Virus record (IMG/VR): IMGVR_UViG_3300019764_000012
Location: 1 to 34,563 of that record
Source of the DNA: a virus
Reading direction: 5' to 3' (one strand)
Length of the DNA stretch: 34,563 nucleotides
The position numbers and the translations under genes are program-made. The notes under the pieces are model-generated. The model saw nothing but the letters and a program-made list of their open reading frames with translations. It made no database searches and was not told where the DNA came from. Each line of letters opens with the position of its first letter. Position 1 is the first letter of the stretch. Positions 1 through 34,563 of this stretch are shown here, in pieces.

Positions 1-498
1 GACAGAGCAGACGAGTTCTTCAACACAGAAGGTGAATGTGCTATCATAGCTAAGCACCACAGGGTGTTTCAAGCTAAGATGCCTATTTGGCTGAGTAAAC
101 AATTTAATCGTCACAGAGTGTCTTTACAGGAGCTTAGCAGACGATATGTTTCTGGTAAAAAGTCGGAGCTGGAATTTTATACTTCTCCTAAGATGTACTC
201 TGTTGTTAATCCGAATTATGTAGATGATTTTGGGGGTTACCCTGATACGAGTGAGTTACAGGAAATGTGTGTAGAACACTACTATCAAGCAATTTCTGAT
301 GGTGTCAAACCAGAGGAAGCTCGTAATATTCTGCCACAGTCTTTGTATACAACTATTTGGTCTGCTTGGCTACCAAGTCAACTGTCTTCGTATCTCGAAT
401 TACGTACTGATAAGCACACACAATCAGAACATAGAATGTTAGCTGAAGGTATGAAACTACTAGCTAACCCAGCAATCAAAGCGGAGATGGCAGTATGA
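1..498 (+). CDS. thyX: Flavin-dependent thymidylate synthase ThyX, 5' end outside window
   Basis: ThyX makes dTMP from dUMP using methylene-tetrahydrofolate, FAD and NADPH. The reading frame is open from base 1 and has no convincing start, so the gene begins upstream of the window; the GTG at 64 lies inside the conserved core. The family signature is visible as MPIWLSKQFNRHR followed by SLQELSRRYVS, and the C-terminal part has the usual LPQSLYTTIW and YLELRTDKHTQSEHR helices. One oddity is that only six residues separate RHR from the conserved Ser, where the family motif normally has seven. It overlaps the next ORF by 4 nt (ATGA) and heads a nucleotide-metabolism cluster. The family call is firm; activity with the shortened motif is not proven. 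Confidence 0.93.
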   Translation, partial: DRADEFFNTEGECAIIAKHHRVFQAKMPIWLSKQFNRHRVSLQELSRRYVSGKKSELEFYTSPKMYSVVNPNYVDDFGGYPDTSELQEMCVEHYYQAISDGVKPEEARNILPQSLYTTIWSAWLPSQLSSYLELRTDKHTQSEHRMLAEGMKLLANPAIKAEMAV

Positions 499-686
499 GT
501 GGTGACTCCAAACTGGACTCCTATAAGCCCCTGCCAGATTTCAGTAAAATCACGGATTGTTCTGTTAGTACGGATTTTTGGTATGTTGAACAGGAAAAGA
601 TGAAAGAACTATCAAAGAAGTCTAAAGAGGAACGTGATAGTCTTAAGATGAGCAGAGAAAAGTTTACTAAGGAGTTTAATTTATGA
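495..686 (+). CDS. Small charged hypothetical protein (63 aa)
   Basis: The product is unrecognised. It is a hydrophilic 63-aa protein whose C-terminal half is rich in Lys and Glu (EKMKELSKKSKEERDSLKM) and probably forms a helix or short coiled coil. The ATG overlaps the thyX stop codon as ATGA, and the gene's own stop overlaps the start of the reductase gene in the same way. GGAG just upstream can serve as ribosome-binding site. The two coupled overlaps between metabolic enzymes are the main reason to accept it as real. There is no signal peptide or membrane segment. Confidence 0.7.
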   Translation: MSGDSKLDSYKPLPDFSKITDCSVSTDFWYVEQEKMKELSKKSKEERDSLKMSREKFTKEFNL

Positions 687-1186
687 GAATTAACGTAATA
701 GCAGCAATAGGCAAGAACAACGAGATAGGACTGAATAACCAACTTCTCTGGAAGTCTAAGTCGGACTTGGAACATTTCAAGCAACTTACTTTAGGCAAAC
801 CAATTATTATGGGACGTAAGACATTTGAGTCACTGCCTGGTATTTTACCTGGACGGACTCATATTGTGATTACGCACCATACTAAGGATGCTCTAATAAA
901 GTCTTATATGGACCAGGTTCTTTGGGACTTCTCATTTGTGTCAGCTATAGACTACTGTAAGCAAGTTGGACACGATGAAGTATTCATCATTGGTGGAGCC
1001 GCAATCTATGAGCAAGCTCTACCTTTAGCTGATGAACTTCACATCTCACACATGGACTGGACTGGTGAAGCTGACACATTCTTCCCGGAAATCGGTCCTG
1101 AGTGGTCTAGTCGAGTACAAACAACAATTCAACGTGGTACTACAGGAGAGCCTGACTGGTACTATACCAAGTACACACGCAAGTAA
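683..1186 (+). CDS. Dihydrofolate reductase (DHFR)
   Basis: DHFR reduces dihydrofolate to tetrahydrofolate with NADPH. The 167-aa length is typical of bacterial DHFR. Landmarks in order are the N-terminal strand INVIAAIGKNNEIG, Trp23, the catalytic acidic residue Asp28 in SKSDLEHFK, the NADPH-binding segment PIIMGRKTFESLP, the GRTHIVIT strand and the C-terminal VFIIGGAAIYEQALPLADEL block. The start is supported by AAGGAG upstream and by ATGA overlap with the preceding ORF. It is unusual beside ThyX, because ThyX, unlike ThyA, does not produce dihydrofolate. The enzyme identity is secure; its purpose (dTMP supply, general folate pool or a virion role) is open. Confidence 0.96.
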   Translation: MRINVIAAIGKNNEIGLNNQLLWKSKSDLEHFKQLTLGKPIIMGRKTFESLPGILPGRTHIVITHHTKDALIKSYMDQVLWDFSFVSAIDYCKQVGHDEVFIIGGAAIYEQALPLADELHISHMDWTGEADTFFPEIGPEWSSRVQTTIQRGTTGEPDWYYTKYTRK

Positions 1187-1293
1187 CCAATTCGCACATG
1201 TGGGTTATGTTCTGTATCCCGGAACCACTCAGCTTACGGTGGCTGTAGTCGAACATGTGTATTAAATCCGATTACCAAATACAAGGAAACAAA

Positions 1294-2052
1294 TTGAATA
1301 TTTTTATAACACAAGCAGAACCAGGATCAAGAGCGTTCGGGATTGAGCTATTAGCAGCACACAAGAACGGTTTTGAGTATGGTCGGTATGAAGACACTAA
1401 CCAAGTTTTTGCAATTAATGAAGAAGATGATCTTATTTGCACTCGTCCTCTTTGCCCAGCAGAAACACTCCATGTTTTGGAGGACAATTACCCAGATGGA
1501 ATCCCAGATTCAGCTCTTAGTGACGAAGTTTTACTGTTTTTAGCAGCTGAAGGAACTCCAGTTGAACCTGAGCTTGTTGATCAGTGTGTTAACGCTTGGC
1601 AGTCTTATATCAACTTTAACACAGCTTCATCAGATCAGGAATCTGCCTTTTACGAACAGGCACACCTTGCTTGGGGGTTAGATTTCACACACATCATTAG
1701 TGCAGATGGCAGATACTACCAAATTGTTAATTCTGATGGTGATGTCCTTAATCTAACTGATGCTGAAATGGGGTCTCTGGGACTGCCATTACCCAAGCCG
1801 CCTATTACTGAAGCAGACGCACTTGCGGATTTAGCAGGAGAACCTAGACCTGACAATCCTTCAGCCAATGCTGTTGAACCCGAGGAAAAACGAACTGGAG
1901 GTACCTCAACTCCTCTCAGCTCTGACCAATTAGCAGCTAGAATCGTGATGCAGGCTAGACACATTATCCTGAACACACTTGAACAGTCTGAGCAAATCAC
2001 GCCACAGCAAACAGATACTTGTCTTAAGTTAGCAACTTTGGCGAGGCTGTAG
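1294..2052 (+). CDS. Hypothetical protein (252 aa), TTG start preferred
   Basis: The product is unrecognised. The frame opens at ATG 1255, but no ribosome-binding site precedes that codon. TTG 1294 has AAGGA about seven bases upstream and starts a protein beginning LNIFITQAEPG, so it is the better start. Residues 1-150 look like a compact globular domain; then comes a Pro/Glu-rich linker (LPKPPITEADALADLAGEPR and onward), and the last 45 residues form a likely helical tail (QLAARIVMQARHIILN). It has no membrane segment. It lies between DHFR and a MazG-like enzyme and is probably co-transcribed with them. Confidence 0.75.
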   Translation: MNIFITQAEPGSRAFGIELLAAHKNGFEYGRYEDTNQVFAINEEDDLICTRPLCPAETLHVLEDNYPDGIPDSALSDEVLLFLAAEGTPVEPELVDQCVNAWQSYINFNTASSDQESAFYEQAHLAWGLDFTHIISADGRYYQIVNSDGDVLNLTDAEMGSLGLPLPKPPITEADALADLAGEPRPDNPSANAVEPEEKRTGGTSTPLSSDQLAARIVMQARHIILNTLEQSEQITPQQTDTCLKLATLARL

Positions 2053-2054
2053 TC

Positions 2055-2546
2055 GTGTTACACAAGAAGCAACTTTTCAACCTAGTTGAGGATATATGTA
2101 AGCTGAACGATACATCTTGGAACAACCCAAAAGGTTCATACGATGCAAGCAAAGCAGCAGCTCTTGTTATTGAGGAAGCACTGGAGAAGCTACCATTAGC
2201 TGACAAGCTTGCTAAACAGCTTGGTTGCGACAACAACCCTAAGTCTTTGGCTAGGTGTATTGTTGGTTTAACTACTGGGGACAATATTGATGGTACTATG
2301 AACGAGTCTGTGCCACCAGTTGGTGCATTCGACTCTAGTCTGGACGCAATCTTCATCGAAGTAGGGAACATGCACATGCAGGGACTTACACCTTCACAGA
2401 TTGTTGATGGTCTGCAAGTAGTTTACACAGCCAACTCGATGAAGGGCTCTGCTAAGGATTCCAACGGGAAGATTACTAAGCCTGATCAGTGGGAGCAACT
2501 GTATGCACCTGAGCCGAAACTACAAGTTATTATGGATGGTAAGTAG
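2055..2546 (+). CDS. MazG/HisE-like nucleotide pyrophosphohydrolase
   Basis: This is probably an all-alpha NTP pyrophosphohydrolase that hydrolyses (d)NTPs to monophosphates; phages often carry these for nucleotide-pool control. Seen in the sequence are an EEALE helix (residues about 40-44), then AFDSSLDAIFIEVGNMHMQGL, which resembles the metal-binding D-x-x-x-D helix of the fold, and a C-terminal block NSMKGSAKDSNGKITKPDQW resembling the N-M-x-K...GK..K..gW ending of phage MazG proteins. The start is GTG, two bases after the preceding stop, with GCGAGG as a plausible ribosome-binding site. The fold call is fairly good; the substrate is unknown. Confidence 0.72.
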   Translation: MLHKKQLFNLVEDICKLNDTSWNNPKGSYDASKAAALVIEEALEKLPLADKLAKQLGCDNNPKSLARCIVGLTTGDNIDGTMNESVPPVGAFDSSLDAIFIEVGNMHMQGLTPSQIVDGLQVVYTANSMKGSAKDSNGKITKPDQWEQLYAPEPKLQVIMDGK

Positions 2547-2588
2547 GATTCGAATTTCACAATTTAACCAAACTTTAAGCTACTTTGC

Positions 2589-2617
2589 TTGACTTTTGGT
2601 TGGGAGTAGAGTATAAT
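2589..2617 (+). promoter_or_regulatory. Near-consensus sigma70 promoter
   Basis: TTGACT (2589-2594) and a perfect TATAAT (2612-2617) are separated by exactly 17 bp. The predicted start site is near G2624. It is the strongest bacterial-type promoter I found in the window. It faces the P-loop ATPase gene and would give a leader of about 150 nt. It suggests that host RNA polymerase transcribes this plus-strand block. Confidence 0.82.
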
Positions 2618-2623
2618 TACTTT

Positions 2624-2640
2624 GTAAAAGCAACTTTTAC
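2624..2640 (+). promoter_or_regulatory. 7-bp hairpin with 3-nt loop at the predicted start site
   Basis: GTAAAAG and CTTTTAC form a perfect 7-bp inverted repeat around the 3-nt loop CAA. The first base of the stem is the predicted +1 of the sigma70 promoter, so the transcript would start with a stem-loop, a known way to protect mRNA 5' ends. The geometry (5-7 bp stem, 3-nt loop) also matches the extruded hairpins that N4 vRNAP uses as early promoters, but the loop sequence does not match the N4 examples I recall. The hairpin is seen; both functions are inference. Confidence 0.55.
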
Positions 2641-2655
2641 GACGTAATTTATACC

Positions 2656-2731
2656 TAGTTACTAATAGAGAAGGTCTTTCGTCCAGATTCACCTTTTCTA
2701 TTAGGAACTATTCGTAGCAAGCAATCTGGAC
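2656..2731 (+). promoter_or_regulatory. Long 5'-UTR stem-loop with potential pseudoknot
   Basis: Bases 2656-2675 pair with 2691-2710: 18 Watson-Crick pairs, one G-U and one A/G mismatch, closing a 15-nt loop. Inside the loop, GTCCAGATT (2681-2689) is perfectly complementary to AATCTGGAC (2723-2731), 12 nt beyond the stem. This gives an H-type pseudoknot or a switch between two structures. No U-run follows, so it is not a normal intrinsic terminator. It lies in the leader between the sigma70 promoter and the ATPase start codon, where it could control translation, mRNA stability or read-through. Confidence 0.65.
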
Positions 2732-2776
2732 AATTTCTTCTACTCCTTACTAATTTTAGTCTACAAGGAACACAAT

Positions 2777-3361
2777 ATGCTAAAGCATACTATTACAACA
2801 TATAAGGAAATAAACATGATCGGTGGAGTATTTCGTCAAGGCGGCATCAACTGTATTTATGGAGCAAGTGGGATGGGTAAAACTATCAGCTCAATTAAGG
2901 CACTTAATCAGGATGGTATTATACCAATTCTTCTGGATTTCGATGACAACGACTCTGCCGAGCAGAACGAATGTCAGTTTAAACATGTAGAAGGCTGGGA
3001 CTTCATGAAGGCCTACAAGGATCCGGAAACAGCAACTACTATACCACGAGGTGAGGTTATTGTTATTGATACTTGGCACCTATTCAGTGACTTCTATAAT
3101 GAGGACCCAGAACTACTAGCCAATCTTGCTGATGGTAACACCATTATCATTATTGGCCACATTGTGGATATCGCAACCAAGCAGGATATTCCGGATATAC
3201 CATCTGAGTTTATCAATCACTGCCACGCTAAGTTATTCTTGTCTTTTGACAAAGGTAGTTCAGCGAAGGGCAAGGAACGTTTACCTGGACCAGTCCTCGA
3301 GGTGAAGAAGTTGCGTGGCTACAAAGGCCCTAAATTAATCCGTAATTGGATGAGAAGTTAG
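2777..3361 (+). CDS. P-loop ATPase, RecA/Sak4-like small NTPase
   Basis: This 194-aa protein binds and probably hydrolyses ATP. Walker A is GASGMGKT (about residues 30-37, after INCIY), Walker B is the hydrophobic strand EVIVIDTW, and a further strand NTIIIIGHIVD follows. The compact layout resembles phage RecA-like ATPases of the Sak4/AAA_24 kind that act in recombination or replication, but I cannot assign the subfamily. Two starts are possible: ATG 2777 with AAGGAA upstream, and ATG 2816 in the same frame, also preceded by AAGGAAA; the latter begins right before the core (MIGGVFRQGG). A strong promoter and a structured leader precede it. Confidence 0.8.
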   Translation: MLKHTITTYKEINMIGGVFRQGGINCIYGASGMGKTISSIKALNQDGIIPILLDFDDNDSAEQNECQFKHVEGWDFMKAYKDPETATTIPRGEVIVIDTWHLFSDFYNEDPELLANLADGNTIIIIGHIVDIATKQDIPDIPSEFINHCHAKLFLSFDKGSSAKGKERLPGPVLEVKKLRGYKGPKLIRNWMRS

Positions 3362-3363
3362 CT

Positions 3364-3537
3364 ATGGGAATGTTTTCATTGGCCTTAGTAGGTGATAAAC
3401 AGGACTTAATTGACAATATCAAGGCTAATCTTGATTTATTTAGTACTAGGGACTCGGTTAAGTATGAATACTTATTGGATATGGTCCAATATGATCTTGA
3501 CGCTTTAATTAAACTAACAAAACCGGAGTCAACATGA
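3364..3537 (+). CDS. Small hypothetical protein (57 aa)
   Basis: The product is unrecognised. It is a short, mostly helical protein (MGMFSLALVGDKQDLIDNIK, then a Leu- and Asp-rich C-terminus). The frame can be read from TTG 3346 inside the ATPase gene, but ATG 3364, two bases after the ATPase stop with GAGAAG upstream, is more likely. Its stop overlaps the next start as ATGA, consistent with translational coupling. Confidence 0.6.
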   Translation: MGMFSLALVGDKQDLIDNIKANLDLFSTRDSVKYEYLLDMVQYDLDALIKLTKPEST

Positions 3538-3713
3538 CCTATGAACCATATACCAACAGTCTACCCTTTTGGATTAAACTTCAGCTGTTATTTATACCTA
3601 TGTGTACTAAGTACACCACACAATCACTGTATGAAACTGTATGGAAATATGAGGAATACAAAGTGCTTAATGGAACTAAGTACATATACCACTATAATGG
3701 AGGTGTGTTATGA
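3534..3713 (+). CDS. Small hypothetical protein (59 aa), coupled at both ends
   Basis: The product is unrecognised. The ORF reads MTYEPYTNSLPFWIKLQLLF and then an aromatic, charged tail (many Tyr, Trp, Lys) ending in YHYNGGVL. Its ATG overlaps the previous stop (ATGA, 3534-3537) and its stop overlaps the next start (ATGA, 3710-3713). CGGAG lies a suitable distance upstream. This frame is preferred over the overlapping frame 3541-3738, which breaks this pattern. The hydrophobic stretch IKLQLLFIPM is too short for a confident membrane segment. Confidence 0.65.
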   Translation: MTYEPYTNSLPFWIKLQLLFIPMCTKYTTQSLYETVWKYEEYKVLNGTKYIYHYNGGVL

Positions 3714-3916
3714 AGTTCGCACCACTGAACGTCTTTGACGTGTTAGCATTTCTTACAGTAGCCTATTTTGGTTACTGTATGTACACTCTGATTCCACCAG
3801 AGGAACTCACCCCAGCAGCCGGAGCCTTTCAGGTTATCCAGCTATATTTCGTAAAAACTTGGGTTATTGTGTTCATCACAGGCTCAATCTTGTATTCACG
3901 TATTGGAGGTAAGTGA
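3710..3916 (+). CDS. Small membrane protein (68 aa, two predicted TM segments)
   Basis: The function is unknown. Two hydrophobic stretches are visible, at about residues 8-27 (VFDVLAFLTVAYFGYCMYTL) and 42-62 (VIQLYFVKTWVIVFITGSIL), joined by a Pro/Glu-containing loop, and the tail ends RIGGK. The start has a strong GGAGGTG upstream and overlaps the previous stop. A holin-like or membrane-remodelling early protein is possible, but a clear lysis cassette exists elsewhere, so I leave it unassigned. Confidence 0.7.
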   Translation: MKFAPLNVFDVLAFLTVAYFGYCMYTLIPPEELTPAAGAFQVIQLYFVKTWVIVFITGSILYSRIGGK

Positions 3917-4122
3917 TGATTAAGCTATCATTAGTAGCTGCAGTGGCCTTGGCTGAACCTTCGGTTGTTTCAGTTCCACGGAACAAGTATGATGCCTGGT
4001 ACTGCCCTAACTTTATGGGTGGTGTAGTCCTACCACTTGAACATATCAATTTATTGTGTACGGAACACGGATGGACTAAGTCTTTGGACTATGTCACTGG
4101 CACTTGCACATTCAATCGTTAA
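3913..4122 (+). CDS. Hypothetical protein (69 aa) with hydrophobic N-terminus
   Basis: The product is unrecognised. The N-terminus MMIKLSLVAAVALAEPSVVS has a Lys and a short hydrophobic run and could be a signal peptide, ending near ALA-EP. The rest contains three Cys (in WYCPNF, NLLCTEHGW and GTCTFNR) and many aromatics, as in a small exported disulfide protein. GGAGG precedes the ATGATG start, which overlaps the previous gene. Export is inference. Confidence 0.65.
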   Translation: MMIKLSLVAAVALAEPSVVSVPRNKYDAWYCPNFMGGVVLPLEHINLLCTEHGWTKSLDYVTGTCTFNR

Positions 4123-4127
4123 TCTAC

Positions 4128-4148
4128 CAGGCACTCACTGAGTGTCTG
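4128..4148 (+). promoter_or_regulatory. Intergenic stem-loop (8 bp, one G-U, 5-nt loop)
   Basis: CAGGCACT (4128-4135) pairs with AGTGTCTG (4141-4148), with one G-U pair, around the loop CACTG. It begins six bases after the stop of the 69-aa gene, in the only gap (52 bp) of this small-gene block. There is no U-run behind it, so an RNA-processing or stability element is more likely than a strong terminator. Confidence 0.4.
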
Positions 4149-4174
4149 ACTAAGTTAATCAACAAAGGAACCAC

Positions 4175-4390
4175 ATGAACAAACTACAACAGGACTGGCT
4201 AAAGGCCAACACACCATCTGTTACTATCGTGCCTGAACCAATCAGGACTGCACAGGACATCGAGGACTCAATCGCTGAACACCGAGCACTGTCACAAGTA
4301 CGTGCTGCAATGTCTTGGCCCAAAGCCACGAAGGAACGGTCTAAGTTCAAGGTAACTGACGACTACACAACTTTTAACTACGGAGAATAA
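4175..4390 (+). CDS. Small hypothetical protein (71 aa)
   Basis: The product is unrecognised. It is soluble and mixed-charge, with an N-terminal helix (MNKLQQDWLKAN), a central helical stretch (AQDIEDSIAEHRALSQVRAA) and a basic segment (KATKERSKFKV). AAGGAACCAC precedes the ATG, a clear ribosome-binding site, and the next gene starts two bases after its stop codon. Confidence 0.7.
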   Translation: MNKLQQDWLKANTPSVTIVPEPIRTAQDIEDSIAEHRALSQVRAAMSWPKATKERSKFKVTDDYTTFNYGE

Positions 4391-4391
4391 C

Positions 4392-4766
4392 ATGAACCAA
4401 TTTATTTACGACTACGACGAATCCCTTGAATTTGAGGGAGGGTATATTTCTGAATCAGACGAACAGGAACTTATTGAGCATATCCTAGAGGAATCTCAGT
4501 ATACTGATCTTGACCAATTTGCTTTGTCTAATGTGTCTTATGACGACGCATTGAACTTAGTGCAATCTACAGACAGTTTCAACGACGATGTGTATGAGTG
4601 GTTATCTCATCAGCCTAATGGTATTTCTAACCAATTTGTCGAGCATTTATCGGAATCGCCTAAGGCAGTTGAGTCTGTGGCTTACACACTAGCGTATGAA
4701 TACCCTGAACTTGGTACCAAACTGTTGCAGGAATTGCTTTATTATAGCAACCAAGGCAGGTTGTAA
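4392..4766 (+). CDS. Acidic hypothetical protein (124 aa)
   Basis: The product is unrecognised. It is strongly acidic, with many Glu and Asp especially in residues 5-60 (for example YDYDESLEFEGGYISESDEQ) and few basic residues. Such acidic early phage proteins can mimic DNA or block host proteins, but nothing here proves that. GGAG precedes the start, and the stop overlaps the next start as TAATG. Confidence 0.7.
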   Translation: MNQFIYDYDESLEFEGGYISESDEQELIEHILEESQYTDLDQFALSNVSYDDALNLVQSTDSFNDDVYEWLSHQPNGISNQFVEHLSESPKAVESVAYTLAYEYPELGTKLLQELLYYSNQGRL

Positions 4767-4996
4767 TGGCCTTACTTATCATTGGATTAGCAGTATCTCT
4801 CAACCTTATTATTATCCTGATTAAGTTTAACCGTAGACGCTTTCTTGATGGAGTTCTCGATGCGTCACTGTTAGTTATTGTTGCTATTGTGTTTGGAGGG
4901 TCATTCAACGCACTAGTTGTTGGTACTGTCGCATCTACTGTAGTCTCTGTTTATCTGTGGTGCTCCCCACCAACTTTTGGGGGCACTCATGCGTGA
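4766..4996 (+). CDS. Small membrane protein (76 aa)
   Basis: The function is unknown. It has two or three hydrophobic segments: about residues 2-19 (ALLIIGLAVSLNLIIILI), a basic turn KFNRRRF, then residues 33-67 (ASLLVIVAIVFGGSF and ALVVGTVASTVVSVYLW). The start overlaps the previous stop, and the end overlaps the next gene by 8 nt. It is the first of three consecutive membrane micro-proteins next to the convergent junction. Confidence 0.72.
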   Translation: MALLIIGLAVSLNLIIILIKFNRRRFLDGVLDASLLVIVAIVFGGSFNALVVGTVASTVVSVYLWCSPPTFGGTHA

Positions 4997-5141
4997 CTTT
5001 ATTCTTGCTATGCTAAGTATATTAGCCCTTGTTGTTGGTTTCTATGCCTTCCAATTACTTGTTTTACTCACTGTCGGTCTAGTAATTTACTGGACAGCAC
5101 CGTACATCCGCAAACTTAATCGCGCAATCAAGGAGAAGTGA
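4989..5141 (+). CDS. Membrane micro-protein (50 aa)
   Basis: The ORF starts at ATG 4989 and reads MRDFILAMLSILALVVGFYA, continues with a second hydrophobic stretch (QLLVLLTVGLVIYW), and ends with a basic tail (PYIRKLNRAIKEK). It has one long or two short membrane segments with a positive, probably cytoplasmic, C-terminus. It overlaps the 76-aa gene by 8 nt, and its stop overlaps the next start (TGATG). The function is unknown. Confidence 0.65.
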   Translation: MRDFILAMLSILALVVGFYAFQLLVLLTVGLVIYWTAPYIRKLNRAIKEK

Positions 5142-5209
5142 TGGAATGGCTTCTATTATTTATCTTTGCTTGTATCGTGTTCGAGCATCTCACCGGCAGG
5201 GCTACTTAG
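5141..5209 (+). CDS. Putative 22-aa membrane micro-protein
   Basis: ATG 5141 overlaps the stop of the 50-aa gene and has AGGAG at a good distance. It encodes MEWLLLFIFACIVFEHLTGR plus two residues, a single hydrophobic helix with a short polar tail. The stop codon lies inside the 3' end of the minus-strand gene below (8-bp tail-to-tail overlap). Its short length makes chance possible; the ribosome-binding site and coupling argue that it is real. Confidence 0.5.
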   Translation: MEWLLLFIFACIVFEHLTGRAT

Positions 5210-8200
5210 CCACAGCTGGTGTTATTATCATCTCTAGTATATTGAATGGCCTACCCCAACCACCTACTTTTCGTAGTATTGCGTCTATTGGCGAATAGTA
5301 CTGATCCCACGGAGTTTCAGCATCTAATCCACTTAACCCTTGAGCACCTTCTGTCAGGAACACAGTACCAGCTTTCTTACCTAGCATTTTCATCATTGCT
5401 GGGAATACTCTGAAGAAGTATTTCGTGAAGCTGAATATCAGCGTATCATTAGCATACTTTATTCCTCTATTATCCAAGTATCCGTAGTTTACTGTCAACC
5501 CATCAACATAGTTCAGCACGTTCTGTTCCACTTGTTTTGCAGTAGCATCTTTACCGCCCAATTTACCTGCGAATGTTTCATTTTTGCCTTCTTTATTGGC
5601 ATCATTGTACTCCGCCATCAGGTCTTGGTATATTATCATCTTTGTTATCACGTCGGCATATGTTGTTAACTTCATTGTCGAATCATACAGCGGCGAGTCT
5701 TTTCTCACGTACAACGTATCTATTACTTCTTTTATCCCAACTTTATCATTTTTTCTTTTTAGCTTGTCTAGGACAGCATCCAATTTACCTTCAATTATCC
5801 CTTTTTCGTTCATCCACTCAGCGTTCAGGTCTTCTAGTATCGCAGTGTATTGTCCATCTTCCATCAACGGATGTACCGGACTATTTTTCATTCTATTTTC
5901 TATGTTTTTTAATTCTTTTTCATCTATTGTTTCACCAGCTTCCTTTCGTATTGCCAGCTTACTCGATGTTCTCCTATCGTCTTGGTATCTGTTCATCTCT
6001 GACCACATGTCTGTGAACCTACCCAAGTACTTCAGTGGATCTTTGCTCTTTGTGTGTTGTAGTGCAATCACCATGTTCGACCCATTGTTTCCTAGTATCG
6101 TACCAGCTGTTTTTGTTACTACTGCTTGCTTCCATCCTTGCGTTATCTCTTGTACTATCAGCTCAGCTTTTCTAGCAACTAATTGTCGTCTTTTGCTATT
6201 TTTTATCATTGGTAAGTTCATTATGCTCATATCTTTGTATCCGAAGAAGTCCACTAGCATACTTTCTTCCACCATTAACTTACCGCCCATTGTTCGCTCT
6301 ATTTGCGATTTCAGGTAGTATGGTATACTATCCCAGTACTCTTTTTCTTTGCCTTCTGAGGTTTCACTAATCTCCACGAACGTATAATCTTTACTACTAG
6401 CATATTTTGTATGGAACCGTTTGAAGTATCTTATTGCCTCTTTATTACTTATCATTGCCTCTTGTTTGTGTGTTAAATCTGATACTGTACCGCCAACGGT
6501 TGGTAGTATGTCATCTTCTACCCCTAAGTACTTATATTTCACGTCATGTGGTATTCTTACTCTGTAGTCATATATCTCATTCTTACCTGATCTCTCTGGT
6601 ATTAGTGAATCTTTACCACCTGTTGTTTCTTTGGCCAACATTGCTATCTCAACTTCAGCTTCTTCTTCTGTTAGTTCATTTATCTCTATTAGTAGTCTTC
6701 GTAAGCTGTCCCCTTCATTCTTCAACTGTACCTTGCTCATTAGTCCTTCTGTGTACCCAACTTCCATTGATTCACCTACTACTAGGTACATGTCTTTACC
6801 AATTGCTTTACTAAGTGCTTCTTGTTTACCTAAGTTCTTCATCTTTACTCGTTCTAAGTCTCTCAGTTCTTTAGCTTCTACTATGTAGTACCTTTTGTTA
6901 CTTCCATCCTTCCTATTACCATATGTTTCCTGCTTAGCGCCCTTAACTTGGTACATAGCATCACCACTGTATGCATCTTCTAGTATCTTTTCTTCATTTA
7001 CTCGCATCAATTCCATTGCGTGGTCGAATCCTTTTGCCACATCTACTATCTTACCTTCTGGTGTCACCAACTCTTTTGTAAGTGCTTGTATTACCAAGTC
7101 TTTATTCTCTTTTGCACTGTATCTTAGTGCTACTAGCGATGCCATCCTGTCAATCTCTGCTACTACTTTTGGATTTTGTGTCTTCAGTAGTGCGTAACTG
7201 ATCTGCGATGCATTCACATACCCATTCGCTGTGTCTGTGCTGTTATCTACTAGTAGTTTACCCAATTGTTCTACTGCGTCTACTACCTCTTTACTGTAGT
7301 TGTGTTTGAATATTTTCAACTCAGCCGTTATTCTTCTTTCATCTTGCAAATACTTTAGTATCTCTTTACTGTTACCTAGTACTTTAGCATCTGTGTCTAT
7401 TAGCACTCTCTTAGCTGCTCGTCTCTCACCTTTCGACAGTCTGCCTAGTTCGTAGTCTTTCTCTAGTACCTCAATTGTGAAGTGCTTGATTGGTGCTACT
7501 GCATTCTCTACGAATGCTTTAGCATGTCTGAACATTTGGTAGAACCTTGATACGTCTTTATTTGACATGTCTCTTGTCACACTTGCGAATATGTTGTTCT
7601 TCAGTATGTAGCTCTTTGCTTTTGCTATTCCTCTTATCTCCCACACTTTATCTATTGCTTTTCTCAGTCCACTTTTGTTGTCTGTTTGTCTTATGTAGTC
7701 CGCGTACGATCTTTGTGCTTTCTTCTCTAGTGTGGTGAGCTCTGCTACTTTGCTATCAATTTTGTCTAGTCTCTGTAGTAGCCTCTCCGAGATACTCATT
7801 TCTTCCACTTTTCTGTTACTATGCCCCAATTCCATTGCTTTATTTAGCATGTCTATTGTCAGCTCTCTAGCATCTTTTCCCTTGAACTTAGTGTTTCTGT
7901 ACACTTGGTTGATTATCTTTGCTATATTATTCCACAGCTTCTTCCATCTGCTTTTTGTACCTGGCTCTATCTTCATTGTGCCCATTATCTCGTACGACGC
8001 TAGCTCATTTATTGCACCAAGGGCCTCTGCTAGTTTCTCATTTGTTGTTGCTGCTGCGAGGAACTCACTTGCTTGATCTTCTGCTATTGGGTTACGGAAC
8101 ACGTACTCCCATCTTTCTTTAGCGAACTCTTTATCTTCTGCTGTTACATCACTATCTGGCAGGAATACTTCCCAGCTAATCTCTTTTGCTATTGCATCTC

Positions 8201-8936
8201 TCAGTCTCAGTATCTGCGATGTCAGTACCTTATCTTTTACCAGTACGTTGTGGATCAGTAGATGCTGCAATTCGTGTGCTAGTATGTCTGTATTGCTGTT
8301 GAACCTCGTGTTACCTTGTATCAGGTCTACCTTTCCACTCTCTACTGTTGCTTCACCCTTCGCACCTTTATTGTCCAAGTCCTTGAACAGCTGCACGTCA
8401 ATTTTCACGTCTTTACCAGCATTCATTAGTACGTCTTTGTACATATTCAGCACTCGCTTCAACTGTTCACTCACCGGCTTACCATCAGCTTGTGCTGCTA
8501 CTGTTGCCAGTACGTCCAAGTCATTTACTATCGTACCACCCAACTGTCCCATGAACTCAGTGTTTCTCTTACCTTTTTCACTGCCAAGTGTTGCCATCGT
8601 TATTCCGTCTGTTAGCATCCCTGTGTATAGCTTCAGGTCATGCTCACCGTTTATTCTTACTTTGTTGTTCGACAGCATCTCTGTAGTCTCAACCTTCACG
8701 TCAGTCTCCATGTTTGTGTCCATGTCCTGTAGTGTCAGTGTCTTACCTACTAACTCTGAGCCTCTATCGATGTACGGACTTACTCTTTTGTCTGGGTCTG
8801 CGTACATCCCTTGCCGTGTAGCTCTGTTTACCCCAGCCTGTACCCTTCTCTCGTACTCAACTGCTTGTTTAGCTGTTTCTATTACTTCTCTCGCTTCATT
8901 TTCTTCGTTTATTAGTTTGTCTAGTGTGCAACTCAT
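5202..8936 (-). CDS. Giant internal protein with HELQH zincin motif; candidate vRNAP C-terminal domain
   Basis: This 1244-aa protein is probably packaged and injected with the vRNAP. Residues 221-225 are HELQH within DILAHELQHLLIHNVL, the zinc-binding HExxH motif of zincin metallopeptidases. The C-terminus contains GIKYANDTLIFSFTKYFFRV, resembling from memory the end of N4-like giant polymerase proteins. In N4 a C-terminal domain of about 1400 aa follows the polymerase domain in one chain; here this gene plus the 213-aa gene supply a similar amount separately. ATG 8936 is preferred over TTG 8945: AAGGA lies nine bases upstream and the start overlaps the previous stop as ATGA. A free-standing ejection protein is the alternative. 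Confidence 0.75.
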   Translation of the reverse strand: MSCTLDKLINEENEAREVIETAKQAVEYERRVQAGVNRATRQGMYADPDKRVSPYIDRGSELVGKTLTLQDMDTNMETDVKVETTEMLSNNKVRINGEHDLKLYTGMLTDGITMATLGSEKGKRNTEFMGQLGGTIVNDLDVLATVAAQADGKPVSEQLKRVLNMYKDVLMNAGKDVKIDVQLFKDLDNKGAKGEATVESGKVDLIQGNTRFNSNTDILAHELQHLLIHNVLVKDKVLTSQILRLRDAIAKEISWEVFLPDSDVTAEDKEFAKERWEYVFRNPIAEDQASEFLAAATTNEKLAEALGAINELASYEIMGTMKIEPGTKSRWKKLWNNIAKIINQVYRNTKFKGKDARELTIDMLNKAMELGHSNRKVEEMSISERLLQRLDKIDSKVAELTTLEKKAQRSYADYIRQTDNKSGLRKAIDKVWEIRGIAKAKSYILKNNIFASVTRDMSNKDVSRFYQMFRHAKAFVENAVAPIKHFTIEVLEKDYELGRLSKGERRAAKRVLIDTDAKVLGNSKEILKYLQDERRITAELKIFKHNYSKEVVDAVEQLGKLLVDNSTDTANGYVNASQISYALLKTQNPKVVAEIDRMASLVALRYSAKENKDLVIQALTKELVTPEGKIVDVAKGFDHAMELMRVNEEKILEDAYSGDAMYQVKGAKQETYGNRKDGSNKRYYIVEAKELRDLERVKMKNLGKQEALSKAIGKDMYLVVGESMEVGYTEGLMSKVQLKNEGDSLRRLLIEINELTEEEAEVEIAMLAKETTGGKDSLIPERSGKNEIYDYRVRIPHDVKYKYLGVEDDILPTVGGTVSDLTHKQEAMISNKEAIRYFKRFHTKYASSKDYTFVEISETSEGKEKEYWDSIPYYLKSQIERTMGGKLMVEESMLVDFFGYKDMSIMNLPMIKNSKRRQLVARKAELIVQEITQGWKQAVVTKTAGTILGNNGSNMVIALQHTKSKDPLKYLGRFTDMWSEMNRYQDDRRTSSKLAIRKEAGETIDEKELKNIENRMKNSPVHPLMEDGQYTAILEDLNAEWMNEKGIIEGKLDAVLDKLKRKNDKVGIKEVIDTLYVRKDSPLYDSTMKLTTYADVITKMIIYQDLMAEYNDANKEGKNETFAGKLGGKDATAKQVEQNVLNYVDGLTVNYGYLDNRGIKYANDTLIFSFTKYFFRVFPAMMKMLGKKAGTVFLTEGAQGLSGLDAETPWDQYYSPIDAILRKVGGWGRPFNILEMIITPAVAK

Positions 8937-9574
8937 CTCATACAATCCTTTAGTTCTTCGTGTCGATTATTCTTTTTACCTGTATCAGTTATGTTACCGT
9001 CTTTTTGCTTAGTTTCTGCCATCTCAGCTTCTGCCTCAACTCCATCTTCCAACAGCATCTTGTGTCTCATTAGGGTGTCTTCTAGCAACTTTGTAGCATC
9101 TTTACCTAACTTACTATCACTAGGCACGTCGTTATCAATCACTATGTAGCCTTTTGCTGCCATTAACTCTTCCTTTAACTTCGGGTCATTTGCTACTACT
9201 TTAGTTACTAATTCGGCCATCAGTTGTTTTTGTTCTACTACTGGTCTTGTTACTTTCTTTCCATCTACCTTCTTCGATTTCTGGAAGTTGAACGCCTCAA
9301 CCATGCTCTTATACCCTACTGTCTTGTTTGTTTTTGGGTATCTGCTGTTCCACACATTCTGTAGGAATTCTACTTGTTGGTTTAGTGTGCTGTTTGGGTG
9401 CATTGGGTTACTTGCCTCCACCACTGTCACTTCTCCATCAGCCTTCAACTTCGTTATCTGCAGCCCTTGTAGTGCTGTGTTTAGCTCTACTTGTCGGCCT
9501 TGTGTCTGGTTAGCACCTACTTTCTTATATCTCTCTGTAAGTGCTATCATTTCGTCTATTATACATTTGCTCAT
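8933..9574 (-). CDS. 213-aa protein between the vRNAP and zincin genes
   Basis: The product is unrecognised alone. It is soluble; residues about 55-110 (for example NPMHPNSTLNQQVEFLQNVW) look folded, and the C-terminal 45 residues are low-complexity and charged. GAGGAG lies seven bases before its ATG, which overlaps the vRNAP stop as TAATG; its own stop overlaps the zincin gene start. Both junctions are bona fide coupled gene boundaries rather than frameshifts. By position it corresponds to the beginning of the N4 vRNAP C-terminal domain. A small virion or assembly factor is also possible. Confidence 0.7.
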   Translation of the reverse strand: MSKCIIDEMIALTERYKKVGANQTQGRQVELNTALQGLQITKLKADGEVTVVEASNPMHPNSTLNQQVEFLQNVWNSRYPKTNKTVGYKSMVEAFNFQKSKKVDGKKVTRPVVEQKQLMAELVTKVVANDPKLKEELMAAKGYIVIDNDVPSDSKLGKDATKLLEDTLMRHKMLLEDGVEAEAEMAETKQKDGNITDTGKKNNRHEELKDCMR

Positions 9575-12500
9575 TAGCAGTTCTCCTCTAACCTTTGTGT
9601 CTGCATTTGGTCGAACTTAGTTTGCAGTACTTTTCTTAGTTTTGGGTCTTCTATGTTCCCAAGTGTTTCGTTTATTGATTGTAGTATACCATTTCTTCTA
9701 TTTGAGTTACTTTGTTTCTTAGCTTTACTTCGCAAATTTTGTGCGAGTTGTCCTAGTATGTCCCCTAACTCACCCATTTGCTCATCTCTTGTCGCCTCAT
9801 CGAACACAGCGTTCACTGTCTCGTCACCTACCGATTTGTGTGCAGGTGCTGCATCTGTTGCGTAGTATTGGTTCGATTTTACTTTCTTACCTCTCATTGC
9901 TACTCTGTTATCATGTATATTACCAATCTCTGTTAACGGATCACCACTATTGAGTGCCTCAGCAACTTGGTTCATGCTTTTCATGTCTGGGTATACTCTC
10001 TTCATTGCACTTTCTGTCTCGTCGAAGTTAATCAACTCTAGCGCTTGTTTGATGTTTAGTTTACCCTCTTTCTTTAGCTTCAGTAACTTCTGTACCGCGT
10101 TACCAAGTATACTGTGTCTCATGTTGATGTCCAGGAACGCTTTGTTCATCTCTTGTGCTTGTAGTATCCCTTTCTCTCCATTTACTCCTAGCATTAGCGC
10201 ATCGTACACGTTCAGCACGTCTTGTGTATTACCCTCAATCATTACTGTCCCATCCACGTCATGGATCTGTACTACTCCAACTGCCCCTACGTTTGTTACT
10301 ACGTCCTTTACCTGATTGCTTAGTGTTACTGCTGTACTTCCACTCCCACTTTGGAACCCTGCATTTCTTACTTGTACTGACAGCTTACTTGTGTCTGCAT
10401 CTGTCTTTTCTAGCTTAATTAACTCTTGTTGACCACCACTAGCATTGTTTGAACTGTAGTATGTACCTTCTTTCTGCATCTCAGCGTACACTTTGTCTAG
10501 TTGCTTTTGTGTTAACTGTGATATTCTCGTAGCACCCAATTCAGCTAGTTTCTTGTTCAGCTCTGTTCGGAACACCATGTAGTTCAGCTGTTCAATCAGC
10601 TTTACCGACTCTCTGAACTTCACTACCTCACCGAACTCTGTTGTGAACGCATTTGCTAGTTGTTCACCAACTTGCTCATCTATTGCGTTTGTTAGTGTGT
10701 TTACTGTCTCTTCTTCCATATATCGTACTGTTGTGTCACCTTTAGCAACTCTATCTGCTAGTTGTCTTTGCAGCTTTGTTATTGGTTTTTTACTTGCTTC
10801 AGCTTCAGCCTTATCCTCTGCCGCTTTTGCTAGTTTCTTAGTGTCTTTGTTGTACTTCAGCATCTTGTCTGCACTAGCAATCATCTCATCTGCTTTTGCT
10901 ATCTCTTTTGCCAACTCTGCTTCACTCTGTACTCTACCTGTCTCTGGGTTGTATATCTTATTCTCGTACTTGATCTCCAACTCAGCAGCTGTCTTACCTG
11001 TTAACTTCTGTAGTGCATCTGTTGCACCTTTACTCATTCCTCCATCTATATAACTATTTCCCACTATCAGCGATCTTGCAGCAGCTTGTCTGATGTTTGC
11101 CATCCCAGCACCGTAGATGAATACCATTACTGGCCCTTTCATGAAGTTTCTCCACTTACCACCAAGCACTTCTTCCATTGCTGCTAGTATCTCTGCTCCG
11201 CCTTCTTGCTTCAATAGTCCCTCAACTACCATTGTCTCTGGTGTTTGGTATATATCTTTACCGCCTTGCTCTTTGTACTGTCCGTGATTGTCGTACTGAT
11301 CGTAGTAGTTATCCACGTACATCCCTGTTTTCGATAGGTGTAGTTTTGTTGCTTCTGTGTACCCAATTTGCATTAGTGTTGCACTCATCCCGTTAGTAAT
11401 CCCATCTATCTCTAGTGCCAAGTTAGTTGTTGCTTTGCCCTGTTTTGCTAAGTCGTGTAGCAATTGTACCAATTGTAGTGTGTGTAACTTCTCATCTATG
11501 CTGTGAGCTCCACCCCATTTGTTTACTGCTTCTAGCGTACCTTCCTTTACCATCTCTTCGAACTCTTTGCTACTGTACGTTATCTTTGCGTTATCGTCTA
11601 TCGTGAAGTATTTTTCACTCATCTTAGCTATTGATGTTTTGTCCTCTAGTTTGTCGATGTCCATGTCAAGTGCCTGTGCTGCAGCAGCTCTTACGAATGC
11701 CATTGTCTCTTTGTCCACCTTACCAGCTTCTATTGTTGTTGTCATGTCTCCAGCACCTACCAGGAATCTACTGATCTTACTGTTTTGTGGGTTTAGCATC
11801 ATCGAGTCCATCATTGTTCTACCACTTTTTGTGTAGTCGTACGGTATGTAGAACTCATTGGCACCTACCATCTCGTATACCTCAATCATTCTCTCTATCT
11901 GCAACTCATCTGCCTTGTACTTAGCGTGTACCGACTCTGCGTTCATTGTTGCTGTATTTGCTAGTATTGTGTCCAGGTCTCCTAGTATGTCCATTTTCAG
12001 TTTATCTACGTCTATTGTTTCATCTTCTTTTGCGTATTTACCTAGTACTTTGTGTGCTTGTTCACTGAATGTCCACGGTGTTGTACCTAATCTCTCTTGG
12101 TATGCAACTGCTGGGTCACTCATCTCTGTGCTTGTCTTTCTTGCTCTCTTGCCTTTATTTGTGTGTATTGGCTCTGTATCTATTGTTGGTGTTGTGCTAC
12201 TTTGTGCAAACTCTAGTGTTGACCCAACCCTAGCGTATTCTGCTGGTACATCTTCCATCATCAGTACACTTATCACCCCACCTGGTCTAACATCAGCACT
12301 TGGCTTCTCGAAGTCTATCATCCCATGTTGTACATACGCATTTTGTCTATATACCCCATTCTTGTGCGACGAGTGTGTTCTTAGCATGTTACTCAGTATC
12401 ATTGCTCCTAGTGAGTGCTCTATTGCATTCTTATCTTCAATTATTAGCGAGTCGTCTAGTTTCATCCCCATCTCAGTAAGTAGTGTCTTACCTGCTGATT

Positions 12501-15500
12501 CGTACAGGCTTGCTGCTGGCACCAATTCCCCTCTTTTTATCTTATTCTCTAGCATTTTCTTCGAACTCTCTGGTACTATCCCTGTTGCTGGGAACAAGTG
12601 ACCGAACGAACCATCTATCAAGTCGTGCATTTGGTCTCTGTTGTATGTCATCATTGCTTTCGCTTTGCTGAACATTATCAGTGATGTTGTGTCCATTGCA
12701 CCTTTTACCAACTCTGCATTTGCTGGATCTGACAGTATGTCGTTCATTCCACTTTGTATTAGTATGTTCTTGTCATTCAACTCTAGCTTTGCAAGGTTTG
12801 TTTGCTCTAGTACTGGTATGTTTGCTCTGTCTGTACTGAATGTGTTCAGTGTTTTCAATGCGTCCTTTACTCTTTCTTCACCGTTTTTACCTGCATTCTG
12901 GATGATTCTTGGCATGATTTTCATCAACCAAGCTTCTTTGTCCTTCATGTTCAGCACTGTATGCGTTGTACTAACTCCACCTGATTTAGCCTTAGTTATC
13001 CCCTCTACTACAGGAATCCCAAGTGCTTCTATTTTAACCATTTCCTGTGCTTTTTTCTTTATCTTGATGTCGGCTTTTACTGATCTTATCTTCTTGTCGG
13101 CCTCTTTCATTTCTTCCTTAGCCAGTCTGATATTCTCTTTTTGCTGTACTATTATCTTCTTCAGCGAACCAATCACTTCTCTTGCTGTCTTGAACAACTT
13201 AAATACTCTCTGTACTAGTGTTTGTGGAGCTAGGTCTTTTTTGTTCATTGCTACCTTTAGCATCTTACTAACCATTGTTAATCGGTTCTTGTGTTGGTCT
13301 AGTCTACCCTGTATCGCTGCTTTGTCGCTCTCTAGTTTACCAAGTTCTGTAGTGTACTCATCTATGTCGTTTTGTACCTTCTCGATTATCCCATTCACTA
13401 ACTCTGCGTCTAGTTTCTTACCAGCTTTTACTTGCACTACTTGCTCACCAACTTTCTTCTCTGCCTCAGCTACTGACTTCTCAGTGTTTTCTGTTGCCTC
13501 AACCACGGTTTCCATTGTAGTTTCTTTTGGCTTAGCAACCTCTTCATCTTGCTTTGCTCTAATCTTCTCTGCTACCTCAACCTTTGTTTCTTGTGGTATT
13601 GTACTGTCAGCATCTACTTGTGCCATTGCCCGATCCAAGTCACCATCATTTTGCTCTATTACCGAGTTTACGTCAACTGTTTCATCTGTGAACAGGTCTG
13701 GCGCACTCTCATCTGCTTGTGGGATATTTGTATCCTCATACTTAGCAAGCTCTTCTACTATTGCATCTAGTTGTGCTGTCTCAGCAGTTTCTTTGCTTAG
13801 TAGCTCTATGTACATTGATTTGTACTGCTTTAGGTCCAATTTGTTTTTGATGTTAGCAATTGCGTCCATCTCACCATTCAGTGCTGTTTGTGCCTTTGTC
13901 ATTACCTCTAGTTGTGCTGGTGTTAAGTTACCTGACTCTATCGCAGCTGTTGCTATCTCTGATAGTCTTCTATTCTCAACTTCTTGGCTCATTATGTAGC
14001 TGCTGATCTCTTGTGGTGTACGCAATCTCTTTACTTTTACTCGTTGCTTTTGTCCTTCAACCTTCTTCGACTGTGTTGTCACACCCTCCAGTTTACCTAC
14101 TCTCGAGTGCATGAATGTAGCTAATTCTCTAACTACTCCACTAGCAGCATCTTCATCCTTTGTTACTGGGTTTGTTATTGTTGCTGTAACATCTGCTCTG
14201 TGTTCTCGCAAACTCTTACCAACAGAGTTTTTCTTCACGAAGCCCATGAACTCAATCTCATCTGCTACTTGTTGAGCTGTCTTTTTTGGTGGTTTGCCGT
14301 CTTCTGTTACTTCACTACCTAGTTGTTTCTCGTACAATACCAATCCATCTTCTACTTTATTCGCATATTGTGTTATTGGTTCACTACCAAGTTTTCTCAT
14401 CTCTTGTAGTATTGCTCTTACCTTCACCAACCCCTCTTCGTTCAGTGGCGTGTCCTTAGTAATCTTAGCCTTTTGCTCAGTTGTCATCGACTCTGTTAGT
14501 GTTTCAATCTCTTCTACTACTCTGTTGCTGTATATCTTCTCTATCTGTGCTTGTGTTACTTCCCCAACTTCTTGGTTCTTTATCATCTCACTTAGCATTG
14601 CATCAACTTCAGCGTCTGTTGCTACTCTTACTTCATCCTCACCTTTCGATAGCATGTGGTTAACCGCATCTCTTACCAATCCAGCGTGGAGCACATCCAT
14701 TGCTACTTTGTCTGTTTTGTCTACTTTGTATACCTCAGCTACTTTGTCAGTAGCATCTTTCATTGCGTCTAGTGGTGTACCAGCGTATCCAGCTGCTTTT
14801 TGTATTTCTGGACTAGCCCATATCTCAGTAGCGTATGCTGCAATGTCTTGTGCATGTGCTTTAGCTGCTTCTGGTTCTACTTCGTATCCTTCACTACCAA
14901 CTGACTCCCATCTGTTTTGTCTACCAGTTCTTGTTGCTGATGGATCAGTATCTGTTGGGTCTGCTTGCCCATCTGTCAAGCTTACTAGCTGCTCCTTAGC
15001 TATTTTACCAGTTGTGCTAAGTACTTGAGGGACTGCACCAACTGTTTTCATAGCAGCTACTGAACCTGGAGTCATCAACGCACTTACTACCATATCTTCT
15101 TGTGTTTTTTGTGATGTTAGTATGTCACCAACTGACTCAGCTCCGCCTACTTTGTACTGTTTACTAACTGCTTCTGCACCAGCTTGCAGTACCTCGGTGG
15201 GTATCTCTTTGAGTATTGTATCTGCGGCGACACCAAACCCTTTAGCAGCTAACGTTTTAGCCAGTCCCATCTTAGCCCCGTCATCTGCTTTTGATATTAA
15301 GTTTAGTACTTGTTTACTACCAATCCCATTAGTAGTGATTATCTTCTTATCAATGAACCCGTCCAGGTTGTTTTTGATCATGTTTATTGTCATTGATCCC
15401 ATAACTCTACTAGCTGACATATCTTCGTTGTGTTCAGCTTTGTACGCATCCATGTCCGAACTTGTGTCACTAGCACTAACTCCGATGAATCCTGCTTGCC

Positions 15501-16635
15501 CCTTAACGGTATGTGCTATTTTATCTACTAACTTAGCATTTCTCATTATCTCTTTGGTCTTAGCAGCTTTTTCAATCGCACTTGCTTTGCCTGTTTTCGA
15601 TGCCGCATCCAATACTTTCATCTCTAGTCTAATTGCTTTACCAAGTCCACTTACACCTTGCAGTACTTTACCTGGCATAAATAGTGTTGCTACGAACGCA
15701 AGTGAACTAGCAGCAGCTTCTGGTGCGGCTTTTAATCCTGCCCATCCACCATCTTTTATCAGTTCTATCAGATCTCCGTCTTTTTGGTATTGTTTGTATG
15801 CTGTCTTAATCTCTTCTGCGGCCTTCGCTGTGAATCTATCATCGTATCCAGTTAAGTCATTAGCCCACTGCGTAATCTCTTCATCTGATGCAATGTCACC
15901 ACCGATGAGCCCGCCAGTTGCTGCTCCAAGCAGTTCTGAACCTGCATCTAGTACACCATACCCAGCTCCAGCTATCGTACTTCCAGCTCCAGCTAATGCG
16001 TTGCTAGCTCTGCCTATTACTGAGTTATCCATGCCGATGGACTTATTTAACATCTCTGTATTAGTGCCACGTTTGCTAGCAACTGCTTCCATCTCTGCTC
16101 TGTACGCAGGATCAGCCCATAGTCCTTTACCTTGTTCTTTTGCTTGTAGCATTAGTTCTTGCGCTTCTGGTGTTTGGTTGTCGAACGCAGGTATAGCGTA
16201 GCCATCAGCTACCATCTTGTTTTGGTAATCTGTATTTTCGATTATTGGTCTACCATAGTGCCCTGTTCCAGTACTTTTTGGAGTGTCTTGGTATGTTGGT
16301 GTTGTTTGAGTGTCATTGAAGCTTGTTTCTTGGAATCCACTGTCAATCCCATTGAAGTCTAGTGTACTGAACTCAGCCTCTAGTTTAGCCGCCTCTCCAG
16401 CTGTTGCTTTGCTTACGTATTGTCCTAGCTTACTTTCTCTAGCTTTGTTTAGTCTATCAGCTTTTAGTGCGGTCTTTGGCATCTCTGGAGCATCTATTCC
16501 AGCTATTCTGTAGCCTTGTCCGTTTTGGTATACTGTGTCCGCATCGTATATGTATTGGTCTGTATTGTTTTGTGTGTTATCTTGCGTGTTAGTTTCACCA
16601 AACGCTTGTTGTAGTAGTTCGTCTTGAGTTGGCAT
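9574..16635 (-). CDS. Virion RNA polymerase (N4-type) with N-terminal SNase-like domain
   Basis: This 2353-aa protein is a virion-borne single-subunit RNA polymerase expected to be injected and to transcribe early genes. All signature motifs are present: TxxGR-type D1600-YTKSGR1606; motif A EIDGITNG with D1744; motif B R1829-NFMK1833 followed by Y1841-G; motif C IHD with D2126. K to Y is 8 residues and B to C is 293, close to N4 mini-vRNAP values I recall and far longer than in T7. Residues about 27-180 form a staphylococcal-nuclease-like domain: D31/D33/T34, R43, GIDAPE with D48 and E51, YGR with R129, and GLW. The region 1030-1170 is coiled coil. It ends about 230 residues after motif C, so the N4 C-terminal domain is absent from this chain. 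Confidence 0.92.
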   Translation of the reverse strand: MPTQDELLQQAFGETNTQDNTQNNTDQYIYDADTVYQNGQGYRIAGIDAPEMPKTALKADRLNKARESKLGQYVSKATAGEAAKLEAEFSTLDFNGIDSGFQETSFNDTQTTPTYQDTPKSTGTGHYGRPIIENTDYQNKMVADGYAIPAFDNQTPEAQELMLQAKEQGKGLWADPAYRAEMEAVASKRGTNTEMLNKSIGMDNSVIGRASNALAGAGSTIAGAGYGVLDAGSELLGAATGGLIGGDIASDEEITQWANDLTGYDDRFTAKAAEEIKTAYKQYQKDGDLIELIKDGGWAGLKAAPEAAASSLAFVATLFMPGKVLQGVSGLGKAIRLEMKVLDAASKTGKASAIEKAAKTKEIMRNAKLVDKIAHTVKGQAGFIGVSASDTSSDMDAYKAEHNEDMSASRVMGSMTINMIKNNLDGFIDKKIITTNGIGSKQVLNLISKADDGAKMGLAKTLAAKGFGVAADTILKEIPTEVLQAGAEAVSKQYKVGGAESVGDILTSQKTQEDMVVSALMTPGSVAAMKTVGAVPQVLSTTGKIAKEQLVSLTDGQADPTDTDPSATRTGRQNRWESVGSEGYEVEPEAAKAHAQDIAAYATEIWASPEIQKAAGYAGTPLDAMKDATDKVAEVYKVDKTDKVAMDVLHAGLVRDAVNHMLSKGEDEVRVATDAEVDAMLSEMIKNQEVGEVTQAQIEKIYSNRVVEEIETLTESMTTEQKAKITKDTPLNEEGLVKVRAILQEMRKLGSEPITQYANKVEDGLVLYEKQLGSEVTEDGKPPKKTAQQVADEIEFMGFVKKNSVGKSLREHRADVTATITNPVTKDEDAASGVVRELATFMHSRVGKLEGVTTQSKKVEGQKQRVKVKRLRTPQEISSYIMSQEVENRRLSEIATAAIESGNLTPAQLEVMTKAQTALNGEMDAIANIKNKLDLKQYKSMYIELLSKETAETAQLDAIVEELAKYEDTNIPQADESAPDLFTDETVDVNSVIEQNDGDLDRAMAQVDADSTIPQETKVEVAEKIRAKQDEEVAKPKETTMETVVEATENTEKSVAEAEKKVGEQVVQVKAGKKLDAELVNGIIEKVQNDIDEYTTELGKLESDKAAIQGRLDQHKNRLTMVSKMLKVAMNKKDLAPQTLVQRVFKLFKTAREVIGSLKKIIVQQKENIRLAKEEMKEADKKIRSVKADIKIKKKAQEMVKIEALGIPVVEGITKAKSGGVSTTHTVLNMKDKEAWLMKIMPRIIQNAGKNGEERVKDALKTLNTFSTDRANIPVLEQTNLAKLELNDKNILIQSGMNDILSDPANAELVKGAMDTTSLIMFSKAKAMMTYNRDQMHDLIDGSFGHLFPATGIVPESSKKMLENKIKRGELVPAASLYESAGKTLLTEMGMKLDDSLIIEDKNAIEHSLGAMILSNMLRTHSSHKNGVYRQNAYVQHGMIDFEKPSADVRPGGVISVLMMEDVPAEYARVGSTLEFAQSSTTPTIDTEPIHTNKGKRARKTSTEMSDPAVAYQERLGTTPWTFSEQAHKVLGKYAKEDETIDVDKLKMDILGDLDTILANTATMNAESVHAKYKADELQIERMIEVYEMVGANEFYIPYDYTKSGRTMMDSMMLNPQNSKISRFLVGAGDMTTTIEAGKVDKETMAFVRAAAAQALDMDIDKLEDKTSIAKMSEKYFTIDDNAKITYSSKEFEEMVKEGTLEAVNKWGGAHSIDEKLHTLQLVQLLHDLAKQGKATTNLALEIDGITNGMSATLMQIGYTEATKLHLSKTGMYVDNYYDQYDNHGQYKEQGGKDIYQTPETMVVEGLLKQEGGAEILAAMEEVLGGKWRNFMKGPVMVFIYGAGMANIRQAAARSLIVGNSYIDGGMSKGATDALQKLTGKTAAELEIKYENKIYNPETGRVQSEAELAKEIAKADEMIASADKMLKYNKDTKKLAKAAEDKAEAEASKKPITKLQRQLADRVAKGDTTVRYMEEETVNTLTNAIDEQVGEQLANAFTTEFGEVVKFRESVKLIEQLNYMVFRTELNKKLAELGATRISQLTQKQLDKVYAEMQKEGTYYSSNNASGGQQELIKLEKTDADTSKLSVQVRNAGFQSGSGSTAVTLSNQVKDVVTNVGAVGVVQIHDVDGTVMIEGNTQDVLNVYDALMLGVNGEKGILQAQEMNKAFLDINMRHSILGNAVQKLLKLKKEGKLNIKQALELINFDETESAMKRVYPDMKSMNQVAEALNSGDPLTEIGNIHDNRVAMRGKKVKSNQYYATDAAPAHKSVGDETVNAVFDEATRDEQMGELGDILGQLAQNLRSKAKKQSNSNRRNGILQSINETLGNIEDPKLRKVLQTKFDQMQTQRLEENC

Positions 16636-16679
16636 ATTGTGTCACCTTCAGTTTTATTTTACTGAGTGTAACACAATAT
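16634..16679 (-). promoter_or_regulatory. Hairpin enclosing the vRNAP ribosome-binding site and start
   Basis: Plus-strand bases 16634-16652 pair with 16661-16679 around an 8-nt loop. In the minus-strand transcript this gives 16 Watson-Crick pairs, one G-U pair and a 2x2 mismatch. The 3' arm contains AAGGTG, the ribosome-binding site of the vRNAP gene, and ends in its AUG. It fills most of the 55-bp gap behind the 400-aa gene. No U-run follows, so it looks like a translational control element rather than a terminator. Confidence 0.68.
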
Positions 16680-16690
16680 TCCTTATGATT

Positions 16691-17893
16691 TTATTTAAGT
16701 CCGAGAGCTCTCTTGAACTTTTCTAGGCTAAACTCTCTGTCTTCATCAGTTGCTACTGTTATTGCATTAGCGATTTCTTTGTCACTCTTTTGCTCATCTT
16801 TTGCTAGTTTAACTGCCGATTGAGCATCTTCTCTCTCATCATTGAAGTTGAATATCCCAGCATCGGTTCGAACTCCCTGGATTGCTTTTGTTAGTAGCTT
16901 ACTACCTGAATCGTCTGGTTTTGGCTTCTTCTTAGCAGCTTGAGTAGCATATCTCTCTAAAGCTTTACCACTCATTCCTTTTGGTACAGGTTTGCCAAGA
17001 TCTTGTAGAATCTGCTTTCCAACTGAATCAGCAGCAGCTTCTTCTTTTTGTGCTGTTAGTACTCTTAATTGTTGATCGAATGTAGCCTCTTTGTATTTTT
17101 TCTCTAAAGCAGCTTTAGCTTTTAGCTTAGCTTCTCCTCCTAGTGTTGGGTGATTCATTACTTGATTAATCCCATACTCTAATTGTTCTTTTTCTGTCAT
17201 GTCTCTAGTTATTGGTGTCTGCTTAGTCACAGTCTTAACTAGTTCTGGTACAGATTGTTCAGTTACCGTACCTCTAATACCAGCCAATCCAGATTCTAGT
17301 AGTGCTTTGGTATGTGCTTGTTCCGGTGTATATTTCTGCTCAGTTGGTTGTGGCTTCCCTAGCAATCTACCAATTACTGAATCTGCACCAATGAAGTCAT
17401 TGTTTTTATTTCTTTGGTACTGTGTGCCTTGGATATTTTCAGCACCTTCAACTTTCTCCCTACTATACTTTGCAAACAACTCACTGTATTTATTAGAACC
17501 TTCTTCCTGTTGAGCCAATCTTCTTGTGTTCATTTGCTGTTGCTTCAGTAGGTTTGCTTCAGCCTGCTTAACTTCAGCTTCGTTACCTTGTGTTACTATG
17601 TCAGTCCTAAAGCCACCAACTGTCCTATTTTGTTGTGCTTGTGCTAGTGCCTCTCCAAGCAACTTATCTTGAGTAGCCTTGTCAGCTTCTCTTTGTGCAC
17701 TTGCTCTCTGGAATCCCAATTGCTCTTCAGCTCTTTTGTTTGCCAGTGCCTGTTGAGTGCTGTCTAAGTACCCCTTAGCTCCAGCTCCTAGTCCTGCACC
17801 AAGTTGCTGTCCAGCACTTGCTTGTAGTTTAGCGGCATTTAGCATTAGTGCTGTATCTGCTTTAGGAGTTTCTGTTGTATAGAATAGTGCCAT
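16691..17893 (-). CDS. Internal virion protein, helical (400 aa), N4 gp51-like by position
   Basis: This is probably an internal or ejected head protein. It is Ala/Gln/Lys/Glu-rich and largely helical: residues 15-50 hold an AAKLQASAGQQLGAGLGAGA stretch, then long coiled-coil-like segments (for example KRAEEQLGFQRASAQREADK). It has no catalytic motif or membrane helix. It lies directly before the vRNAP gene, where N4 encodes its gp51-gp52 internal proteins. The start has AGGGGTG upstream and lies one base after the preceding stop. The role is inferred from position and composition. Confidence 0.7.
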   Translation of the reverse strand: MALFYTTETPKADTALMLNAAKLQASAGQQLGAGLGAGAKGYLDSTQQALANKRAEEQLGFQRASAQREADKATQDKLLGEALAQAQQNRTVGGFRTDIVTQGNEAEVKQAEANLLKQQQMNTRRLAQQEEGSNKYSELFAKYSREKVEGAENIQGTQYQRNKNNDFIGADSVIGRLLGKPQPTEQKYTPEQAHTKALLESGLAGIRGTVTEQSVPELVKTVTKQTPITRDMTEKEQLEYGINQVMNHPTLGGEAKLKAKAALEKKYKEATFDQQLRVLTAQKEEAAADSVGKQILQDLGKPVPKGMSGKALERYATQAAKKKPKPDDSGSKLLTKAIQGVRTDAGIFNFNDEREDAQSAVKLAKDEQKSDKEIANAITVATDEDREFSLEKFKRALGLK

Positions 17894-17894
17894 T

Positions 17895-18467
17895 TTACAC
17901 CCCTAATCCAGACTCTCTGAACCCTCCTGCCATGGCTAATGATGCTTGGTTTCGTCTTTTATTGTCTGCTGCAATACGAGCTTGATCAGCTGCAAGTTGT
18001 TTTGCATATGTGTCTGCTTGCATTTCAGCAGCTTTTTCTGTTGCGCTAGCTCCGATCAACCCTTGTGCTATAGGTGCAGCCAATGCTACAGTATTCTTAC
18101 CTGCATCTGATCCTAAGAAATCACCTACCCCTTTATACCAAGAACCAGTGTTGCTTTGGTTTGTCATTTGGTTTGCACCTCTTGCTAGTCCTCCGTAGGC
18201 ACCATTTGAAGTAGCCTCTTGTGTGGCCGGGAATGAGTAATCATTATTTGTACCAGTCATACTATTTAATAGTGCACTTTGCTCTAATGACGCAGGTCTC
18301 GTAGGCATAGTATTTATAGCGTTGCCCATAAAGTCATGTGTTGTACTAGGACCAAAGCCATCTGTACTATTATAGTCAAGTCCTCCATCTCTTCCCAATC
18401 CAAGCCCGTACGCTAATACTCCTGCACCAACTCCTGCTTTTAACCAATCTTTTGAATTAAAACTCAT
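17895..18467 (-). CDS. Gly/Ala-rich internal virion protein (190 aa), N4 gp52-like by position
   Basis: This is a probable structural or ejection protein. The N-terminus (WLKAGVGAGVLAYGLGLGR) and residues about 125-143 (NTVALAAPIAQGLIGASA) are Gly/Ala-rich, weakly hydrophobic segments like those in podoviral ejection proteins that cross membranes. The middle is Asn/Ser/Thr-rich and the C-terminal 45 residues are helical (EMQADTYAKQLAADQARIAA). AAAAGGAT precedes the ATG. It is followed almost directly by the 400-aa gene. The function is inferred. Confidence 0.68.
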   Translation of the reverse strand: MSFNSKDWLKAGVGAGVLAYGLGLGRDGGLDYNSTDGFGPSTTHDFMGNAINTMPTRPASLEQSALLNSMTGTNNDYSFPATQEATSNGAYGGLARGANQMTNQSNTGSWYKGVGDFLGSDAGKNTVALAAPIAQGLIGASATEKAAEMQADTYAKQLAADQARIAADNKRRNQASLAMAGGFRESGLGV

Positions 18468-18510
18468 ATCTATATCCTTTTTGTGTTTATTATAACTCAG
18501 TCTGACTTAC

Positions 18511-20031
18511 TTATAAGTTAAACTGCGTTCGTAGTTCTGTAATTGAGTCACCTAAACCCTCAATTGCGTTCATCTGTGTTGTAAGTTCTGCCCTTGTAAG
18601 TGTACCTGTTCTTGCATTATACTTATCTACATTTTGATTGTATTCATCAATTGCTTCTGTGTAACCTTTTATCAACCTGTTCAGCTGACTTATTTGTCCT
18701 TGCCTAGCTACTCCTAGTACATCACCACTATCAGAGGTGTTTGTGTTAACTGGTTGTAAGTCTACAAACTGTCCATCCTCTTGTAGTAACCGTACTTTAT
18801 CATCTTTACTAAGTTTTAAGTCCCTGTCCATAATCTCTCGGGGATTTCTAGCTTTGTCAGCTAAGTATAGAGGACCTCCTGCACTTTGTGCGTTATATGT
18901 CTCTCCTCCTGCCATGTATTCAAATGGGTCACCTTGTACATCATCTAATGAGTAGCTAGAACCTGTTTCATATTGCCATTGTCCGTAAGCATTCCACAAC
19001 TCATCTATTGTATTATACCCATCACCAGTGAAGTCTCCTTTTGAACTTGTGAATCCGGTAAATACTCTATTTAGGTTACTTCCTGGAGTCCCTGTGAATC
19101 CACCGAACCCTGACATAGCAATGTAGCCTTGAGCACCTAATGCTGTAGCAGCGATTGCTTTTTGTCCTACTGTTAAGTAGTCACTGCTAAGTATAGCCTC
19201 AACACTAACTACTAATTGCCCCATTGTTTGTAGTGTTGTTGCAACCATCGCAATTGCTTTTAGGTTAATAGCAGCTTCTGTGCCTATAACCTTCTCTGCT
19301 AATTTTGTATCAACTAAAGATACTACAGCAGATAGTGCTAAAGCAACTCCCCTTACACCCATTGCGTAGCTTAAAGCAGTACCAAATACAGACCCAATTC
19401 CTTGGGCTATATCTGGGTCTAATGATAACTTGAAAGTTTCTGCTATGTCTACCAATCCTTCGGCAATAAACCCCAGCTTTTCACCAGATGAGGTATAGTG
19501 TTGGTTAGTACTCCAGGACATCCCAAGGAACTCATAGTTTGTTACAGAGTATAATCGCCTATTACCGTCATAGATGGTCATTGTTCTGGTATCAACTGCA
19601 AACCCTTCATCAAATGTAGACTGGAATGACAAATCCCCTACACCTCCGCCTGTGAAGGAATTGCCATATCCATTGTAGGTACCACCAAACAAGCCCATAT
19701 TTAGGTCATATCCATTCCAGTTAAATGCTTGTTCGTATAACCCATCATAGAACCCGGTAAATGAGGTTTGCGGTTTTGTTAGTTCATACCCATAGTTGCT
19801 ACTGTACGTAGCCTTTCCTGCCCCAACAAGCACACCTTGAGCGTGACTTAGGTTTCCGGATAGGATTCCCTCAGCTCTTGATATCTGTGATAGTGTACTG
19901 GACCACCCTCTATCACTTGAACTGCTATTAGAGCTCCTTGAAGGATCCCCAGAACCCACACTGCCACCATAGTCATCAATGTAGCATGTGAATGTACATA
20001 GCTTCTTAAGCCATAGTAGGTTACTTAACAT
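18511..20031 (-). CDS. Virion protein (506 aa) with hydrophobic core and EF-hand-like loop
   Basis: The exact role is unknown; it is probably internal or ejected. The N-terminal 45 residues include a Ser/Gly-rich stretch. Residues about 208-312 contain three hydrophobic or amphipathic segments (GIGSVFGTALSYAMGVRGVA; IAMVATTLQTMGQLVVSVEA; AIAATALGAQGYIAMSGFGG), as in membrane-inserting ejection proteins. Residues 333-344 read DFTGDGYNTIDE, an EF-hand-like calcium loop followed by a helix. The C-terminal 80 residues are helical. AGGTGGAG precedes the start, immediately after the preceding stop. Confidence 0.7.
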   Translation of the reverse strand: MLSNLLWLKKLCTFTCYIDDYGGSVGSGDPSRSSNSSSSDRGWSSTLSQISRAEGILSGNLSHAQGVLVGAGKATYSSNYGYELTKPQTSFTGFYDGLYEQAFNWNGYDLNMGLFGGTYNGYGNSFTGGGVGDLSFQSTFDEGFAVDTRTMTIYDGNRRLYSVTNYEFLGMSWSTNQHYTSSGEKLGFIAEGLVDIAETFKLSLDPDIAQGIGSVFGTALSYAMGVRGVALALSAVVSLVDTKLAEKVIGTEAAINLKAIAMVATTLQTMGQLVVSVEAILSSDYLTVGQKAIAATALGAQGYIAMSGFGGFTGTPGSNLNRVFTGFTSSKGDFTGDGYNTIDELWNAYGQWQYETGSSYSLDDVQGDPFEYMAGGETYNAQSAGGPLYLADKARNPREIMDRDLKLSKDDKVRLLQEDGQFVDLQPVNTNTSDSGDVLGVARQGQISQLNRLIKGYTEAIDEYNQNVDKYNARTGTLTRAELTTQMNAIEGLGDSITELRTQFNL

Positions 20032-20373
20032 CTAGTTAACTCCACCTGTAGCTTTTGTAGTAAGTGTAACCCCGTCATCATCTTCATAGTCGTGACTATG
20101 CTGTGTATATGTTTCTGTAACAATCCCACCAAGTCCGTCAAATGTTACACCAAGTAGTGTAGCGAGTGAATCTATCTTTGCATTAATTAAAGCAATGTTA
20201 TCATTAATCTCATTATCTAATACATTGTTATTACCATCAAATGTAATGCCTAAGCTCTGTGCCATAGGCGATACTCTAGCATCAGTAATACTAGTAGCAC
20301 CAGATGTGATGTTGCTTATTCGGGCTAATGCAGCTTTCGCTAACTTAGTCCCTTTTTTTCCATTCTTAGCCAT
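20032..20373 (-). CDS. Small virion-associated protein (113 aa) with LGxTFDG repeat
   Basis: The product is unrecognised. It has a basic N-terminus (MAKNGKKGTKLAKAALARI) and two related segments, SLGITFDGNNN and LLGVTFDGLGG, about 45 residues apart around a helix (INDNIALINAKIDSLA), then an acidic tail with HSHDYEDDDG. It is located among the small N4-like head genes, between the 220-aa and 506-aa genes. The upstream ribosome-binding site is weak and the preceding stop is two bases away, suggesting coupled translation. Confidence 0.65.
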   Translation of the reverse strand: MAKNGKKGTKLAKAALARISNITSGATSITDARVSPMAQSLGITFDGNNNVLDNEINDNIALINAKIDSLATLLGVTFDGLGGIVTETYTQHSHDYEDDDGVTLTTKATGGVN

Positions 20374-20374
20374 G

Positions 20375-21037
20375 TTACACCGTTACAACTGTTGAACTAC
20401 CACCAAATGTTGTTGTTGCCAGATCATCTACAATCTCGAAGTAAACTTGCCACATATCACTTGACACAGTTAGTCCACCTGCACCGAATGTGCCATATGT
20501 ATCTGCCAAACTGTCTAGTGCTTTTATCTTTCTGTTATCTATTACTTGTTCTTTAAGAGCAATTATTTGTGCTGCTACATATTCTGCATCACCCTTAGCT
20601 TTATCTACTTGATGTCCCATCATAGCTAACTGTTGGTCTAACTGTTCTAATTCTTTATCGAATCTATATTTCTTCTCTACTAGCGCCATAGCGGTTTTTT
20701 GACTGTTCGTCATTATCTGAGCACGAAGGTCACTGTATGCAGCATTTTTGGCAGCAACTATCTCTTTTTGTGACAGCTGTTCTGAGTACTCATCTAGTAA
20801 GGCAAACTGTTTTGTTAGTATTGAGTCTTTGTCATTTGCTTGACTTATCATTGATGTTTCCACCAATTGCTCGTATATTGTAATATACTCACCTAAATAG
20901 TCTATATCATATGTTTGGTAACTTCTGTACTCCACTAAATCCGTGTCCGTTAGGTTTGAAGTATCGGTTGCGGTTACCCACTCACCCCAGTCATCAGTTA
21001 CTAGTAAACGAGTTCTAGTTTGTATTGTTATAGCCAT
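20375..21037 (-). CDS. Virion-associated protein (220 aa), coiled coil
   Basis: This is probably structural. The N-terminal 60 residues are beta-like (TIQTRTRLLVTDDWGEWVTA), residues about 60-175 form long helices with coiled-coil character (for example KKYRFDKELEQLDQQLAMMG), and the C-terminus is again beta/Gly-rich. It has no catalytic motif. AAGGAG precedes the start. By order it corresponds to the gp53-gp55 region of N4, downstream of the coat gene. The role is not established. Confidence 0.68.
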   Translation of the reverse strand: MAITIQTRTRLLVTDDWGEWVTATDTSNLTDTDLVEYRSYQTYDIDYLGEYITIYEQLVETSMISQANDKDSILTKQFALLDEYSEQLSQKEIVAAKNAAYSDLRAQIMTNSQKTAMALVEKKYRFDKELEQLDQQLAMMGHQVDKAKGDAEYVAAQIIALKEQVIDNRKIKALDSLADTYGTFGAGGLTVSSDMWQVYFEIVDDLATTTFGGSSTVVTV

Positions 21038-21059
21038 ATTGTGCTCCTTATATTCATAC

Positions 21060-21083
21060 TCAAACCTACCTTAGTAGGCTTGA
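21060..21083 (-). promoter_or_regulatory. Intergenic hairpin (10-bp stem, 4-nt loop)
   Basis: TCAAGCCTAC and GTAGGTTTGA, read on the minus strand, pair over 10 bp (one G-U) around the loop TAAG, in the 51-bp gap between the 177-aa and 220-aa genes. The sequence after it is not U-rich. It may be an mRNA processing or stability element; it could also act weakly on transcription. Confidence 0.45.
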
Positions 21084-21088
21084 TATAA

Positions 21089-21622
21089 TTACTTACCTTT
21101 AATTTCTGCTAATTCTTCCTCTGTCAACGGAATTTCTTGAATCATAAATGCTGGAGACATTTGATATGTTACAATCTCCCTACCTTTTGAACTTGTTGAT
21201 TTAACTTGAATCAGTGCTTGTTTCTCTTTTAGCATATCCACGATACATTTGTATACTAGCATAGGCTTACCAAACTTCACTACCTGTTTTTTAGTACCCC
21301 ATTTTGTCATAGTTGTAAACATGTCCGACGGAATCTCTCTCATTCTTGGGTCTAGTGCTGTAATGTTAACCTTAATCATCTGAGTTGATGCTCTCATACC
21401 GCTTACTTTTTCAGCCTCTGCTTTCACTTCTTTTGCGATAGCCTTACTTGTTTCTGGATCAGCTGTCTTTGCACCAGCAGCTTTTGCTTCAATCGCTGCA
21501 TCTGCTAACTCTGCTTCTTTCTCATCTACTTGTAACTGTAAGTTTGCTGTACTTATGTTCTTTGGAAATTCTAATCCAATCTCTTCAGCTTTCGCTATTA
21601 GTTCTTCTCTTTCTGTTGCCAT
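21089..21622 (-). CDS. Virion-associated protein (177 aa) with N-terminal HeH-like motif
   Basis: The first 35 residues (REELIAKAEEIGLEFPKNIS and onward) resemble the HeH/SAP-like helix-extension-helix motif, which binds nucleic acid or other proteins in many phage head genes. An Ala/Lys/Glu-rich helical linker (residues about 36-75) leads to a C-terminal domain of about 100 residues with alternating strands (TQMIKVNITALDPRMREIPS; FGKPMLVYKCIVDMLKEKQ). It lies just downstream of the coat gene, where head decoration or completion proteins are common. The HeH call is by eye. Confidence 0.68.
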   Translation of the reverse strand: MATEREELIAKAEEIGLEFPKNISTANLQLQVDEKEAELADAAIEAKAAGAKTADPETSKAIAKEVKAEAEKVSGMRASTQMIKVNITALDPRMREIPSDMFTTMTKWGTKKQVVKFGKPMLVYKCIVDMLKEKQALIQVKSTSSKGREIVTYQMSPAFMIQEIPLTEEELAEIKGK

Positions 21623-21750
21623 TTTGTTTTCCTATTTATCTTGTTTTTATTGTCATTGGTGATACCTGACTATTATTTGATCCTTTCGGACACCACTCTT
21701 ATTTTGTTTAGTGTACACTCACATGTATGTGTAGTGATTCATTGTAACTT

Positions 21751-21781
21751 CCTGTGTTTATTAGTTACCTAATTACACAGG
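21751..21781 (-). promoter_or_regulatory. Two-tier hairpin with GTAA tetraloop behind the coat gene
   Basis: On the minus strand, CCTGTGT pairs with ACACAGG, and inside it ATTAG pairs with CTAAT around a GUAA (GNRA-type) tetraloop, with a small internal loop between. It lies 25 bp after the coat stop, in the largest gap of the late operon (184 bp). No U-run follows. A processing or stabilising element that raises coat mRNA above downstream genes is plausible. The rest of the gap shows short palindromes (GTGTACAC; ACATGT) and no clear promoter. Confidence 0.55.
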
Positions 21782-21806
21782 TCGTTTACTTAAAGTACCA
21801 TTAATA

Positions 21807-23048
21807 CTAGAATTTACTATTAGTATTGTACACAGCTAAATGGTCTGGCCTACTTATTAAAACCCCGTTCCAAAATTGAACCACAGTCATACCTTCATTT
21901 GCATAAGGATTTTGTAATGTTTGTAATTGCTCTGGTGTTTTTGTCTTAACATCAAACTTACCTTGTGTTCCTGCACCGTACTCAAATCCAATATGTGTGA
22001 AACAACCTGAACCAACGATTAACGAAGGATATACCTCGAACTTAGTACCATCATTTCTGAATAAGTCATTAGTTGCATTTGAAGCCCATGCTGCACCAAC
22101 TGCTGCACCTGCTGCATCTGAGTACTTAACCATTTTCTTGTTAACAACAATTCTAAATGGACCAACTGCACCAATCTCACCGTGGATTGCTTTGATGTAT
22201 TTACCATCTTTAGCGGCATCTGCATATTGCTTAACAGGGATGAACGCCATCTTAGGGTTAGTTGGTGTTGAATCTAGTGCTTCGATTGACATATAGTCCA
22301 TTTTTTGCTCTGGGCTAATGAATAAGTATCTTGCTGCTTCAACTGTCTTAGTGTCAGTTAACTTAGAACCTGTAATGATCTTTGTGTCTTTTGGACAATC
22401 ATTGTTATCTAACTCTGTGTCAATTGCATATAAGTCTTTTAATGTCGGTACTGATGTAGCGTCGATTGTTGCTAATGTTGTAGCATCTCCTGCGAATGCG
22501 TTGATACCTGCCCCATTGATCAACTCAATTGCTAATACATCCTCATTGATTTGTGCCGCACCTCTAACTGCCTGCTCTGTTACGTGCATTTTCCATTTAG
22601 GATCTGAATCAAATTGTACTTCTTGTTTTGTCCATGTAAAGTAGAAACCTCTTGGTACAATGTTACCTCTTACTTCTTTTCTTGAGAACGAAACTTTGTT
22701 CACTTCTTTAGAATCTTCCCCTAAGTTTGGTAGTTTACCTGTAATTACACCCATTCCTCTTGAAGAACCATATAAGTTACCATTTGCATAAGCTATACCT
22801 GAACTATCAAGTCCTAATCCTGCCCCACCGGCATTCTCGTCTGATAATAGTGGAATGTATCTGTGTCTTACTACTTCTTTACCCATGTTCTTTGGTTGAG
22901 TCATTGAATCTGACATTTGTGCCAAAATCATCTCATCTTTAACTTCGATAATCGCTTTCTTGTTGTAGTACTCTTGTCTAATCTGCGTGTTACCAGCAGC
23001 GTTATCTATTGTTGATTCTCCACCAGTCTTTCCTGTATTATATACCAT
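21807..23048 (-). CDS. Major capsid protein, N4 gp56 family
   Basis: This is the shell-forming coat protein, expected to adopt the HK97 fold. The length of 413 aa is close to N4 gp56 (about 400 aa). Family-like features are the N-terminal arm with QEYYNKKAIIEVKDEMILAQ, the VRHRYIPLL strand, the central AAQINEDVLAIELINGAGIN helix, and the C-terminal GSGCFTHIGFEYGAG and VVQFWNGVLISRPDHLAVYN. It sits between the scaffold-like gene and small head genes, and a hairpin-bearing 184-bp spacer follows it. A TAGGAT ribosome-binding site precedes the start. Confidence 0.9.
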   Translation of the reverse strand: MVYNTGKTGGESTIDNAAGNTQIRQEYYNKKAIIEVKDEMILAQMSDSMTQPKNMGKEVVRHRYIPLLSDENAGGAGLGLDSSGIAYANGNLYGSSRGMGVITGKLPNLGEDSKEVNKVSFSRKEVRGNIVPRGFYFTWTKQEVQFDSDPKWKMHVTEQAVRGAAQINEDVLAIELINGAGINAFAGDATTLATIDATSVPTLKDLYAIDTELDNNDCPKDTKIITGSKLTDTKTVEAARYLFISPEQKMDYMSIEALDSTPTNPKMAFIPVKQYADAAKDGKYIKAIHGEIGAVGPFRIVVNKKMVKYSDAAGAAVGAAWASNATNDLFRNDGTKFEVYPSLIVGSGCFTHIGFEYGAGTQGKFDVKTKTPEQLQTLQNPYANEGMTVVQFWNGVLISRPDHLAVYNTNSKF

Positions 23049-23052
23049 GTTT

Positions 23053-24267
23053 TTATCCTATTTGTTTATCCATAAATGCTAGGAACTCATCATCAGTCAT
23101 TTTGTCGACTGCTAAGTAGTCTGTTGCATTAGTAGCTCCAGCGTTAACTTGTGTAACTGCTGCACTCTGTCTTGCCTCTGCCTCGGCTTTTGCTTTAGCA
23201 TTAGCTTCTTGCTTAGCTTTAGCATCTGCAATTATTTGTGCTTCTGCTTCTTTTCTAAGTCTTTCTTGATCTTGAGCTCTCTGAGCTTCTTGTGCTACAT
23301 ACGCTTGTTGTTGTGCATATTGTCCACCTGCTTGTAAGTAGTATTCGATGTCTGATTTAGTACCACCATCGGCTATCTTCAATTTAGTAGCAATTCCACT
23401 AACTGCATTATATGTTCCTGACTTCACATCCTCGTGGATTCCTGTCATTATCTGCTTAGCAGACCATGTTTGTCCATTTGGCATTGTCATTCCATTCACA
23501 ATGTGTTCTCTTGACTTATAGTCCCATTGGCTTGCGATTACTTGTCGTGTCACCTGACCCTCTGGATCGGAGTCAATTTCACTGTATGCCTCTTCTACCT
23601 CTAGCTCAATCTCACTTTTACCATAATCCCTAGGTGTATAACTCAATTCTTGTTCAGTATCAATGTCAAGTGCATCTATGCCTGCTTGCTTGATTACTGC
23701 AGTAATTGCATCTTTATCACCTTTTAGTACATCTAACATAGTATTGAATTGTTCGTCCGTCACGCCCGCTTCTTCCAGTGCACTTATCTTCTTACCATAT
23801 TGGGCAAGTTTTTGTGTCTTCTTTGTATAGTTAGCAGCCTTTTGGTACATCGCGTCGAATTGTTCTAACTTCTCTTTGTTAGTAAATTCCACTTCACTCT
23901 TATTTGCCTTAACCTTACTCACTGTGTTTAAATACTTGTCTAGTACATCATCTTCTGAGTTTGTTTCCTTAACCTCTTCAACTTCCGAGTTATCGACTTC
24001 TGTAGTTACGTCTGGATCGGCATCCTCTGTCACTTCTTCTGTCGGTTCTTCTTTTGTTTCAGTTGTAGTCTCATCATCAGTAGCAGTAGTTACGGAATCC
24101 TGTTCTGGTTGTTCCGGATCTGCTGCAATCTCTTCTGTTTGTTCCACTGCTTCGTCGAACTCTGAGGTAATCCCAGTTTCATCTTCAGTTGGTGGCACAT
24201 CATTATCGAGTTGGTCTGTGTTCATATATGCTTCGAACTCTTCGTCCGTCATGTTATTAATGTTCAT
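23053..24267 (-). CDS. Scaffold-like protein (404 aa) with duplicated terminal motif
   Basis: It probably guides coat assembly. It directly precedes the coat gene, is highly charged and mostly helical, with a very acidic Thr/Glu-rich region (residues about 20-105) and a C-terminal Ala/Lys/Gln/Glu coiled coil (residues about 320-375), all typical of scaffolds. The same motif occurs at both ends: MTDEEFEAYM near residue 6 and MTDDEFLAFM near residue 391, which could be two copies of a binding helix. N4-like counterparts are sometimes labelled tape-measure; no tail tube is expected in a podovirus. GGAGAAGAG precedes the start. Confidence 0.72.
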   Translation of the reverse strand: MNINNMTDEEFEAYMNTDQLDNDVPPTEDETGITSEFDEAVEQTEEIAADPEQPEQDSVTTATDDETTTETKEEPTEEVTEDADPDVTTEVDNSEVEEVKETNSEDDVLDKYLNTVSKVKANKSEVEFTNKEKLEQFDAMYQKAANYTKKTQKLAQYGKKISALEEAGVTDEQFNTMLDVLKGDKDAITAVIKQAGIDALDIDTEQELSYTPRDYGKSEIELEVEEAYSEIDSDPEGQVTRQVIASQWDYKSREHIVNGMTMPNGQTWSAKQIMTGIHEDVKSGTYNAVSGIATKLKIADGGTKSDIEYYLQAGGQYAQQQAYVAQEAQRAQDQERLRKEAEAQIIADAKAKQEANAKAKAEAEARQSAAVTQVNAGATNATDYLAVDKMTDDEFLAFMDKQIG

Positions 24268-24268
24268 C

Positions 24269-24562
24269 TTACTCTTCTCCCGCTTGTCTAGCTCTAGCTA
24301 CATCAGCCTCATTGATCACACCATCTAAGTATCTACGTAGGTAATTAACTGCCATTATCTCTTCCATTGTTTGTTGTCTCAATGCTGGATTCATATCAAT
24401 CATCTCTTTTGATTGGTTGACTAATCTCTCCATCATATATCCATCAATCATTATTCTCTGAAATTGCGGTAGTGTGTTGAGGTACTCTAAGTCCTCACCT
24501 AGTTGAATCTTTTTTATGTTCTCGTTACTAATTGTTAAGTCAGTTTCATTCTGGTTATTCAT
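24269..24562 (-). CDS. Small helical head-region protein (97 aa)
   Basis: The product is unrecognised. It is predicted almost all-helical and soluble (for example EDLEYLNTLPQFQRIMIDGY and QQTMEEIMAVNYLRRYLDGV). AAAGGAAGG lies upstream of its ATG and its stop is one base before the scaffold-like gene. Its position between portal and scaffold suggests a minor head or assembly role. Confidence 0.65.
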   Translation of the reverse strand: MNNQNETDLTISNENIKKIQLGEDLEYLNTLPQFQRIMIDGYMMERLVNQSKEMIDMNPALRQQTMEEIMAVNYLRRYLDGVINEADVARARQAGEE

Positions 24563-24623
24563 TTCTGAAGCCTTCCTTTTCTGTTATTTAAGTTTAAGTT
24601 TTTTGACATTATTGGTCAGAGGC

Positions 24624-24881
24624 CTAAGCCCCTTGAGCAGCTAGTCCAGCTGGAGCCATTTGTTGACCTGCTGGTGTTACTGGTTGTTGTGTAGCTTGTT
24701 GCTCTTGAGCAATTTCTGCTTCCAACTCTTGGATTGCTAATGCAATTAGTTGTTCAGGTACACCTTGGTTTACCAACTCTTGTGGATCCACACCTTGCAT
24801 AAGCATTGTCTTGATCTCATCAATCATTTGTCTTTCTTGGTCCATTGGAACCATAGCACCTTGTCCTGCTAATCCTGCCAT
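24624..24881 (-). CDS. Small Gln/Ala-rich protein (85 aa), GLAGQGA motif at both ends
   Basis: The function is unknown; it is a minor head-region protein by position. The N-terminus MAGLAGQGAM repeats the C-terminus of the upstream 122-aa protein, and its own C-terminus ends AGLAAQGA. The core is helical and acidic (RQMIDEIKTMLMQGVDPQEL; IQELEAEIAQEQQATQQPV). Such short PxEL-helix proteins are common beside podoviral portal genes. AAAGGAT precedes the start. Confidence 0.68.
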   Translation of the reverse strand: MAGLAGQGAMVPMDQERQMIDEIKTMLMQGVDPQELVNQGVPEQLIALAIQELEAEIAQEQQATQQPVTPAGQQMAPAGLAAQGA

Positions 24882-24959
24882 CTTTCTATCCTTTGTTTGT
24901 CTAATTCTACTATGTAGTAGCTTAACTCTATCTTAGAGCACCTTGTCCTGCTAATCCTG
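24855..24959 (-). repeat. 23-bp direct repeat across a gene boundary
   Basis: Plus-strand bases 24855-24877 and 24937-24959 are identical over 23 bp, 82 bp apart start to start. Each copy encodes GLAGQGA in the reading frame of its gene: the end of the 122-aa protein and the start of the 85-aa protein. It may be a partial duplication or a shared functional peptide. Recombination between the copies would fuse the two genes in frame. Confidence 0.75.
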
Positions 24960-25296
24960 AACCAATATATTGTTTCATTACGTCATTTTCAGCTTGTTTA
25001 GTGTTGATTATATCTTTCAATCTATTGTACATAGCCCCAAGTTCTGCATTCTTTGTTGCACTTACTTCGCCTGCTACTTGGTTATCTCTAGCAGTTTGTT
25101 TTGCTATTTTACCAAACTCTGCGTTGCTCAGTGTTTCACTTATCCCAGTACCATTTTGCAGGTCGTACAGGTTGCTTGCACCAGACCTTGCTTGGTTACT
25201 ATCTAATCTATTGAAGTACTCTTGCTCAGCTAATCCATTTGCATCAACTGCTCTTGTATCCTCGAAGTTCTGTCCTATCATCCAATCATTACCCAT
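24928..25296 (-). CDS. Small protein downstream of portal (122 aa)
   Basis: The function is unknown. It is hydrophilic and mostly helical (NAEFGKIAKQTARDNQVAGE; ELGAMYNRLKDIINTKQAEN), with a C-terminus IGSGLAGQGALR that shares its peptide with the next gene. It overlaps the portal gene by 8 nt, indicating coupled translation. By order it matches the N4 gp57-gp58 region, a minor structural or portal-associated protein. The role is inference. Confidence 0.67.
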   Translation of the reverse strand: MGNDWMIGQNFEDTRAVDANGLAEQEYFNRLDSNQARSGASNLYDLQNGTGISETLSNAEFGKIAKQTARDNQVAGEVSATKNAELGAMYNRLKDIINTKQAENDVMKQYIGSGLAGQGALR

Positions 25297-27352
25297 TGTA
25301 TACTCCTATATTGTTATCGTTGTTCCTAGCTTGGTAAGCCATTTGCAGTATGTTCGCTTTTGCTTTCATCTGCTCAATTTCCATCTTCGCACCATTCTTC
25401 TGTGCTTCTAGTTCCAGCTTCTCTAAGTGCCCAATTCCATTATCTTCTTTCAGGTATTTAAGGGATTCGTTATCTGTTTTCTCTTGGATCAATCTTGTGT
25501 CTGCTGCTAACTTAGCTGTTTGGGCCATCACATATTTTGCTTTAGCTATCTTCTCTGCTCTATCAGCTTGGTCTTCTTCACCTTTTGCTCTTAATGCTAA
25601 TATCTCAGCTTCTAGTTTATCATTGTTCAACTTCAGCGTTCTCAGCTCTTCTTTTCTAGCTGCTTCTGCTATTGGGTCAGGTTGCTCAGCTTTCTTTCGT
25701 TCTTGCTCAGCTCTATCTCTTTGCTTCTTAGCCTCAACGGGTAATCCGGCTAACTCAGTCCAACTTGCCATCAAGTCAAACTGATCTGCAGGAGCCATGC
25801 TTGGTGCCATTGTTTGCATCATGAACGCCAACTTATCGCCTTTTACTGCGTTATCCTCTGGTGTACTTACTTTGATCTTGATGTCTACTTTACCTTGCAG
25901 GTCATCTCTTTTCACTGTCACATACTCTGAATTAGTTATTCTTACAATCTCTTCAGGTTCTAGGAACACTGCATTGTAACTCATCCATTTTCGTACTATT
26001 GGCTTAATCAAGTTTTCTGCTAAGTTTCTTACCGTATTCAGTCTTCTTGTACTCTGTGCATCTAGTACCCCTCTAGCACCAGCAGCTGAACCGCTGATTC
26101 CGCCTGCCAGACCTCTGTCTGCCATACCCATTGTACCTGTTAGTGAGTCTATATCATTCGAGGCCATTCCTAACATGTCAAACGCACTACCTGGTAATTG
26201 GTTATATGAACCATGTTGTATGTTTGCCACCGATGTGTTTACTTCAAAGTTCTTCCCTTGGTTCATCTTCTTACGGTTAACTGCATCCAACTCACCTTTT
26301 TTAGTGATTATCTGTCCGTTATTCGACTGTGCCATGTTGTCTACCATACCTCGGATTACAGCAGTTTTCAACTTCTGGCTATCATCGATGAGTAGTGCAT
26401 TTGCTTCTCCATACATCTCGAATGGTTTACTATTACTTGACGCTATTACGAATGGTATCTTCTTATCTGGATATGGGTTACCTTGTAATCTGATTATTGT
26501 GTCGTTGATCCACGAACATACTATCGGTTCCGCTATCCCATCACCATCGATGTCGTAGTATCCCCAGTATTCGTACACTAGTAACTTCTTTCTTGGGTCA
26601 TCCTCGAACTTGAAGTCACTATCTTCCATTTCTTCATAGTCTTCATCTGCATTTATGTCTGTTAGTTCTTTTTTGATTTTGTCTAAGTTTGAGTACTTAA
26701 CACCACTGCTTTTTAGTGCACTTAGTGTACTTTCGTATCTCACTACGATGAACTGACATGCCTCCATATCATCTTGGCATGTCGGATCGATGTACACATC
26801 CTCATTTCGTCTAACTACTGCAGTTGGTCTATTCTCCACTACCTTAGTTACCTCAACTTGTTCTAGTCCGCCAATGTATTCCTCACCAGTTGTTTCATCA
26901 ACTACAACTATTGCTTGTTCTACTGTTTCTGTCTCAGTCTTACTGTGCCAACCACATTGTGCTATTACTGTACCATCCATGTCATACACTTTTGTAGCTT
27001 TTACTAGGAAATTGTACCTATCAAACTTTCTAGTGAACTGAGTATTGATCACAAGCTCGTTTTGTCTTGCTGCTAATTCGTCTTCATATGTTACTGGTTC
27101 TGCTTTGATTATGTCATCATCCATGAACGGAGCTACCAATGTTGCATGCAACCATTCTGATTGTCGCCTAGCATCTTTACTTACTATCTTGGACTTTCCT
27201 TCCTGTTCATTCCCATACAGCTCGGCGTTGTATATCGACCTCGCTTTTAGTATGTCAACCATCTTCTCATCATGGTATGTTTTGGAATTAGTATAGTCTG
27301 CTTTGAATTTGGTTAGTATATCTTTTATTTTAGGTTTTTCCATTTGTACCAT
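25289..27352 (-). CDS. Portal protein
   Basis: This forms the dodecameric vertex ring through which DNA is packaged and ejected. It has 687 aa, close to N4 gp59 (about 760 aa). Recognisable features are the N-terminal KIVSKDARRQSEWLHATLVA, a central YEYWGYYDIDGDGIAEPIVC with an acidic DxDGDG loop (about residues 267-276) common in podoviral portals, IPFVIASSNSKPFEMYGEAN, the Gly/Ala-rich GLAGGISGSAAGARGVLDAQ crown-side segment, and a long C-terminal coiled coil (about residues 560-670). The start is uncertain between ATG 27352 and ATG 27343; neither has a strong ribosome-binding site. Confidence 0.9.
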   Translation of the reverse strand: MVQMEKPKIKDILTKFKADYTNSKTYHDEKMVDILKARSIYNAELYGNEQEGKSKIVSKDARRQSEWLHATLVAPFMDDDIIKAEPVTYEDELAARQNELVINTQFTRKFDRYNFLVKATKVYDMDGTVIAQCGWHSKTETETVEQAIVVVDETTGEEYIGGLEQVEVTKVVENRPTAVVRRNEDVYIDPTCQDDMEACQFIVVRYESTLSALKSSGVKYSNLDKIKKELTDINADEDYEEMEDSDFKFEDDPRKKLLVYEYWGYYDIDGDGIAEPIVCSWINDTIIRLQGNPYPDKKIPFVIASSNSKPFEMYGEANALLIDDSQKLKTAVIRGMVDNMAQSNNGQIITKKGELDAVNRKKMNQGKNFEVNTSVANIQHGSYNQLPGSAFDMLGMASNDIDSLTGTMGMADRGLAGGISGSAAGARGVLDAQSTRRLNTVRNLAENLIKPIVRKWMSYNAVFLEPEEIVRITNSEYVTVKRDDLQGKVDIKIKVSTPEDNAVKGDKLAFMMQTMAPSMAPADQFDLMASWTELAGLPVEAKKQRDRAEQERKKAEQPDPIAEAARKEELRTLKLNNDKLEAEILALRAKGEEDQADRAEKIAKAKYVMAQTAKLAADTRLIQEKTDNESLKYLKEDNGIGHLEKLELEAQKNGAKMEIEQMKAKANILQMAYQARNNDNNIGVYNG

Positions 27353-27371
27353 CCATTTATTTATCTTCTCG

Positions 27372-27377
27372 ATTATA
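27372..27377 (-). promoter_or_regulatory. Candidate -10 element upstream of portal
   Basis: A perfect TATAAT is present on the minus strand in the 50-bp gap between endolysin and portal genes. No convincing -35 hexamer is found at 16-18 bp. N4 late promoters are reported to be weak sigma70 promoters helped by a phage factor, so a -10-only site is plausible, but AT-rich sequence gives such matches by chance. Confidence 0.28.
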
Positions 27378-27402
27378 TCCCATCATATATTAATTCTAGC
27401 TT

Positions 27403-27807
27403 TTAACCAGTAATCAACATCGCAATTTGCCGGTCCCATCTATTCTTAGTTTGCTTATAAGCTCTACTATCTTTAGCTTCTTTTGCAGCCTCTTCCCAGT
27501 CACTTATTTCTAGTGCAGCAATCATTTTCTTGAATTCACTGAATCCGTGCAACCCAAGTTGGTATGCCATACTTATTATTACTGCTTGTCTTGCTTCACT
27601 GAGTCTATGGAACCAATCATACTTAGCTCGAAGGGAGTCTGCTACCTTGCCAATTCTAATGTTAAGTATTACAAGTGACTCTTGCTCACTAATTCCCACA
27701 TCTTCTATATTGAATCCATACCCAATAGTAAGTTTACCTGCAGTACAAGTGTAAGGGAATTGTCTGTATCCTTCTTCATCTGCTATTAGTTTTGTTGCTT
27801 TACTCAT
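27403..27807 (-). CDS. Endolysin, T4-lysozyme-like muramidase (GH24)
   Basis: It cleaves the glycan chain of peptidoglycan to release virions. The N-terminal active-site block has Glu12 in EEGYRQFPY, Cys21, and Thr27 in GKLTIGYGF, matching the E-8-(D/C)-5-T triad of GH24 with Cys in place of the usual Asp. Later SEARQAVIISMAYQLG and the Trp-containing C-terminus TKNRWDRQIAMLITG match the second lobe. It has 134 aa, shorter than T4 lysozyme (164 aa). There is no signal peptide, so it should depend on the holin. AAAGGAT precedes its ATG. Confidence 0.92.
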   Translation of the reverse strand: MSKATKLIADEEGYRQFPYTCTAGKLTIGYGFNIEDVGISEQESLVILNIRIGKVADSLRAKYDWFHRLSEARQAVIISMAYQLGLHGFSEFKKMIAALEISDWEEAAKEAKDSRAYKQTKNRWDRQIAMLITG

Positions 27808-27810
27808 CTA

Positions 27811-28200
27811 CTATCCTTTGTGTTTATCTAACAGAACCTCATTAAGTTTCTCTGTTAGTATGTTTACTTCATTCTGAAGCCTCTTTGCTGCATCCGATTG
27901 CTCAACTCTTTCATTGTAGTACTTTTTCTTATCTGGTTCACTGAAACTCTTCACAGCATCCAAACCGAAATTAAGTGCGAATGTAATAACGAACACAGCA
28001 ATCGATACATATATTGTTTGCTTTGTCTTAATGTCACTGAACGCAACAGCTTGATCGTTCATTGCAGCCACTATCTTGCTGTTGAAATCCGCATTTTCCT
28101 CTCTTATCTTCTCAATAAGAGAATCGGAATTGTCTTGTCTGTTATGTACATCATCAATTCGTAAATTTATTTGGTTTACGACCATTTCATCCATTCCCAT
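27811..28200 (-). CDS. Coiled-coil protein with one TM segment in the lysis cassette (129 aa)
   Basis: It is probably a lysis accessory. Residues 1-60 form a coiled coil (NLRIDDVHNRQDNSDSLIEK), residues about 62-84 a single membrane helix (TIYVSIAVFVITFALNFGLD), and residues 95-125 a second coiled coil (RLQNEVNILTEKLNEVLLD). A spanin-like or XhlA-like role fits, but a classic Rz-type spanin has its membrane helix at the N-terminus. It starts five bases after the PAS gene, whose last codons provide the AAGGAT ribosome-binding site. No lipobox-bearing partner was found. Confidence 0.7.
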   Translation of the reverse strand: MGMDEMVVNQINLRIDDVHNRQDNSDSLIEKIREENADFNSKIVAAMNDQAVAFSDIKTKQTIYVSIAVFVITFALNFGLDAVKSFSEPDKKKYYNERVEQSDAAKRLQNEVNILTEKLNEVLLDKHKG

Positions 28201-28205
28201 AGTAT

Positions 28206-28877
28206 CTAATCCTTGAACTCATATTTATTTGCTATCTTTTTCAAGAACTCTCTACCTTCTTTACCAAAACAAGCATTTGATGCATCTATTGCATCCATCA
28301 ACTCATCATGCATTTCTGTTATGTCTCTACCAACTCCACATATCGCATACATTGTACCTTCCAAGTTGTATACTGGACTTTTGTGTACTTCTAGTTTCAT
28401 TTGCTTACCGTTGATGTTACCGAGCTCCAGGAATCGTCTGGCTTTCTCTGTTTCTCTTACTATTACATCTGAGTTAGCACATTTCTCGCCGAATGTGTGG
28501 TTGTCATTACCCACTTTTTCTTTAAACAGTTTAGCTATCTCTGTGTCTGTTTTACCTCTTAGTTGGTCCCATGACATATCGTAACAGAAATTCTTCATGA
28601 ATATGCTGTTTGCCATTATGTATCTACCTTTCACATCTTTAGCCCATACCATGTCTGGTAAGTGGTTGATCACTTGCATGAACATGTTATCAGATTCCTT
28701 ATGTTTTTGTTGTAGTGTGCGCAGTTCTGCTTGGTATTTCACTAACATCGCATCCTTGCACGCAATGCACTCCGATAGTGTCTTTAGTCCTTCCTCTGCT
28801 TTATTCATTGATTTACCTAGCCCAAGCACGTCTACGAAGCTTAGTGCGTCACCTATCCATCTACTGATCTTACCCAT
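28206..28877 (-). CDS. PAS-domain protein inside the lysis cassette (223 aa)
   Basis: PAS domains sense small molecules, redox state, light or oxygen and pass signals between proteins. The N-terminal 30 residues are amphipathic (KISRWIGDALSFVDVLGLGK), followed by CxxC (C37, C40) and a helix or coiled coil (41-65). The PAS core spans about residues 65-190: VINHLPDMVWAKDVKGRYIM at the start and MYAICGVGRDITEMHDEL at the end, the classic PAS/PAC border. There is no kinase, GGDEF or DNA-binding output domain, so output is likely by protein contact. It starts two bases after the holin gene with only a weak ribosome-binding site. Regulation of lysis is inference from position. Confidence 0.88.
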   Translation of the reverse strand: MGKISRWIGDALSFVDVLGLGKSMNKAEEGLKTLSECIACKDAMLVKYQAELRTLQQKHKESDNMFMQVINHLPDMVWAKDVKGRYIMANSIFMKNFCYDMSWDQLRGKTDTEIAKLFKEKVGNDNHTFGEKCANSDVIVRETEKARRFLELGNINGKQMKLEVHKSPVYNLEGTMYAICGVGRDITEMHDELMDAIDASNACFGKEGREFLKKIANKYEFKD

Positions 28878-28879
28878 AC

Positions 28880-29374
28880 TTACTTACTATTAATCAGAAC
28901 ATTTTTGTCCTGACTCCCTTTACTCGATCCGTAGAAGAAGTTGATTATCGTTGCTACTATTGTACCTAGTAGAAACCCAAGTATCGTATCAGCGAATCTC
29001 TCGTTACCTTCTGGTATCGTGATGAACGTAATGCCGAATATAAACACAATCGAGGCTATACTCCACAACGAAGCGAAGTAATAAACGAATCTCTTACTGA
29101 ATACATCATCCTGCTCCAACGCAGCTTTCTGCATATCTCTTGCACTCTTGGTATTCTCTGTGTGGTACTTTAGTAACTCACTCTCATACTCTCTTTGGAA
29201 CTTCTGTAGTTCAACTATCTCTTCTTTGCTTACTGAGCCTTTAGTCAGGTCAATCCCTGTCTTTTCGCTTACTAGCTCGATTGCTTTGTCAGCCCCACCT
29301 TCAATAGCGTTACTTAACAAATCGAGTCCTTTTCCTGCCAACATACTTAGTATTGGCGCTAATAATGGTAACAT
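28880..29374 (-). CDS. Holin, 3-TM (GTA-type) family
   Basis: It forms the membrane lesion that lets the endolysin reach the wall. In order: a hydrophobic N-terminus (MLPLLAPILSMLAGKGLDLL), a charged amphipathic middle (EEIVELQKFQREYESELLKY), then two membrane helices at about residues 95-121 (FVYYFASLWSIASIVFIFGI) and 128-150 (ADTILGFLLGTIVATIINFF). The family-like ending FFYGSSKGSQDKN and the KRFVYYFASLW block match the 3-TM holin group of gene-transfer agents. AAAGGAT precedes the ATG. Confidence 0.85.
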   Translation of the reverse strand: MLPLLAPILSMLAGKGLDLLSNAIEGGADKAIELVSEKTGIDLTKGSVSKEEIVELQKFQREYESELLKYHTENTKSARDMQKAALEQDDVFSKRFVYYFASLWSIASIVFIFGITFITIPEGNERFADTILGFLLGTIVATIINFFYGSSKGSQDKNVLINSK

Positions 29375-29386
29375 ATTCTATCCTTT

Positions 29387-29647
29387 CTATTCCCCTAAAC
29401 TTTCTTTGCAGTGGTTGTTTTCCATCTTCTTGAGAGCACAACAGACCACCCTATCAAACCAATTCGCCTTACCTTCGGTAATACGTCTACCAACATGAGA
29501 GCTGATAGTTTCATCTTGTGACCCATTCCATAGTAGTACGTTGAACATCTGATCAAGAGTCAGCAGGAACCTAAAGCCCCTACTTCTCTTTTTCATGTCT
29601 TTTTCAAACTTACGAGTAAGTAATCTAACTTCTTCAGGTGTTCTCAT
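29387..29647 (-). CDS. Small basic protein preceding holin (86 aa)
   Basis: The function is unknown. It is basic, with RLLTRKFEKDMKKRSRGFRF at the N-terminus, then LLTLDQMFNVLLWNGSQDET and a C-terminus with three Cys (VVCCALKKMENNHCKESLGE). Similar small proteins with the LDQ-FN-LLWNG-DETISSH pattern occur, as I recall, next to lysis genes in several phages. It starts one base after the fibre-chaperone gene; the ribosome-binding site is poor. Confidence 0.7.
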   Translation of the reverse strand: MRTPEEVRLLTRKFEKDMKKRSRGFRFLLTLDQMFNVLLWNGSQDETISSHVGRRITEGKANWFDRVVCCALKKMENNHCKESLGE

Positions 29648-29648
29648 A

Positions 29649-30146
29649 TTACTGATCTTTGTACTTGTCTAGCCATATTGGATCAAGTCCAACGACAGCT
29701 TCTACTTCTTCTATGCTTGCGCAGAACCATAACTTGCTCATAAGAACCCCAGAAGCTCTCATAGCTTTACCTAACTCAGTTTGTGTAATTGTTTCTATTG
29801 AGTTATCATACATCCTCCAAGATATTGTTTCATCACCTACTAATGTGTGTATAGCTCTATCCATTCTAGCTTGACTAGGTTCGTTACCATCATAAGCTAA
29901 GTTATCTACTTCAACTCTCATAGTATCTATAGCTTTAAGTATTGATTCTTTAACTTTAACTTTGTATAGTTCTAACTCTTGTATAGCTTCTTTTTCTAAG
30001 TCTATTGTTCCATCTAATTTATAATATGTAGCAAATGTATTATCTTCTTTTGTTTCTAATTCACTCAAAGGAAGCCAAGTATCATCTACCTGTTTGCTTC
30101 TTGATTGAATAGTATTGTCGTTGTTTAATTTATAGTAACCTTGCAT
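29649..30146 (-). CDS. Probable tail-fibre assembly/chaperone protein (165 aa)
   Basis: It is located directly behind the fibre genes and overlaps the last one by one base, with GGAGGTAA upstream. The N-terminus (YYKLNNDNTIQSRSKQVDDT) is a beta-rich domain seen in fibre-assembly (Tfa/DUF4376-like) proteins. The C-terminal half is helical with RVEVDNLAYDGNEPSQARMD, a pattern typical of DUF4376, which follows tail fibres in many phages. The family call is by eye. Confidence 0.7.
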   Translation of the reverse strand: MQGYYKLNNDNTIQSRSKQVDDTWLPLSELETKEDNTFATYYKLDGTIDLEKEAIQELELYKVKVKESILKAIDTMRVEVDNLAYDGNEPSQARMDRAIHTLVGDETISWRMYDNSIETITQTELGKAMRASGVLMSKLWFCASIEEVEAVVGLDPIWLDKYKDQ

Positions 30147-31051
30147 TATTCTTTACCTCCAAATACTTGTACTGATACATCATTCCAATATGCCTTGTCT
30201 CGATATGAGTTATAGTCGTGTAGAGTAATCCTTACTTTTTCTTTTGATGAGTTAAGTCTTTGTATTGAAAGGGTGTTACTATAATTTGCTTGTGAAGTAT
30301 TTTCATACGAACCTGATACAGAATAATTGATATTATCCATGCTAGTTTCAAAATATACGTCTGCGATACCATTTCCGATATAAACAACATCACTAACATT
30401 AAAACTATCTCTAATTGTAGGTGGCGTAGTTGTACCATCAAAGTTTACCCAAGCAGTACATTGATTCTTACTAGTTGAGCCAGAGTTTATCTCATCAGCA
30501 AAGTCCTGTACTGATATTTTTCTAGGGACTGTACTGTCTGATACAACAACATAATCATTTAGGCCAAGTGTTGATTCAGTTATCGTACTTAACCCATAAG
30601 GATAGAAATTAACGGTGCTGCCTACAGAACTTAGTCCAGGACCAGCATCTGTAAATCCTATGTTTGCTGCTAATTCTTGTTGAACAAATGCTGTACTTGC
30701 CACTTTAGTTGAGTTATCCTCAGCCGCTGGTGTTGGAACCTCAACAGTGCCTGAGAATGTCTTGTCTCCTGTAATAGTCTGTGTGCCAGCTAATGCAACG
30801 ACATCTGTTTGATTGGCTTTTAAGTTCAGTGCAGCTTGTTGCGCTATACTCACAGGCTTATCAGCATCACTAGTATTATCAACATTACTAACCTCATCTT
30901 TACGTGCTACCCCAATGTCACTTATACCATCATTGTAGTACAGCCTCCCAGCATCTCCACCAGCTACGTAGTTGTCAATCGACAAGTCTCCAAGCGTATT
31001 TGGGTCGGTTATAGCACCATCTGTGTCAACCTTCGTTACTTTCAATCCCAT
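30146..31051 (-). CDS. Tail fibre/appendage protein (301 aa)
   Basis: It is probably a trimeric receptor-binding or fibre protein. The N-terminus (MGLKVTKVDTDGAITDPNTL) is followed by LYYNDGISDIGVARKDEV and fibre hallmarks: KPVSIAQQAALNLKANQTD, the repeat-like TITGDKTFSGTVEVPTPAAE and KVASTAFVQQELA, all common in phage fibres. The C-terminal part (residues about 190-301) is beta-rich with no recognised enzyme motif and may be the receptor-binding head. AAAGGAT precedes the start. Confidence 0.82.
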   Translation of the reverse strand: MGLKVTKVDTDGAITDPNTLGDLSIDNYVAGGDAGRLYYNDGISDIGVARKDEVSNVDNTSDADKPVSIAQQAALNLKANQTDVVALAGTQTITGDKTFSGTVEVPTPAAEDNSTKVASTAFVQQELAANIGFTDAGPGLSSVGSTVNFYPYGLSTITESTLGLNDYVVVSDSTVPRKISVQDFADEINSGSTSKNQCTAWVNFDGTTTPPTIRDSFNVSDVVYIGNGIADVYFETSMDNINYSVSGSYENTSQANYSNTLSIQRLNSSKEKVRITLHDYNSYRDKAYWNDVSVQVFGGKE

Positions 31052-31092
31052 ATTTATCCTTTATTTTTATTATTTTATCTTGTTAAACCTTA

Positions 31093-31110
31093 TGGTAGTA
31101 TTAACTACCA
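31093..31110 (-). promoter_or_regulatory. Hairpin overlapping the long fibre gene stop
   Basis: TGGTAGT and ACTACCA form a perfect 7-bp stem with a 4-nt TAAT loop on the minus strand, spanning the stop codon of the fibre gene at 31105-32946. It is followed by ATAAGG rather than U's, so termination would be inefficient. It may mark the end of an mRNA segment. Confidence 0.4.
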
Positions 31111-32946
31111 CTCAGTTATTGTTACCATTGAGTCTAGTATTTCCTGCAATCCGGTTATAGCACTAATTGGGTGTGCATTATTTTCATCCCTAAACCTCAA
31201 CTGACTATGTCTTACTGCTAAGGGCGTATTTGTATACGACGCAGTACCATCACCTACTACGTATGTAACTGTTCTGTCTTGATTCGAGTCTGTCACTGCA
31301 AACACTCTTATCCCGTACCTAGCTGTAGCACTCACATTCTTTACTGGTTCTGTTATTTCGAAGTCCGTATATCTTGGTACTATGCCTAACGGAGTTGATG
31401 TCGATGTGAACAGTGTTGTCTCAGTCTCAGCAGGATCTACTGTCACATCCTCTTTCATGAACCCTTCATATCGTATCTGGGTTATACTTCCTCCTCCTAC
31501 ACTATCCACACTTGCATAGAAGTTAGCCGACCATTTACCAGCATCAATTACTGGTGTTGCTATTGGTAAGTCGAACAGGTACACTTCTCCTGCTGTTTCA
31601 CCACTATTACATACTATTGTTGGACTAGTTGCTGTTATATCTGGAGTGTAGTTCAGCGTTTTGTATGCACCATCTATGGTTGATGTTGTATCACGGAAGT
31701 ATAAGTTACCAGCGAATCCACCAACCCCCGCAGTTATTGTTAAGTCCCCTGACCCAAGTACATTCATTCCATTTAGTGTTCGTATATTTGTACCACTAAT
31801 TAGCGTGTCTTGCTTAGTGCTTAGTGCATTTGCTACTACTACCTCACTTGCTGCAGCATTCGCTTCACTAGTAGCCGCATTGGATTCTGACAAAGCTGCG
31901 TTTGTTTCACTTGTTAATGCATTTGATGCACTTACTGCTGCAGCACTCGCGTCTGTACTAGCCGAAAGCTCACTCGCTGCTGCATTTGCTTCTGATAGGG
32001 CTGCCGCTGTCTCACTTGCCATAGCGTTATTCTCACTAACCAATGCATTTCCTGCACTTATTCCAGCTGCGTTGCTATATGTAAGTGCGTTACTTTCACT
32101 TGCTATAGCACTAACTGCCGCTGCACTAGAAGTTCCAGCATCTATATTAGCTGCAGTAGCATCTGCCGCGGCTTTTATTGCGTGGTGTTTTGCACTATAC
32201 ATACCTACTTCAACTTCTACGTCCTCAGCCTCCTCTGCCCATTGTTCTGCTTTGTCTCTGGCTGTCTCTGCTTGTATTATTGCCGTAGTTGCAGCCAGCA
32301 CCAAATCATCCACTTGTCCTAACAGTAATATGAACTCCTCTCTAGTACCAGTAAATCCGCCTTCAACTGCGTAACTGTATGCACTATCACCGTTCTGTAT
32401 TACTATTTCACCAACGTGTGCATTCTCTTCTTCGTCTGCGTATGCTGCATAGGTGTCTTTGTTTCCTCCTACACCAACTTCAACTTCTTCTTCACCAAAT
32501 TCCCCATAACCAATTGCAGGTAGAACATCTCCATTTGGCAATTCACTTGATATGTGCACTATGTGGTGGATGTTTCTACCATCTTGTCCTCGTATGCTTG
32601 TTGTTGTGTACTCATATCCGTCACTAAACGCAATTGTTAGTGAATAGTCTGGGTTCATAGTTATGTCCACTACTGTCAGTGCATCTGCATCTTGCCCGTC
32701 ATTTCCTACTGCACCTCTTAGGTCTTCTGTTGTATGTGTTGAACCATCACTGAACTGTAGAGTGAATGTGCCATCACCGTTGTTCTGGGATCCTGTTAGT
32801 GTGATAGAGTCTCCGTCGTCACCTTTCACCCCTTGTTCTCCTTGATCCCCTTGCACCGTGCTTTTGAACACAGTAGCATTTGCTGCTATGTAGTTATTAG
32901 CTGCATTTGTGATCAATGTGTGTAAATTTACTATATTTGTTGTCAT
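31105..32946 (-). CDS. Long tail fibre with collagen-like and Ala/Ser heptad regions (613 aa)
   Basis: It is probably a trimeric tail fibre or appendage. Residues about 33-48 are collagen-like (GDQGEQGVKGDDGD). Two copies of a beta unit follow (TLQFSDGSTHTTEDLRG and TIAFSDGYEYTTTSIRG), each ending in a Gly-x-x-Gly turn. Then comes a YAVEGGFTGTREEF segment typical of fibres, a long Ala/Ser/Asn/Glu pseudo-heptad region (about residues 240-370), a beta domain, and the fibre-type end AHPISAITGLQEILDSM. Start ATG 32946 is preferred over GTG 32952: GAGGAG lies five bases upstream and it overlaps the previous stop (TAATG). Confidence 0.85.
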   Translation of the reverse strand: MTTNIVNLHTLITNAANNYIAANATVFKSTVQGDQGEQGVKGDDGDSITLTGSQNNGDGTFTLQFSDGSTHTTEDLRGAVGNDGQDADALTVVDITMNPDYSLTIAFSDGYEYTTTSIRGQDGRNIHHIVHISSELPNGDVLPAIGYGEFGEEEVEVGVGGNKDTYAAYADEEENAHVGEIVIQNGDSAYSYAVEGGFTGTREEFILLLGQVDDLVLAATTAIIQAETARDKAEQWAEEAEDVEVEVGMYSAKHHAIKAAADATAANIDAGTSSAAAVSAIASESNALTYSNAAGISAGNALVSENNAMASETAAALSEANAAASELSASTDASAAAVSASNALTSETNAALSESNAATSEANAAASEVVVANALSTKQDTLISGTNIRTLNGMNVLGSGDLTITAGVGGFAGNLYFRDTTSTIDGAYKTLNYTPDITATSPTIVCNSGETAGEVYLFDLPIATPVIDAGKWSANFYASVDSVGGGSITQIRYEGFMKEDVTVDPAETETTLFTSTSTPLGIVPRYTDFEITEPVKNVSATARYGIRVFAVTDSNQDRTVTYVVGDGTASYTNTPLAVRHSQLRFRDENNAHPISAITGLQEILDSMVTITEW

Positions 32947-33437
32947 TACCACTCCTCACTTGTATTTATTTCTGTAATTATCTCGTCTTTTAATACCTCT
33001 ATATCTAGGTTATTACTAACAACGACTGTTGTACCGGTATTAATATTTGCGTACTCATTTACCTCCACTGTTAGGTAGCCTGTGCTTGCATTGTACCCAA
33101 ATGTAGGGATTGGTGTTAGTCCATTTAACCCATCAGTTCCATTCTTAGCTACTGGTATCCCCAGTCTAAGTACAGTACCATCTAGTTCTGCTTCTGGTGT
33201 TGTTGAGGTTGTGTTGTATGCCACAATAGTTAAGTTCTCAAGCACATCCACACTGGCCAGTATCTCCGTAAAGTCAAGACCAGCTACAGTTGATATGCTA
33301 GCTAAGGTCTCTTCCACTCCAATAGCTTCTATTTCATCAATATGTGCATTCACCGCATTAATTGCATCCATTGAAGTACTGTTTACATTTCTGTCTACTG
33401 CGACAGTGGGTGAAGTCAATTGTGATTTTATTCTCAT
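32946..33437 (-). CDS. Fibre-associated protein (163 aa)
   Basis: It is probably a short fibre or the virion-attachment unit of the fibre encoded next. The N-terminus is helical (MDAINAVNAHIDEIEAIGVE), the middle has a collagen-like turn AKNGTDGLNGLTPIP, and the rest is beta-rich (GYNASTGYLTVEVNEYANIN). Like the long fibre it ends in Glu-Trp (SEEW versus TITEW). Its start overlaps the adaptor stop by one base with AAAGG upstream. The function is inferred from neighbours and composition. Confidence 0.68.
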   Translation of the reverse strand: MRIKSQLTSPTVAVDRNVNSTSMDAINAVNAHIDEIEAIGVEETLASISTVAGLDFTEILASVDVLENLTIVAYNTTSTTPEAELDGTVLRLGIPVAKNGTDGLNGLTPIPTFGYNASTGYLTVEVNEYANINTGTTVVVSNNLDIEVLKDEIITEINTSEEW

Positions 33438-34048
33438 TATAGGAACCTTTCTTGTGTTGATCTGTCAGCTACATCATCCATTGTCACTACCCCAAGTAGT
33501 TCTGCTCTTGCTACACTTGCTTCAAATTTTTGGTAATGTGTTGTTGTTTCAGCTTCTACCTTACCATCAACAGCACCATGTGCTCTGTACCCTATGTAAT
33601 GTAGTAGTGCTTCCAATAATGATAAAGGTAGTTGTAGTGTTTCTGATACATCTGTTATATACTTCGGAGCTGCTAAGTAAAGTACCCCTAGTACTTCCCC
33701 ATCTGCTGGGTTGGGTATTTGAATCTGGTTGAACATAGGAGTCATCACACCAAGTTCATCATTTTCTACATTTATTGATAGGTTAGCACCAGATTCATCA
33801 TACACTTCTTGTATAGCCATAACATCTAAGGCTGTTGAATCCATCTGCACCCTTGTGTCTGTCTGATCTAATGTGTATGTTGTACTGCCTTCTTCCATTG
33901 TGATTATTGCCTCAGCAGACCGTAACTGGAATCTTTTGTATAGCTCTATCATACCTAAGTTTATGTAGTTAATTACTCTAGCATCGCTCGGAGACAGGTT
34001 ATTTAGCTCACCTGACCTAGCTAAGTTTATTACTTCACTTATTAGCAT
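33437..34048 (-). CDS. Head-tail adaptor-like protein (203 aa)
   Basis: It probably binds below the portal to complete the head or attach the tail. The N-terminal helices (LISEVINLARSGELNNLSPS; INYINLGMIELYKRFQLRSA) and a following beta region (TYTLDQTDTRVQM) match phage adaptor proteins of the DUF6682/gp6-like type, and the C-terminal helix carries LSLLEALLHYIGYRAHGAVD, typical of that group. It sits between the terminase and the fibres, as N4 gp67 does. AAAGG precedes the start. The fold call is by pattern recognition. Confidence 0.75.
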   Translation of the reverse strand: MLISEVINLARSGELNNLSPSDARVINYINLGMIELYKRFQLRSAEAIITMEEGSTTYTLDQTDTRVQMDSTALDVMAIQEVYDESGANLSINVENDELGVMTPMFNQIQIPNPADGEVLGVLYLAAPKYITDVSETLQLPLSLLEALLHYIGYRAHGAVDGKVEAETTTHYQKFEASVARAELLGVVTMDDVADRSTQERFL

Positions 34049-34077
34049 GTATCAACCTTTCGTGTTTATTTTACCTT

Positions 34078-34105
34078 ATTATAGTTAATACATACTTACA
34101 TCCAA
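34078..34105 (-). promoter_or_regulatory. Candidate sigma70 promoter for the structural block
   Basis: On the minus strand, TTGGAT (plus 34100-34105) lies 16 bp from a perfect TATAAT (plus 34078-34083). The pair sits just after the terminase stop, and the predicted start site near 34071 gives a short leader to the adaptor gene at 34048. The -35 is weak (3 of 6), fitting the activator-dependent late promoters described for N4. Confidence 0.42.
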
Positions 34106-34106
34106 C

Positions 34107-34563
34107 TTAGAACACAGTACTTCCTCCGAAGTGTTCCTCCTCATCAAACGCACCGAAGTCTGTATATATAGAAGTGTTTAGTTCAATTCCTGAGCTATGT
34201 GCTACTAATGGAGCCATCTCAGTTGGTATGTGAGTTACCATACTCACCTGTAGCATTGTCAGCAAATCAGGTCCGTCATCAGCTCTAGTAAACTGTTCAT
34301 GTGTTGCACCTTTTACTTGCAGTACCCATTCTTTCATATCTGGTGTATGCTCTAAGTGTTTCGGTAGGTACAGTTTCTTCTGTTGCATTATCTGTGCGGC
34401 TATTCTAAACCTCTCATGCTTCTTCACTCCTGTTGATCTACTCAGTATTCCTTCTCGTTCACTTTGTGGGTTATTTCTGTCTTTGGCAAATGTATAGTAA
34501 TCCCCTCTTGTCATCATTATCTGTTTTAATGAATATACATGTGCAGTCTGTCCACCGTCCAAC
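34107..34563 (-). CDS. terL: Terminase large subunit, C-terminal part (runs off window)
   Basis: The large terminase packages DNA into the head using an ATPase and a nuclease domain. Only about 150 C-terminal residues are in the window and the frame is open to the right edge. The visible part fits the end of the nuclease domain: a KHERFRIAAQIMQQKKLYLP segment and HEQFTRADDGPDLLTML with the acidic DD typical of the last catalytic region. The first gene of the late block being terL, followed by an adaptor, matches N4 order (gp68, gp67). The identification rests on a fragment. Confidence 0.82.
   Translation of the reverse strand, partial: LDGGQTAHVYSLKQIMMTRGDYYTFAKDRNNPQSEREGILSRSTGVKKHERFRIAAQIMQQKKLYLPKHLEHTPDMKEWVLQVKGATHEQFTRADDGPDLLTMLQVSMVTHIPTEMAPLVAHSSGIELNTSIYTDFGAFDEEEHFGGSTVF

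What the first reader, a model, noticed from the sequence alone, without database searches (positions are those of the whole stretch)
5202..16635. N4-type virion RNA polymerase apparently split into three coupled genes
Seen: the 2353-aa protein has motifs TxxGR (R1606), A (D1744), B (K1833/Y1841) and C (D2126) and stops about 230 residues after motif C. Two overlapping genes (213 and 1244 aa) follow. Known: in N4 gp50 the polymerase domain is followed by a C-terminal domain of about 1400 aa in the same chain, needed for packaging. The three ORFs total about 3800 aa, near the N4 size. Both junctions have strong ribosome-binding sites and stop/start overlaps (TAATG, ATGA), so this is a real split, not a sequencing frameshift. 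A modular, multi-subunit injected polymerase would be new to me.
Basis: partly seen in the sequence, partly recalled or inferred. Interest (0 to 1): 0.85.

Follow-up and report, generated by a model that had tools for sequence, protein, structure and literature searches.

The report
Injected phage polymerase with cysteine-tipped chains
In this phage and its relatives the giant RNA polymerase that is injected into the bacterium is made as two to four separate protein chains, and the only cysteines in these chains sit exactly at the ends where neighbouring chains meet, as if the pieces were stitched together by disulfide bonds that come apart inside the cell.

Summary
The split is real. The 2353-aa gene carries the N-terminal region and polymerase domain of an N4-type virion RNA polymerase. 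The 1244-aa gene is the C-terminal domain (CTD). The 213-aa gene between them has no match in N4 and looks like an extra chain. A close relative (L002) has the same three genes.

N4-type polymerases are cysteine-free: 33 single-chain examples hold one cysteine in about 120,000 residues. Every split one carries exactly one cysteine on each side of every junction and, but for a single residue, none elsewhere. Census: 19 split systems, 24 junctions, 75,752 residues, 49 cysteines; 24 at C-terminal junction ends, 24 at N-terminal junction ends, one interior, none at outer ends. The window reads 2353 [C2353] | 213 [C4, C211] | 1244 [C3]. The rule holds for splits at two domain borders and for two-, three- and four-chain systems. 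By the tree, splits arose at least three times, probably four or more.

Most likely mechanism: interchain disulfides stitch the chains into one thread for packaging and ejection; the reducing host cytoplasm separates them, freeing the CTD, which inhibits the polymerase in N4. The cysteine rule is shown; the disulfides are inferred. Cultured Alteromonas phages make it testable.

The parts
9574..16635 (-). Chain 1, 2353 aa: N-terminal region plus single-subunit RNA polymerase domain of an N4-type vRNAP
   Evidence: PHROG 2206 virion RNA polymerase, E 3.8e-44; weak AF2 model of residues 1375-2353 (mean pLDDT 46), yet Foldseek best hit is N4 vRNAP 9pnr, E 1.7e-4, then T7 RNAP
9811..12513 (-). Polymerase domain as matched by the profile (residues 1375-2275); motifs R1606, D1744, K1833, Y1841, D2128
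9577..9579 (-). Codon of C2353, last residue and only Cys of chain 1
   Evidence: invariant in the 10-row alignment
9583..9588 (-). GAGGAG ribosome-binding site for chain 2, before the TAATG stop/start overlap
   Evidence: sequence
8933..9574 (-). Chain 2, 213 aa: extra chain with no vRNAP similarity; only Cys are C4 and C211, one at each end
   Evidence: same two-Cys pattern in L002
9563..9565 (-). Codon of C4 of chain 2
8942..8944 (-). Codon of C211 of chain 2
5202..8936 (-). Chain 3, 1244 aa: vRNAP C-terminal domain; single Cys C3
   Evidence: PHROG 2206, E 1.1e-63; CTD HMM matches residues 7-1244; profile of relatives aligns to N4 2420-3386, E 3e-47
8928..8930 (-). Codon of C3 of chain 3 (TGC; TGT in L002)
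8262..8276 (-). HELQH zincin motif of the CTD (residues 221-225)
16691..17893 (-). 400-aa protein in the position of an N4 ejection protein (gp51/gp52 slot); cysteine-free
   Evidence: synteny with N4 gp50-gp52; 0 Cys; no PHROG hit
17895..18467 (-). 190-aa protein in the position of an N4 ejection protein; cysteine-free
   Evidence: synteny; 0 Cys; no PHROG hit

Best explanation
This is an N4-type virion RNA polymerase made as three separate chains in N-to-C order: N-terminal region plus polymerase, a 213-aa extra chain, and the CTD. The cysteine at the C-terminal tip of each chain forms an interchain disulfide with the cysteine near the N-terminus of the next chain. The separately translated chains are thereby stitched into one thread that is otherwise cysteine-free, and can be packaged and ejected through the narrow tail as one unit. 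In the reducing cytoplasm the bonds open, releasing the polymerase from the CTD (which lowers polymerase activity in N4) and freeing the extra chain. Shown: the split, the domain assignment, the cysteine rule in 24 of 24 junctions, collinear gene order. Inferred: that the cysteines pair, that they pair in order, when they form, and that reduction activates the polymerase. Co-translation from adjacent genes could set the order (inference).
For: Exactly one Cys on each side of each of 24 junctions in 19 systems, 1 interior, 0 at outer ends (last chains of L030 and L031 completed). A middle chain carries two, a first chain one at its C-terminus, a last chain one at its N-terminus, which is what pairing across junctions predicts. 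Other ORFs in the same loci have Cys in residues 2-6 in 5/222 and in the last five in 12/222. Single-chain vRNAPs have none, and the neighbouring ejection-type proteins have none. Splits at a different border (NTD|polymerase: L034, L043, R22Y, V19) follow the rule and arise separately on the tree. Extra chains in L030 and L031 are Cys-capped at both ends. Window and L002 keep Cys at the second junction with different codons and a moved stop. Genes at all 24 junctions are collinear, -11 to +46 nt apart. In N4 a flexible linker joins polymerase and CTD (2102-2123) and the CTD lowers activity (PMC12633501); the CTD is said to be needed for encapsidation and the NTD for injection (unpublished data cited in PMC4496689), so separate chains would need a link.
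Against: No biochemical evidence for a bond. The host cytoplasm where virions assemble is reducing, so the bonds would have to form late (in the particle or after lysis) or be shielded. With three or four chains the pairing order is not set by the cysteines alone. Two cysteines could instead bind a metal. One cargo chain (L031 chain 3) has an interior Cys, and one single-chain vRNAP (Ab2712, an UNVERIFIED record) has one Cys.
Confidence: 0.6

Rival explanations
1. The junction cysteines form a metal clamp (zinc or iron-sulfur), within one polymerase or between the several copies in a virion, rather than a disulfide. The clamp would hold the chains together already in the reducing cytoplasm during assembly.
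For: Same cysteine pattern. It would avoid the problem of forming disulfides in a reducing cell. N4 virions hold about four copies (PMC12633501), so cysteines of two copies could make a four-cysteine site.
Against: Only two cysteines per junction and no constant His, Cys or Asp around them among the tails and heads printed; tail length varies from 0 to 4 residues.
Confidence: 0.17
2. The cysteines help assembly or bind a common partner (a redox-sensitive or thiol-bonded contact with a portal or core protein) and are not paired with each other.
For: All are at flexible chain ends.
Against: A general tag should also mark outer ends or single-chain polymerases; outer ends have none in 19 systems and the one Cys found in 33 single chains is interior.
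Confidence: 0.12
3. The split is only a gene fission with reinitiation, and the terminal cysteines are a by-product of translation signals around the stop and start codons.
For: Several junctions overlap (TAATG, ATGA) and TGC/TGT codons lie near ribosome-binding sites.
Against: Gaps vary from -11 to +46 nt, both TGC and TGT occur, N-terminal cysteines lie after the start codon, and other genes in the same loci rarely have terminal cysteines.
Confidence: 0.03
4. The pieces are sequencing or assembly frameshifts in a normal single-chain gene.
For: True for Shigella phage pSb-1, whose pieces align seamlessly to N4 in changed frames and contain no cysteine. AD45-P1 was annotated as a potential frameshift.
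Against: Independent contigs and isolates share the split, several junctions contain non-coding gaps, chain ends are new sequence with one conserved Cys, and all three window genes are under purifying selection.
Confidence: 0.02

Closest known systems
Coliphage N4 vRNAP gp50 (3500 aa, Schitoviridae; PDB 9pnr)
   Same: Polymerase motifs, CTD with HExxH, domain order, place next to the ejection proteins, cysteine-free body
   Different: N4 is one chain with no cysteine; here three chains with cysteines only at junction ends, plus an extra 213-aa chain
Alteromonas phages AD45-P1 to P4 vRNAP (unclassified Caudoviricetes; AD45-P1 NC_021532)
   Same: Split at the polymerase|CTD border; one Cys at each junction end (C2493/2495 and C4)
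   Different: Two chains, no middle chain; deposited as a potential frameshift; first His of HExxH replaced (EEVVH)
Alteromonas phages R22Y (PP212876) and PT11-V19 (OP751378)
   Same: Two-chain vRNAP with one Cys at each junction end
   Different: Split at the NTD|polymerase border; the R22Y paper (PMC11705849) mentions only the 2083-aa chain as vRNAP
Polyvalent proteins (Iyer et al. 2017, PMC5512222)
   Same: N4-like vRNAPs are discussed there, fused to zincin-like metallopeptidase domains; the L031 middle chain carries effector-type domains (NADAR, AlkB-like, DprA-like)
   Different: Those are one multidomain chain; here the pieces are separate Cys-capped chains
Multi-subunit virion RNA polymerases of phiKZ-like jumbo phages (from general knowledge)
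   Same: Injected RNA polymerase made of several gene products
   Different: Those are relatives of cellular beta/beta' subunits, an unrelated fold to this T7-like single-subunit polymerase

Membership tests
N4-type virion RNA polymerase (PHROG 2206) | T7-like polymerase motifs TxxGR, A, B, C | tested here: met
   R1606, D1744, K1833, Y1841 and HxxDG D2128 invariant in relatives; PHROG 2206 E 4e-44
N4-type virion RNA polymerase (PHROG 2206) | C-terminal domain homologous to N4 residues 2124-3500 | tested here: met
   1244-aa chain, PHROG 2206 E 1e-63; CTD HMM covers 7-1244
N4-type virion RNA polymerase (PHROG 2206) | One giant chain of about 3000-5000 aa | tested here: not met
   Three separate ORFs, conserved in L002
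N4-type virion RNA polymerase (PHROG 2206) | No cysteine residues | tested here: not met
   Four cysteines, all at junction ends
N4-type virion RNA polymerase (PHROG 2206) | Packaged in the virion and injected; transcribes hairpin promoters | not testable with these tools
   Needs virion proteomics and transcription assays
Schitoviridae-like phage | N4-type portal and major capsid protein | tested here: met
   Window portal PHROG 1216 E 1.5e-153, major head protein PHROG 1357 E 2e-73; N4-type portal in 8 of 10 split contigs
Cys-capped split vRNAP (class proposed here) | One Cys within 6 residues of each junction-facing end; none at outer ends | tested here: met
   24 of 24 junctions, 19 systems
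Cys-capped split vRNAP (class proposed here) | Interchain disulfide between consecutive chains | not testable with these tools
   Needs biochemistry of virions
Split intein / trans-splicing | Intein halves flanking the junction, and Cys/Ser/Thr as the first extein residue | tested here: not met
   Chains end 0-4 residues after the Cys and start 2-5 residues before it, so no room for an intein
Sequencing frameshift (as in pSb-1) | Pieces align seamlessly to the intact homologue in changed frames, with no new ends | tested here: not met
   pSb-1 fits this; split systems have new ends, spacers of varied length and a conserved Cys

The most novel reading that the evidence does not exclude
A disulfide-stitched ejectosome: a giant injected enzyme built from separately translated, cysteine-capped chains joined end to end by disulfides into one thread, into which cargo chains can be inserted as modules (213 aa here; 1883 aa in L030; 1293 aa with NADAR, AlkB-like and DprA-like domains plus 987 aa in L031). 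The reducing cytoplasm of the new host acts as the signal that releases the polymerase and cargo.
Probability: 0.5. Interest if true: 0.95.

Novelty: new variant of a known kind. Interest (0 to 1): 0.87.

Why it matters
How a protein of about 380 kDa is packaged, passed through a tail channel of about 35 angstroms and switched on in the cell is an open question in phage biology. It has been suggested before that the lack of cysteines helps vRNAP enter the cell (Kazmierczak et al. 2002, as cited in PMC2784036). The split phages are a natural experiment: wherever the chain is cut, evolution has put back exactly one cysteine on each side of the cut and, but for a single residue, nowhere else. That points to a covalent, redox-sensitive end-to-end link and gives direct tests in cultured marine phages. 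It would also describe a way in which phages add cargo proteins to an injected thread, and a natural design for delivering several proteins as one strand that separates in the cytoplasm.

Tried and rejected
(1) 213-aa chain as part of the N4 CTD: no profile similarity to the vRNAP profile or to the CTD N-terminus of AD45-type relatives; the CTD chain is complete without it. (2) 213-aa chain as NADAR-like: suggested by eye, no support from Pfam, PDB sequence search or BLAST against the L031 NADAR region; the AF2 model failed (pLDDT 38, two sequences). (3) Sequencing frameshift: rejected for the window, accepted for pSb-1. (4) Intein relic or native chemical ligation: no intein, and the cysteine is never the first residue. 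(5) Translation-signal by-product: rejected by background counts and junction variety. (6) The AF2 model of the polymerase domain is weak (pLDDT 46) but its best PDB match is N4 vRNAP. (8) Literature searches found the cysteine-free property but no mention of junction cysteines.

Full report
OBSERVATION. The window (34,563 bases, a viral record) carries N4-type portal, major head and tape-measure-like genes. On the minus strand, in the place of N4 gp50, are three ORFs: 2353 aa (16635-9574), 213 aa (9574-8933) and 1244 aa (8936-5202). The junctions are TAATG and ATGA. A contig of 107.7 kb (L002), 82-90% identical in protein, has the same three genes. All three are under purifying selection between the two (dN/dS 0.18, 0.17, 0.07). 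The split is therefore real.

WHAT THE PIECES ARE. The 2353-aa chain matches the vRNAP profile PHROG 2206 at positions 1087-1961, and the 1244-aa chain at 2281-3359; N4 itself matches 5-3405. The polymerase chain ends about 225 residues after the motif C aspartate, D2128 by alignment. By the N4 structure paper (PMC12633501) the polymerase domain ends at about 2103, a linker spans 2102-2123, and the CTD has an HExxH subdomain C1 (2124-2375) and a helical C2. The window CTD has HELQH at 221 and N4 has HELVH at 2228, and the CTD HMM covers residues 7-1244, so the CTD is complete in the third gene. The 213-aa chain matches nothing. It is an extra chain placed between polymerase and CTD.

THE CYSTEINE RULE. 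Counting cysteines gave a striking result. The 2353-aa chain has one, its last residue. The 213-aa chain has two, at 4 and 211. The CTD chain has one, at 3. L002 is the same. Alteromonas phage AD45-P1, whose vRNAP is deposited as a potential frameshift, is really two ORFs (2495 and 1409 aa) with single cysteines at 2493 and 4. N4 and other single-chain vRNAPs have none. I then searched widely with polymerase alignments that were not selected for cysteine and read every locus.

CENSUS. Among 19 non-redundant split systems (24 junctions, 75,752 aa) there are 49 cysteines: 24 within 0-4 residues of a C-terminal junction end, 24 at positions 3-6 of an N-terminal junction end, one interior (L031 chain 3, residue 451) and none at an outer end. 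Every junction has exactly one on each side. The two last chains that were cut off at locus ends were completed and end without cysteine. At uniform density about 0.16 cysteines would be expected in the terminal residues; 48 are found (Poisson log10 P about -100, treating residues as independent, which related sequences are not). In 222 other ORFs of the same loci a cysteine falls in residues 2-6 in 5 and in the last five residues in 12. Of 33 single-chain vRNAPs (about 120,000 aa) one has a cysteine, in an UNVERIFIED record (Ab2712, residue 3377). Start codons were taken as the first of the ORF except in L029 and L066 (an ATG 24 and 9 bases further in) and the window CTD (ATG instead of the TTG 9 bases upstream); L043 starts at TTG.

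PREDICTIONS THAT CAME TRUE. L034 showed a 2508-aa polymerase-CTD chain starting MTPC; the gene upstream proved to be a 1194-aa chain ending in CK. L031's third chain ended in CE; a fourth chain starting MSNC followed. The published R22Y vRNAP of only 2083 aa (PMC11705849) proved to start MHKPNC and to be preceded by a 1008-aa chain ending CDGKD; V19 is the same. In L043 the two chains map to PHROG 2206 21-866 and 897-3398, so that cut lies at the NTD|polymerase linker.

HOW OFTEN IT AROSE. A tree of 43 CTDs puts NTD|polymerase splits in three separate places and polymerase|CTD splits in one or two clades (quick method, some long branches). Extra chains between polymerase and CTD (window/L002, L030, L031) add further junctions, each with its own cysteine pair. 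In L031 the second chain has a NADAR domain, a 2OG-Fe(II) oxygenase domain and a DprA-like domain, so middle chains look like cargo.

MECHANISM. Shown: separate genes in collinear order with gaps of -11 to +46 nt, cuts at domain borders, cysteine only at junction ends, neighbouring ejection-type proteins also cysteine-free. Established for N4: vRNAP is ejected through a channel of about 35 angstroms and the CTD lowers polymerase activity (PMC12633501); the CTD is said to be needed for encapsidation and the NTD for injection (unpublished data cited in PMC4496689). Inferred: the cysteines form interchain disulfides, making one thread; the cysteine-free interior prevents mispairing; the reducing cytoplasm releases the parts. 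The weak points are when the bonds form and how the order is set in three- and four-chain systems; co-translation of adjacent genes is one answer. A metal clamp is the main rival.

NOVELTY. That vRNAPs lack cysteine is known (PMC2784036, PMC10747016). A split vRNAP was noticed in AD45-P1 and pSb-1 and ascribed to gene-calling error or read-through, and the pieces were joined for analysis (PMC10654107). For pSb-1 an error is right: its pieces align seamlessly to N4 in changed frames and have no cysteine. For AD45 it is not. I found no report of the junction cysteines; the library holds only open-licence papers.

Noticed in passing
L004:39010-39030, L010, L018, L024, L064 CTD chains: In the AD45-like clade the zincin motif HExxH of the CTD has lost its first His (EExxH), while the window and the other split lineages checked keep HExxH.
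   Followed up: partly
L031:13165-17046: Middle chain of the four-chain vRNAP carries DprA-like, DUF7831, NADAR and AlkB-like 2OG-Fe(II) oxygenase domains, so it looks like an injected effector chain.
   Followed up: partly
window 16691-18467 and N4 gp51, gp52: Proteins in the ejection-protein slots (gp51/gp52) of N4, the window and about ten relatives contain no cysteine at all, whereas the next gene N4 gp53 has four.
   Followed up: partly
NC_023589 (L006): Shigella phage pSb-1 vRNAP, annotated as gp101-103, is a normal single-chain gene with three apparent frameshifts relative to N4.
   Followed up: yes
L082:1487-12427: Acinetobacter phage Ab2712 (UNVERIFIED record) is the only single-chain vRNAP seen with a cysteine (residue 3377 of 3646).
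   Followed up: no
window 16635-16490: N-terminus of the 2353-aa chain (YDADTVYQNGQGYRIAGIDAPE) resembles by eye the start of a staphylococcal-nuclease-like domain; no Pfam hit.
   Followed up: no
L064, L065, L066: vRNAP-bearing contigs lie in assemblies labelled Sulfolobales archaeon, Gracilibacteria and Falkowbacteria; probably misbinned or co-sorted phage DNA.
   Followed up: no
L040, L045, L049, L047: Single-chain vRNAP ORFs of 4332 to 4994 aa without any cysteine, well above the published range of 2842-3820 aa in reference genomes (PMC10654107).
   Followed up: no
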